A DNA stretch of 49,391 nt from Alphaproteobacteria bacterium 46_93_T64 (GTDB lineage: Bacteria; Pseudomonadota; Alphaproteobacteria; Sneathiellales; Sneathiellaceae): contig MAAN01000030.1 in assembly GCA_002163135.1 (NCBI GenBank), positions 1-49,391 of the forward strand, given 5' to 3'. How positions within the stretch are numbered: position 1 is the first letter of the stretch; the number at the start of each line of letters is the position of its first letter. Positions 1 to 49,391 of the stretch are shown here, piece by piece. The notes beneath the pieces are model-generated. The model was not told where the DNA came from. It saw nothing but the letters and a program-made list of their open reading frames with translations, and did not search any database. The position numbers and the translations under genes are program-made.

Positions 1-2613
1 ACCAACGAGAGGGATCTGAAAAAAGATCTTCCTGGTTTTGATACAGCCAGTTTAATTGGAATAAATATCGATACTTTCCATAAAGTACCCTCACATCAGA
101 GACAAATACTTGATGGTTTAGCGTCCACTACAGAAACATCGCTTGAAATTGGTGGATTGAACTTCGATTTGGTTGTTTCCCCAATTACCAACTCAAACGG
201 AGAACGTGTAGGCACTGTTGTTGAATGGGAAGATGTAACAGCTAAACTTGCTCAACAAAAAGAGGAAGAAATTCTCCTCAACACAAATTCTCGTATCAAA
301 TCTGCGTTAGATAGTTGCCAGACCAACGTCATGGTTGCCGATGCAGATTACAATGTTGTTTATGCAAACGAAACTATGATCGAAATGTTGCAAGGCAATG
401 AAGCAGATCTCAAAACAGATCTCCCTAGTTTTGTTGCAGACAAAGTCATTGGCAGCAACATTGATGTCTTCCACAAAAATCCTGCGCATCAACGGGGTAT
501 TCTTGATAACCTTAAAGAAACAACCGAAACTTCCCTTATTGTTGGTGGATTGAACTTCGACTTGGTTGTCTCCCCAATTGTTGACGAGACCGGTGAACGT
601 ATTGGTACTGTTGTTGAATGGGAAGATGTAACTGCTAAACTTGCCCAACTGGAAACAGATCAGCATCTGGCTAATGAAAATTCTCGCATCAAATCAGCAT
701 TAGATAGCTGCCGGACCAACGTCATGGTTGCCGATGCAGAATATAACGTTGTTTATACAAACGAGACCATGCTTGAGATGTTGCAAGGAAACGAAGCAGA
801 TCTTAAAACAGATCTCCCTAACTTCACTGCAAACAATGTGGTTGGCAGTAATATTGATGTCTTCCATAAAAATCCTGCACATCAACGGGGTATTCTTGAT
901 AATCTTAAAGACACAGTCGAAACTTCCCTTCTTGTTGGTGGGCTGAACTTTGACTTGGTTGTCTCCCCAATTGTTGGCACGGATGGTGAACGTATTGGTA
1001 CAGTTGTCGAATGGGAAGATGTAACCGCCAAGCTTGCTCAACAGAGAGACGAGCAACGCATCGCCAATGAAAATTCCCGTATTAAATCGGCATTGGACAA
1101 TTGCACAACCAATATAATGGTGTCAGATGCCGACTACAATATCATCTATGTCAATGAAACCATGAAGGATATGCTACTCACTACCGAGCCAGATATGAAA
1201 AAAGATCTACCGCAATTCGATGCTCGTTCGATCATCGGAACAAATATCGATACATTCCACAAAAACCCAGCGCATCAACGCGGCATGCTAGATCATTTGT
1301 CAGCTGCTTTTGATACGAGCATCGTTATTGGTGGACGCTTCTACGACCTAATTGCAAGTCCTGTTCTATCAGATGATGGAGAACGCATCGGAACGGTTGT
1401 TGAATGGGCTGATGTAACTGCCGAACGAAATATTGAAAAAGAAATCGATCAAGTGGTTACAGCAGCGGTTGCTGGTGATTTTGGAACCAGACTGGATCTA
1501 GATGGAAAAGAAGGCTTTATGCGAGGTCTTTCTGAGGCCATTAACAATCTTTCTGAAACAGTTTCCAATGCGATGGAAGATGTTGGTACGTCTCTGTTAG
1601 CCTTGTCTGACGGCGATCTGACACGTCGTATAACTGCAGAATATAGCGGTGTGTTCAATGATTTGAAATCCAACGCGAATGGAACTGCAGAACAACTCAC
1701 AGATATCGTTAGTGATATTACAACGGCTGCTACCGAAGTGAATAATGCAGCTCAGGAAATTAACGAAGGAACAATGGATCTTTCGCAAAGAACTGAACAG
1801 CAAGCTTCTAATCTTGAAGAAACCGCTGCTGCAATGGAAGAAATGTCTTCCACTGTGAAACAAAACGCTGAAAATGCACAACAAGCAAACCAACTTTCTA
1901 TTTCCGCAAGAGATGTTGCGCAAAAAGGCGGTGATGTGGTCGGCGAAGTTGTCGATGCGATGAACCGAATAGAAGGTTCATCACAGAAAATTTCAGACAT
2001 CATTGGTGTTATCGACGAAATCGCTTTCCAAACAAACTTGCTGGCCCTAAATGCTGCTGTTGAAGCCGCACGAGCCGGTGATGCGGGTAAAGGGTTTGCC
2101 GTTGTTGCAGCAGAAGTTGGAACACTTGCACAGCGATCGTCTCAAGCTGCAAAAGATATCAAAGGCTTGATTAACGATAGTGGTAGCCAGGTAAAAGATG
2201 GCGTTCGCCTTGTTGGTGACGCAGGTGAGTCCCTCAACGAAATTGTGGATAGTATCAAACGCTTGAGTGATATTGTTTCCGAAATTTCTGCGGCGAGTGA
2301 TGAACAATCAACCAGTATTACAGAGATTAATCGTTCAGTTGCACAAATGGATGAAATGACGCAGCAAAACTCGGCCCTTGTTGAAGAAAATGCTGCGGCA
2401 TCACGAACACTTCAAGAGCAGTCTGAAGGAATGAAAGAACGAATTTCGTTCTTCCAACTTGAAGAGGAACTTAAATCAAAAGCTAAAGCGGCAAGCAAAA
2501 AGGCGACGTCCCCACCCGCAGCAGCTAGCAACACAAAAACTGCAAGAAAGCAAAAGCAAATGACCGCCGTCTCTGGTGGACAGGCGACTGCTGAAGACTG
2601 GAGTGAGTTCTAG
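1..2613 (+). CDS. PAS-repeat methyl-accepting chemotaxis protein (5' end outside window)
   Basis: Chemoreceptor feeding a CheA-type kinase. The frame is open from base 1, so the N-terminus lies upstream; 870 codons are visible. In order: the end of one PAS unit (codons 1-96), three complete PAS-like units starting near codons 97, 228 and 359 with an exact 131-codon period, HAMP-like helices (about 480-600, motifs [11 protein letters not shown] and DGDLTRRI), then the MCP signalling coiled coil with its hairpin tip near codons 672-700 ([21 protein letters not shown], shown in part). The last residues DWSEF fit the xWxxF CheR/CheB docking pentapeptide, after a flexible Lys/Ala/Thr-rich tail. 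No membrane segment is visible, so the shown part is cytoplasmic; a membrane anchor upstream is possible. cheR follows directly. Family call is certain, ligand unknown. Confidence 0.95.
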
Positions 2614-2625
2614 GTTTAATGAAGC

Positions 2626-2653
2626 CCCCCATCCCAATTTTCTGGGATGGGGG
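2626..2653 (+). promoter_or_regulatory. Perfect 11-bp hairpin between the MCP gene and cheR
   Basis: CCCCCATCCCA (2626-2636) pairs perfectly with TGGGATGGGGG (2643-2653) across a 6-base loop. No T-run follows, so it is a poor intrinsic terminator. It lies between the MCP stop and the likely cheR start at 2671, and it covers the alternative ATG at 2647 and the only G-rich Shine-Dalgarno-like stretch there. It could stabilise the upstream mRNA, attenuate, or limit cheR translation. The hairpin is seen directly; its role is inference. Confidence 0.6.
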
Positions 2654-2670
2654 AACCATTGAGAATTGAC

Positions 2671-3546
2671 ATGACTCGATCTAATGAAACACAAGATAGG
2701 CAGCGAGAATTCGCATTATCGAATAAAGAATTCGAAAAATTGACTGGCCTTGTGCATTCCTTGACAGGAATTGTGTTAGGCGAACATAAAAAGGACATGC
2801 TGTATTCGCGGCTAGCAAGGCGATTGAGAGATCTCGGCCTACAATCCTTCAATCAATATTGCGCATTACTGGATTCCCAACAAGCTGCAAAAGAAACTGG
2901 CTTTTTAGTCAATGCCATTACAACAAACCTGACCAAGCTTTACCGTGAAAGTCATCACTTTGACTCGTTAGCATCGTATCTACAGACTATTCAAAAGGAT
3001 AAATATCGGAAAACTGGAGACAAGACCGTTTTAATATGGTCGGCAGGATGTTCTTCGGGAGAAGAGCCTTACTCAATTGCAACTACTATTCTGTCAAAAG
3101 CACCTTTGCTTAGCAATTGGAATGTAAAAATTTTGGCCACAGATCTCGATACAAACATGTTGGCCAAGGGGAGAGAGGGCGTCTACCCCTTATCCTCTCT
3201 CGATAGCTTACCGTATGGGTATAAAACTGCAATTAAGGACAATATCCAAACAAAAGATACAGAAATAAAATTTCGAGATAGAGCGAAATCACTCATACAT
3301 TTCAAGCAGTTAAATCTACTTCATGAATGGCCAATGAAACACAAATTTGACATCATATTTTGCCGCAATGTTTTAATTTATTTTGATGCTGAAACAAAAG
3401 ACAATCTGGTCCAGCGTTTCACCGAAAACCTGCGTCCAGATGGCATGCTTTTTCTAGGGCATTCGGAAAGCCTTATGCACAAACCTGAAGAAATAAAACT
3501 TATTGGAAAGACTACGTATGTAAAGGAGAGCCTTTCTGATGGTTGA
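2671..3546 (+). CDS. cheR: Chemotaxis protein methyltransferase CheR
   Basis: SAM-dependent methyltransferase that methylates glutamates on chemoreceptor signalling helices. 291 residues from ATG 2671. The N-terminal CheR helical domain (about 16-100) contains TKLYRESHHFD, where many CheRs have T-x-F-F-R. The Rossmann domain has the SAM loop IWSAGCSSGEEPYS (122-135), the acidic motif ATDLDTNML and FCRNVLIYFD (229-238). Length is normal. Start choice: an in-frame ATG at 2647 sits inside the 2626-2653 hairpin with no ribosome site before it, and TTG 2659 follows GGGGGA closely; ATG 2671 has a weak GAG 7-8 bases upstream. Which start is used is uncertain. No tetratricopeptide extension is present. 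The upstream MCP ends in a CheR tether motif, so that receptor is the likely substrate. Overlaps cheD by 8 bases. Confidence 0.95.
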   Translation: MTRSNETQDRQREFALSNKEFEKLTGLVHSLTGIVLGEHKKDMLYSRLARRLRDLGLQSFNQYCALLDSQQAAKETGFLVNAITTNLTKLYRESHHFDSLASYLQTIQKDKYRKTGDKTVLIWSAGCSSGEEPYSIATTILSKAPLLSNWNVKILATDLDTNMLAKGREGVYPLSSLDSLPYGYKTAIKDNIQTKDTEIKFRDRAKSLIHFKQLNLLHEWPMKHKFDIIFCRNVLIYFDAETKDNLVQRFTENLRPDGMLFLGHSESLMHKPEEIKLIGKTTYVKESLSDG

Positions 3547-4189
3547 TACCCCTTCTGATATTTGTGATCGACGTCAAAAATCGATTTTGGATCCCGCACT
3601 TGATCAGGGTCGTAAGCGCTATTTTGATGCCAAACATAACCATGAAGTGGTTCGCGTTCAACCTGGTGATCACTACGTCTCAGTCCATGAAAACGAAATG
3701 ATCGTGACAGTCCTTGGTTCTTGTGTTGCTGCATGTATACGTGACCCAAAAACCGGAATTGGTGGCATGAACCACTTTATGCTTCCAGAAAGTGAAACCG
3801 GTAATTGGGGCTCTGTAAGTGCCACCATGAGGTATGGAAATTTTGCTATGGAAACATTGATAAATGAAATCCAGAGAACAGGGTGCCCTCGCGAAAGACT
3901 AGAAATCAAGTTGTTTGGTGGCGGTAACGTTACTCCAGGTCGCGTTCAAGTGGGCGATATGAACGGTCAGTTCGCCCTTAACTATCTCAAATACGAAGGG
4001 CTGCCACTCACGGCCTGTGACCTTGGGGGTAAAGATCCAAGACGCATTCATTTTTTCCCAAAAACCGGAAAAGTTGATCGCCTTCTTTTGAAACGGCAAA
4101 ACGACTCTAAATATCTTGAAGAAGAAAACGGCTACCGATCTCAACTATCTCAGAAGATTAAAAAGGTCGGCGAAATCGATCTATTCTAG
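3539..4189 (+). CDS. cheD: Chemoreceptor glutamine deamidase CheD
   Basis: Deamidates receptor glutamines to methylatable glutamates and in some systems binds CheC. 216 residues, slightly longer than usual because of a 35-residue N-terminal extension. The catalytic set is visible in the expected spacing: Thr57 (TVLGSC), Cys62 and His79 (GIGGMNHFMLP), followed by a FGGGNV glycine-rich segment. AAGGAG lies about 11 bases before the ATG, inside the cheR end, so translation is probably coupled. CheC is absent from the window, so CheD may act only as a deamidase here. Confidence 0.95.
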   Translation: MVDTPSDICDRRQKSILDPALDQGRKRYFDAKHNHEVVRVQPGDHYVSVHENEMIVTVLGSCVAACIRDPKTGIGGMNHFMLPESETGNWGSVSATMRYGNFAMETLINEIQRTGCPRERLEIKLFGGGNVTPGRVQVGDMNGQFALNYLKYEGLPLTACDLGGKDPRRIHFFPKTGKVDRLLLKRQNDSKYLEEENGYRSQLSQKIKKVGEIDLF

Positions 4190-4198
4190 GAAAACGCC

Positions 4199-5266
4199 AT
4201 GTTGAACAAGAAAATTACAGTTCTAATAGTAGATGACAGTGCCTTGATACGTCAAATGCTGACGAGCATGTTGAGTTCAGATCCTGGTATTGAAGTTGTT
4301 GGTGCGGCACCGGATCCCGTAACCGCACGGAATATGATAAAGCAACTTAATCCAGATGTTTTAACGCTGGATATAGAAATGCCAAAAATGGATGGCATTA
4401 CCTTTTTGGAAAAGATCATAACGCTGCGCCCAATGCCGGTTGTTATGATCTCGTCTTTAACACAAGAAGGGGCAAGCGTAGCGCTTCAAGCTCTTGAGAT
4501 TGGAGCTGTTGACTATATAGCAAAACCAACTAATGATCTCCAAGCTGGTTTAGAAGGTAAAACGGCTGAAATTATTTCCAAAGTCAAAATTGCGTCGCGA
4601 GCCAAAGTAAGTGCGCGATCGCGAGAACGCCCTGTAAAACAAAATAATATTTCGTATAGTTCCTACAAAACAACCGAACAAGTTATTCTCATCGGTGCTT
4701 CAACTGGTGGCGTTGAAGCTCTTCGCGAAATTATTACGGCCCTTCCACCAAATAGTCCCGCTGCTCTTGTAACGCAGCATATGCCGGGAACATTTACCTC
4801 TTCTTTCGCGGATAGGCTAAACGGTATTTCCAAAGTTACTGTTATGGAGGCCTCCGCAAATCAGCGCGTTTTACCGGGTCATGTATATATAGCACCTGGA
4901 GGTCGTCATTTAGAGCTCGCACGTTCAGGAGCCAACTACATATGCCATCTAAGGGATGGTGAAACTGTGAGCGGTCATAAGCCTTCGGTGAATGTACTCT
5001 TTGAGTCTGCAGCCAAAGTAGCTGGTGAAAATGCCATAGGTGTAATTTTAACAGGCATGGGCCGAGATGGCGCAGAAGGGCTTTTGTCCATGCGACAAGC
5101 CGGCGCACGGACCATAGGACAGGATGAAAATTCATCTGTCGTATATGGCATGCCTAAAGCTGCCTTTGAACTTGGTGCTGTAAAGAGCCAATACCCTCTT
5201 ACAAACATCGCATCCGCGATTTTTAGCAGCCTGGAAAAACAGGATATGAAAGCGATCCGAATATGA
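4199..5266 (+). CDS. cheB: Chemotaxis response regulator methylesterase/deamidase CheB
   Basis: Two-domain enzyme that removes receptor methyl groups when phosphorylated. The receiver domain (1-120) has the acidic pair in [10 protein letters not shown], phosphoacceptor Asp58 in [12 protein letters not shown] and the switch lysine in YIAKP (109). The C-terminal methylesterase domain (about 160-350) has the full catalytic triad: Ser168 (IGASTGG), His194 (TQHMPG) and Asp290 (GMGRDGAEG). Length 355 is typical. AGGA precedes ATG 4199 and begins at the cheD stop. The stop TGA overlaps the next ATG as ATGA at 5263-5266. CheA, its usual phosphodonor, is not in the window. Confidence 0.96.
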
Positions 5267-6522
5267 CAGATATCGCAAATCAGACATATCAAGAAACAGA
5301 AAGCCAGACGCTGAATGGTCTCACACCAGAAACCAGTGAAAGCACTCCATTTTCAGAAATCCCTCAAGAGGAAATTTCTGAAAAATTGGGAGTTGAGGGC
5401 CAGTTTCAACCATCGGCTGATGTTCTTAAAGAAGTGATGGAAAACGCGAGTGATCCTGAGCTCGCGCATGAGTTTCTAAATAAATGGCTAGGTCTTTCCG
5501 AAACTCAACAGAAAGCAATGTCAATTATTATAAACGAAATAGAACTGGTTTCGGAACTTGTCGAAACAAATGTCAGTGATATTTCTCATAAATTTCAAGA
5601 ATTAGCTAAACATAGCCAAAATCAAAGTGACCAGGTAAGCACGCTGGCCGATGCGGCGCAAAACGTTATGTATCAAGGTAAATCGATGGATCTCTCCCAG
5701 ATCATGAACACCATCGATGGTCACTTGTCTACGATGATAGATAAAATCGTGGAAAGTTCAAAACATGGTGTCGAAGTCGTTTACGCCTTGGATGATGTGA
5801 CAAAAGACGTCGTAAAAGTTGAAAATCTGATTGGAGAAATCGAAGCAATTAACAAACAAACTAACATGCTTGCTTTAAATGCCCGAATAGAAGCTGCGCG
5901 GGCTGGCACTGCTGGTGATGGATTTGCCGTGGTCGCTCATGAAGTTCAGGAACTGGCAAAAACCATAAATGAGCTGGCCTGGACGATGAGGGAAGAAGTT
6001 ACAAGTGTTGTAAATGGTGTTCGGCTTGGGAACACCAAAATCAAAGAAGTAGCAAATGTAGATCTCACCGATAATATTCTCGTTAAAGACACCATCAGAG
6101 AGCTAATGGATTGTATATTAAACCAAAATGATATTTACAGCGACGCACTTCGCTCTTCTAAAGAAACTTCACAAGATATTACAAAAGATATTTACAGCGT
6201 GATCACGCGGCTGCAATTCCAGGACCGAGCTAAGCAACGACTGGAGAACATTGTGTCCACTCTTCAAGTCATGGAAGAAAGCGTCACATCATTTTCAACT
6301 GAAACACGTTCAACATTCGAGACAAGTCTTACAGGTAGAACCAACGAAGAAGACTGGTTTAAAGCTGTGATTAAAGACTTAACCCTTGGTGAAATGCGCG
6401 GGCGCTTTCTAAAGGCTGTTTTTGGTGAAGAGGATGCGTTTACTGAAGAAACAGAAAACACCGTTCCACAATCATCATCGACCGATTTTGAATATGATGA
6501 TGACAGTATTGAATTGTTCTAG
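5263..6522 (+). CDS. Soluble MCP-like signalling protein with a CheZ-like FQDxxxQ motif
   Basis: 419 residues with no signal peptide or membrane helix. The first ~60 residues are acidic and Pro/Ser/Thr-rich, then long helices. Residues about 185-250 are recognisable MCP hairpin core ([20 protein letters not shown], then [14 protein letters not shown]), so it probably packs with receptors or CheA/CheW. Past the core, [14 protein letters not shown] (317-330) resembles the catalytic helix of CheZ phosphatase, whose Asp and Gln are spaced D-x-x-x-Q; here Asp321 and Gln325. The protein is shorter than a normal receptor and lacks a sensor domain. It may be an array-associated adaptor or a phosphatase of a CheY-type regulator; the MCP part is solid, the phosphatase part is inference. 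Starts at the ATGA shared with cheB. Confidence 0.8.
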
Positions 6523-6534
6523 AAGGGAAAAAAG

Positions 6535-6840
6535 ATGAAAGACAGTGTCACCACTACCGATAGTAGCTTGACCATCTCATTATCGGAAAAGCTCACTTTT
6601 GAAGATCATACGAACTTTCGAGAACTCTTAAAATTGATAAATAATGATATTCATCGGAACTGCAGCATAGACCTCCGAGGTTTAGAAGCTATTGATTCAG
6701 CTGGTCTTGGAATGTTGATGATTGCATTTGAAACTGCTGAGAAGTTCGGGATGAGTTTTAATCTCTACAAGCCAGTAGGTCAGGTCAAAAGGCTTTTAGA
6801 AATTTCTGATTTCGAAAAAGTTATGAGTATTGTTTCATGA
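6535..6840 (+). CDS. STAS-domain anti-sigma factor antagonist-like protein (RsbV-like)
   Basis: 101-residue single STAS domain. SIDLRGLEAIDSAGLGML holds the conserved phosphorylatable serine (Ser55 in DSAG), and the C-terminal helix KPVGQVKRLLEISDF is typical. Proteins of this family switch partners according to serine phosphorylation by an HATPase kinase and dephosphorylation by a PP2C phosphatase; both enzymes follow in the operon (8081-8998 and 6859-8100). Preceded by AGAAGGGA at a good distance. The target is not visible in the window: it could be a sigma factor, a diguanylate cyclase or the receptor array. Function class is sure, output unknown. Confidence 0.92.
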   Translation: MKDSVTTTDSSLTISLSEKLTFEDHTNFRELLKLINNDIHRNCSIDLRGLEAIDSAGLGMLMIAFETAEKFGMSFNLYKPVGQVKRLLEISDFEKVMSIVS

Positions 6841-6858
6841 ACAGCAGGTTAGATTAGT

Positions 6859-8100
6859 ATGAACGATCTAAATATTATTAAAAAAGAAAAACCGGAAATT
6901 CCTTACAGCGAGGATTCCGACGCTATTTTCAATTCCAAAATATTGGTTGTGGATGACTCGGCGCTTATAAGGGAGCTGTTCGGGGCCTATCTAACTCAAG
7001 CGGGTTATACGGACATACAGTATGCGGAGAACGGCCAACATGCTCTGGATATCATTGACGAAAACATTCCAGATTTGGTTATTTTAGATCTCGAAATGCC
7101 CATAATGGGCGGTTTTGAAGTTTGCAGGATATTGAAATCCAATCCAGAAACCAAACACCTGCCGATCCTCATCCAAAGCGGGCGCGACACGGCATCAGAC
7201 TTAACAAAAGCGTTTAGTCATGGTGCGAGTGATATGGTCCTTAAACCCATCAAAAGATATGAAATACTAGCCCGTGTAAAAGTACATTTAGAAAACCGAA
7301 TTCTTGTATCAAAATTAACAGACTACCACGATCGAGTTGCGAGCGAACTTGAACAAGCTAGGCAGATACAACTTGATATATGTCCGTCAAAACATGAGTT
7401 GAAAAACTACTTACAAGCCTATGGCTTAGATATAGGCTGGCATTACGAACCTTCCTCTGAAATTGGGGGTGATATAGGTGGAATTCTACCCATTGATGAA
7501 ACGAGAATTGCATTCTATATCGCAGATTTCTCTGGTCATGGTGTTGCGGCAGCACTGAATACATTCCGTTTACAAACCTGGCTGACATCCGCCTCTGAAT
7601 TGTATTCATCTCCCGATGAGCTTCTGACCAAGTTAAATAGCTTTCTGCATAACAACCTGTCGTCAGGCTCATATGCAACAATGCTTTTCTTTTGCCTGGA
7701 TATTGAAAAACAGGAACTTACGTATTCGGCCGCAGGAAGCCAGCCTCCCCTCTTACAGGGATCTGACGGTTCAAAAGAGTTTGAGTTATTAAGCTCCAAA
7801 GGAATGCCGTTGGGATTACGTCCTCACTGGGATTACGAAAATATTAAGTTTCCCTTTGAAAAAAACACCAAAATTCTCATATACAGCGACGCACTCGTGG
7901 AAGTGGAGGTTGAGGAGAATACGTATTTAGGGGAAGAAGGACTCAGAAAAGAAGTCTCTGATCTTTGGCACGAAGAGAAATCAACGGAAGACAAAATTTC
8001 TCAACTTGTCGCAAATTTTCATCAGAGAATGGATCCTGATAATTCGGATGATCTAACCATAATATGTTTGGAAAACGTAAATGAACTACGAAGCTCATAA
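6859..8100 (+). CDS. Response regulator with PP2C-type (SpoIIE/RsbU) serine phosphatase output
   Basis: 413 residues. The receiver domain (about 26-145) has [11 protein letters not shown], phosphoacceptor Asp77 (VILDLEMP) and Lys129 (LKP). After a coiled linker (150-175) comes the PP2C SpoIIE-type domain with metal-binding aspartates in IGGDIGG (Asp205), IADFSGHG (Asp223) and the C-terminal NSDDLTI. By analogy with RsbU, HsbR and SypE it should remove phosphate from the STAS serine (Ser55 of the preceding gene) when its receiver is phosphorylated, perhaps by the hybrid kinase at 9002-12730. The ribosome site is weak (GCAGG). The gene end overlaps the next gene by 20 bases. Confidence 0.93.
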   Translation: MNDLNIIKKEKPEIPYSEDSDAIFNSKILVVDDSALIRELFGAYLTQAGYTDIQYAENGQHALDIIDENIPDLVILDLEMPIMGGFEVCRILKSNPETKHLPILIQSGRDTASDLTKAFSHGASDMVLKPIKRYEILARVKVHLENRILVSKLTDYHDRVASELEQARQIQLDICPSKHELKNYLQAYGLDIGWHYEPSSEIGGDIGGILPIDETRIAFYIADFSGHGVAAALNTFRLQTWLTSASELYSSPDELLTKLNSFLHNNLSSGSYATMLFFCLDIEKQELTYSAAGSQPPLLQGSDGSKEFELLSSKGMPLGLRPHWDYENIKFPFEKNTKILIYSDALVEVEVEENTYLGEEGLRKEVSDLWHEEKSTEDKISQLVANFHQRMDPDNSDDLTIICLENVNELRSS

Positions 8101-8998
8101 TAGAACATGTGTCATATTGTTGGGCAGTCAAAAGGGCGTGCTGGCCGACATGAAGATGTTAAATTCATCTGATCCCGACATACAATTATTTTCACCTGAA
8201 GAATGGTTAAAGGATATAGATCATCAAACTCGTGAAGTTGCTGTATTTGTTGCAAATTTGACCGAACTAGATGGTAAGCAACAAAAAACGATACTAGATA
8301 TTTGTCAGTTGGCCCAGTTCACTTGGTCAGAACTCATCTTACTTTATGATCTTAATGACTGTCCAAATATGTTACCAGAAGTCGTCGCACGCGCGAGCAC
8401 TCTAACTTCAAGCTCAAAAAACCCTAACCAACTCTTTGAAATCATTACAACCTCTAAACGCAATTACCAACAAAAAGCCGCCATTAGAAAAGATCTTAAT
8501 AATACACTTAATGCGTTCAAACTTATGGATAAAGGCGTCTTTAAGTTGAAGACCTTAGACGAAGCAAAGTCTATTTCTATACTTCTCGCGACACTATGCC
8601 CGGACAGCGCTGAGCTCTCCATGGGATTATTAGAGCTTTTAATCAATGCTATTGAACACGGAAACTTGGAAATCACTTTTGATGAAAAAGGGAAACTCCT
8701 ACAAAATGGACAATGGCTTCAGGAAATTGAGAGGCGTCAGCAGTTGCCACAAAATTCCGAAAAACAGGTAACCATTGAGTATGTACATAAGCCCGATAGA
8801 ATTGAGTTTACAATTACAGATGAAGGATCAGGTTTCAATCCTGAGAAATTCTTAACCGATGAGATGAACAACCCGATAGAGTCCAATCCCACATGTTTTC
8901 ATGGAAGAGGAATAAAATTGGCGTCGAGAATGTACTTTGATCAGTTGGAATATGTAGGAGTTGGTAAGCAGGTAAAAGCCGCAATCGAATTGAGGTGA
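8081..8998 (+). CDS. HATPase-domain serine kinase (RsbW-like) with an unassigned N-terminal domain
   Basis: 305 residues. The C-terminal half is a GHKL ATPase: N-box ELLINAIEHGN (185-195), G1 box DEGSGFNP and G2 motif HGRGI, with no His-phosphoacceptor domain, as in RsbW/SpoIIAB kinases that phosphorylate STAS proteins. There is a longer insert than usual between N-box and G1 (about 196-245, charged). Residues 8-125 are not recognised; alternating hydrophobic strands (VILLG, VAVFVANL, ELILLYD) could be a degenerate receiver-like fold, but no phosphoacceptor is evident. It overlaps the phosphatase gene, so it is co-translated with its presumed antagonist. Start choice: ATG 8081 is the only early ATG. 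Confidence 0.88.
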   Translation: MNYEAHNRTCVILLGSQKGVLADMKMLNSSDPDIQLFSPEEWLKDIDHQTREVAVFVANLTELDGKQQKTILDICQLAQFTWSELILLYDLNDCPNMLPEVVARASTLTSSSKNPNQLFEIITTSKRNYQQKAAIRKDLNNTLNAFKLMDKGVFKLKTLDEAKSISILLATLCPDSAELSMGLLELLINAIEHGNLEITFDEKGKLLQNGQWLQEIERRQQLPQNSEKQVTIEYVHKPDRIEFTITDEGSGFNPEKFLTDEMNNPIESNPTCFHGRGIKLASRMYFDQLEYVGVGKQVKAAIELR

Positions 8999-9001
8999 AA
9001 A

Positions 9002-12000
9002 TTGCATATCGCAGATTTTGGTGGAACTAACAAACTGGCAGTTATTTTATCGGATGTTAAAAGCCTCCATAAAATTGGTGTGTTATTTGCCCAATATCTG
9101 CTAGTTGGATTGTGTATCACTTCAGTATACTACGTTATTCACCTTGTTAATTGGCCAAATACGCGTGCATTTATACTCGCGACTTCAACCCTCTCCATAT
9201 TTGTGAGCACGTTAGCAACAGCAGCGTTTCTAATTTTTTATTATTTTAAACGAGAAAGACTATTTCTTGTCATCGCACTTACAACCGTCGGCTGCACGGT
9301 GTTTGTTCTCAATGATGTAATACCCAGTCTCTATTCACCGCAATTAGAGATGGGGCATCAGGGCCATATCCCAGAGAAACATGATCATAACAATCACATG
9401 TCCCATTTATTTTTAGGACTGATGATGGCCTTCGGATATTTTCAAGAAAAAATTAGTGATCGGTATAGTGAAAAAGACAAAATAAATATCATTATCCTAG
9501 CTTCCAGTATTTTTTTTCTACTAACTATAATAGAACAATCTTTTATAGAAAACACCTCGAGCCATCACCTTGCAGAAATAGTATCCGGGATCACAACATT
9601 TACGACACTAATAATACTATCGGTGGCATTCTTCTGTTTCCTGTTCAAAGGTGATAATGGCCCACAAACAGTTGGATTTTGGTTGGTTTTCTATATTGCT
9701 GCCAACTTTTATCTTCACATACCAAGTTTCGAGCAGTTTTTTAAAGTTCCCCCAATCAGCGCAACCAAGTCCGGATTATATTCCATCAGTACGTATTTGA
9801 TTCTGTTAAGTGGCCTGATCTACAATTCCTTGTGGATAATTTCGAAAGAAACTGAGACACGCAGAAACCTTACGAAGCAAAATAAAGCAATTGAATTGCT
9901 GTATATGGGAGGCATGATAATTGCTGATTCCGAAGACTTTGAAACGGCAACATCTCAGTGTCTTGAAAGATTGGTTGATTTTGGTCACTGGGAATTGGCG
10001 CACGCATATTTTATAGACAATAATGATGACAGCTTTCAGCATTATTGGTGCGGAGAAAGACATGAAGAATGTCAAGATTTCAAGGCTATTACAATGCAGC
10101 TTGGAATTGATTATGGCGTCGGATTTTCTGGAAAAGTCTGGGAACGAAAAAAACATCTAAAGATAAAAAATATTGAGCGCAGTAGCGATTTTTTACGTAA
10201 AAAGCACGCCTTGGAAGCCGGTTTACATTCCGCACTTGCATTCCCAATTACGCATGAAAATAAACTTGTCGCACTCCTAGAGCTATACTCAACAAAGGAT
10301 GATGCGATCGATGAGGGCTTTACATCGGCAACTAATAATTTGTGCCACCAATTGGAAAACCTTTACGCAAAAGAACAAAGAATTTACAAACTTGTCGCAA
10401 GAGAAAAACTTTTAAATGAACTTTTTGACAGCTTTCCTAGTGGAATGGCTACATTTGACGAACATGATCACCTTGCCATCTTCAATCAAAGATTTGTCGA
10501 GGCAAATTCCCTCTACGGCCTAGAAATCCATAAAAATATGGACTTCCATGACTGGGTAACGACGATAGCTTATAGTGGTCACATCGAAGAAGCATTTGGT
10601 CGTGAACAAGAGTGGATTGAGCAACAACTAGCCATGCACAAATATGGCTATAAAAGTCAAGATCGGAAACTAACCGACGGCTCCTATTTACGGTTTAGTG
10701 AAATTCCGCTGGAATCGAGCGGAACAGTTTGCATTTGGACAGATGTGACCGAAATCAAACGCAACAAAATCAAAAAGAACTATATGTTTGAAATGTTAAA
10801 AACGTCACTAACGAGTTTTCCAGGTGGTGTTTGTATATTCGATGCTTCGTTGAAAATTGTAACCTATAATAATGCAATGATAAAATTACTTGCCCTGTCC
10901 TCGCTGGATATCACCGAGGGTGCGAGCTTCAGCGATTTTTTAGATGTATTTCGAAGAAATCAAAACATCTACAATGAATTCATAACTCAGCTTTCAAGTC
11001 TACACGCCAAAGTCGCAAAAACAGGAAAACCCCAATCTGATCCATCTATAATAATAGACGATAAAGTATTCATGTTGCACATGAACCCTCTAAAGACGGG
11101 GGGGTTTGTCTTAATTCTCACTGACATTACGAATACACAAAACTCACAAGTTCACTTTGTGAATGAGTTCGATCCGGCAGAAATTTCCATTCAAGCGAAA
11201 TCAGAAATTTTTTCTGAACTTGGTCATGATTTAAGAACACCGCTGAACGGGGTCTTAACATCGTTAGAGCTACTTCGGGATACGAAAATTTCTTCTAATC
11301 AATCTAAACACATAGAAACTATTAGTAATTCCGCTCTGTCTCTGATGAAAATACTTAATGACAATCAAGATCTTTCAAAAATTAAAGCAGGCGAATTGGT
11401 TCTGGATCTCGCTCCGGTATGTACAAACGATATAGTTCACTATTTACAAAACATCTGTACATATCAAGCTGGGGTTAAAGGTATAACATTTTCCGTAAAC
11501 CGAAACATTGACCTCATCGACGTCATTAATTGCGACTTTGATAAGCTATTACGTATTCTCACAAATCTTGTCGATAATGCTGTTAAAAACACATCTGAAG
11601 GAGTTGTATCAGTTTCGATTTCTCAATTAGATGCAAAGAAAACCAAAGATGAGTATACGAAGTTGAGGTTTGAAATCACAGATACAGGAAATGGTTTAAG
11701 TAAGGCGCATTATGAAATTTTGACAGAAGATCATTTGCATTTAAACAGGTCGTTGACGTTATCAGATGGAGGGTCCGGGGTAGGCTTAAAACTTGCGAAA
11801 AATCTTGTAGACCTGATGGGAGGCCTCATAAAAATCAACAATGATAGTATATCAGGGACCGCAATTTCTTTTGACCTGAAAGTTGGTGTATCGAATTGGA
11901 AAGCGCTGGAAAAAGCAGGAACTCGATTTACATCGAAAACCAGTGAAGAGTTCGAAAGTGATCCTCTGTATATCCTGGTAGCTGAAGATCATCCCATTAG

Positions 12001-12730
12001 TCAGACCGTTCTGAAAGAACTGTTGACGAGGTGGGGACATGAAATAACTATTGTTGAAAATGGAGAACAAGCAGTAGCAGCTGTTGCAACCTGTAAATAT
12101 GATTTAGTTCTAATGGATATTCAGATGCCGGAAATGGATGGATATACAGCTGCACTGGAAATCCGAAAACTTCCTGGTCGGGTGAAAGACATTCCCATAA
12201 TTGCCCTAACAGCCAATGCTATGTACGGTGAGCGAAAACGCTGTCTGGATGCAGGGATGAATGAATATCTCTCAAAACCAGTTGTAAAATGGCAGTTGGC
12301 GGAATCTCTTTATAAATTTGGCAAGAATAGAACAGACCCAGAAAGCTATCATAAAGCGGATACTCAACAAACAAAGACCTCTCCAGACAGGGAAATCAAT
12401 TTGGAAGCCATACAGGAAATGACGGATACTTTCGGCCCTGATGCCGTTAAAGATCTCGCATACAAAATGATGTCTCAGTATGATGAGCACCGTCAGAGAA
12501 TTACCGAATACATGCAAAAAGAAAAATGGCACGAAATTGGCCGGGAGGCACATATGCTTAAAAGCTGCTTTGCACAATTTGGCTTACAAAATGCTTCTGT
12601 GGAAGCCGCAAAAATTGACGTTTTTTGCAAGCAAAACGATCTCGATAAAATTATGGAAACCACTCCGGCAATGCTGGATAGATGCGACGATGCCATTGCT
12701 GAATTAAAATCCCAATTTATCAATCTTTAA
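9002..12730 (+). CDS. Membrane hybrid histidine kinase with GAF, PAS, receiver and HPt domains
   Basis: 1242 residues. About eight hydrophobic segments (20-285) form an unassigned membrane sensor, with a His-rich loop near residues 117-137. Then a GAF-like domain (about 300-460), two PAS-like domains (about 470-590 and 600-715), HisKA with His742 (ELGHDLRTPLNG), HATPase_c (NLVDNAVKNTSEG, then DGGSGVGLKLAKNL), a receiver with Asp1039 (LVLMDIQMPEMDG) and LTANAM, and a C-terminal HPt with His1184 (EAHMLKSCFAQFG). All phosphorelay residues are present. The start codon is TTG, well placed after GAGGTGA; no better in-frame start precedes it. Last gene of the operon; the likely phosphodonor for the receiver-PP2C protein or for the orphan HPt/receiver proteins nearby (inference). 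Confidence 0.93.
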   Translation: MHIADFGGTNKLAVILSDVKSLHKIGVLFAQYLLVGLCITSVYYVIHLVNWPNTRAFILATSTLSIFVSTLATAAFLIFYYFKRERLFLVIALTTVGCTVFVLNDVIPSLYSPQLEMGHQGHIPEKHDHNNHMSHLFLGLMMAFGYFQEKISDRYSEKDKINIIILASSIFFLLTIIEQSFIENTSSHHLAEIVSGITTFTTLIILSVAFFCFLFKGDNGPQTVGFWLVFYIAANFYLHIPSFEQFFKVPPISATKSGLYSISTYLILLSGLIYNSLWIISKETETRRNLTKQNKAIELLYMGGMIIADSEDFETATSQCLERLVDFGHWELAHAYFIDNNDDSFQHYWCGERHEECQDFKAITMQLGIDYGVGFSGKVWERKKHLKIKNIERSSDFLRKKHALEAGLHSALAFPITHENKLVALLELYSTKDDAIDEGFTSATNNLCHQLENLYAKEQRIYKLVAREKLLNELFDSFPSGMATFDEHDHLAIFNQRFVEANSLYGLEIHKNMDFHDWVTTIAYSGHIEEAFGREQEWIEQQLAMHKYGYKSQDRKLTDGSYLRFSEIPLESSGTVCIWTDVTEIKRNKIKKNYMFEMLKTSLTSFPGGVCIFDASLKIVTYNNAMIKLLALSSLDITEGASFSDFLDVFRRNQNIYNEFITQLSSLHAKVAKTGKPQSDPSIIIDDKVFMLHMNPLKTGGFVLILTDITNTQNSQVHFVNEFDPAEISIQAKSEIFSELGHDLRTPLNGVLTSLELLRDTKISSNQSKHIETISNSALSLMKILNDNQDLSKIKAGELVLDLAPVCTNDIVHYLQNICTYQAGVKGITFSVNRNIDLIDVINCDFDKLLRILTNLVDNAVKNTSEGVVSVSISQLDAKKTKDEYTKLRFEITDTGNGLSKAHYEILTEDHLHLNRSLTLSDGGSGVGLKLAKNLVDLMGGLIKINNDSISGTAISFDLKVGVSNWKALEKAGTRFTSKTSEEFESDPLYILVAEDHPISQTVLKELLTRWGHEITIVENGEQAVAAVATCKYDLVLMDIQMPEMDGYTAALEIRKLPGRVKDIPIIALTANAMYGERKRCLDAGMNEYLSKPVVKWQLAESLYKFGKNRTDPESYHKADTQQTKTSPDREINLEAIQEMTDTFGPDAVKDLAYKMMSQYDEHRQRITEYMQKEKWHEIGREAHMLKSCFAQFGLQNASVEAAKIDVFCKQNDLDKIMETTPAMLDRCDDAIAELKSQFINL

Positions 12731-12812
12731 ATTTAACAAACAATTTCCTTGTTATGGCGGCTGCTAAATTGCAAAGTCATTTTTCTTAACTTTCCCAGAT
12801 AAAGAGAGAACA

Positions 12813-13628
12813 ATGAAATCAGGTTTTGCTGATCTTGCTACCCATAAAATTTTCTACAAAATTAGGGGCGAAGGCTCCAGATTATTGATCATCACAGGGA
12901 CTAATTCGGATACACGCCATACGCCGACGATATACGATGCACCAGGGTCTGGTGCGTTTGAATTATTGAATTTTGATCATCGCGGAATGGGACAATCGTC
13001 AACACCAGATGCCCCCCTCACGATGCAATGCTACGCAGATGATATCGCCAAATTACTCGATGTTGTAGGATGGGAAAAAACTGCGGTCATAGGTGTCAGT
13101 TTTGGCGGTATGGTTGCCCAGCATTTTGCTTTATCTTATCCTGAAAAAGTCAACAAACTGATCCTTTGTTGTGCAAGCAGCGGTGGCGAAGGTGGATCCT
13201 CCTACCCTCTTGAAACATTGGTCGATTACACAGCAGAAGAATATGCATCTTTCATTATGAAACAAATGAACTTGAAACATAATGACGACTGGCAGGCAGA
13301 CCATCCAAAGCTTGCGAAACGGATCTACGATTATTACTTTCAAGGCGCAAATGCCAGTTATAACAACCCCGATAAATATGCTGCGATGAAGGAACAATTT
13401 GCGGCACGCGCGGACCATGATGTCTATGACAGATTAAAAACGCTGAATATACCAACGCTTGTTGCCTGCGGGGAGCTAGATGGTGTTGCCCCCCCTGAAA
13501 ATTCAAAAGCAATGGCAGGTGTTATTCCTAACTCGCGACTTGAGACTTTTAAAGGCGGCCATCTATTTTTAAAAGAAGACGCCAAGGCCTGGCCAGTCTT
13601 ATTCGACTTCCTCAAGTCTCCCCATTAG
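12813..13628 (+). CDS. Alpha/beta-fold hydrolase
   Basis: 271 residues, a complete alpha/beta hydrolase. Nucleophile elbow GVSFGGM with Ser96, an early oxyanion HRGMGQS, a late acid in CGELDGVAPP and catalytic His in FKGGHLF. Related to 3-oxoadipate enol-lactonase-like and other small-molecule hydrolases, but the substrate cannot be read from sequence. No signal peptide, so cytoplasmic. AGAGAGAAC precedes the ATG. It is 82 bases after the signalling operon and 38 bases before the sulfatase gene, which it probably shares a transcript with. Confidence 0.9.
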   Translation: MKSGFADLATHKIFYKIRGEGSRLLIITGTNSDTRHTPTIYDAPGSGAFELLNFDHRGMGQSSTPDAPLTMQCYADDIAKLLDVVGWEKTAVIGVSFGGMVAQHFALSYPEKVNKLILCCASSGGEGGSSYPLETLVDYTAEEYASFIMKQMNLKHNDDWQADHPKLAKRIYDYYFQGANASYNNPDKYAAMKEQFAARADHDVYDRLKTLNIPTLVACGELDGVAPPENSKAMAGVIPNSRLETFKGGHLFLKEDAKAWPVLFDFLKSPH

Positions 13629-13666
13629 ATTAATGTGAAACCATTATCTATTTCAGAGGTTCATAA

Positions 13667-15241
13667 ATGACTGCAATTCGTAACGTTCTTTTCATCATGT
13701 GTGACCAGTTACGCGCAGATTACCTTGGATGTACCGGCCACCCGACAATCAAGACCCCTAACATCGACAAACTGGCGACCCGTGGCGTTAATTTTTCACG
13801 CACCTTTGTTCAAGCACCAGTTTGTGGCTCTTCCAGAATGTCATTTTATACTGGTCGCTATATGTTTACTCACGGAGCAACTTATAACGGAGTTCCGCTA
13901 AACATTGGTCAACCGACATTGGGCGACCATCTTCGAGAGCTCGGTGTTAAAACCGGCCTTATCGGTAAAACGCATATGGCTGCAGATCGCGCTAATATGG
14001 AACGCCTCGGGATCGATCCTCTCTCCAAAGCTGGTGTGCTTGCAAGCCAGTGCGGGTTCGAACCATGGGAGCGTGATGATGGCTTACACCCTGATCAGCT
14101 TACAGGTCCAAACCTGAGTTATAATCAGTATTTGCAGTCAAAAGGATATGACGGGGATAATCCTTGGCATACTGCCGCGAACTCTGGATATGACGAAAAC
14201 GGCGATTTACAAAGTGGATGGTATTTACGCAATGCACATCTACCTGCCGCGATCGACAAGGATCACTCAGAAACCGCCTATATGACAGATCGAGCTATCG
14301 AAAGAATGTCAGAGTTGGGGGATCAACAATGGTGCTTGCATCTTAGTTATATAAAACCTCACTGGCCGTATATTGCACCAGCCCCCTATCACAATATGTA
14401 TTCGGACGAGGATGTTTTGCCAGCCAATCGAGCCACTGCGGAAAAGGAGAAACCGCATCCTGTAGTGGAAGCTTTTATGCAGCATGAAGAAAGTAAAAAT
14501 TTTTCCGATGAAGAAAAACGTAGGCACGTTATCCCCGCATATATGGGGTTGATCAGCGAAGTAGATCATCATATCGGACGTTTAATGGAATTCCTTGAAG
14601 ACGCTGGAAAATTGAAAGAGACCCTTATTGTCTTTACCAGTGACCACGGGGATTACCTCGGTGATCACTGGCTTGGTGAAAAGGAATTATTTCACGAAGA
14701 AAGCGTTCGTATTCCAATGATTGTCGTCGACCCATCCAGTGCAGCTGATAGTACTCGGGGAACTGTTAGTGATCAGTTGATAGAGGCTATCGATCTTGTC
14801 CCGACCTTTATTGACGCCTTAGGCGGCGACGAAAAACCCCACTTACTTGAGGGCCGCTCCTTGATCCCTCTCCTTCAGAATAAAATGAATATTAGCTGGC
14901 GTGATACGGTCTATAGTGAAGTCGATTATGCATGGCGCGGTGCCCGACTTTCTCTTGACCTGCCACCAGATCGTACAAGGGGCTATATGCTCCGTACCGA
15001 CAGTTGGAAATACGTCTCCTTTGACGGATTTAATCCCCAGCTATTTGACCTTAAAAATGATCCAAAAGAACTTAATGATCTGGGCCAAAGTAATGAACAT
15101 GCAGATCTTCGTATTGGTTTTGAGGACAAGTTGCATCACTGGATCCGTATGAGAAAAACACGCTACACTATTTCCCTAAAGGAAATTGAAACAAGAACTG
15201 ATAATGCAAAAGAGCGCGGTATATACTTTGGTGTTTGGTAG
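13667..15241 (+). CDS. Sulfatase-superfamily hydrolase, phosphonate monoester hydrolase-like
   Basis: 524 residues, full-length alkaline-phosphatase/sulfatase fold. Metal ligands: Asp13 (MCDQLRADY) and the TSDHGDYLGD motif. The nucleophile region is VCGSSR, with Cys53 at the formylglycine position but Ser in place of the usual Pro/Ala of C-x-P/A-x-R. The DQ after the first strand, the HPPF-like KPHWPYIAPAPYH segment and the overall pattern match rhizobial/Burkholderia phosphonate monoester hydrolases better than choline sulfatase; the preferred leaving group (sulfate or phosphonate/phosphate ester) is not decidable here. No signal peptide, so cytoplasmic. AGAGG ribosome site 8 bases before ATG. 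Neighbouring hydrolase (12813) may act on the same compound. Confidence 0.9.
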   Translation: MTAIRNVLFIMCDQLRADYLGCTGHPTIKTPNIDKLATRGVNFSRTFVQAPVCGSSRMSFYTGRYMFTHGATYNGVPLNIGQPTLGDHLRELGVKTGLIGKTHMAADRANMERLGIDPLSKAGVLASQCGFEPWERDDGLHPDQLTGPNLSYNQYLQSKGYDGDNPWHTAANSGYDENGDLQSGWYLRNAHLPAAIDKDHSETAYMTDRAIERMSELGDQQWCLHLSYIKPHWPYIAPAPYHNMYSDEDVLPANRATAEKEKPHPVVEAFMQHEESKNFSDEEKRRHVIPAYMGLISEVDHHIGRLMEFLEDAGKLKETLIVFTSDHGDYLGDHWLGEKELFHEESVRIPMIVVDPSSAADSTRGTVSDQLIEAIDLVPTFIDALGGDEKPHLLEGRSLIPLLQNKMNISWRDTVYSEVDYAWRGARLSLDLPPDRTRGYMLRTDSWKYVSFDGFNPQLFDLKNDPKELNDLGQSNEHADLRIGFEDKLHHWIRMRKTRYTISLKEIETRTDNAKERGIYFGVW

Positions 15242-15272
15242 GAAATACTGGCGATCCGACACGCATCTTCAG

Positions 15273-15340
15273 CTCTTGAGTACTTTCTCAACAAAATCGC
15301 TTACTCTGTTGATTTAAACTATGTTTTTTAAACTCAAGAG
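15273..15340. repeat. Nested inverted repeats downstream of the sulfatase gene
   Basis: Outer arms CTCTTGAGT (15273-15281) and ACTCAAGAG (15332-15340) enclose inner arms TCAACA (15288-15293) and TGTTGA (15307-15312). The set lies in the 166-base gap between convergent genes and could end transcription from either side, but there is no classical GC-rich stem with T-run. Seen directly; function uncertain. Confidence 0.35.
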
Positions 15341-15407
15341 ACAGCAGTAATTCAGGTTGCCTATTTTTGGAGATCCTAGAGACTTTCCCAAAATAACATC
15401 CAAATTT

Positions 15408-15950
15408 CTACAAGTTAGGTTTCATGCTACCGTCATGCATCCATTGAGCATGTGCTGGTGCTTTCTTAGTACGATCCCATTCTTCCAACATTTCCCATTT
15501 GACTTGATCAAGCTTGGTATTCATTTCCGGAGTATCTGTATTAGCTGCCAATTCAAGACGATGACCATTTGGATCGAAAAAATAGATGGATTGGAACAAC
15601 GTGTGGTTAGTTGGGCCAATAACTTCAATACCATCAGCCTCAAGCCGTTCTTTGGCTTCCATTAGATCATCCATACCACCAACTTGTAGGGCAAGATGCT
15701 GAACCCATTCTGGTGTCGATGGATCTTTTCCCATTTCTGGTGAGTTTGGAATTTCGAAAAATGCCAACACATTTCCCCCGCCAGCGTTTAGGAAAACATG
15801 CATATATGGATCTGGAGCTTTAGTGGAAGGAACTTCGTTTTCTGCAATCGCCAATACAAAATCCATGTTCAGGTATTTCACATACCATTCAACAGTTTCT
15901 TTTGCGTTTTTACATCTGTAAGCCACATGGTGAATTTTTTGGACTTTCAT
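15408..15950 (-). CDS. VOC-family (glyoxalase/dioxygenase fold) protein
   Basis: 180 residues. One vicinal-oxygen-chelate module with a plausible metal set: His in KIHHVAYRC, His in WVQHLALQVGG and Glu in DPNGHRLELAAN. Such proteins are lyases, isomerases, thiol transferases or extradiol dioxygenases; the class cannot be narrowed. Start choice: ATG at 15950 has AAGGA 9 bases upstream; a longer reading from TTG 15974 (eight more residues) has no ribosome site. Same strand as and downstream of the HPt and GMC genes, 107 bases after the HPt stop. Confidence 0.85.
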   Translation of the reverse strand: MKVQKIHHVAYRCKNAKETVEWYVKYLNMDFVLAIAENEVPSTKAPDPYMHVFLNAGGGNVLAFFEIPNSPEMGKDPSTPEWVQHLALQVGGMDDLMEAKERLEADGIEVIGPTNHTLFQSIYFFDPNGHRLELAANTDTPEMNTKLDQVKWEMLEEWDRTKKAPAHAQWMHDGSMKPNL

Positions 15951-16056
15951 TTCGGCAGTTCCTTCTTGATTCAAGAATTCATCACCACTAAAATAAGTTA
16001 CATTTGTAACTAAATCAAGTCAAAACAAAAATATTCGATATGGATCCGACTTTTGT

Positions 16057-16419
16057 TTACAAATACAACTCGTCATTTAAAACATTATACCACCAAACTA
16101 TGGCTTCTTCACAAGCTGCGTCTAATTCTGGTAGCAAAGATCTGGCCATCCTCATGTCATCAATTGCGGCTTCCATTTTTTTTGTTAAACAAGCAAGACG
16201 AGACATCTGAACAGAATAACAGGCGCCTTTGAACGCATGACAAGCATCCTTCAACTCTTGCCTATTTTCAGACTTTATAGCTTGCTTTATCGCAGCAGAC
16301 TCTTTTTCAATAGAAGGAGGTGCGCATTCAACTAGTTCACGTACTATCTCTGCGCCCGATCTAGAAGTAAGATCCTTTAGGAAATTCAGGTCACCAATTG
16401 GCAATTCACTGCAATCCAA
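16057..16419 (-). CDS. Orphan histidine phosphotransfer (HPt) protein
   Basis: About 120 residues forming an HPt four-helix bundle; the phosphoacceptor motif is DACHAFKGACYS with neighbouring conserved Lys and Gly. It should relay phosphate between a hybrid kinase and a response regulator. Start choice: the strong site GGGGAGG (16426-16432) sits 6 bases before TTG 16419, whereas the longer reading from TTG 16476 (19 more residues) has no clear ribosome site. No receiver or kinase is adjacent, so partners are unknown; the hybrid kinase at 9002 has its own HPt. Confidence 0.82.
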   Translation of the reverse strand: MDCSELPIGDLNFLKDLTSRSGAEIVRELVECAPPSIEKESAAIKQAIKSENRQELKDACHAFKGACYSVQMSRLACLTKKMEAAIDDMRMARSLLPELDAACEEAIVWWYNVLNDELYL

Positions 16420-16504
16420 TTCAACCCTCCCCTTTTCGCATGCAGTAACGATGTAAATGGTATTGTTACCTGACAAATATTTCTAAAAACTAAACTAAAT
16501 AAAA

Positions 16505-18121
16505 TCAGACGTTATTATCGGACAAAATCATCTCAGATGCCTTTTCAGCGATCATAATAACAGGCGAATTTGTATTACCAGATGTAATTGTTGGCATAAT
16601 CGAAGCGTCGACTACTCTCAACCCAGCAACACCATGGACACGCAAGCGGTCATCTACCACAGCCATATTATCATCTCCCATCTTGCAGGTTCCAACTGGA
16701 TGGAAAATTGTTGTTGCGATATTCCCGACTTCTTTAACGATTTCATCTTCACTCTGAATAGACGCGCCCGGTAAAAACTCTTCAGGCTCAAGCCCTTTAA
16801 GAGCGTTAGTTTGCATAAGCGATCGTGTAAGTCGAATACTATCAGCGGCAATTCTTTTATCATTCGGCGCAGATAAGTAGTTCATTACCAATGCCGGCTG
16901 CTCTTCTGGCGCGGTACTTTTTAAATGGCAAGAACCCCTACTATCGGGTCTCAAATTGCAAACTGAAACCGTTACGGCTGGAAAAGGGTGTAATGGATCG
17001 CCGAGCTTGTCAGTGCTTAGCGGTTGAACATGATACTCCAGATCAGGTGTTTCAAGCGAGGGGTCACTTTTCGCAAATATTCCCAGCTGACTTGGCGCCA
17101 TGGAAAGTGGTCCAGACTGATTTACGAGATATTCTAGGCCCATTTTGACCTTGCCAAACACGCTATTAGCTTGTTCATTGAGCGTTTTGGCATTCTTGAT
17201 TTTATATACAGTTCTTATCTGTAGGTGATCTTGTAAATTCTCACCGACCCCCAGTAATTCATGAACAACAGGAATATCAAATTTACCAAGAATATCTGAA
17301 CGTCCAATGCCGGACAGTTCCAATATTTTGGGGGAATTCACTGCTCCTGCTGACAGTATAACTTCACGTCCTGCACTTGCTTTTGAAGCTGTTCCTTTAA
17401 CTGAGAACTCAACACCTGTTACACGTTTACCATCAAGGATTAGTTTTTCAGTCAAGGCATGTGTGATAATTGTCAGATTTTTCCGATTTTTAGCAGGGCG
17501 AAGAAACGCTTTTGCTGTGCTCCACCGGACACCCGATTTTTGATTTACTTCAAAATAGCCGGCACCTTCGTTCGTTCCGCCATTAAAATCATCTGTGCGT
17601 GGGATACCGATTTCACTTGCAGCATTAATGAAGTGATCTAGAACATCCCAGGACAAACGCTGCTTTTCAACACGCCACTCACCACTACTCCCGTGATCGT
17701 CAGAGGAGCCGTCATGATAATTTTCGGATTTAATGAAATAGGGTTTTATATCATCCCAAGACCAGCCAGTATTACCAAGCTGCCGCCACTGATCATAATC
17801 GCGGGCCTGCCCCCTCATATAGATCATCCCATTGATAGAGGAGCACCCACCAAGTACTTTCCCCCGCGGGTAGTTGAGAGAACGCCCGTTCAGTCCCACA
17901 TCAGGTTCTGTCTTCATCATCCAGTCTGTGCGCGGGTTTCCCATGCAATAAAGATATCCAATGGGGATATGTATCCAATGATAATTATCTTTTCCACCAG
18001 CCTCGAGAAGTAAAACCTTGTTAGAGGGGTTTTCAGATAATCTATTCGCTAGAACACATCCAGCAGACCCCGCCCCGACAACGATATAATCATACTCACC
18101 AAGATCTTGCTGCGTCACCAT
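16505..18121 (-). CDS. GMC-family FAD-dependent oxidoreductase (choline dehydrogenase-like)
   Basis: 538 residues, full length. N-terminal FAD-binding Rossmann motif [17 protein letters not shown] with LLLEAGG, GMC signature [15 protein letters not shown], and the C-terminal active-site region [10 protein letters not shown] (His) and TSGNTNSPV (Asn). Family members oxidise primary alcohols, choline, PEG or fatty alcohols with quinone or oxygen as acceptor; the substrate is not determined. No signal peptide. GGGGAGA sits 6 bases before ATG. Annotators often call such genes betA, but the neighbourhood has no betaine genes, so I give no symbol. Confidence 0.93.
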
Positions 18122-18191
18122 ACGTATCTCCCCTTTTGTCAGGATAATAAACGGGAGTGAAATGAAAAGTCGATCTTTTTATGTTTTCCTA

Positions 18192-18225
18192 CAAACAAAA
18201 AAAAGGCCTGCGAAAGCAGGCCTTT
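18192..18225 (-). terminator. Rho-independent terminator for the - strand gene at 18399-19031
   Basis: AAAGGCCTGC (18202-18211) pairs perfectly with GCAGGCCTTT (18216-18225) around a 4-base loop. Read on the - strand it is followed by an eight-T run (18192-18203 complement). It separates the truncated PAS protein from the GMC gene. Confidence 0.88.
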
Positions 18226-18398
18226 AGATGAAAATGTACCAGCTACGATCATTTTTCACCATGAAATATACACAAGACACAAGAACATCAGCACCGACTG
18301 CTAGAAGCCCTTATGTATTTCTGAGTAAATTTCAATTTCCGTCAGAAAGCCCAAACCCGAACATTGCTATCTGACATAATCTTCTTCGAACCAATTTC

Positions 18399-19031
18399 TC
18401 AAAAAATAATTTCAGTTTCATTTAATCCAAATTTTCTTTTCAATCTCCTCGATTGCTCAGAATGTTTACCCCCTGAACCTCTGATGAGAAGTGTCACATG
18501 CTCATCCGGATCGCACCCATTTTCAGTAAATTTTTTCAGTCTTAGCTGATCCGCACCTACCAATACCGCAATAGGCCATCCATCTTTCTTTGGAATTAAG
18601 AACGAACCGTCTTCAGTTGAAAACAGGTGTTTGTTGGTGCTCAGTTGGTTGCCCATGTTTTTTAGTATGAAACACTGTGCAACTGGATCTTGGCAGAAAA
18701 TTTGATTTTTTCGATCAAGAGATACTATATCTCCCAAAATCAACATCTCATTGGCATCATGGTTTGCAAAAAGGACTTTGCGTTGACTATTCAGTATGAA
18801 AATCGCTGGCGTAACTGTGCAAAGCACACGTAACGCATCACAATAAAAACTATCAGACCTATCCTCTTTTGTTAATGACACAGACGAACTCGGCTTTAAA
18901 AAGCCTTCGTCACGCGAAGCGATCCCCTCAAACCGTTGCGCTGACAAATTTTGACTTGTCGGTCCCCCAAGTAAAGGGCCCTCATTTCTTTCAAAACTGT
19001 CTAACGGCCGATTAGAACCAAATTCGTCCAC
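18399..19031 (-). CDS. PAS-domain LuxR-type regulator truncated at the start of its HTH
   Basis: About 210 residues. An unstructured N-terminus (1-60) is followed by a PAS-like domain (about 70-180: TPAIFILNSQRKVLFANHDA). The end, KRKFGLNETEIIF, matches the first helix of the LuxR HTH in the family of PAS-LuxR regulators, where it reads like FGLTPAEARLA and continues for about 45 residues. Here TGA follows at once, and a single-base frame change does not restore an HTH. So the recognition helix is missing. It could be a decaying gene or a protein repurposed as a sensor/decoy. Start choice: GTG 19031 is 6 bases after AGAGGA; GTG 19037 abuts it. Confidence 0.7.
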   Translation of the reverse strand: MDEFGSNRPLDSFERNEGPLLGGPTSQNLSAQRFEGIASRDEGFLKPSSSVSLTKEDRSDSFYCDALRVLCTVTPAIFILNSQRKVLFANHDANEMLILGDIVSLDRKNQIFCQDPVAQCFILKNMGNQLSTNKHLFSTEDGSFLIPKKDGWPIAVLVGADQLRLKKFTENGCDPDEHVTLLIRGSGGKHSEQSRRLKRKFGLNETEIIF

Positions 19032-19179
19032 TGTCACTCCTCTACCCCTAGAGCTCTACAACTTAGAATCAACAATGGCACAACAAGGCGAATTGAAACG
19101 TGAATCGTATTTTTCTTATGAATAAAAAGGGAGATCTCCAAATTGAATTATTCAATTAGGCTTCAAACAAGTTGCCATA

Positions 19180-21156
19180 CTATTCTTCCGCAACCCCTGC
19201 CAATCTTAGACCATTTACATAGTTTTCAGTAATTTCTTTATCCAAAGGTGGATAGTTCTCTAAATGCCAGTTTACAGAAAAATCAGGTTGGAATTTCTGA
19301 AATTCACGGCGAACAGGAGCGGCTTCTTCAGCTCTACCTAAATGCCCTAAACTGCATAGTAGTGGACGATAATTTGCATGGAAATTCGGATTATTGCGAA
19401 GGACCTTACGTCCAATACGAACCGCATCTTCGTATCTGCCAGACAGCATGCTAGCGATACATCTCGCCGTATCAAAATAATAAGGGTGTGCATCAAACGG
19501 CATTATCTGACGGCAGCGCCCGAGAAGCCGCAATGCTTCATCCGGCTTTCCAACATAACAATGCGTAATAGCACTAAACCCCCATGTATAAGCACAATTG
19601 GGATTGGCATCCAGAGATCGGTCGAAATACTCCAAGGCGGTTGCAAAATCATGATAAACAAATGCTTCCAGATGCCCCGCAATGGCTAGACCGATATCAC
19701 TGCCTGGACTTAACTCAATCGATCTGCGAATAAGAGCTCCAGCCTCTTCGCGCGTTGCCTGAGGATCGGAAGCATACCCCTGCCCAAGTTCGATCGATTT
19801 TAGGAAAGCTAACCATGACATAGCTTCTGGATATCCTGGAGTTTGCATAAGAGCTCGGTGCAAATATTGCTTTGCTTCGAAAACGGCCGCCTCAGAAAAC
19901 CGGAACATGAGAGAGATTGCCCTCAACAGGCACTGCCTTGATGTCAACTGATCATCGGCCACTCTTTTCGATTTGTCAGTCTCCTTTAGCTCTATCATAC
20001 TATAAATTTCGATAGCCGCTAAAATGGCCTGTTCATCTGCACCGGACAAAAGAGCCTTCATCTCTGGTTTGATGCGCTTCATCCAAAGAATATCACCTGA
20101 ACTCTCGTCAACCATTTGCAGTAATATGGCCGTATTCTCTGCAAACGATATAACGTTTCCTTTAATTTGATAGGATATATCTGAGTGAGAAAAATTAGTG
20201 TCTTCCCTATTTATAGCGAGCATTCCATCAGCTATACCGCCTCTCACAGAAAATCTTTCGTTTCGTGAAAGCTGCTCACAGATGTCTGATCTAAAAGTTT
20301 GTGCAACGAAATCCAAGATCGGATCATTGCCTTTCGTCTTGAAATCCTGAACGTAAATGTTTGGCTTGATGATTGCTTCATCAAGCAGATGGCTCGGAGC
20401 CGAAACCAGAATTTGTTGTTCAAAAGAAGCAGATTTTTTAGATTTTATTTTTTGAGCGAGTTGAGTGGTTTCTTCAGAGGGTTCTACAGACAGCTCGCGC
20501 TTTAGGACATCCTTACAAATATCAAATTGACGTAATGCAGAAGCGCGATCATCCTCGTTGGAATAAGCGTTCATCAATGATCGGTATGCCCGCTCATTCG
20601 TCTGATCAAATTTTAGTATTGCGCGAGCAACATGTTTGATCTCTGCTGAAGACAAAGCGTCGTTTTCTAGAAAATCCAACAACAGTAGAGATACATTTTC
20701 GAGGTCTTCTTCTCGTCGTGTGCGTTCAAGGTGAAGCCAATCACTGAAAACTTCAGTGTCAACGGGGCAGTCCACCAAAAATCTTCCCAGATCATTCAGA
20801 ATAAGTTGTTTGGCAATGGAGACGTCAAAGTTGGAAGAACATTCGGTCGCAATTCGAGCATCCACCCAGATTCTTTCTAAATCCAAGCTTAGATATTGCG
20901 CATTAGCCTGAAATAAATCAGAACCAAATGATCGCTCCATATCTCTTATTTCGCGTACGGATTGCCTAAGACTTGCAAGTGGATCCTTACCATTTTCCCA
21001 CAGGAGTTCTGCCGCAGCTTGACGCCTAATGGTACCATCAGGGGATAACGCAATGAATGCGATCAAAGCAGTAGTTTTATCGCGCAGCTTTGGCATGGCT
21101 TGCCCTGAAGCAAGCTCCCACTTGAACTGTCCAAATAAAAATAGCTTATCGCCCAT
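19180..21156 (-). CDS. SARP/BTAD-type transcriptional regulator with C-terminal TPR repeats
   Basis: About 658 residues. An OmpR-like winged-helix DNA-binding domain (1-85: LFGQFKWELASGQAMP, then RRQAAAELLW and SLRQSVREIR) is followed by a bacterial transcriptional activation domain (BTAD, about 95-235, ending RELSVEPSEETTQ). A middle domain (about 250-375: LDFVAQTFRSDICEQLSRN) resembles the one between SARP-type DNA-binding and TPR regions in adenylate-cyclase-like regulators. TPR helices fill 410-650. No membrane helix. Start: ATG 21156 rather than TTG 21165; both have only weak ribosome sites. Lies 177 bases after the response regulator at 21343 on the same strand. Target genes unknown. 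Confidence 0.85.
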   Translation of the reverse strand: MGDKLFLFGQFKWELASGQAMPKLRDKTTALIAFIALSPDGTIRRQAAAELLWENGKDPLASLRQSVREIRDMERSFGSDLFQANAQYLSLDLERIWVDARIATECSSNFDVSIAKQLILNDLGRFLVDCPVDTEVFSDWLHLERTRREEDLENVSLLLLDFLENDALSSAEIKHVARAILKFDQTNERAYRSLMNAYSNEDDRASALRQFDICKDVLKRELSVEPSEETTQLAQKIKSKKSASFEQQILVSAPSHLLDEAIIKPNIYVQDFKTKGNDPILDFVAQTFRSDICEQLSRNERFSVRGGIADGMLAINREDTNFSHSDISYQIKGNVISFAENTAILLQMVDESSGDILWMKRIKPEMKALLSGADEQAILAAIEIYSMIELKETDKSKRVADDQLTSRQCLLRAISLMFRFSEAAVFEAKQYLHRALMQTPGYPEAMSWLAFLKSIELGQGYASDPQATREEAGALIRRSIELSPGSDIGLAIAGHLEAFVYHDFATALEYFDRSLDANPNCAYTWGFSAITHCYVGKPDEALRLLGRCRQIMPFDAHPYYFDTARCIASMLSGRYEDAVRIGRKVLRNNPNFHANYRPLLCSLGHLGRAEEAAPVRREFQKFQPDFSVNWHLENYPPLDKEITENYVNGLRLAGVAEE

Positions 21157-21249
21157 ATATCTCAACTTACGGCCACATTATTCCACAAAGACGTGTAGTA
21201 GATTGTACTTCAGTTTAGTAATATTAAGGGGATTATGTAAATAAAGAAC

Positions 21250-21276
21250 TTATATAGTCAAATCAGTGAAAGACAT
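21250..21276 (-). other. Eight-codon leader-like ORF with strong ribosome site
   Basis: On the - strand GGGGGGAG lies 4-5 bases before ATG 21276, followed by MSFTDLTI and TAA. It sits in the gap between the LuxR response regulator and the SARP regulator. It could be a leader peptide or chance; no attenuator hairpin is obvious. Confidence 0.2.
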
Positions 21277-21342
21277 AAATCTCCCCCCGAAACACCCAGT
21301 AGACGGTAAAAAAAATCGCATTTCACCCTCTGGAAAACTAAT

Positions 21343-21984
21343 TTAGAGTATCTTCAAATTATTAGCGATAGAAACAGCCTGTGTTCTATTCTTCGCTTGC
21401 AGATCCTTCATCAAATTTGAAATATGAACTTTTACTGTGCCAGCAGAGATACCAAGATCCTCTGCTATCATTTTATTTGATTTTCCTTCAGATACGGCCC
21501 GTAACACTTCGCGTTGTCTGCTTGTCAGACGTCCTGAATTTTCAACAAGCTGATTTACCTCATTGATACCTTGAATACTTGTGCCGCCAATCATTGAATG
21601 GACTTCTGGTGGGAAGTACTTTCCACCAGCAAGTATGAGCTTTATTGCTGCAATCACAATTGCTTTGTTATTAGAGCGATCGAGGAAACCTCTTATGTTA
21701 TGCCGGAAGGTATCTAAAACCAATTCTCTGTTTACAGCATTACCAACCACAACGATCGGCGTATCCGAAGCAAACTTTCGTAAGCGAAGAAAAGCAGGAT
21801 CGGTTGCATCAATCCTTTCTTCTACTGTCAGGATAACAATATCTGATCCGTGATCATCCATACATGAAAGCGCTTCTTCAATGGTACCCGCTTCGCAAAC
21901 GATGGCATTTTCAAAATTGCTTTCTAGGATAGATTTGAAACCACTCCGGCAAATTTCGAATTTGTCTATGATCAAGGCACGCAT
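21343..21984 (-). CDS. LuxR/NarL-family response regulator with a degenerate receiver
   Basis: 213 residues. The C-terminal GerE-type HTH (149-205: LTSRQREVLRAVSEGKS, IAEDLGISAGTVKVHIS) is intact. The N-terminal receiver fold is recognisable (MRALIIDKFEICRSG), but where the phosphoacceptor Asp is expected the sequence reads DIVILTVEE, with Thr53, and the switch lysine is replaced by Arg in GFLDRS. So it probably does not work by normal Asp phosphorylation; it may be constitutive or ligand-controlled. GGAAGAG lies 8 bases before ATG. Alignment by eye. Confidence 0.88.
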   Translation of the reverse strand: MRALIIDKFEICRSGFKSILESNFENAIVCEAGTIEEALSCMDDHGSDIVILTVEERIDATDPAFLRLRKFASDTPIVVVGNAVNRELVLDTFRHNIRGFLDRSNNKAIVIAAIKLILAGGKYFPPEVHSMIGGTSIQGINEVNQLVENSGRLTSRQREVLRAVSEGKSNKMIAEDLGISAGTVKVHISNLMKDLQAKNRTQAVSIANNLKIL

Positions 21985-22341
21985 CTAAATTTCTCTTCCG
22001 AGTTGTACAAAATTTCGACATCTTCCAAAATACTAGAATAGAAAACAAACGTTTGTCTCTTCAGAATTTACAAAAAAACATGAAAAATTGGGAGTGATAA
22101 TCATGTTCAAGGTTTTTAGCCAATCGGCATACATATTTTGGAGTATTTTACTAATTATATAATACACTAAACCTTGGAATATTGTTTGATTCAAAACAAA
22201 TTAAATGAAAATACAGCGTAATTGATATGATATTTCTAAACCACTTCGAATCGTCGAATAAAGTTACGAAACATACACAAATAGATTAAAAGAAGGGGAA
22301 TGGTTCACTGACTCTCAATATTATGATGAAGGCGATGCGAT
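21985..22341. other. AT-rich intergenic region with a possible 19-residue hydrophobic ORF
   Basis: 357 bases between the divergent response regulator and aminotransferase genes, so promoters for both should be here. A TATAAT lies at 22158-22163 without a convincing -35. Inverted arms CAAGGTTT (22108-22115) and AAACCTTG (22169-22176) flank it. On + strand, ATG 22103 follows GGGAG and encodes 19 mostly hydrophobic residues (MFKVFSQSAYIFWSILLII) to TAA 22162. Nothing else is recognised. Confidence 0.4.
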
Positions 22342-23271
22342 ATGGCGACGGACGAAAAGCACTTCTCAACTCATGCAGCTGAGATAGACCCGCGCAATGA
22401 TGAACTAAAAATATACGTAAACGGAACTATAGTACCTAAAAACCAAGCGGTCGTTTCAGTCTACGACTCCGGCTTCATGTTGGGAGATGGCATCTGGGAA
22501 GGTATTCGCTACTACAATGGTAAGTGGGCATTTCTGGATGAGCATATGGACCGGCTATTTGGTGCCGCAAAAGCCATAGATCTTGATCTTAAGCTAAACC
22601 GTGCGGAATTTGAACAGGCACTCGATGATACGGCTGCAGCAAATGGCATGACAGAAAATGTTCATGCCCGTTTGATGGTAACACGCGGTATAAAAGAAAA
22701 GCCGTTCCAAGATCCCAGATTAAGCCAATCAGGTCCGACCATTGTCATAATAATGGAGCATTCCAAGCCAAGTACGGAATTGGTCTCTCAAGGAATTCGG
22801 CTCCATACCGTCCCGATCGTCCGTGGCCTGCCAATGTCTCAAGACCCAAAACTCAATTCCCATTCTAAATTGAACTGCATTTTGGCCGGTATTCATGCAC
22901 AAAAAGCCGGAGCCGATGAAGCTCTTATGCTTGACCCACACGGTTTTGTTAACACCACAAACGGCTGTAATTTCTTTATTGTGCGAAAAGGTGAGGTATG
23001 GACGTCAACGGGTGACTATTGCATGAACGGTATCACCAGGAAAAAGGTGATCCAGCTTTGTAAGGACAATAATATCCCGATTTTAGAGAAAAACTTTTCA
23101 GTGACGGAAACTTACGACGCTGATGAAGTATTTTTAACGGGTACGTTCGGCGCGCAAACACCGGTTAGCGAAATTGATGGCCGGAATATTGGTGATGGTC
23201 AAGCAGGACCAATGACGGAACGTATTCGCGGCCTGTATTTTGATTTATTGCAACGGGTAACAGCTGACTAA
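22342..23271 (+). CDS. Class IV (fold type IV) PLP aminotransferase, BCAT/DAAT-like
   Basis: 309 residues. Conserved elements: YVNGTIVPKNQAVVSVYDSG, GDGIWEGIRYYNGK, the PLP lysine Lys176 in NSHSKLNCILA, and FGAQTPVSEIDGR. These place it with branched-chain and D-amino acid aminotransferases and aminodeoxychorismate lyase. The segment aligned with the Glu that contacts the PLP ring nitrogen reads GFVNTTNGCNFF, with Thr at that place, which is atypical for ilvE; I therefore give no symbol. AAGG precedes ATG 22342. It is followed by the MFS transporter gene (102 bases), possibly an exporter or importer for substrate or product. Confidence 0.85.
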   Translation: MATDEKHFSTHAAEIDPRNDELKIYVNGTIVPKNQAVVSVYDSGFMLGDGIWEGIRYYNGKWAFLDEHMDRLFGAAKAIDLDLKLNRAEFEQALDDTAAANGMTENVHARLMVTRGIKEKPFQDPRLSQSGPTIVIIMEHSKPSTELVSQGIRLHTVPIVRGLPMSQDPKLNSHSKLNCILAGIHAQKAGADEALMLDPHGFVNTTNGCNFFIVRKGEVWTSTGDYCMNGITRKKVIQLCKDNNIPILEKNFSVTETYDADEVFLTGTFGAQTPVSEIDGRNIGDGQAGPMTERIRGLYFDLLQRVTAD

Positions 23272-23372
23272 ATTGTCTCAAGGACATTTCACCCATTTAC
23301 GAAGTGTTCTTTCTTCAGTTAAGAGGGAAAGATAACTCTTTGCGCGATCGTGCACCCTCCAAGGAAAAATGA

Positions 23373-24653
23373 ATGAGCGACACTCCCCTTTCTCCTTCAT
23401 CAGGTACTTTATCTGATGAGGTTATGCCCGCCTTTTTAGACAGTACCTACTCATGGGTAAGGTTAATGATTTCACTGCTGATAGCAACAATCGGCAGTGT
23501 TGGCATGTGGTCAATTATCGTTGTATTGCCGCTCATTCAAACGGAGTTCGGATCGGACCGAGCTGCGGCCTCCCTGCCCTTCACAGCGATCATGATCGGT
23601 TTTGGTCTTGGCAACCTTGTTGTTGGAAAAATTGTGGATCGATTGGGAATTTTTATACCCATGGCAGTGTCAGCAGTCCTGCTTGCAAGCGGTTTTTACC
23701 TTTCAACACTTGTGACCAGTATTTGGCAATTCGCAATTATTCAGGGCCTTTTCATTGGCCTTGGTACCGGTTCTTGTTTTGGGCCGCTTATGTCGGATAT
23801 CTCGCACTGGTTTCATAAACGACTAGGCATTGCTATCGCAGCAGCTGCCAGTGGTAACTACTTTGCCGGTATGCTTTGGCCATTGTATCTTAAAGGAATA
23901 ATCGAAGATGAAGGATGGCGCATTGCCTATGGGAATGTTGCAATCATCATCTTAGTTGTGATGTTGCCTCTGGCCTTCTGTTTACGTCGGCAACGCCCAA
24001 GAGTTTCCACAAATCTAACGGAAACATCAGCGACTACGCAACAATCCAGCCCCCAAAAGCTGTCATCTGGTTTGTCACCAAACATGTTGCAATTTTTAAT
24101 GGTTGTCGCTGGCATTTCCTGCTGCGTTGCCATGTCGATGCCGCAAGTTCACATTGTCGCCTATTGCGCCGACTTGGGATATGGCGTCACTATAGGCGCT
24201 GAGATGCTGTCACTGATGCTTGCAGGCGGTATCATTAGTCGATTATTGTCAGGCGTTCTTGCTGACTATATCGGTGGTGTCCGAACACTTCTGCTCGGTG
24301 GCATCATGCAATGTATCGCCTTATTTCTTTACATTCCATTCGATGGGATGGTGTCGCTTTACATTGTTTCTTTGGTATTTGGACTGTCTCAGGGCGGCCT
24401 TGTTCCAAGCTATGCCATTATCGTTCGTGAATATCTTCCTGCACATGAAGCTGGACAACGGGTTGGTCAGGTCGTTTTCGCAACTGTTATGGGAATGGCA
24501 TTGGGTGGATGGCTTTCCGGCCTAATTTACGATTTAACACAATCGTACCAAGCTGCGTTCATCAACGGTATCGCCTGGAATTTCCTGAATATCGGAATTA
24601 TCTCTCTCATTTTGTTCAAGACAAAATTGAAAAAATCTGCGGCAATAGCATAA
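23373..24653 (+). CDS. MFS transporter (monocarboxylate/oxalate-formate porter-like)
   Basis: 426 residues with about 12 hydrophobic segments and a polar central loop (about 210-235). The GxxxDRxGxR-type loop 2-3 motif reads VGKIVDRLGIFIP, and a second DYIGGVR loop lies in the C-half. The pattern (SIIVVLPLIQTEFG, GSCFGPLMSDISHWFHKR) is like monocarboxylate-porter and OFA-type MFS proteins. AAGGA lies 7 bases before ATG 23373. Likely co-transcribed with the aminotransferase; ends at a bidirectional terminator. Confidence 0.88.
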   Translation: MSDTPLSPSSGTLSDEVMPAFLDSTYSWVRLMISLLIATIGSVGMWSIIVVLPLIQTEFGSDRAAASLPFTAIMIGFGLGNLVVGKIVDRLGIFIPMAVSAVLLASGFYLSTLVTSIWQFAIIQGLFIGLGTGSCFGPLMSDISHWFHKRLGIAIAAAASGNYFAGMLWPLYLKGIIEDEGWRIAYGNVAIIILVVMLPLAFCLRRQRPRVSTNLTETSATTQQSSPQKLSSGLSPNMLQFLMVVAGISCCVAMSMPQVHIVAYCADLGYGVTIGAEMLSLMLAGGIISRLLSGVLADYIGGVRTLLLGGIMQCIALFLYIPFDGMVSLYIVSLVFGLSQGGLVPSYAIIVREYLPAHEAGQRVGQVVFATVMGMALGGWLSGLIYDLTQSYQAAFINGIAWNFLNIGIISLILFKTKLKKSAAIA

Positions 24654-24654
24654 A

Positions 24655-24682
24655 AAAAGGCGGCTGAAATCAGCCGCCTTTT
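24655..24682. terminator. Bidirectional intrinsic terminator
   Basis: AAAAGGCGGCTG (24655-24666) pairs perfectly with CAGCCGCCTTTT (24671-24682) around AAAT. T-runs follow in both directions (TTTTAT on +, seven T on -), serving the convergent MFS and pssA genes. Confidence 0.9.
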
Positions 24683-24703
24683 ATCAACATCTAAACCTAT
24701 ATC

Positions 24704-25525
24704 TTATTCTTTAGTCTCTGGCTTATCTTCAACGTCCTTCGTTGAGCTACCTTCAGCTTTTGCAGCTTCCGCCCGTTCTTCAGCACGCTTCAAACGACGA
24801 TGAGTTGACATGGCAAACGGGATTGTCCCCAAATATACCAATGCAGCACCTGTGAGAAGCTCCCAAGGATAACTAGCCATTACTGCTGCTAGGCCGCCAA
24901 CAAGAATGAGCATTGGCATAATGAATTTTCGTGGAATACGAACACTTTTAATGGAAAATGTTGGGATACGGCTGGCCATCAAAAATGCCAAGAAAAGTAA
25001 CCAAGCAGCATTCAGAGTAGCCGATTTGAAAATCTCTGCGTCCGAGTAGAAACTGATCACCATAAACAACATTGCAATTGCAGCACCGCCTGGTGCCGCA
25101 ATGCCTGTGAAGTAGCGCCCCTCCCATGCGGGCCCATCCTCTTCAAGCATCGTATTAAATCGTGCTAGGCGTAGGCCACACGAGACCGTGTATACAAGCG
25201 AGATAATCCACCCTAATCCACCAAGCCCAGCTTCCAGTGTCCACAGGTACAGCACCAGTGCTGGAGCGACACCAAAACTCACAAAATCTGACAGGGAATC
25301 CAGTTCAGCACCAAATTTGGAACTGCCCTTAAGAAGACGTGCCATCCGGCCGTCTAAGCCGTCCAAGATACCTGCAACTAGAATTGCCGAAACCGCGAAT
25401 TCCCACTTTTGTTCCAAAGCGAACCGTACTGATGTCAAACCTGCACAAAGTGCCAGTGTTGTCAGCATATTCGGGATCAGTGAATTAATTGGTAATTCAC
25501 TGAGCTTGCGACGCCCTAAAGCCAT
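24704..25525 (-). CDS. pssA: CDP-diacylglycerol--serine O-phosphatidyltransferase
   Basis: Makes phosphatidylserine from CDP-diacylglycerol and serine at the inner membrane. 273 residues, several membrane helices. The CDP-alcohol phosphotransferase motif is complete: Asp55-Gly56, Ala62-Arg63, Gly72, Asp76 and Asp80 (DGLDGRMAR ... FGAELDSLSD). The tail (about 245-273) is charged and Lys/Glu-rich. ATG overlaps the psd stop by one base (TAATG), with GGAGG 6 bases upstream inside psd, so translation is coupled to the next enzyme of the pathway. Confidence 0.96.
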   Translation of the reverse strand: MALGRRKLSELPINSLIPNMLTTLALCAGLTSVRFALEQKWEFAVSAILVAGILDGLDGRMARLLKGSSKFGAELDSLSDFVSFGVAPALVLYLWTLEAGLGGLGWIISLVYTVSCGLRLARFNTMLEEDGPAWEGRYFTGIAAPGGAAIAMLFMVISFYSDAEIFKSATLNAAWLLFLAFLMASRIPTFSIKSVRIPRKFIMPMLILVGGLAAVMASYPWELLTGAALVYLGTIPFAMSTHRRLKRAEERAEAAKAEGSSTKDVEDKPETKE

Positions 25526-26220
25526 TAGCGAACCTCCACAGAGATCGCCAAATTATTCTCGGCGACAAGATCTGCGATAATAGTTTCACCGCCAACCATA
25601 TTCTGACCAACACCAACTTGTGGCTCGACGCCATCTGGAAGGTAGATATCAGTGCGGCTACCAAAACGAATGAGACCGAAACGTTCACCCGTACGTACTT
25701 CCTGATTATCACTCAAATCACAAACGATCCGGCGTGCGATAAGACCTGCAATTTGGACGAAGATAATGTCTTTGCCGTCTTTGGACCGTACATGAACAGC
25801 ATGACGTTCATTCTCTTCAGATGCTTTATCAAGGGCCGCATTCAGAAATTTTCCTGGGCGATAAACCTGTTTAATCACGGTACCAGCAAGCGGTACCCGA
25901 TTTACGTGCACATTGAACACGTTCAAAAACACGCTAATACGAAGCAGAGGATCATTTCCAAGGCCGAGTTCTTCTGGTGGGACAGAACGTTCAATCACCT
26001 GCACAACACCATCAGCCGGACTTACAATCAGTCCTTCGCTTGTTGGGACATGACGATCTGGATCCCGAAAGAAATAGACGCACCAAAGTGTCAGAACAAC
26101 CCCGATCCAACCAAGGAAAGTGCTTGCCATGAATAGTAAGAGTGTCACAACCGCAAAAATTGCGATAAAGCGATACCCTTCTTTGTTAATCGGTACCAAG
26201 ACTGATTTTAACGTATCCAT
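25525..26220 (-). CDS. psd: Phosphatidylserine decarboxylase, short bacterial form
   Basis: Converts phosphatidylserine to phosphatidylethanolamine. 231 residues, the short (PSD-A) class. Two N-terminal hydrophobic segments (18-50) anchor it. Self-cleavage site is RFGSRTD, Gly187-Ser188, giving the pyruvoyl group; the [12 protein letters not shown] core is conserved. First gene of a two-gene unit with pssA, as in many alphaproteobacteria. Confidence 0.95.
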
Positions 26221-26321
26221 ATTCTTCGTCTCTCAAATACTTATTAAGTAGTTTGACTAGCCTAATAGCGTATACGCGGAATAAAAAGAACCTTAAACAT
26301 ACAATAAACTCGAATTTTGGC

Positions 26322-28163
26322 CTAGTCTTGAACTTCCAGTAACTTTTCCTGATAGGTAGCAACTTCTTGTTGCCGCTCCCACATTTCGGCATATTGGCCT
26401 TGTTTTTCAAGTAACTGTTGATGTTGTCCGCGTTCGATTATACGCCCTGCATCTAAAACAAGAATTTCATCCGCGTCCACGACAGTTGAAAGCCTATGTG
26501 CGATCACTAATGTTGTTCGATCGCGGGATACTTCCTTCAAGCTTTCCTGAATGTCTTGTTCTGTTCGTGTATCAAGTGCGGAGGTCGCTTCATCAAACAA
26601 AAGAATTCGCGGATTTTTCAATATTGTACGGGCGATAGCGACGCGTTGTTTTTCGCCGCCTGAAAGCTTAAGCCCTCGTTCCCCAACCATCGTATCGAAA
26701 CCATCAGGCAATTTTTCAATAAATCCGTCAATGCTCGCCATTTTGGCGGCTTCGCGAATTTCAGCGGCGCTGGCATCCGGTCTCCCATACCCCACGTTAT
26801 ACTCAATGGTATCATTAAACAGAACGGTATCTTGCGGGACAATACCAATTGCACCACGTAGAGAACTTTGGCGGATATCACGAATATCCTGACCGTCAAT
26901 CGTGACACTGCCGGCATTAACATCATAAAATCGGAACAATATTCGTGAAATTGTGGATTTACCGGCGCCGGATGGACCAACTATTGCCACCTTTTGGCCA
27001 GCCTTAACCTTAAACGATACATCATGAAGAATTTGACGGCTTTCATCGTATCCAAAATCCACATGAGAGAATTCTATCTCCCCCTCACCCTCCAGAAGAT
27101 CAATAGCGCCTTCACGGTCATCAATTTCTCTGTGTATCCCCAAAAGTTCAAACATTTTTTCCATGTCTACGAGGCTTTGTTTAATTTCACGGTACACAAA
27201 CCCCAAAAAATTCAACGGCTGAATAAGCAACATCAAAAAAGCGTGGGCAGCCACAAAATCACCAACGGTCATTCGGCCTTCAGCGACACCGTTGACAGAA
27301 ATCAGCATCACAAGAACAAGGCCTAGGCTAATAATGAACCCTTGCCCAATGTTCAGATAGGCGAGTGTTGTCTGGCTCCGAACAGCAGCCGTCTCATAGC
27401 CTGCTATAGCAGCGTCAAATCTGCTACTTTCATGGTGTTCATTTCCAAAATATTTAACAGTTTCAAAGTTAAGTAAGCTGTCAATTGCTTTGGTATTCGC
27501 CTCACTGTCTTTTTCGTTCATGGTGCGACGATATTTCAGACGCCATTCAGTAACAGCAAGTGTAAAGTAAATGTACCCTATCAACGTCACTGCGGTGACG
27601 ATAGACATCAGATACCCATATTCAACCCACATAATTCCGCAAATAAAAATAATTTTTAGCAATGTGGGTATGATATTGAACAACATAAACCGAAGTAGAA
27701 AATCAATTCCTTTGGTTCCACGTTCAATAACCCTACTAAGGCCGCCCGTCTGCCGATCCAAATGAAATCGAAGTGACAATTTATGTAAATGTTTAAATGT
27801 CTGAAGAGCTACTTGCCGTATTGCATTTTGTCCGACTTTGGCAAAAATCGCATCTCGTAATTCGCCGAATGTCTGTTGCAATAGACGGGCCGCGCCATAG
27901 GCAAGGATAAGGCCAATGGGCACAACCGCCCATTTTTCAAAACCGCCATCATTACTAGTCAAGTAGTCTACAACAAACTTCAAGATATATGGTGAATACA
28001 CCAACGATATTTCCGCGGCTAACAAACAAAATACTGCTAAAACGATGCGAATTTTCAAATCCGGCCTGTCTTTAGCCCAGACATACTTAATCAAAGAGAG
28101 AGCGGTGGCGATGTGACTTCGCTGTTTACTTTGGCTGTGACTGTCGAACTCAGTGGGGCGCAT
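26322..28163 (-). CDS. ABC exporter, Atm1/HMT1-like (fused permease and ATPase)
   Basis: 613 residues. The six-helix exporter domain (about 35-335) is followed by an ATPase with Walker A GPSGAGKST, Q-loop VPQDTVLFNDT, signature LSGGEKQRVAIART, Walker B ILLFDEATSALD and the H-loop IAHRLST. The TM domain (YGAARLLQQTFGELRDAIF, FHLDRQTGGLSRVIERGTKG) is characteristic of the Atm1/ABCB7 branch, which exports glutathione-based persulfides or metal-thiol conjugates. AGGA lies 8 bases before ATG. Homodimer expected in the inner membrane. Confidence 0.93.
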   Translation of the reverse strand: MRPTEFDSHSQSKQRSHIATALSLIKYVWAKDRPDLKIRIVLAVFCLLAAEISLVYSPYILKFVVDYLTSNDGGFEKWAVVPIGLILAYGAARLLQQTFGELRDAIFAKVGQNAIRQVALQTFKHLHKLSLRFHLDRQTGGLSRVIERGTKGIDFLLRFMLFNIIPTLLKIIFICGIMWVEYGYLMSIVTAVTLIGYIYFTLAVTEWRLKYRRTMNEKDSEANTKAIDSLLNFETVKYFGNEHHESSRFDAAIAGYETAAVRSQTTLAYLNIGQGFIISLGLVLVMLISVNGVAEGRMTVGDFVAAHAFLMLLIQPLNFLGFVYREIKQSLVDMEKMFELLGIHREIDDREGAIDLLEGEGEIEFSHVDFGYDESRQILHDVSFKVKAGQKVAIVGPSGAGKSTISRILFRFYDVNAGSVTIDGQDIRDIRQSSLRGAIGIVPQDTVLFNDTIEYNVGYGRPDASAAEIREAAKMASIDGFIEKLPDGFDTMVGERGLKLSGGEKQRVAIARTILKNPRILLFDEATSALDTRTEQDIQESLKEVSRDRTTLVIAHRLSTVVDADEILVLDAGRIIERGQHQQLLEKQGQYAEMWERQQEVATYQEKLLEVQD

Positions 28164-28297
28164 TCAGATATCCTGACATTTGTTTTATATATCTTAGTTC
28201 AATTTATAAATGCCGGTTACCAAATTTTTAACCACTTTGATTACATAGTAACATTCATCACAGGTAGCCATCTGCTCAATATTATGTAGGCACCCAA

Positions 28298-28792
28298 ATG
28301 ACTGATATCAAAGTTGACCAAAAACCCGCAAAAATTGAGGATCTCATACTAGAAGGCAGTGAGAAGCTTGTCTGGCTGACACCAACGGCTCCGCTTTCAT
28401 TCAGCTTTACATGGGAGAAAGTCATTTTCACCGGAAAGCTCACTAAAGTTGGAGAAGATCACAGGTTAATTCTACTGGGTGATTTAGGTCCACTCCCCTT
28501 TTCTGCCGAAAACCCACACTATAGAGAACGCCTCCTCAAATTGATCGCATGGCAGCCTGAAGAGCGAATGAAGTTCGTTCTTGAACCACACCATCAGAGG
28601 ATTTACCTGATGATCGATGACATCCTACCGAAAGAATTAACAGGAATTCTTTTGATAGCCTCAGTCATCGCATCTCTATTCCATGTGCGGCCTTTTGTCG
28701 AACTCGCAAAAGAAGTAGGCTGGCAACATCCGGATCAGCCACCGCGCCCTAAAATAAATATTGTTTCAAAAAAAATGACCAGAAACGATTAA
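28298..28792 (+). CDS. Conserved hypothetical protein
   Basis: 164 residues, not recognised. Hydrophilic with alternating hydrophobic strands: LVWLTPTAPLSFSF, FTGKLTKVGEDHRLILLGDLG; a hydrophobic segment (ELTGILLIASVIASLFHVRP) near 120-140 may be buried or membrane-associated. Tail is Pro/Lys-rich. No signal peptide. Divergent from the ABC exporter, so the 134-base gap holds both promoters. Its TAA overlaps the opposite TAA of the LysM gene in TTAA (28789-28792). Confidence 0.75.
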   Translation: MTDIKVDQKPAKIEDLILEGSEKLVWLTPTAPLSFSFTWEKVIFTGKLTKVGEDHRLILLGDLGPLPFSAENPHYRERLLKLIAWQPEERMKFVLEPHHQRIYLMIDDILPKELTGILLIASVIASLFHVRPFVELAKEVGWQHPDQPPRPKINIVSKKMTRND

Positions 28793-29964
28793 TTCAGTTT
28801 ATCAAATTTTTTCGAAGGCAATGTAAATATTTGTCCAGGAAAAATTAAATCCGGGTTTTTAATCTGTGACTCATTTGCCTGATAAATAAGTGTATATTGC
28901 ATTCCCTCGCCATACATACGACGGGCGATACGCCACAAGCTGTTTCCAGGTTGGACTATTGCCCTAATTTCCAGGCCACCTTTGGCCAAAATAACATCCT
29001 CTGCAGAAGCCCGCTGGAAAGGGATTTCAACGCGGGAAATAACATCCCCTTTGTCGTCTAATTGATCTACACGCAAGTTATAATTACCCGGCGCAATTTC
29101 CTTTTTAGGAATAAGGCTCCAATCCCCCTTCTCATCTACAGGGGCGCCACCAACATGTTTATTCTTCAAATACACTTGAACGTCATTGCCAGGCGTTCCT
29201 CTACCTGACAAAGCCACATTGCCTTGGTTATCATAGTCGATACTAGCCACAGACAAATCCTTGGCTTTTGCAACATTTCCAACTGGTTCTGGCATCTGTA
29301 ACAAGCGTGTCACGCGTTTTGACAACTCGGTTTTTTTGCCTTCTACTTTCGGTGTAAGAACCGCCAGTGCGGGCGCACGTTCTTTTACGTCCTTATTACA
29401 GTCAGGGACTTGCATAATGACCATTCGTGCTGTTTCAACTTCGCGATTATCAGGATTAATTGCTTTAACATTTATTTCCTGGGCACCTGAAGAAAGTGGT
29501 TCTGTCGTCACAAACACCCATTCACCGCGGCTAGATGTAAAAGTAGATCCAATATCTTTACCATTGGCGTAAACGGTCACTTCTGATGTCGGTTCAGCTC
29601 TCCCCGCTACCAGCAAACCACAATTCTTATCAACTCTGACAACATCAAAGCTGGGATCTTTCATAGCGACAATACCGGTTTCAATTTTTTTCGCAGGTTT
29701 CAGCTTCTTTTCAACAATGATAGGTGCGTTTGTAACTTTAGTTTCGGGCGCACTCGCCGTTACAGTCTCGTTCGACGTCATCGTCGGTTCGGGATCTTTA
29801 GTAGTTTGAAGAACCTTCGGCTGAGATTGTTCAGCTTTGGTTATAACCTTACCATCTGGGGCTTCATCCCTAGTAACAGGCGGAGGGATAGTGTCATCGT
29901 AAAGAAAAAAGAAAAGACCCAAAGCTACAACTAGTAGCAGGGCTAAAACAGCCAATACTCGCAC
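28789..29964 (-). CDS. Membrane-anchored LysM-domain protein with Ig-like segments
   Basis: 391 residues. Start choice: GTG 29964 has GGGAGA 7 bases upstream and puts a membrane helix right at the N-terminus (RVLAVLALLLVVALGLFFFL); a longer reading from TTG 30024 adds 20 unlikely residues. After a Pro/Thr/Lys-rich linker come two bacterial Ig-like segments (about 125-190 and 220-310, both with VxVYxNGKxxG-type strands and GEW/GDW turns), then a C-terminal LysM domain (VQPGNSLWRIARRMYGEG ... IFPGQIFTLP) that binds peptidoglycan. Typical of envelope-associated LysM proteins; partner unknown. Confidence 0.88.
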   Translation of the reverse strand: MRVLAVLALLLVVALGLFFFLYDDTIPPPVTRDEAPDGKVITKAEQSQPKVLQTTKDPEPTMTSNETVTASAPETKVTNAPIIVEKKLKPAKKIETGIVAMKDPSFDVVRVDKNCGLLVAGRAEPTSEVTVYANGKDIGSTFTSSRGEWVFVTTEPLSSGAQEINVKAINPDNREVETARMVIMQVPDCNKDVKERAPALAVLTPKVEGKKTELSKRVTRLLQMPEPVGNVAKAKDLSVASIDYDNQGNVALSGRGTPGNDVQVYLKNKHVGGAPVDEKGDWSLIPKKEIAPGNYNLRVDQLDDKGDVISRVEIPFQRASAEDVILAKGGLEIRAIVQPGNSLWRIARRMYGEGMQYTLIYQANESQIKNPDLIFPGQIFTLPSKKFDKLN

Positions 29965-30059
29965 AACAAATTCTCCCACAACCCCATTTTCAAGCAGTAT
30001 GGACTTTTGCCTACACCGACGCAACTAGTGGATTATTCTGCACAAAGAGCCCTGAATAA

Positions 30060-30330
30060 CTATTTGTTTGTTTTATGCTCTGTCGGAGGCAAAGACATTA
30101 GATAGGCTGAAATTTCGGCCTAATCTTCGGGAATGAGTTTGGAAGGACCGCGCAGAATGATCTCGTCCATCATTCATTGAACGTCATCAAAGTCCGGATT
30201 CAATCCACACGACAACCAATGCCACGCAAATGTCATGTTCTTTGTTTTGACGTGTAACTGGTTCCAACGATCTTCGATAGTCAAATACTCTGAGCGCATC
30301 TTCGTCTGTCATATCGTGCGTAACGTGCAT
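30060..30330 (-). pseudogene. Decayed gene remnant, function unknown
   Basis: On the - strand coherent protein-like text is spread over frames. One frame gives MHVTHDMTDEDA (from ATG 30330); near 30299 it passes to another, which reads MRSEYLTIEDRWNQLHVK, then AWHWLSCGLNPDFDDVQ, a TGA at 30174-30176, MMDEIILRGPSKLIPED, a TAG at 30120-30122, and AEISAYLMSLPPTEH to TAG 30060. The last part resembles the C-terminal helix of small c-type cytochromes (SKLTPEDxxAIAAYLxSLPP). One frameshift and two nonsense codons would explain it. Fragments are seen directly; the cytochrome-like reading is inference and low confidence. Confidence 0.5.
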
Positions 30331-30346
30331 ACTGAAAGATGAATTA

Positions 30347-30745
30347 TTACTGAGGCAATTCAATTTCATATATTTTACCTATATAACCATGTTTTTTATC
30401 ACGCGCCCTAATAATCACATTTTTGACATACATTGGTATTGAAAGCTTCATGGATCGTGTGAAGGGCTGCTCTGCATCGTGAGGATGCATGAGCACTCTG
30501 GTTCCAAGAACTGTTCCCGCTTCATCGAGTACGTCCCAGCGATCTGCATAATGCTCCCATCCTTCATCGGAATGCCGAACCGTTACTGAAAAACGATACA
30601 TATCTGCATCAGTTTTCACTATCTGCACTTTCAAAACATCCGCCTGCCCAGCTAAAACAACGCTTGACGAAGACAAATGTAACGCGCAAGTAACAAAGAA
30701 CAAACCTAATGCAAATTTCCACTTGAGATTGGTGACATACTTCAT
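30347..30745 (-). CDS. Small secreted protein, function unknown
   Basis: 132 residues. N-terminal signal peptide (positively charged start, hydrophobic FALGLFFVTCALHL, cleavage plausible after VVLAG). The mature ~100 residues read as an Ig-like or beta-sandwich (VKTDADMYRFSVTVRHSDEGWEHYADRW as a stretch in two parts), with an acidic and aromatic region. Periplasmic. Its ATG shares the CATG with the opposite LOG-family gene, so the two genes have no intergenic space. No family named. Confidence 0.72.
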   Translation of the reverse strand: MKYVTNLKWKFALGLFFVTCALHLSSSSVVLAGQADVLKVQIVKTDADMYRFSVTVRHSDEGWEHYADRWDVLDEAGTVLGTRVLMHPHDAEQPFTRSMKLSIPMYVKNVIIRARDKKHGYIGKIYEIELPQ

Positions 30746-31328
30746 GACAAAGATTTCTTCCTTGTGTGTTTATTGCGGTTCCAGAATGCCTGTAGACGAA
30801 GCTTTTTCGAAAGCAGCACATGATCTTGGGACCCAGCTTGGGCAAAATAACATTCAACTCGTGTATGGCGGCGGCCATGTTGGATTAATGGGCATTACCG
30901 CAGACGCCACGTTAGCAGCTGGTGGACAGGTTATCGGGATTATTCCCAGCCATCTACATGATATTGAGGTTAGTCACGAGAATTTGACAGAGCTACATGT
31001 TGTGGACAGCATGCATACGCGAAAACAAATGATGTTTGAACGCTCCGATGCCTTTGTTGTTTTGCCTGGTGGCCTTGGGACTCTTGACGAAACTTTTGAG
31101 ATGGTGACGTGGCGACAGCTCGGCCTACATGACAAACCCATCTTGCTGGTTAATTACAAAAATTATTGGAAACCTTTCCTTGAGCTCATTGATCATATGA
31201 TTGAAGCAGGATTCGTAGAACCTTCTGCTAAAGAGCTTTTCTTGGTCGTTGAAAGCTTGGATGACATTCTTCCAGCACTTAAGCACTCTCCAGATGCTGA
31301 AATCAGACCTGATATCTCTAAAATGTAA
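30744..31328 (+). CDS. LOG-family protein (TIGR00730), nucleoside-5'-monophosphate phosphoribohydrolase-like
   Basis: 194 residues. Rossmann-like fold with the LOG signature: VYCGSR, VYGGGHVGLMG, SMHTRKQMMFE and PGGLGTLDE. Characterised members cleave cytokinin riboside monophosphate or other nucleotides to base and ribose-5-phosphate; in bacteria the physiological substrate is often unclear. Start choice: ATG 30744 with GGTGA 10 bases upstream fits homolog length; TTG 30723 would extend it by 7 residues. The start is embedded in the 5' end of the opposite gene. Confidence 0.92.
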   Translation: MTKISSLCVYCGSRMPVDEAFSKAAHDLGTQLGQNNIQLVYGGGHVGLMGITADATLAAGGQVIGIIPSHLHDIEVSHENLTELHVVDSMHTRKQMMFERSDAFVVLPGGLGTLDETFEMVTWRQLGLHDKPILLVNYKNYWKPFLELIDHMIEAGFVEPSAKELFLVVESLDDILPALKHSPDAEIRPDISKM

Positions 31329-31428
31329 GAAAATTACGCTTTTTTGCACCGGATAACTTGCGATTGACGCAAGCGGTGCTATTTTGCGCCCACTGAATAA
31401 AAAATTGTAAGGCAAGAAGGATCTCGAA

Positions 31429-32643
31429 ATGTCAAAGATTAAAGTCGCTAATCCGGTTGTAGAACTGGACGGAGACGAAATGACCCGGATTATCTGGGAC
31501 TTCATCAAACAGAAACTCATCCTTCCTTATCTGGACATCGATTTAAAATATTACGATCTTGGTATGGAGTCTCGCGACGCCACAAATGACCAGATCACTA
31601 TCGATGCAGCAAACGCTATTAAAGAACATGGTGTTGGTGTTAAATGCGCAACGATTACACCAGACGAAGATCGTGTTAAAGAATTCGATTTGAAAGAGAT
31701 GTATCGCTCTCCTAACGGCACGATCCGTAACATTCTAGGTGGTACAGTTTTCCGCGAGCCAATCATTTGCGAAAATGTTCCCCGCCTTGTTCCAGGCTGG
31801 ACAGACCCGATTGTTATCGGACGACACGCCTTTGGCGATCAGTACCGTGCGACAGACATGTTGATCCCGGGCCCTGGTAAACTTACAATGAAATACACAC
31901 CCGCAGACGGCGGCGAAGAGCAGGAATTCGAAATCTTTGATTTCCCTGAAGCCGGTGTTGCAATGGGCATGTATAACCTTGACGAGTCCATTCGTGGCTT
32001 CGCACGTGCTTGCATGAACTACGGCCTTGTTCGTGGCTGGCCTGTGTATCTCTCCACTAAAAATACTATCTTGAAAAAATATGACGGCCGTTTCAAGGAC
32101 CTGTTTGAAGAAGTTTTCGAAGCTGAATTTAAAGCAGACTTTGAAAAAGCAGGCATCACATACGAACATCGCTTGATCGACGACATGGTTGCATGTGCCA
32201 TGAAATGGTCAGGTAAATTTGTATGGGCTTGTAAAAACTACGACGGTGACGTTCAGTCAGATACTGTTGCTCAGGGCTTTGGATCACTCGGTTTGATGAC
32301 ATCAGTATTGATGACACCAGACGGGCAAACAGTTGAAGCTGAAGCGGCTCATGGTACAGTGACACGTCATTACCGCGAGCACCAAAAAGGCAAAGAAACT
32401 TCTACAAACCCAATTGCATCTATTTTCGCATGGTCACGGGGTCTTATTCACCGTGCTAAACTGGACGGCAATGATGAGTTGAAGAAATTCGCTGAAACTC
32501 TTGAGAAAGTTTGTGTTTCCACTGTTGAAAGCGGCGAAATGACTAAAGACTTGGCTCTCCTCGTTGGACCCGATCAGTCATGGCTTACAACAAACCAGTT
32601 CCTTGATGCGCTGGATCGTAACCTACAAAAAGCAATGGCATAA
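31429..32643 (+). CDS. icd: NADP-dependent isocitrate dehydrogenase, eukaryote-like class
   Basis: TCA cycle enzyme, isocitrate to 2-oxoglutarate with NADPH. 404 residues, the dimeric eukaryote-like class ([17 protein letters not shown] start, [21 protein letters not shown] substrate loop, [20 protein letters not shown], and the cofactor region [15 protein letters not shown]). This class is usual in Alphaproteobacteria, unlike E. coli Icd. AAGGAT lies 6-7 bases before ATG. Stands alone between the LOG gene and its own terminator. Confidence 0.97.
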
Positions 32644-32669
32644 CAAACAACCCATTGATCATAATGAGA

Positions 32670-32697
32670 AAGGTCGGCGTAACGCCGGCCTTTTTTA
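32670..32697 (+). terminator. Rho-independent terminator of icd
   Basis: Stem AAGGTCGGCG (32670-32679) pairs with CGCCGGCCTT (32683-32692, one G-T pair) around TAA, then a T-run to 32696. Confidence 0.92.
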
Positions 32698-32805
32698 TTC
32701 TTCCACAACATTTAATTAGTTAATAAAACGTAAAAATTTCTTTAATAATCGCAACAGTTCCTTTAGCGTGTATAGCATAATAACTAATACATGGTGGGGA
32801 ATGTC

Positions 32806-33426
32806 ATGTTTACGCGATTTAGGGCAGGTATTTATATATCTTTACTTATGTCTGGCTTTTTAAGCCCTGCATTGGCTTATGCTGACACCCTCGATTTTAC
32901 TGAATTGAACGGTATCCCTTCGTTTAGTGTGACAAATTTAGTTCTGTCGAATGCAACTATCACCAGAACCTCCGGAGATAATTTTTTTCCATTTTTTGAC
33001 GGAAATGGCCCTGAACTATCAGGCTTCAACAATAAAGGTTCCATTTGTGCAATTAGTGGTGGTTTTTGTCTGGGAAGCATGACGATTACATTCGATAACG
33101 ACATTCAAAATCTCTCGGTCGGTTTCACCGGATATAATTCTGGCGATGAAGTTATTGTCTCCGGTTGGAACGACGGTATCCTTTCAAACTTCATGTTTGT
33201 AACCAACCAAAGTATTGTAGATTTTTCATTCTTCGGTGTTATCGATGAATTGAAATTTTTCAATGACAGCGCAGCAGGCAATGGAGATGGCCTGCTTTAT
33301 AGAGACTTTAACTTTGATACTGTTGAAGTGATCGCAACACCTTTGCCAGCCGCCCTCCCTTTATTTGGAGCCGCATTGCTTGGCCTAGGGCTTACTGGAC
33401 TTCGCCGCAAGAAAAAAAACAGTTAA
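32806..33426 (+). CDS. Exported VPLPA-CTERM/PEP-CTERM sorting-signal protein
   Basis: 206 residues. A signal peptide (FRAGIYISLLMSGFLSPALAYA) is followed by a beta-rich region of about 150 residues with no known enzyme motif, then the C-terminal sorting signal: TPLPAALPLFGAALLGLGLTGL and RRKKK tail, matching VPLPA/PEP-CTERM. Such proteins are processed by an exosortase/archaeosortase-type enzyme, not found in this window. Start: ATG 32806 with GGGGA 6 bases upstream; ATG 32791 is possible. Convergent with the VOC gene: TAA stops overlap in TTAA 33423-33426. Confidence 0.82.
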   Translation: MFTRFRAGIYISLLMSGFLSPALAYADTLDFTELNGIPSFSVTNLVLSNATITRTSGDNFFPFFDGNGPELSGFNNKGSICAISGGFCLGSMTITFDNDIQNLSVGFTGYNSGDEVIVSGWNDGILSNFMFVTNQSIVDFSFFGVIDELKFFNDSAAGNGDGLLYRDFNFDTVEVIATPLPAALPLFGAALLGLGLTGLRRKKKNS

Positions 33427-33803
33427 TCCTTCTGCGGAAAACAAACTGCCTCAATTTTATGACCATCAAGATCTAGAATGAAGGCCCCATAATATTCCGT
33501 CATTGCGGCTTGACGCGGACCCGGCGCTCCGTCACATAGTCCGCCTTCGGTCAAAGCTATTTTGTGAAATTCATCGACGGCTTCAGTGGTCTTACATCGC
33601 AAACAGAAATGAAATCCACTATTTCTGGAAATGCGCGCCATCCCTTTGCGCGCATTTAACCAAAATTCTGGATAGTGTTTTCCAAACCCAATTGCAGTCT
33701 CTCTTTGAACCAGCCGTTTGAACCCTAGGGGGGCCAGTATTTTCAAATAGAATTCATCGCTGTATTGTAGGTTTGAAACCGGAATAGAAATATGATCGAT
33801 CAT
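33423..33803 (-). CDS. VOC-family protein
   Basis: 126 residues, one glyoxalase/bleomycin-resistance-like fold (MIDHISIPVSNLQYSDEFYLKIL, ending DLDGHKIEAVCF). His4 and the Glu in KIEAV are likely metal ligands; the middle ligand position reads FHFCLRC. Similar proteins occur beside lipocalin-like genes. 13 bases after the lipocalin-like gene, so co-transcribed. Function not determinable. Confidence 0.85.
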   Translation of the reverse strand: MIDHISIPVSNLQYSDEFYLKILAPLGFKRLVQRETAIGFGKHYPEFWLNARKGMARISRNSGFHFCLRCKTTEAVDEFHKIALTEGGLCDGAPGPRQAAMTEYYGAFILDLDGHKIEAVCFPQKD

Positions 33804-33816
33804 CTAATCCATGCCT

Positions 33817-34242
33817 TTACAAAACTGTTTCCCGACGGCTCCACAATAACTCGTTAGAGTATTTGGCACCATCGCGCCCTGATTGCGGCGTAGTTTTAAG
33901 AAGTAACTGCTCTCCTCTCCACTCCATAGTGCGGATGAGCGGTGTTCCCATCCATTCTGGAATGGTCGCAAGGCTAACGTCATGAATGACCTCATCCCCT
34001 TCAATGCGAAACTTTCCGGCATAGGAAAGGCATTTAGAAGCTTTTGTGTCAGATCCCGGCACTTCGGATCCAAAATCAGCTCGCATCAGAAAGCCCGACA
34101 TAATCCCCTCTTTCGTGTAAATTAGCTGACCTTTACCGTCTTCGCCCATAGGAAATTTATAGAATTCCCCATCGCGATACGATCGCCAAGCGAGTAATTC
34201 CCATGTTCCCAAGAGATCGGTCATGTTTGTAGAATTTGTCAT
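33817..34242 (-). CDS. Lipocalin-like (Lipocalin_5-type) protein
   Basis: 141 residues. LLGTWELLAWRSYRDGE opening, then GQLIYTKEGIMSGFLMRADF, YAGKFRIEGDEVIHDVSLA and RTMEWRGEQLLLKT, the order seen in bacterial lipocalin-like domain proteins that often sit with oxidoreductase or biosynthetic genes. No signal peptide. Start: ATG 34242 has AAGGA about 8 bases upstream; a TTG at 34275 would add 11 residues. Two-gene unit with the VOC gene. Ligand unknown. Confidence 0.85.
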   Translation of the reverse strand: MTNSTNMTDLLGTWELLAWRSYRDGEFYKFPMGEDGKGQLIYTKEGIMSGFLMRADFGSEVPGSDTKASKCLSYAGKFRIEGDEVIHDVSLATIPEWMGTPLIRTMEWRGEQLLLKTTPQSGRDGAKYSNELLWSRRETVL

Positions 34243-34312
34243 CTTTGCATCCTTATTATTTTTAATTATTTGCAAATCATATCATAAGCCTTCTCCCATA
34301 AAACCCACAACA

Positions 34313-34346
34313 AAAAAGCCAGCCTGAATAATCAGGCTGGCTTTTT
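34313..34346 (-). terminator. recA terminator
   Basis: AAAAAGCCAGCCTGA (34313-34327) pairs perfectly with TCAGGCTGGCTTTTT (34332-34346) around ATAA. T-run on the - strand; it can also work on +. Confidence 0.92.
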
Positions 34347-34372
34347 GATCAAATCATATAGTCGTGTATGAA

Positions 34373-35434
34373 TTAAGCGTCTTCGTCTTCCGGCGTTCCT
34401 TGAAGGCTTCCTTCTAGGATGCCCGCATTTTCACGGATCTTAGTTTCGATTTCGCTCGTCATTTCTGTGTTCTCAAGGAGGAACCTCTTAGCCTGTTCCC
34501 GCCCCTGACCAATACGTTGGCTATCATAAGAATACCAAGAACCAGATTTTTCAACAATCTCAGCTTTCACACCAAGATCGAGGATTTCTCCCATTTTGGA
34601 GATGCCTTCACCGTACATAATATCAAATTCAACGACCTTAAACGGCGGAGCAACTTTGTTCTTCACCACTTTCACACGGGTCTGGTTACCAACAATTTCG
34701 TCTTTGTTCTTCACTTGGCCAATACGGCGAATATCGAGACGAACGGAGGCATAAAATTTAAGAGCATTACCACCAGATGTAGTCTCAGGACTTCCAAACA
34801 TGACTCCGATCTTCATGCGGATCTGGTTAATAAAAATAACCATGCATTTAGAGCGTGAGATTGAACCTGTGAGTTTGCGAAGAGCCTGGCTCATCAAACG
34901 TGCCTGAAGACCCACATGGGTATCTCCCATTTCGCCTTCAAGCTCAGCTTGCGGCACCAAAGCCGCCACACTGTCAATAACCAACACGTCAATAGCGCCG
35001 GATCGCACAAGCGTATCTGCGATTTCAAGGGATTGTTCGCCCGTATCAGGTTGCGAGATCAACAACTCGTCAATATCAACACCCAACTTGCCCGCATAAA
35101 CCGGATCAAGCGCATGCTCTGCATCGACAAAAGCACATGTACCGCCGGCTTTCTGCGCTTCTGCGACCACATGGAGCGCAAGTGTAGTTTTACCCGAACT
35201 TTCAGGGCCATAAATTTCAACGATCCGCCCCTTAGGCAGACCACCGATACCAAGCGCAATATCAAGCCCCAAGGAGCCCGTTGATATCGCCTCAATTTCC
35301 ATTGCGTCTTGTTGCCCTAACTTCATGACGGACCCTTTACCAAAGGCTCGATCAATTTGGCTCATCGCCGCTTCTAAAGCTTTTTTCTTATCCATGCCAC
35401 CATCTCTAACAAGATTTAATGCTGCCTGTACCAT
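34373..35434 (-). CDS. recA: Recombinase A
   Basis: DNA-strand exchange, homologous repair and LexA self-cleavage co-protease. About 353 residues with the full family pattern: Walker [30 protein letters not shown], the L1/L2 loops ([19 protein letters not shown] in part) and an acidic C-terminus (GTPEDEDA). Start choice: ATG 35434 gives [19 protein letters not shown], the usual alphaproteobacterial start, with GGGGGA 4 bases upstream; TTG 35473 adds 13 implausible residues, and ATG 35395 is also possible. I see no clear GTTC-N7-GTTC SOS box upstream (35435-35600), although partial GTTC elements occur. Confidence 0.97.
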
Positions 35435-35849
35435 TTGTCCCCCACTTATTTCATAGGTCCACCAAGGATGCAATACGATGAATGTACATGATTTGTTCTC
35501 ATTGGCAAGCGCTTTATAAACTTTTGATTTAAATCATAAAATATCGTTTGTTTGCCATATGTTCTCAATACGGAATTTTTTTATGTATAAAATTGGAACA
35601 AGCGATTCCACGGAATCAACTAATTCTTGGTGTCCCAGTCATAGTTATTCTCCCACGGATACATATAAATTTCCGGGATAAAGTGGGATAATCCGAAATG
35701 TAGTGGGATGGTTTTCCATTTTCATTGATTTAAAGCACCCATACGACACCGTTTCAACTTTGGGTTTTAACCACCATTCATCATCTGTTTCATTTATGTT
35801 AGCACCTACTCAAATAGCTTCAATTATTACTTAAAGACAATAAACGCTT
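35435..35849. other. Upstream region of recA with GTGGGAT repeats
   Basis: About 415 bases without a recognised gene. A cluster at 35673-35711 contains GTGGGAT at 35683-35689 and 35703-35709 (20 bases apart), GGGATAA at 35675-35681, and inverted TCCCAC at 35651-35656. The recA promoter is expected here, to the left of these elements. No SOS box fits well. The rest is AT-rich and unremarkable. Confidence 0.4.
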
Positions 35850-36023
35850 GTGGATGAGTTCCTCGCTATCGCCCGTAGCATTACAGAGCATGCGCCGTTA
35901 ACCATTCAGGCCAGCCGAACCATGATCGAGCAAGATTTTGACCTTCAACTGCAGGATCATTTCAGAACCACATCATCACAATTTGAGATACTAAAGATCA
36001 TAATAATTTATTTTTTGATATGA
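35842..36023 (+). pseudogene. 3' remnant of an enoyl-CoA hydratase/isomerase gene
   Basis: An open stretch from TAA 35841 to TGA 36023 (codons from GTG 35850) reads VDEFLAIARSITEHAPLTIQ and continues ASRTMIEQD. This fits the C-terminal helix of crotonase-family enzymes (LLxxALxxAxxIAxxAPLAxxxxKxxI). About 57 codons remain; the whole catalytic part is missing, and nothing matching lies upstream. Short, so the call rests on pattern only. Confidence 0.45.
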
Positions 36024-36079
36024 TTAGGGCGAGGTAAGGTGAGAGCAATTATTAGTTTGTTTATTGTTCTGAGGTTGTC

Positions 36080-37246
36080 ATGTCATCACAAACATCGATC
36101 GTTCGCATTACTGTTATCGGCGCAATTACCTTGGCGCTGGCCATGGGGATTGGGCGTTTTGCTTTTACTCCGTTACTGCCGATGATGCAGGAAGATGGAT
36201 TGTTGAATATCATGGACGGTGGTTACCTTGCCTCTATCCATCTACTGGGATACTGGCTAGGCGCTGTATTTGCCGCCAAAATTTCTTGGTCGCCAAAAGT
36301 AATGTTGCGGATCTCCTTGCTTGCCATCGCGTTTGGCACCATGGGGATGGGTTTGACGGATAATTTCACCGTGTGGATGATTTTGCGCTGGATTTGCGGT
36401 GTCTGCAGTGCTTGGTCGTTGGTGCTGGTCAGCAATTATTATGTTAAATATTTGGCTGATAATAACCGCTCAGCGTATCAGGGATGGGTTTTCTCCGGTG
36501 TTGGGCTGGGTATTGCTATCATCGGTTTAGGATATCTAGCGTTCATGGCAAACCAGATCGACAGCTCACACAGTTGGTTGATAACTGGCGTTATTTCATT
36601 TTTGGCGATTTGCGCCCTTTGTTTAAGTATGGGGCCGGAAATTCCAAACGAGAAACCCACCACCTACCAACAAGAAACTAAACGCAGCCCGCTGAATTGG
36701 CGTCTAATTGCCGCCTACGGGGCAATGGGGATCGGCTATATTATCCCGGCGTCTTATTTGCCAGTTATGGCCCGTGAAATCATTGAATCTCCATTCGTTT
36801 TCGGCTGGGCTTGGCCGATTTTTGGAGCCGCTGCGTTCATTTCTACAATTCTTGCGTCCAGATTTCAAAAACGGTATTCCAATCGCCAAATCTGGGCTGT
36901 AAGTCAGCTCGTCATGGCGGCCGGACTTATCCTTCCCGCCGTATATCCGCATATTCTGACAATCCTAATTGGCGGCCTATGCGTTGGCGGAACTTTCATG
37001 ATCATCACCATGACTGGTATGAAAGAAATGCACCGCGTTGCGCCTCCTCAAGATGTTATGCGGCATATTGCCGTGATGACAGCATCCTTTGCCACTGGGC
37101 AAATGATCGGCCCGCTATTTGCCAGCTTTGTTCATGAATTGACGCAAAGTTTCACAGCGTCTCTCATTTTTGCCAGTGTTATTCTGGTTCTGACAACAGC
37201 TATGTTGATCGAACGTTCACCTAAAAGGAAAATAGTTCGGCTCTAA
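36080..37246 (+). CDS. YbfB/YjiJ-family MFS transporter
   Basis: 388 residues, about 12 membrane helices. The start (GIGRFAFTPLLPMMQEDGLL, then GGYLASIHLLGYWLGAV) is characteristic of YbfB/YjiJ MFS proteins; substrates in this group are mostly unknown. TGAGG lies 5-6 bases before ATG. Ends 2 bases from the convergent LysR stop. It follows the crotonase remnant, so this side may be a rearranged region. Confidence 0.88.
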   Translation: MSSQTSIVRITVIGAITLALAMGIGRFAFTPLLPMMQEDGLLNIMDGGYLASIHLLGYWLGAVFAAKISWSPKVMLRISLLAIAFGTMGMGLTDNFTVWMILRWICGVCSAWSLVLVSNYYVKYLADNNRSAYQGWVFSGVGLGIAIIGLGYLAFMANQIDSSHSWLITGVISFLAICALCLSMGPEIPNEKPTTYQQETKRSPLNWRLIAAYGAMGIGYIIPASYLPVMAREIIESPFVFGWAWPIFGAAAFISTILASRFQKRYSNRQIWAVSQLVMAAGLILPAVYPHILTILIGGLCVGGTFMIITMTGMKEMHRVAPPQDVMRHIAVMTASFATGQMIGPLFASFVHELTQSFTASLIFASVILVLTTAMLIERSPKRKIVRL

Positions 37247-37248
37247 AC

Positions 37249-38139
37249 CTAACTTTTCACATGGGATAGCGATTGCAGGCGCTGCCAAAGGGATTGGGCA
37301 ACGATGCCGACATCGCCGTCCCGCCTGCGGATTTGATAAAGTTGTGAATGACGTGGGGGATATCCTTCCAGATTAAGCGCCACCAACTTTCCTTGCTCCA
37401 ATTCCTCTGCCACAAGGTGTTTAGGCATGCCGCCCCAACCCATTTGGGCAAGCAAGATTTCTTTTTTCGCAGCGAAATCAGACACCGTCCAACGCAAGCC
37501 TCCCGGCAACAAATCTCTACTCTGTTCAAAGGCACCGCTGCTGCTATCTGAAACGATAATCTGCGTATAACTTTGCATATCTGAAATAGACTTAAGATGA
37601 TTACTTTTTGCCGGTCCATAATCTGGATGCGCGACAGGGACAATTGTTACGTGCGCAAAGGGGATTGCCTCCACCTGTTCAATCGGAACATTATCAAGCG
37701 CCGCAATTATAATGTTGGCGTCATCTCTTAACAATCGTTCAAGGGGGCCACCCATGCTTTCGCGCGTCAGACGGACATGGGTCATCGGGTATTCCGTCGT
37801 AACATCACCCACAATTTTCAAAAAGGGCTTTAAGGGGTAGGTCGCTGTTACTGCAAGAAAGACTTGCGCCTCTTGTTTGGCGCTTAGGCTCTTTGCCAGA
37901 TTTCCCAGCTGCTGCATTTGTTGAATAACGCGTGTGGCTTGCCTGTAAAACACCTCTCCGGATGGAGTTAGTTTGGGACGGTAAGACTCTCTTGAAAAAA
38001 GGTCAAAATCAATCTCAGCTTCAAGTTTCTTGATCATGTGGCTAAGGGCGGGTTGAGATTTATTCAAATGCTCTGCCGCAGCTCTGAAAGTGCCTTCGGT
38101 GACGATAGCGTTTAACACCACCAGCTGTTCATAGGTCAT
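37249..38139 (-). CDS. LysR-family transcriptional regulator
   Basis: 296 residues. N-terminal winged HTH (MTYEQLVVLNAIVTEGTFRA, NKSQPALSHMIKKLE) and a periplasmic-binding-like effector domain. Start: ATG 38139 has GGAG 8 bases upstream; ATG 38181 lies inside the operator inverted repeat and is unlikely. Divergent from the GST cassette, which it probably regulates from the sites at 38154-38191. Effector unknown. Confidence 0.92.
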   Translation of the reverse strand: MTYEQLVVLNAIVTEGTFRAAAEHLNKSQPALSHMIKKLEAEIDFDLFSRESYRPKLTPSGEVFYRQATRVIQQMQQLGNLAKSLSAKQEAQVFLAVTATYPLKPFLKIVGDVTTEYPMTHVRLTRESMGGPLERLLRDDANIIIAALDNVPIEQVEAIPFAHVTIVPVAHPDYGPAKSNHLKSISDMQSYTQIIVSDSSSGAFEQSRDLLPGGLRWTVSDFAAKKEILLAQMGWGGMPKHLVAEELEQGKLVALNLEGYPPRHSQLYQIRRRDGDVGIVAQSLWQRLQSLSHVKS

Positions 38140-38153
38140 ATGGTCGCTCCAAA

Positions 38154-38191
38154 CATGATAATTTTTTTGAATTGTTATCATGAAAATTCAA
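38154..38191. promoter_or_regulatory. Interleaved inverted repeats in the LysR/GST divergent promoter
   Basis: CATGATAA (38154-38161) and TTATCATG (38175-38182) form a perfect inverted pair with 13-base spacing. A second pair, TTGAAT (38167-38172) and ATTCAA (38186-38191), also has 13-base spacing and is interleaved with the first. LysR sites are usually T-N11-A palindromes of this size, so these are good operator candidates. Arms are seen; binding is inference. Confidence 0.6.
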
Positions 38192-38263
38192 TATTATCAA
38201 ATAATCGATGAGCTCCATATTGTGAGGGTATAGACAGTAACCAAAACACAAGGAGTATTTACG

Positions 38264-38872
38264 ATGAAACTATTTTATAAACCCGGCGCGTGTTCACTGG
38301 CCTCACACATTATCTTACGCGAAATCAGTGCAACCTTTAGTCTCGACGAAGTTGATACAACAACCGGACAAACCAAATCCGGTTTAGATTATTCAATAAT
38401 CAATCCAAAAGGATATGTCCCAGCCCTTCAACTTGAAACAGGTGAAGTACTTACAGAAGGTGTCTCTATCCTTCAATTCATTGCAGATCGCAATCATGGC
38501 AATCAATTGGCGCCTGCGCAGGGAAGCGTTTCCCGCGCTCGGTTGCAGGAATATTTGAACTATACCAGCTCAGAATTACATAAAGCCTTTGGTCCGCTTT
38601 TTTCTGATAGTGCAACCGAAGCACAGAAAAGTGACGCTCGCAAAAACGTGGCGAAGAAAATCGATTATTTCTCGACGCTTCTTGAAGATGGCAAAGAGTA
38701 CCTGGTCGACAACAAATTTTCCGTGGCAGATTCCTATGCCTTCGTTGTGCTTAACTGGGCAAACTTCACCGGTATCGATTTAGGCGATTGGCCAAGTGTT
38801 CTTTCTTATGTTGCCCGTATCGGCGCACGCCCATCTGTCAAAGAAGCACTACAGGCAGAAGGATTGGTTTAA
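38264..38872 (+). CDS. Glutathione S-transferase, beta class
   Basis: 202 residues. Thioredoxin-like N-terminal domain with Cys10 in YKPGACSLASHI, the hallmark of beta-class GSTs, and VPALQLETGEVLTEGVSIL; C-terminal helical domain with FSVADSYAFV. It conjugates glutathione or reduces disulfides; in catabolic clusters such proteins also isomerise or dehalogenate. AAGGAG lies 8 bases before ATG. First gene of the cassette; its TAA overlaps the next ATG. Confidence 0.95.
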   Translation: MKLFYKPGACSLASHIILREISATFSLDEVDTTTGQTKSGLDYSIINPKGYVPALQLETGEVLTEGVSILQFIADRNHGNQLAPAQGSVSRARLQEYLNYTSSELHKAFGPLFSDSATEAQKSDARKNVAKKIDYFSTLLEDGKEYLVDNKFSVADSYAFVVLNWANFTGIDLGDWPSVLSYVARIGARPSVKEALQAEGLV

Positions 38873-39267
38873 TGCCAGAGTTAGGCGCCTACGTGGATAC
38901 GGACAAATGCTTAGATGTCGTCAAACTTATGCGGAATTATTTTGACGGACTCTATCATGCGGACAGCAAATTGCTTGCGGATGTTTTTCATCCAGACGCA
39001 ATTTATATAAACATGACGAAAGGGGATTATATGAACTATTCCCTTGGCGAATATCTCCAGATTATAGAACAACGCACTTCGCCCGCGAGTCAGGGCGAAC
39101 TGAAAATCGATGAAATTCAATCCATAGAATTCGGTGGCTTAGAAATGGCCTTTGTGAAAGCAAAGATGACCATGATGGGCCGGGAATATCTGGATTTTTT
39201 GACCCTGTCTTTCGATAAAAATGGTTGGAGAGTCATATCCAAAATCTTCACTTACAAACTCCAATAG
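38872..39267 (+). CDS. NTF2-like / lumazine-binding-like protein
   Basis: 131 residues. The pattern KLMRNYFDGLYHADSKLLAD and VFHPDAIYINMTKGDY, then GLEMAFVKAKMTM and a C-terminal VISKIFTY strand, matches SnoaL/NTF2-like (Lumazine_bd_2-type) proteins, a cone fold that binds small ligands or catalyses isomerisation. Starts at ATG in TAATG with the GST stop, AAGGA about 8 bases upstream. Catalytic residues not assigned. Confidence 0.82.
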   Translation: MPELGAYVDTDKCLDVVKLMRNYFDGLYHADSKLLADVFHPDAIYINMTKGDYMNYSLGEYLQIIEQRTSPASQGELKIDEIQSIEFGGLEMAFVKAKMTMMGREYLDFLTLSFDKNGWRVISKIFTYKLQ

Positions 39268-39279
39268 GGAGAAATGCAA

Positions 39280-39501
39280 ATGCCATATGTAAATATTAAA
39301 GTCACCAAAGAAGGCGGACCAGACGGTACGGGCCCATCTGCGCAACAAAAAGCCGAACTGATTAAAGGCACAACTGATCTTTTGGAAAAGGTGCTCGGGA
39401 AAAATCCAGCTTCTACCTTCGTTGTCATCAATGAAGTTGCCCTTGAAGATTGGGGGCTTGGTGGGCTGCCAGTCGCCGAATATCGAAAAAATCAGAAGTA
39501 A
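39280..39501 (+). CDS. 4-oxalocrotonate tautomerase-family protein
   Basis: 73 residues. After Met removal the chain starts PYVNIKVTKEG, with the catalytic Pro1 of 4-OT/MIF-family tautomerases. The length is normal for a 4-OT subunit; oligomerises as a trimer of dimers or hexamer. Start choice: ATG 39280 gives Pro1, with GGAGA 9 bases upstream; ATG 39274 would put two residues before it and kill activity. Confidence 0.9.
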   Translation: MPYVNIKVTKEGGPDGTGPSAQQKAELIKGTTDLLEKVLGKNPASTFVVINEVALEDWGLGGLPVAEYRKNQK

Positions 39502-39610
39502 TAAACTGCTCATCGGCGCGCGGCGCACACGCAACGCGGTATGTGTCTTCGCCCCTTTGGGATGTCTCGACTTCACCTACACAGCAACTATAAAGCTTGA
39601 CGGAAAAACA

Positions 39611-40270
39611 ATGACAAAATTAAAGATTGAAATGGTCCACGACATTGTATGTTCGTGGTGCCCCATTGGTTATAACAATATTCAGGCTGCTATCAAAAAC
39701 CTGGATCTTGAAGTAGACTTTCATTTTCTTCCCTATGAACTTAATCCTGAATTGGATGAAAATGGGGAAACCATCGAAAATTATTTCAAAGGCCGTTTTG
39801 GATGGGATGATCGTAAACTGCTCGATTATCAGTCATCTCTTGTAAACACCGCCAAAAATGCTGGTGTTATCATAGACTTTTCCAAAAGAGAGAAATACTA
39901 CAACACAAGGAAAGCACACCTGCTCATGCACTGGACCGAAGGGTACAACAAGCAGACACAACTTAAAGAGCGATTTATCAAAGCCTATTTTGAAGAAGGC
40001 CTAGACATTGGTAGCGTAGATGTTTTGCTGGATATTGCAGTAGAAATTGGACTAAACAGGGAACTGACAGAAAACGCCCTTTCATCTTCTCAAATTGCAC
40101 AAGAATTTGACGCCAAAATTGAACGCCGGCAAAGGTTTGAAATTCAAAGCGTTCCCGCATTTATTCTTAACGAAACGACATTGGTATCAGGTTCACAATC
40201 CGTAGATTTTTTTGAAAAACTCCTATCTGAATACCAAAAAGAATTGGCTGCAAAACAACTAAGTGCATAG
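39611..40270 (+). CDS. DsbA/FrnE-family thiol oxidoreductase
   Basis: 219 residues, DsbA-like (DsbA family 2 / FrnE, related to 2-hydroxychromene-2-carboxylate isomerase). Active-site Cys-Ser-Trp-Cys in DIVCSWCPIGYNN, a helical insertion (about 55-150) and the cis-proline loop SVPAFILNE. No signal peptide, so cytoplasmic. A longer in-frame reading from 39422 overlaps the tautomerase in another frame and is unlikely; ATG 39611 has a weak ribosome site (ACGGA). Last gene of the GST cassette; 109 bases separate it from the tautomerase gene. Confidence 0.92.
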   Translation: MTKLKIEMVHDIVCSWCPIGYNNIQAAIKNLDLEVDFHFLPYELNPELDENGETIENYFKGRFGWDDRKLLDYQSSLVNTAKNAGVIIDFSKREKYYNTRKAHLLMHWTEGYNKQTQLKERFIKAYFEEGLDIGSVDVLLDIAVEIGLNRELTENALSSSQIAQEFDAKIERRQRFEIQSVPAFILNETTLVSGSQSVDFFEKLLSEYQKELAAKQLSA

Positions 40271-40686
40271 TGTTTATTCACCCAATGAATACCCTAGGCG
40301 ATATTTTAACCGCCTTAAAATTCTAGAAGACATCCTTTCGTGGCCGACCGATCAAGTTATTCGTAGTCGGCCATGATTTTCACAAACCGCTTGCCGGGTT
40401 TCTTTGTTCCAGCGGTTTTTTGCTTCTTGTCCGACAAGTGGTGGAAAGCGATATGGTGTATCATCTGGATAGTTTTTTTCCATAACATCGCCTTATTGCC
40501 TGTCATGCCCATCACCATTGGGAGGTTCGTCTTATGGTACGAAGCGCTTTAAAGCCTCTGGGAATGGAAAGTACATAAAGGGACCACACTTAAATCTGTA
40601 GGCTGGCTGATTTCTATAAGGAAATAGATGTACTGAGAATTACGTCTATTGTATACTAGTTAAAGTAGTGTTTTACTGAATTTATT
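40271..40686. other. Intergenic region with a hairpin and doubtful short ORFs
   Basis: A stem TGGCCGAC (40341-40348) / GTCGGCCA (40366-40373) has a 17-base loop. On the - strand ATG 40518 to TAA 40357 gives 53 Lys-rich residues ending GKRFVKIMADYE; overlapping it in another frame ATG GAA with AAGG upstream gives 43 residues. Neither is recognised. A GGGAGG-preceded ATG at 40534 on + gives 14 codons. No convincing gene. Confidence 0.35.
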
Positions 40687-41583
40687 TTGCCTGAGTTCAA
40701 TTTTCCAATGGAACTAATATCCCGTCGCTTTAAACAAAATATGCCAATCTTGAAAGACGGCTCACCTCAACCTGAAGGAAAGATTTCTGATTTTTATAAA
40801 CATCACATTTTTGTAGTTTTAGGGGAGCCGGGTTTAGGTAAAACAACTTCATTTGAACACGCAGCTAATGAAGAAACTCGCGCCAAATTTGTTCGCATTG
40901 GTGAATTTCTGAGTTTATAAAAAATGGATCATCTAATAGGATATACGCTTTATCCAGACGGGCAAGATGAACACCGTAGCCACGCTGATGGTATTGATGT
41001 TATGGACCCTATCATCGGCCGACTAAAGCAGCTTAGTTGTCCAAAAATTCGAATTTCCTGTCGTACTGCCGAGTGGCATGGTGGCAAAGATTTAAGTGCG
41101 TTAAGCGTCGTCAGTATAAACACGCCTGTTGTTCTATTAGACCTTCAACCATTTACACAAGTGGAAACCCTAAGAGTATTAGAAGATTGGGAAGATTTTG
41201 TTGAAGAAGCGCGTGAACACGGCCTAGATGAATTTTTACTTAATCCGCAAGACTTCCAGCTCCTTCATGAATTTTACAAAGAGAAAAATAGTTGGCCTAA
41301 AAATAGATCAGAATTAATGGACGGTTCCTGTAAAGCGCTGCTCATAGAATTGAATGAGGCACACTCGACAGCAATAGACGACTGGATTACAGATCGGGCA
41401 TTGGAACGAGCTTCAAATTATTTATTTGCTGTTCTTTTGCTGTCTAACGTATCTGGGATTTCCACTAAACATACTTTTTCGAATAAAGCCTTCCCTTCCA
41501 TTCAATCTCTTGATGGTGACTTGTATGCAATGACAGGAGCTACCCGTAGGCGTGTATTGAAATCTGCTGGTGAAAATAGATAA
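40687..41583 (+). pseudogene. Broken STAND/NACHT-like P-loop NTPase
   Basis: One reading frame interrupted by TAA at 40918-40920, then continuing in the same frame to TAA at 41583. The first part (77 codons, from TTG 40687) holds Walker A GEPGLGKTT after VVL; the second resumes MDHLIGYTLYPDGQDEHRS with a Walker B-like DGxDE, then ISCRTAEWHGGKD (sensor arginine-like) and helical text. Related proteins are over 1000 residues, so the 3' end is lost too. The downstream sugar dehydrogenase is convergent and intact. A likely remnant of a STAND-type, possibly anti-phage gene (inference). Confidence 0.75.
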
Positions 41584-41617
41584 TTCCCGGCCACCATATT
41601 TAATTTCCGGTATAAGG

Positions 41618-42847
41618 TTATTGCTTGGGCGCTAATTTAGTCATCGTCCCGCTGTTGCTGTCCGTTAGGATCATGATGGCGCCATCATGGGTATTTTTTA
41701 CATCACGGATACGTGCTTGCCCTTGTAAATAGCGCGCTTCACCGATGACGCGGTTCTTATCCATTACCAAACGCACCAAAGATCTGCTGGCCAATCCGCC
41801 GATCAGAATACTGCCTCGCCAGTGCGGGAATTGGTTGCCATTATAAAACGTCATTCCACTTGGCGCGATTACCGGATCCCAATAATAGAGGGGCTGTTCC
41901 ATTCCGGATTTTTTGGTAATGCCATTATTCACTGGAGAACCATCATAGTTTTCTCCATAGGTTATGACAGGCCATCCGTAGTTTAGCCCAGCTTCAGGTC
42001 GATTTAGCTCATCACCGCCGCGGGGGCCATGCTCAACTGTCCATAATGCACCATTCAGTCCCAGTGTGGCCGCCTGTACGTTCCTGTGGCCCCAAGACCA
42101 TATCTCAGGTAATCCAGATTTAATATTGGGATTGCCAGCAGCCGCACCGCCTTCGGGATTAATTCTAAGAATTTTACCCAAATGAGTTGTTATGTCCTGT
42201 GAAAGCTTACTGGCTTCACCGTATGAACGCTCTCCAGTAGTAATAAATAACGCTCCAGTTCGATCAAAGACAAGACGTGAGCCAAAATGATAGGTCGAGT
42301 CCCATGCCGGTGTTTGACGGAAAATAACTTTTACATCGCTGAGAGAGGCTCCATCCGAAGAAAGTTTTCCTGTCGCAACCGATGTTCCATTTTTCCCGCC
42401 CTCTCGTGGCTCTGCATAGCTCCACCAGATACGACGTGTTTTGCTGAAATCCTTTTGGACCGTGACATCCAGAAGCCCCCCTTGCCCCCGCGCATCCACA
42501 ACCGGCAATCCGATAATGGGCTTGGAAATTTCTCCGTGTGAACTCACCAACCGTAAACGTCCAGGGCGTTCGGTTACCAACCAACTTCCATTTGGGAGCT
42601 GTACCATGCCCCACGGATGTTTGAGATCTTTGGCGAACGTCGTTTTTTCAATCTGAAGAGTGTCCTGAATAACTGGTGCTCGAGTCTGTCCTTGAAAATC
42701 AGGTTGTTGTCTTTCGGCGTTCGGTCGATTTTTGTTAAATCCGATTTCACTTGCACTACTCGGTAAGGCCACAATTAAAATAATGGACGCAGCCGCAAAC
42801 TGCCAAAACAAGTTCAACCTTATGGTCTTTTGGAGGTATTTATTCAT
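41618..42847 (-). CDS. PQQ-dependent aldose sugar dehydrogenase-like (YliI type)
   Basis: 409 residues with an N-terminal signal peptide (FWQFAAASIILIVALPSSASE), so periplasmic. Six-bladed propeller features: LKHPWGMVQLPNGSWLVTER, GQGGLLDVTV, FGSRLVFDRTGALFITTGER, WSWGHRNVQAA, EHGPRGGDELN and PLYYWDPVIAPSGMTFY match the soluble PQQ sugar dehydrogenases. It oxidises aldoses and needs PQQ; no pqq genes are visible. Start: ATG 42847 with AGG 8 bases upstream and a clean signal peptide; the TTG/ATG reading from 42922 adds 25 residues before the signal peptide and is unlikely. Confidence 0.92.
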   Translation of the reverse strand: MNKYLQKTIRLNLFWQFAAASIILIVALPSSASEIGFNKNRPNAERQQPDFQGQTRAPVIQDTLQIEKTTFAKDLKHPWGMVQLPNGSWLVTERPGRLRLVSSHGEISKPIIGLPVVDARGQGGLLDVTVQKDFSKTRRIWWSYAEPREGGKNGTSVATGKLSSDGASLSDVKVIFRQTPAWDSTYHFGSRLVFDRTGALFITTGERSYGEASKLSQDITTHLGKILRINPEGGAAAGNPNIKSGLPEIWSWGHRNVQAATLGLNGALWTVEHGPRGGDELNRPEAGLNYGWPVITYGENYDGSPVNNGITKKSGMEQPLYYWDPVIAPSGMTFYNGNQFPHWRGSILIGGLASRSLVRLVMDKNRVIGEARYLQGQARIRDVKNTHDGAIMILTDSNSGTMTKLAPKQ

Positions 42848-43055
42848 CAAACTTACCTGATTGGTTTTGTGCCAAATTTGTGAAAACCTAAAAATTCTCT
42901 TATGGCCTAGCAATAGTAGCATTACCTAAATGCAGCAAAGATTGAAGAAGTATATTTTGGGTTTGCCTTAACACCTAATTTAAGGGCTTCATTTCATCAA
43001 AATACAGCGAAATTTTTCGCCGTAGAGAAGCCTGCGCAGATTACTGACGTATTAC

Positions 43056-43092
43056 TTTCCAAATATTGGAAACTTTGAAACTGGAATTTCCA
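43056..43092. promoter_or_regulatory. Palindromic operator-like sites upstream of the CcdA-like gene
   Basis: TTTCCAA-ATA-TTGGAAA (43056-43072) is a perfect 17-base palindrome. Ten bases on, TGGAA-T-TTCCA (43082-43092) repeats the same half-site. The cluster is about 90 bases before the small ORF at 43182 in the divergent gap to the sugar dehydrogenase. Regulator unknown. Confidence 0.55.
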
Positions 43093-43181
43093 ATTTCCGT
43101 CATCAACTATATGTGTTTCGCGGAATACTCGCTGACTCCGTATCTTGGCACGGCAGTTAAGCTGTATGAATGGAGATATTT

Positions 43182-43253
43182 ATGACAGAACTAACAATAG
43201 GCAGACGTGCTGAGGGAACCGGTTATAGAAAACGTTGGATTTTCAGTGGTTGA
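43182..43253 (+). CDS. Possible 23-residue peptide upstream of the CcdA-like gene
   Basis: ATG 43182 follows GGAG by 6 bases and encodes MTELTIGRRAEGTGYRKRW plus IFSG, rich in Arg/Lys, ending TGA 43253. The gene for the membrane protein starts 6 bases later, and its ribosome site overlaps this stop. A leader peptide, a small adaptor or chance. Family unknown. Confidence 0.35.
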   Translation: MTELTIGRRAEGTGYRKRWIFSG

Positions 43254-43259
43254 GGAAAA

Positions 43260-43925
43260 ATGATGGAGGCAACATTTTTCTCCTTTTTCCTCCTGCCGAT
43301 TGGTTTGGGTCTCCTCGGCTTTTTTGAACCATGTTCAATGGGCACCAATCTGCTATTTATAAAACACATTGAACATCGAACGGCATCAGCAAAAATCTCA
43401 GCCGCACTGATATTTATGAGTATACGTGGTTTGACCATAGGCCTGCTTGGTGGACTCGTTGCAATTTTAGGAACTGTGTTTATTGAAGCCCAGCAGGGTA
43501 TCTGGCTTTTACTAGGAGGCATTTATTTTATTCTGGGGCTAGTGTATTTAGCGGGCAAGGGGCGCGTGTTAAGTCTCAAGTTGGGTCCCCGACTATCCCA
43601 ATTAACAGAGACACAGAGTATAATTGGGCTCAGCTTGCTATTTGCTTTCAATATTCCTGCCTGTGCCGCTCCCCTGTTGTTTGTTCTTTTTGGAACCGCC
43701 GCTGCTGGAACGGTGGGGCAAGGTACAGTTACAATGGCTTTGTTCGGACTGGCTTTGTCTCTACCCCTCGTTTTGGCCGTGTCATCCCCGATACTGAGCC
43801 GGCAGATGGAACGCCTTGCCGGTTTATCACAACGCCTTCCATTTTGGACCGGGGTTGTCTTTATTCTGCTTGGGTTGTGGTCCATTTACTTCGGACTTTT
43901 CGTCAATCTGGAAGATTGGACATGA
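43260..43925 (+). CDS. CcdA/DsbD-like cytochrome c biogenesis membrane protein
   Basis: 221 residues, six membrane helices. Two Cys in equivalent half-repeats: LGFFEPCSMGTNLL (Cys about 25) and FNIPACAAPLLFVL, as in CcdA/DsbD transmembrane domains that move reducing power from thioredoxin across the membrane. It lacks the soluble domains of DsbD. Substrate could be a cytochrome c maturation factor or a methylamine/mercury-type protein. ATG 43260 or 43263; AGGA fits the second slightly better. Confidence 0.85.
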   Translation: MMEATFFSFFLLPIGLGLLGFFEPCSMGTNLLFIKHIEHRTASAKISAALIFMSIRGLTIGLLGGLVAILGTVFIEAQQGIWLLLGGIYFILGLVYLAGKGRVLSLKLGPRLSQLTETQSIIGLSLLFAFNIPACAAPLLFVLFGTAAAGTVGQGTVTMALFGLALSLPLVLAVSSPILSRQMERLAGLSQRLPFWTGVVFILLGLWSIYFGLFVNLEDWT

Positions 43926-43997
43926 GACAATAGGTTCATTTTTTTACTGTAGACCGTCGGCAAACTGTTGGTTCCGCTGGGAGTATGTCCTTCTGTC

Positions 43998-44018
43998 AGA
44001 TCATCGCTGATCTTTTGA
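43998..44018 (+). terminator. Possible weak terminator after the CcdA-like gene
   Basis: AGATCA (43998-44003), loop TCGC, TGATCT (44008-44013), then TTTTG. Six base pairs only, so weak. Confidence 0.4.
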
Positions 44019-44112
44019 TTTTCAACGGCGCAAATATTGCTATATAGATCGCAAATTACTCATTTGTTATGATTTATCCAGCGGTTATCTGGAGCTCAAC
44101 TCAAAACAATAA

Positions 44113-44138
44113 AAGCCCCGCCATAAATGGCAGGGCTT
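44113..44138 (-). terminator. Terminator of the giant RTX gene
   Basis: AAGCCC-C-GCCA (44113-44123) pairs with TGGC-A-GGGCTT (44128-44138) with one mismatch, loop TAAA. On the - strand it is followed by TTATTGTTTTG. Confidence 0.75.
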
Positions 44139-44195
44139 CGTATTTGGAGTATCGAGTTACATCCGGGCAATTTTCACCGCGCGGATATGCCGATT

Positions 44196-47100
44196 TTAAC
44201 TTTCGTCACCGATGTTGATGCCCATGTTCAATAGCTGATTGGATGTCAGGTCGCCGTTATGATCTCCAAGATCAACACTATCCAAAGTGACTGAGAAGTT
44301 CGCAACATTATTAATTGTGATTGTCGTACTCGACCCGTTATCAATCAAATTCACGTCAGCGGCACGATCTTCATCAGCGATCCCGAGATTTTCAAACAAA
44401 GTGTGCAAATCAATCTGATCACCTTCTGAAGCATCAAATCCAATGATCGTGTCATCGCCGTCAGCGGCGCTTGTATAATCGAACCGATCTGCATGATCAC
44501 CACCGGTCATCGTATCGTCACCAGTGCCACCGGCAAAGTAGTTGTCACCGTTACCGCCAAACATAATATCATCTCCGCCATTGCCGTAGAAGATATCATC
44601 AACATCACTGCCCGTCAGGGTATCGCCGGATCCACTACCATCATGAGTTTGGCTCATATAGGAGCTGTCCTCGGCCACATTCACTGTCAATGTCGCAGTA
44701 ACTTCGTCACCGCTAATATCAGTCAATGTATAGGTAAAGGTTTCTTCCTGCATGCCGGTGATGCCGCTAGGTGCTGTATAGGTATATTCCCCATGCTCAT
44801 CAATTTCGAACGTACCACCTAGCGCCGTGGTAAAGCTGATCTGCCCCATACCAACAGTATGCGGCGATCCGTCGTGGGAAACTGACGTTAGCAGGGTCCC
44901 GTACTCTACAAAATCGGTATCGCCCCAAGTGTGGCTGCTGCCTGGATCATTCATAGGATCGTCCAAGACATTACCGGAGACTTCTTCTGTTGATGGAATA
45001 GCTCCGAATTTAGTAATGTTGTCAACAAACAAGTCTGAATCATTGCTTTTTGAATTAACATTTACGACGCCAATGAATAATGTATAGCTGCCGGACGAGA
45101 CCGGAGACAGACTTTTAGTCCCTCCACCATCGTTATTTCCATTCTGAGCGGTTGCAAGAATGCCTTGTTCGACAATTGTCCCACCACTCTTCAATACATA
45201 GAAAGCGGCATCTGGAGCAGAGTTTCCTCCTTTTTCATCGAAATACCAATCAAAAGAAATTACATCACCATCTACGGCAGTAATCGCTTTGGAAATAGCA
45301 GAACCTTCGCGTGGATCGCTAATGCCAAGTTCTGATCCAAAATAATTGGTGGTTCCAATGAATGATTCCAAATTACCAATATTCGATCCATCAGCTTGAA
45401 TTTTGACGGATTTACTGCCCTCCGTATCATGGCTGTTGCTTAACCCAACTTTACCTTGTTCATCAAATCCGCTTTCATTCTCAAAACCTTCGAGAAGTGA
45501 CGTCCCCTGAGTTGATCCACTCTGCTCCACATAAGCAAGGTTATCGTACGCCGAAGGTGCATTGGCAGTGACTGTTACGTCAACATCGATGCTCCCCATT
45601 GCTTGATCTCCGTCATCATCCTCAATCACATAGGTGATCGTTGTATCGATAGACGGCGAACCGGAGGCAACACCAATCTGATAATCACCTGTGGCAAAAT
45701 CGAACGTGAAGGTATGTCCGCCGCTGGTGATCTCCAACACAGAGCCTGTAGCGTCTGTATAAGTGCTTCCAAATGCAGTGACCGATACAATTCCGCCTGC
45801 GCCATCGGCGCCGTATGTTCCAGCTGCGGTTCCATCAAAGATGTTGCCAGATACGGCTTCAGCAATTGTTCCAGCCAATGTTTCAGTTAAGTCACTTGGA
45901 TTATCCACCACAAGAATATTGGCAGAAGAAGATCCAGCATCATCTGGGTCATACGAGACACCTTGTAAGAAACTATTGCCAATTGGATTAGAAATATCTC
46001 CACCGATGACTACAGCGTAAGATTCCACTTCGTTAGTGGATACAAAATTCTGCCAGTCGCTGCTATTGAAAGAATCTACGTTGTGATACCCATCAGACAA
46101 GAAATACGCCAGTTTCTGAGTATTCTCTGACTGATCGTCTAACAACATAGGGGCCATACCATCTTCAAGGGCGGCGACACCGTCTTTATAATCTGTGCTA
46201 TCGGAAATGCCTTGGCTACTTGCCCAACTACTGCCCGCATCATCAATGGTTCCAACTGCGGCCGTAAATGACGATAGATCAGTATATGTTCCAAGAATAT
46301 GACTGCCATCTGCAAAGACGGACAGGGATATGGCCACATCATCACCAGCAGCAAACAAGTCTGCGGCAAGGTCGATTGCAGATGCGGTCGCAGTCTCTAA
46401 TCGCGTATCATCACTGTTATTGACTGAACCATCACCATTGCTGTCATGACGCGTATTCATACTGGTTGAAATATCGACACATATTGCAACACTGTAATCC
46501 AGCAAGGCAATATCGCCCGTGAATGATTGATCGCCGGCATCAGGTCCATCATCTTCGACGCTAACGGTAACCTCTCCTTGGTAACCGTCAGATTGATAGT
46601 TAAACGTCAATTCCAGAACATCAATAGCACCAGTTTCATTTTCATCCGGATGATCGATAGGCCCAAGTTGGGTGTATTCATAAGCGCCCGTTGCTGTATC
46701 CGTCATGGTCAGTTCAAATACAGGATCGCCCCCAACTGAACCGGTGAGCGTTAAACCATCCACACTAACTGTAATATTAATCGGTTGACCACCGGATGTG
46801 AGAGGAACAGCCGCTCCTCCCTCTGCATCGACAGTTACTGCAGTTGTAGACCATTCAAATCCAATTGCCGCACCCTGATCAAAATTCAGACTGCTTGTAT
46901 CTGTCTCATCTGGATCGGTAGGCGTTGAACCCGGACTGAAATCACCATTTTCATCAATCGCGGCTTCTTCAACGGCAAGCGTTCCGTCGCGTGTGTAGAA
47001 ATCATCGCTAATAATATCAACGCTCACAGTGTCATCGGTAATCGTGGCTGTTCCCGTTGTTATCGTCGGATTTATCAATGTAACAACAATTGTTTCGATA

Positions 47101-49391
47101 AGTTCAATTGCCGCATCATCTGTTGCACTGACAGCGAATGAAAGTGATCCATCAAATGATTCATCGAAGGTCAATGTCGTCCCATCGAACGAGACACCCG
47201 TTTCTGCATCCGCCGCAATTTGCAATGATTCCAGAAGATCATCAGTCAACATTGTTCCCAGAACACTGACATCATCACCATCAGAAGTTCCCGTAAAACT
47301 GACATCGATTGAGGCATCATTTCCGGATACTAACGGATCCCCTGTCATATCGATGGTGAAGGTCACTTCTTCAGTACCGATCTCACTGATCGATGTTTGA
47401 TTTGCAGAAATCGCAAAAGCCACATCTAGAGGTTCAAGAACACAGACAATTAAGTTTGCGCCATCAGTATCCCCATCGCCATCCCGGATAACATAATTAA
47501 TTGTCTCTTCGCCGGTATTCTCACCTTGGTACAGATAGTCACCATTTAGGAAATTAAATGTGAGTGTATTCCCGAGCGTAGTCGTGAATTCATATTCATC
47601 TGGATCTGTTGTTGCTGTGCCTCCGCTTGGGTTTGTACCATCAAAGGTGATCACAGACCCGCTCACAGTCAGCGACGAAATATAACTCAAACCATCCGCG
47701 CCTAACTCGTCAACGGTCGCAGGGTTGTCAATAGCACCCCCATCTAAATCGTCTGTAACGACGTTACCGCTCATATAAACACCAACTATGGTGTTGCCGC
47801 TCAGGGCCCCGGACAAATCACCAGCATTGGCAACAGATACAATGGCTTGGTTTCCGCCCGAGTTAGCGACTGGTATCAAATAGGTATCAGGAATATTACC
47901 GCCAATTCCAATGGCAACAACATCAATCAAATCTTCACTACCATCACCCGCTGGATCATCAGCAAAACTCTGCCAACCGGTTGGTGCTGCAAGCCCGCTC
48001 GTTGGGGCGCCATCAGAATAGAAATAGACTTTATTTATGCCGTCATTCGCATCAATATAGTTTTCCAACACCGTTTGGGCAGCAACAAGTGGCGCGTTAT
48101 AGTTTGTTGTTCCGTCATCATCATATATACCACCACTCAGAACATCACCATTTCCTTGTAGTTGAGTCTCCAGGAAATCGATCGCAGCTTGACCATTGGT
48201 ATATGTCGGTAGTGTCGTTGTCCCTGAGAAATAATTGATAGAACCATCAAACCCGATCAGAGTTACGTTGACAGTATTCCCATCACTCGCAGCCATGTAA
48301 TCGGTGATCAAGCTTTGAATAGACTGGATTTCCAATCCAACATCGGCGGAGCTCATGCTACCTGATGTGTCAAACACAAACACCAAGTTATAATCAGGTG
48401 CTGTTTCGCCAATCACTCCACAGATTTCATTGTCAAACGCTTCTTGTGCATCGTCAACAATTTCAACAGATATTATACCCTGATGTGTGTCACTACTGTA
48501 AAAAACGCCAAGCGTGATCTGATCGACACCGCCGTCCAAATCCACATCAGGATGATCAATTTGACCAAGTAATTTGAACTCGTACTCACCTGTTGAACTT
48601 GCAGGGTCCAGTTTCAGAGTAAAGATAACCTCACTGCCGACCTTGCCGACTATATCATGCCCGCCATTTTCAAGCGTAACAGCTATTGGAGTTCCGCCGG
48701 ACGTCAGATCCGTAAGGAGTTTTGCTTCTCCATTAATCGTTACAATGACATCATCGTTCCAGCTAAAGCTATTGGACGTTTGATCCACTCCAAATGTATG
48801 CTCCGAATTCTCCGCATCACTTGTCGGGTCCGAACCATCCGGCAGCGCAAACTCCTGCACCGTAAAGGCATCGTTGAAAATGACAATGCTTTCTTCAAGC
48901 GTACCTGTCGCTGTGTCCGCATCAATGCCTTCCGCAACAACGCCACTCGTGCCGCCCGAGTCTCCAGGTGCATAAACAGTGACCACACCGCCAGAAACAA
49001 CGAAATCTTCATCGCCTTCAAAGCCGCCAGCCGTATTACTATCTAATACGATCGCGCTGGAGGCTGTCAGCCCACCCGCATCAACAACCAGATCGATATA
49101 AGTCGGCAGCGTGCCCACCAAATCCGCATCGTTCGCACTGGCATCACTGCCTGTCCAATCAAGCGCAACCCGCACAATCGCACCTTCTTCAAGGGGCGCA
49201 GAGCCCATGTCAAGTGTCAGGGCAACCGCATAACTCAGATTGCCACCTTCGGTAACTCTGCCCGCATCGCTGATCTCAACCGAACCGTTCACATCCGTGA
49301 TCGTTCCAATATCTGAACCCGACGCCGTCACATCAACATTATTCGTCCCCGTCAGCGTGATCGTCACGGTTTCAGGAGTTTCAATGTCGCT
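44196..49391 (-). CDS. Giant type I-secreted RTX protein with two vWA domains (N-terminus outside window)
   Basis: The frame is open to the window edge; 1731 residues remain, counted from the edge. Calx-beta-like segment near the start (VTEGGNLSYAVALTLD); T1SS-143-type repeat A (about 207-320); vWA domain 1 (about 328-535) with intact MIDAS FDTSGSMS; Calx-beta-like (about 650-800); T1SS-143-type repeat B (about 842-949, shares GQIDHPD/GPIDHPDE with A); vWA domain 2 (about 960-1165) with VDISTSMN; cadherin/VCBS-like strands (YTYTAP, TFTYTLTD); then RTX nonapeptides (GNGGDDIMFGGNGD, GGTGDDTMTGGD, about 1584-1650) and a C-terminal secretion region. Likely a calcium-bound surface adhesin exported by a type I system not in this window. 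Acidic, few Cys, as usual. Confidence 0.92.
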   Translation of the reverse strand, partial: SDIETPETVTITLTGTNNVDVTASGSDIGTITDVNGSVEISDAGRVTEGGNLSYAVALTLDMGSAPLEEGAIVRVALDWTGSDASANDADLVGTLPTYIDLVVDAGGLTASSAIVLDSNTAGGFEGDEDFVVSGGVVTVYAPGDSGGTSGVVAEGIDADTATGTLEESIVIFNDAFTVQEFALPDGSDPTSDAENSEHTFGVDQTSNSFSWNDDVIVTINGEAKLLTDLTSGGTPIAVTLENGGHDIVGKVGSEVIFTLKLDPASSTGEYEFKLLGQIDHPDVDLDGGVDQITLGVFYSSDTHQGIISVEIVDDAQEAFDNEICGVIGETAPDYNLVFVFDTSGSMSSADVGLEIQSIQSLITDYMAASDGNTVNVTLIGFDGSINYFSGTTTLPTYTNGQAAIDFLETQLQGNGDVLSGGIYDDDGTTNYNAPLVAAQTVLENYIDANDGINKVYFYSDGAPTSGLAAPTGWQSFADDPAGDGSEDLIDVVAIGIGGNIPDTYLIPVANSGGNQAIVSVANAGDLSGALSGNTIVGVYMSGNVVTDDLDGGAIDNPATVDELGADGLSYISSLTVSGSVITFDGTNPSGGTATTDPDEYEFTTTLGNTLTFNFLNGDYLYQGENTGEETINYVIRDGDGDTDGANLIVCVLEPLDVAFAISANQTSISEIGTEEVTFTIDMTGDPLVSGNDASIDVSFTGTSDGDDVSVLGTMLTDDLLESLQIAADAETGVSFDGTTLTFDESFDGSLSFAVSATDDAAIELIETIVVTLINPTITTGTATITDDTVSVDIISDDFYTRDGTLAVEEAAIDENGDFSPGSTPTDPDETDTSSLNFDQGAAIGFEWSTTAVTVDAEGGAAVPLTSGGQPINITVSVDGLTLTGSVGGDPVFELTMTDTATGAYEYTQLGPIDHPDENETGAIDVLELTFNYQSDGYQGEVTVSVEDDGPDAGDQSFTGDIALLDYSVAICVDISTSMNTRHDSNGDGSVNNSDDTRLETATASAIDLAADLFAAGDDVAISLSVFADGSHILGTYTDLSSFTAAVGTIDDAGSSWASSQGISDSTDYKDGVAALEDGMAPMLLDDQSENTQKLAYFLSDGYHNVDSFNSSDWQNFVSTNEVESYAVVIGGDISNPIGNSFLQGVSYDPDDAGSSSANILVVDNPSDLTETLAGTIAEAVSGNIFDGTAAGTYGADGAGGIVSVTAFGSTYTDATGSVLEITSGGHTFTFDFATGDYQIGVASGSPSIDTTITYVIEDDDGDQAMGSIDVDVTVTANAPSAYDNLAYVEQSGSTQGTSLLEGFENESGFDEQGKVGLSNSHDTEGSKSVKIQADGSNIGNLESFIGTTNYFGSELGISDPREGSAISKAITAVDGDVISFDWYFDEKGGNSAPDAAFYVLKSGGTIVEQGILATAQNGNNDGGGTKSLSPVSSGSYTLFIGVVNVNSKSNDSDLFVDNITKFGAIPSTEEVSGNVLDDPMNDPGSSHTWGDTDFVEYGTLLTSVSHDGSPHTVGMGQISFTTALGGTFEIDEHGEYTYTAPSGITGMQEETFTYTLTDISGDEVTATLTVNVAEDSSYMSQTHDGSGSGDTLTGSDVDDIFYGNGGDDIMFGGNGDNYFAGGTGDDTMTGGDHADRFDYTSAADGDDTIIGFDASEGDQIDLHTLFENLGIADEDRAADVNLIDNGSSTTITINNVANFSVTLDSVDLGDHNGDLTSNQLLNMGINIGDES

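Follow-up and report, generated by a model that had tools for sequence, protein, structure and literature searches.

The window analysed here, a stretch of 49,391 nucleotides that makes up contig C2 of a draft genome of the Sneathiella-like alphaproteobacterium 46_93_T64, opens with nine + strand genes separated by gaps of −20 to +33 bp, of which the receptor gene alone is cut by the contig start. An earlier note, made from the sequence alone, had listed these genes with their overlaps and short gaps, and all nine were recovered from open reading frames and Pfam matches at the following positions:

1–2613, + strand: C-terminal part of a receptor (PAS repeats, HAMP and the MCP signalling domain MCPsignal; tail DWSEF)
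2647–3546, + strand: CheR methyltransferase (Pfam PF01739, 2e-59)
3539–4189, + strand: CheD deamidase (PF03975, 8e-27; C-terminal tail EIDLF)
4199–5266, + strand: CheB methylesterase with a receiver (PF01339 and PF00072)
5263–6522, + strand: McpZ, our name for a soluble MCP-like protein of the MCP-hairpin type (PF00015, 6e-23; QFQDRAKQ at residues 318–325; tail IELF)
6535–6840, + strand: STAS2, of the anti-sigma-antagonist type (PF01740/PF13466; Ser55, predicted to be phosphorylatable)
6859–8100, + strand: receiver–PP2C (SpoIIE) phosphatase (PF00072; PF07228, 2e-40)
8081–8998, + strand: LvrC-like HATPase/GHKL kinase with a decayed N-terminal receiver (PF13581; AF2 model, Foldseek, profile search)
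9002–12730, + strand: membrane hybrid histidine kinase (TM segments, GAF, two PAS, HisKA, HATPase, receiver, Hpt)

The earlier note had read this tight row as a receptor-adaptation set joined to a partner switch of the type formed by RsbV, RsbU and RsbW. That reading stands, except that the gene set was incomplete: the inspection it had proposed upstream of base 1 revealed CheA, CheW and CheY. Indeed, the first 113 bases of C2 overlap exactly with the end of contig C39, which contributes STAS1, CheY, CheA, CheW and the front of the same receptor (TM–CHASE3–TM–HAMP–PAS, L062:3646-4656; two hydrophobic segments and a CHASE3 domain), while the opposite end of C39 overlaps the start of contig C14 across 107 bases. 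These overlaps therefore define a predicted 13-gene chemosensory operon, assembled across contigs and endowed with its own kinase CheA, in which STAS1 comes first and the single cheW gene lies between cheA and the receptor gene. Scanning positions 1–13700 of the window gave 31 promoter sites against 30.0 in shuffles, and 22 terminator-like sites against 12.1, none of the latter being found between 12730 and 12813; Rfam and tRNA scans yielded no match.

The genome also carries a second cluster, CheA–CheW–CheY–CheB–CheR, which adjoins flagellar genes (its flagellar-side neighbours encode FHIPEP (FlhA), an SRP54-type GTPase (FlhF-like) and a T3SS/flagellar-type ATPase). Compared pairwise, the CheA of the operon shows 42% identity with that of E. 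coli and 33% with the flagellar CheA of its own genome.

The same gene order was looked for elsewhere, as the earlier note had advised, and it recurs. A cluster of the same kind accompanies 28 of the 80 named alphaproteobacterial PP2C relatives listed (out of 191 matches; one of the 28, L165, has a different order of its che-linked genes and was kept in the counts), as well as 9 of the 23 stretches fetched from a sample of the class, 20 of which came from outside the genus, each from one of 35 other genomes with a match. Because of this recurrence, the clustering of array and switch genes is not, as judged from gene order, a product of chance. CheA was seen in 22 of the 28 listed che-linked loci, the other six stretches ending before its expected place, and the order from STAS1 onward is unbroken in three genomes of the genus (G041, G168 and G265). 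That two unrelated systems are loosely co-transcribed with no functional coupling is highly improbable in our view: the GHKL gene does lie on the opposite strand in 12 of the 28 loci, but records titled Sneathiellales, Rhodospirillales and Rhizobiales, among others, preserve the order, and gammaproteobacteria share it up to the phosphatase (PMC7184735). Moreover, STAS2 stands beside PP2C in 24 of the 28 loci and the GHKL protein is found alongside in 25, these 12 included, so that the association outlives rearrangement.

The earlier note had called this combination unusual. However, the order antagonist–cheY–cheA–cheW–receptor–cheR–cheD–cheB–receptor–antagonist–serine phosphatase has been published for the gammaproteobacterial stage-1 F7 system (PMC7184735), which, like the operon, runs from antagonist to serine phosphatase and is not the only che system of its genome. 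As described there, stage-1 F7 has two cheW-like genes instead of one and a cytoplasmic PAS–HAMP receptor of the Aer2 type, whereas the receptor here is membrane-bound (TM–CHASE3–TM) with PAS repeats; in addition, a separate GHKL gene and a hybrid kinase gene follow in the present operon. Similarly, the che1 locus of Shewanella oneidensis carries the CrsR–CrsA switch, which controls RpoS (PMC9855816, PMC6482189) and also places a receiver–PP2C protein and a STAS antagonist inside a che cluster; STAS2, with its predicted phosphorylatable Ser55, resembles CrsA. According to these accounts, CrsR combines receiver, PP2C and kinase/anti-sigma domains in one chain, whereas the kinase is a separate protein here, and of Che1 it is said only that it 'could be involved' (PMC9855816). 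The gene order is thus already known from other bacteria; the version of this lineage, on which a literature search found no study, has among its differences a separate switch kinase.

The assignment of STAS2, the receiver–PP2C protein and the HATPase protein to an RsbV/RsbU/RsbW-type switch, also made in the earlier note, is borne out by their domains and by conserved catalytic residues. Ser55 of STAS2 lies within DSAGLG (counted by eye), DS[AS][GA] is present in all 25 listed che-linked relatives that have STAS2, and STAS2 stands next to PP2C in 24 of the 28 loci. STAS2 is absent from L119, L124 and L150, in which PP2C and the kinase are present; the switch must therefore differ there. Residues D32, D33, D77 and K129 of the PP2C receiver and the acidic residues of the PP2C part, which we take to be catalytic, are invariant in the nine sequences aligned. 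The phosphatase (413 aa) and the GHKL kinase (305 aa) are products of two genes, and the N-terminus of the latter adopts a receiver fold in the AF2 model. Both Foldseek and the profile search gave as best match Leptospira LvrC, a Rec–Bergerat anti-sigma protein (9qih; PMC13269768). The kinase resembles LvrC in having a receiver followed by a GHKL/Bergerat domain, and differs from it, as described, in that its receiver is decayed and its gene sits with those of PP2C and STAS proteins in a che operon.

This decay consists, in the window, of the loss of the acid pair, an Asn (residue 59) in place of the Asp, and the lack of the Lys. It is not general among che-linked kinases, since a lax test of intactness based on three residues is passed by 6 of 22 che-linked receivers and by 11 of 12 from the remaining relatives (L130 and L199, which have no receiver, were left out). 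In another alignment the Asp is present in 7 of 19 receivers; note that the two alignments disagree by one column in the Kiloniella-like group and that Asp counts depend on the column. The tree of the GHKL part is weakly resolved and needs five changes of the che label; the decay may be one event of single origin.

The hybrid kinase gene starts 3 bp after the GHKL kinase gene and its product ends in an Hpt domain. HptB is the phosphate donor of HsbR, and the Hpt domain could likewise serve the receiver–PP2C protein, as the earlier note had suggested, or the GHKL protein, as in the LvrB–LvrC pair, the array being co-transcribed only so as to be co-regulated or to supply a second input. In keeping with such a role, a hybrid kinase gene comes next in the same orientation in 9 of the 28 listed che-linked loci, overlapping the PP2C frame by 4 bp in L095; Hpt-bearing hybrid kinases adjoin GHKL relatives outside che clusters (L193 and L198); and most Sneathiella relatives retain the Asp of the kinase receiver. 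Among six such che-linked kinases scanned, Hpt scored above the cut-off in L135, L097 and L092 and below it in L095, and was absent from L110 and L101; L086 and L114 extend less than 1.2 kb after PP2C, too short to show a hybrid kinase. By contrast, the gene is missing at the same syntenic place in S. glossodoripedis despite conserved flanks (hydrolase, 65% identity; sulfatase, 77%), and no ortholog-grade match was found in that genome (best score 216 bits, compared with 731 in S. chinensis), which led us to reject the hybrid kinase as a core part; the GHKL receiver of the window, moreover, lacks the phosphate-accepting residues. The hybrid kinase is thus predicted to be accessory and dispensable, and given also the presence of CheA in the 22 loci, its role as donor, far from obvious, strikes us as rather unlikely.

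We consider it probable instead that the 13 genes specify a second, complete array distinct from that of the flagellar cluster, and that this array signals mainly to the partner switch, through a receiver–PP2C protein fed by CheA. Gene content, gene order and the conserved catalytic residues are observed directly, and from them we infer the following signalling steps. The receptor (TM–CHASE3–TM–HAMP–PAS repeats), adapted by CheR, CheD and CheB, would control CheA, which would phosphorylate CheY, CheB and the PP2C receiver. Active PP2C would dephosphorylate Ser55 of STAS2, and free STAS2 would bind the separate GHKL kinase and make it release its target; phosphorylation of Ser55 by the GHKL kinase would then reset the switch. 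Since the kinase receiver is decayed in this genome, phosphate would be expected to enter through the PP2C receiver only. STAS1 would be a CheA partner akin to CheS, which belongs to the STAS proteins encoded in alphaproteobacterial che clusters and binds CheA (PMC12654446); like CheS of Sinorhizobium and Agrobacterium, as described, it is a small STAS protein of a che operon. The CheS precedent and the first place of STAS1 in the operon could also mean that the switch feeds back onto the array or motility, STAS1 and/or STAS2 binding CheA or CheY as Sinorhizobium CheS does, and that the array itself is the output; this is improbable, however, given the partner-switch Ser kept in all 25 STAS2 proteins and the place of STAS2 next to PP2C in 24 of the 28 loci.

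McpZ may contribute to the removal of phosphate. The CheZ-like motif that the earlier note had spotted in this MCP-like protein is real: FQDxxxQ, in which we take the catalytic residues of CheZ to lie, is found in all 28 McpZ proteins of the listed che-linked loci, together with a C-terminal tail [IV][ED]LF, and in only 1 of the 23 distinct MCP frames of the genome. Five of the 28 have no MCP domain match and retain both motif and tail. McpZ shares with CheZ the spacing of the motif and a C-terminal tail that is modelled with low confidence and probably flexible, and hhalign detects a local resemblance between them (probability 55, P 1.2e-4). Nevertheless, we do not accept McpZ as a true CheZ: the motif sits on an MCP-hairpin protein, the Pfam CheZ model does not match it (neither in its own Pfam scan nor in the genome-wide set of PF04344 places), every Foldseek match of its model under E 0.001 is a chemoreceptor structure, and CheZ is not among the 50 matches listed. 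One of the PF04344 places, on contig C20, has an in-frame stop. McpZ could have arisen from a receptor and act as a CheZ-like phosphatase, taking phosphate off CheY or the PP2C receiver and docking via its IELF tail, such C-terminal tails presumably being docking sites for CheR/CheB. Whereas McpA-like receptors are described as having a transmembrane region (PMC7534058), McpZ is soluble and bears the CheZ-like motif, which also sets it apart from the second receptor of stage-1 F7.

As regards the target, the draft genome has seven sigma70 region-2 places, and RpoS was not found among these PF04542 places, a scope that leaves sigma-54 outside (best RpoS model score 298 bits, by RpoD, below the 378.7 cut-off). 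RpoS was therefore rejected as the target of the switch, which sets the operon apart from CrsR–CrsA. Among 19 chosen neighbours scanned on 13 stretches carrying other Rec–GHKL relatives, no sigma factor was found; they comprise HlyD/ABC export genes, histidine kinases, Hsp90, a TonB receptor, an SMC-type protein, a peptidase and others. The genome's sigma factors include RpoD, two of the RpoH type and ECF members. The released target could be a sigma factor other than RpoS, or it could belong to a different class of protein, for instance the product of the degenerate GGDEF gene (C14:433-1377) that adjoins STAS1 divergently, seen within the genus only. In the HsbR–HsbA–HsbD system of Pseudomonas aeruginosa, which likewise combines a receiver–PP2C and a STAS protein, it is a diguanylate cyclase that HsbA binds when phosphorylated (PMC6482189). 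Unlike HsbD as described, however, the GGDEF neighbour has lost its signature (read by eye), and a tie to STAS2 is hypothetical.

A more tentative scenario, which we regard as possible, is the following. In RpoS-less Alphaproteobacteria the array would drive the switch; an LvrC-like Rec–GHKL kinase would have lost the phosphate input of its receiver once it had become part of the operon, control having moved to the CheA-fed receiver–PP2C protein; and McpZ would have turned from a receptor into an array phosphatase, keeping QFQDRxxQ and an IELF tail of the kind borne by CheD. The target would be of an unrecognised kind, in Sneathiella perhaps the degenerate GGDEF protein.

Non-flagellar chemosensory arrays are known, and their outputs are poorly understood. 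The compact, RpoS-less operon described here names an array, its adaptation proteins, a phosphatase, an antagonist and a kinase, and thereby makes it testable whether CheA is coupled to a partner switch and what kind of target that switch has. The decay of the kinase receiver and the loss of the MCP hairpin match in some McpZ proteins would each provide a sharp and easily tested prediction on where phosphate enters and leaves the system.

The nine genes that the earlier note had placed in one row at positions 1–12,730 are all there, separated by gaps of −20 to +33 bp, and the row begins further upstream. The window is in full one contig (C2) of a draft genome, from an organism that is probably Sneathiella-like, as several Sneathiella records are among the best named relatives of its receiver–PP2C phosphatase (hereafter PP2C). 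Its first gene, encoding a receptor, is open at the contig start, and the first 113 bases of this gene recur, without a mismatch, as the end of contig C39 (4658 bases), which carries the CheY, CheA and CheW genes that the note had proposed to seek upstream of base 1. The C39–C2 join is independently supported, since the order is unbroken from the first operon gene, STAS1, onward in three fetched genomes of the genus (G041, G168 and G265).

C39, single strand: STAS1 (L062:142–441), CheY, CheA, CheW, front of the receptor gene
Window 3539–4189, plus strand: CheD
Window 5263–6522, plus strand: McpZ, a soluble MCP-like protein
Window 6535–6840, plus strand: STAS2
Window 6859–8100, plus strand: PP2C
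Window 8081–8998, plus strand: GHKL protein
Window 9002–12730, plus strand: hybrid kinase

The operon CheA (713 aa) has Hpt, dimer, ATPase and CheW domains, and the receptor is built as TM-CHASE3-TM-HAMP-PAS repeats-HAMP-MCP domain, with a tail, DWSEF, that we take to resemble a CheR/CheB docking tail. The operon's array is not the flagellar array: a second cluster, CheA (935 aa)-CheW-CheY-CheB-CheR, adjoins genes for FHIPEP (FlhA), an SRP54-type GTPase and a T3SS/flagellar-type ATPase, and the operon CheA is 33% identical to this flagellar CheA versus 42% to E. coli CheA. Both window ends lie inside long open frames, 1–2613 (PAS repeats) and 44196–49391 (a VWA/Ig-like protein of >1700 aa that runs off the contig).

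A PP2C relative (E 1e-40) occurs in 39 of 289 sampled class genomes, source genome included, and the che-linked order in 9 of 23 fetched stretches (three from the genus, 20 others). Among the best 80 of 191 PP2C relatives, all named loci, 28 are che-linked, one of them (L165) with a different gene order. CheD, CheB and McpZ are each present in all 28; CheA is found in 22, the remaining six stretches ending before it; STAS2 lies directly 5' of PP2C in 24; the GHKL protein adjoins in 25, of which 13 have it on the same strand and 12 on the opposite one; and a hybrid kinase follows on the same strand, by our script's distance rule, in nine. The hybrid kinase is accessory, because S. glossodoripedis does not have it at the same place, where the hydrolase and sulfatase genes (65% and 77% identity to the window's) directly follow the GHKL gene, and its genome holds no ortholog-grade match. 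In the window this pair (12813–15241) follows the hybrid kinase; L088 and L091 too have the two genes, in conserved order, behind the operon. STAS2 is missing in three loci, L119 and L150 (Terasakiella) and L124 (a Methylocystaceae record); these keep PP2C and the GHKL protein, and the McpZ receptor hairpin is gone as well. Downstream, L119 encodes an ODP-type metallo-hydrolase and a stand-alone receiver protein; L124 and L150 have genes of like size.

The GHKL protein is predicted to combine a receiver fold (residues ~9–120) with a GHKL domain (mean pLDDT 84, pTM 0.62). Among solved structures it matches LvrC of Leptospira best (Foldseek E 6.6e-14; profile search E 2.4e-16), a Rec-Bergerat anti-sigma protein according to the available text of PMC13269768; across both domains the TM-score is 0.43 and the rmsd 15.9, so the two domains are differently arranged. 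GHKL motifs are kept in 20/20 aligned proteins. The window protein's receiver is without the acid pair and the Lys, and Asn59 replaces the phosphate-accepting Asp. Of 22 che-linked receivers, six (five from Kiloniella, one from a Rhodospirillales record, one column there being alignment-dependent) passed a lax three-residue test, versus 11 of 12 other relatives, i.e. those outside CheA clusters within the 7.6–12 kb fetched. A tree built from the GHKL part is weakly resolved; the receiver may have decayed once or several times. GHKL relatives occur in 18/289 class genomes, source genome included; when their places were compared with the PP2C search of the class sample and the fetched stretches, 12 had PP2C as a direct neighbour or with one gene between, one (G002) had just a STAS gene, and five had neither. 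Relatives that keep an intact receiver and lie outside CheA clusters are found in L193, L194, L195 and L198, close to histidine kinases, which in L193 and L198 are hybrid and carry Hpt. Export genes of ABC/HlyD type occur in L191 and L193, and L194 has genes of similar size.

McpZ carries FQDxxxQ in 28/28 che-linked loci (QFQDR in 27/28), a motif that is unique to it among the genome's 23 distinct MCP frames. In L109, L119, L124, L126 and L150 the protein has 207–300 aa and no MCP domain match, with motif and tail kept. We propose that McpZ is a phosphatase; it resembles CheZ locally (hhalign probability 55, P 1.2e-4), its model is weak (pLDDT 71, pTM 0.39, tail low-confidence), and four further places in the genome score above cut-off as CheZ, one with an in-frame stop. 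The McpZ tail, [IV][ED]LF, is found in 28/28 loci, and a like tail ends CheD in 21/28 and lies inside its last eight residues in 28/28, which may point to one docking partner, encoded in the operon, that the two proteins share.

The earlier note was partly right: its reading of one che and partner-switch row stands; its view that the combination is unusual is weakened, since the joining is already published. Gammaproteobacteria have the row, in matching order as far as the serine phosphatase, as the stage-1 F7 chemosensory cluster (PMC7184735), and in the Shewanella che1 locus, by the available text of PMC9855816 and PMC6482189, CrsR and CrsA form a partner switch on RpoS, with involvement of Che1 (PMC9855816) stated as possible. 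Our literature searches found no paper on an alphaproteobacterial version. Unlike in CrsR–CrsA, the kinase here is a separate protein, and RpoS was not found in the source genome: the seven sigma70 region-2 places score as RpoD, two RpoH-type and three ECF-like factors, with one lacking a family match at 1e-10, and the best RpoS score is that of RpoD and below cut-off.

Gene content and residues are direct observations; each transfer and binding step that follows is inferred from CrsR–CrsA, RsbV/W and LvrC. In 9/9 aligned proteins the phosphate residues of the PP2C receiver are intact. With this receiver as the way in for phosphate and CheA as the kinase conserved nearby, the simplest reading is that CheA would pass phosphate to PP2C. 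Active PP2C would remove phosphate from STAS2 Ser55, and STAS2 would then bind the GHKL protein, which would release its target; upon loss of CheA activity, the kinase would re-phosphorylate STAS2. STAS1 has Thr-Thr-Pro-Cys at the phosphorylation-site position in the source genome, G041, G168, G265 and L092, and Ser-Thr-Pro-Cys in L124, in place of Asp-Ser-Ala-Gly; we propose, by analogy with the available text of PMC12654446, that it is a CheS-like CheA partner.

No sigma factor was found among 19 scanned neighbours of GHKL relatives, and the output may be an unrecognised sigma factor or a non-sigma partner, e.g. a degenerate GGDEF protein. HsbA of Pseudomonas, once phosphorylated, binds the cyclase HsbD (PMC6482189, available text). 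In G041, G168 and G265 a divergent gene 418–465 bases from STAS1 encodes a product of 299–321 aa with a GGDEF domain match. Its counterpart in the source genome (161.7 bits) is on C14; 107 bases at the start of this contig match C39 at its free end, correctly oriented.

L204:433–1377 (C14), divergent to STAS1: degenerate GGDEF gene, source genome
L201:6703–7602, divergent to STAS1: degenerate GGDEF gene, genus genome
L202:4661–5608, divergent to STAS1: degenerate GGDEF gene, genus genome
L203:4684–5649, divergent to STAS1: degenerate GGDEF gene, genus genome

On inspection by eye, none of the four proteins retains the GGDEF signature. A search of nine further che-linked genomes at E 1e-20 gave matches in three only (82–103 bits), in frames of 423–432 aa, the size of an ordinary receiver-GGDEF protein further along; the neighbour is therefore a genus-level feature, and no more than a candidate partner of the switch. 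The gene order itself being published, what is fresh is that the kinase is a protein of its own whose receiver has decayed, and that McpZ is a candidate for a receptor turned phosphatase; both are testable.
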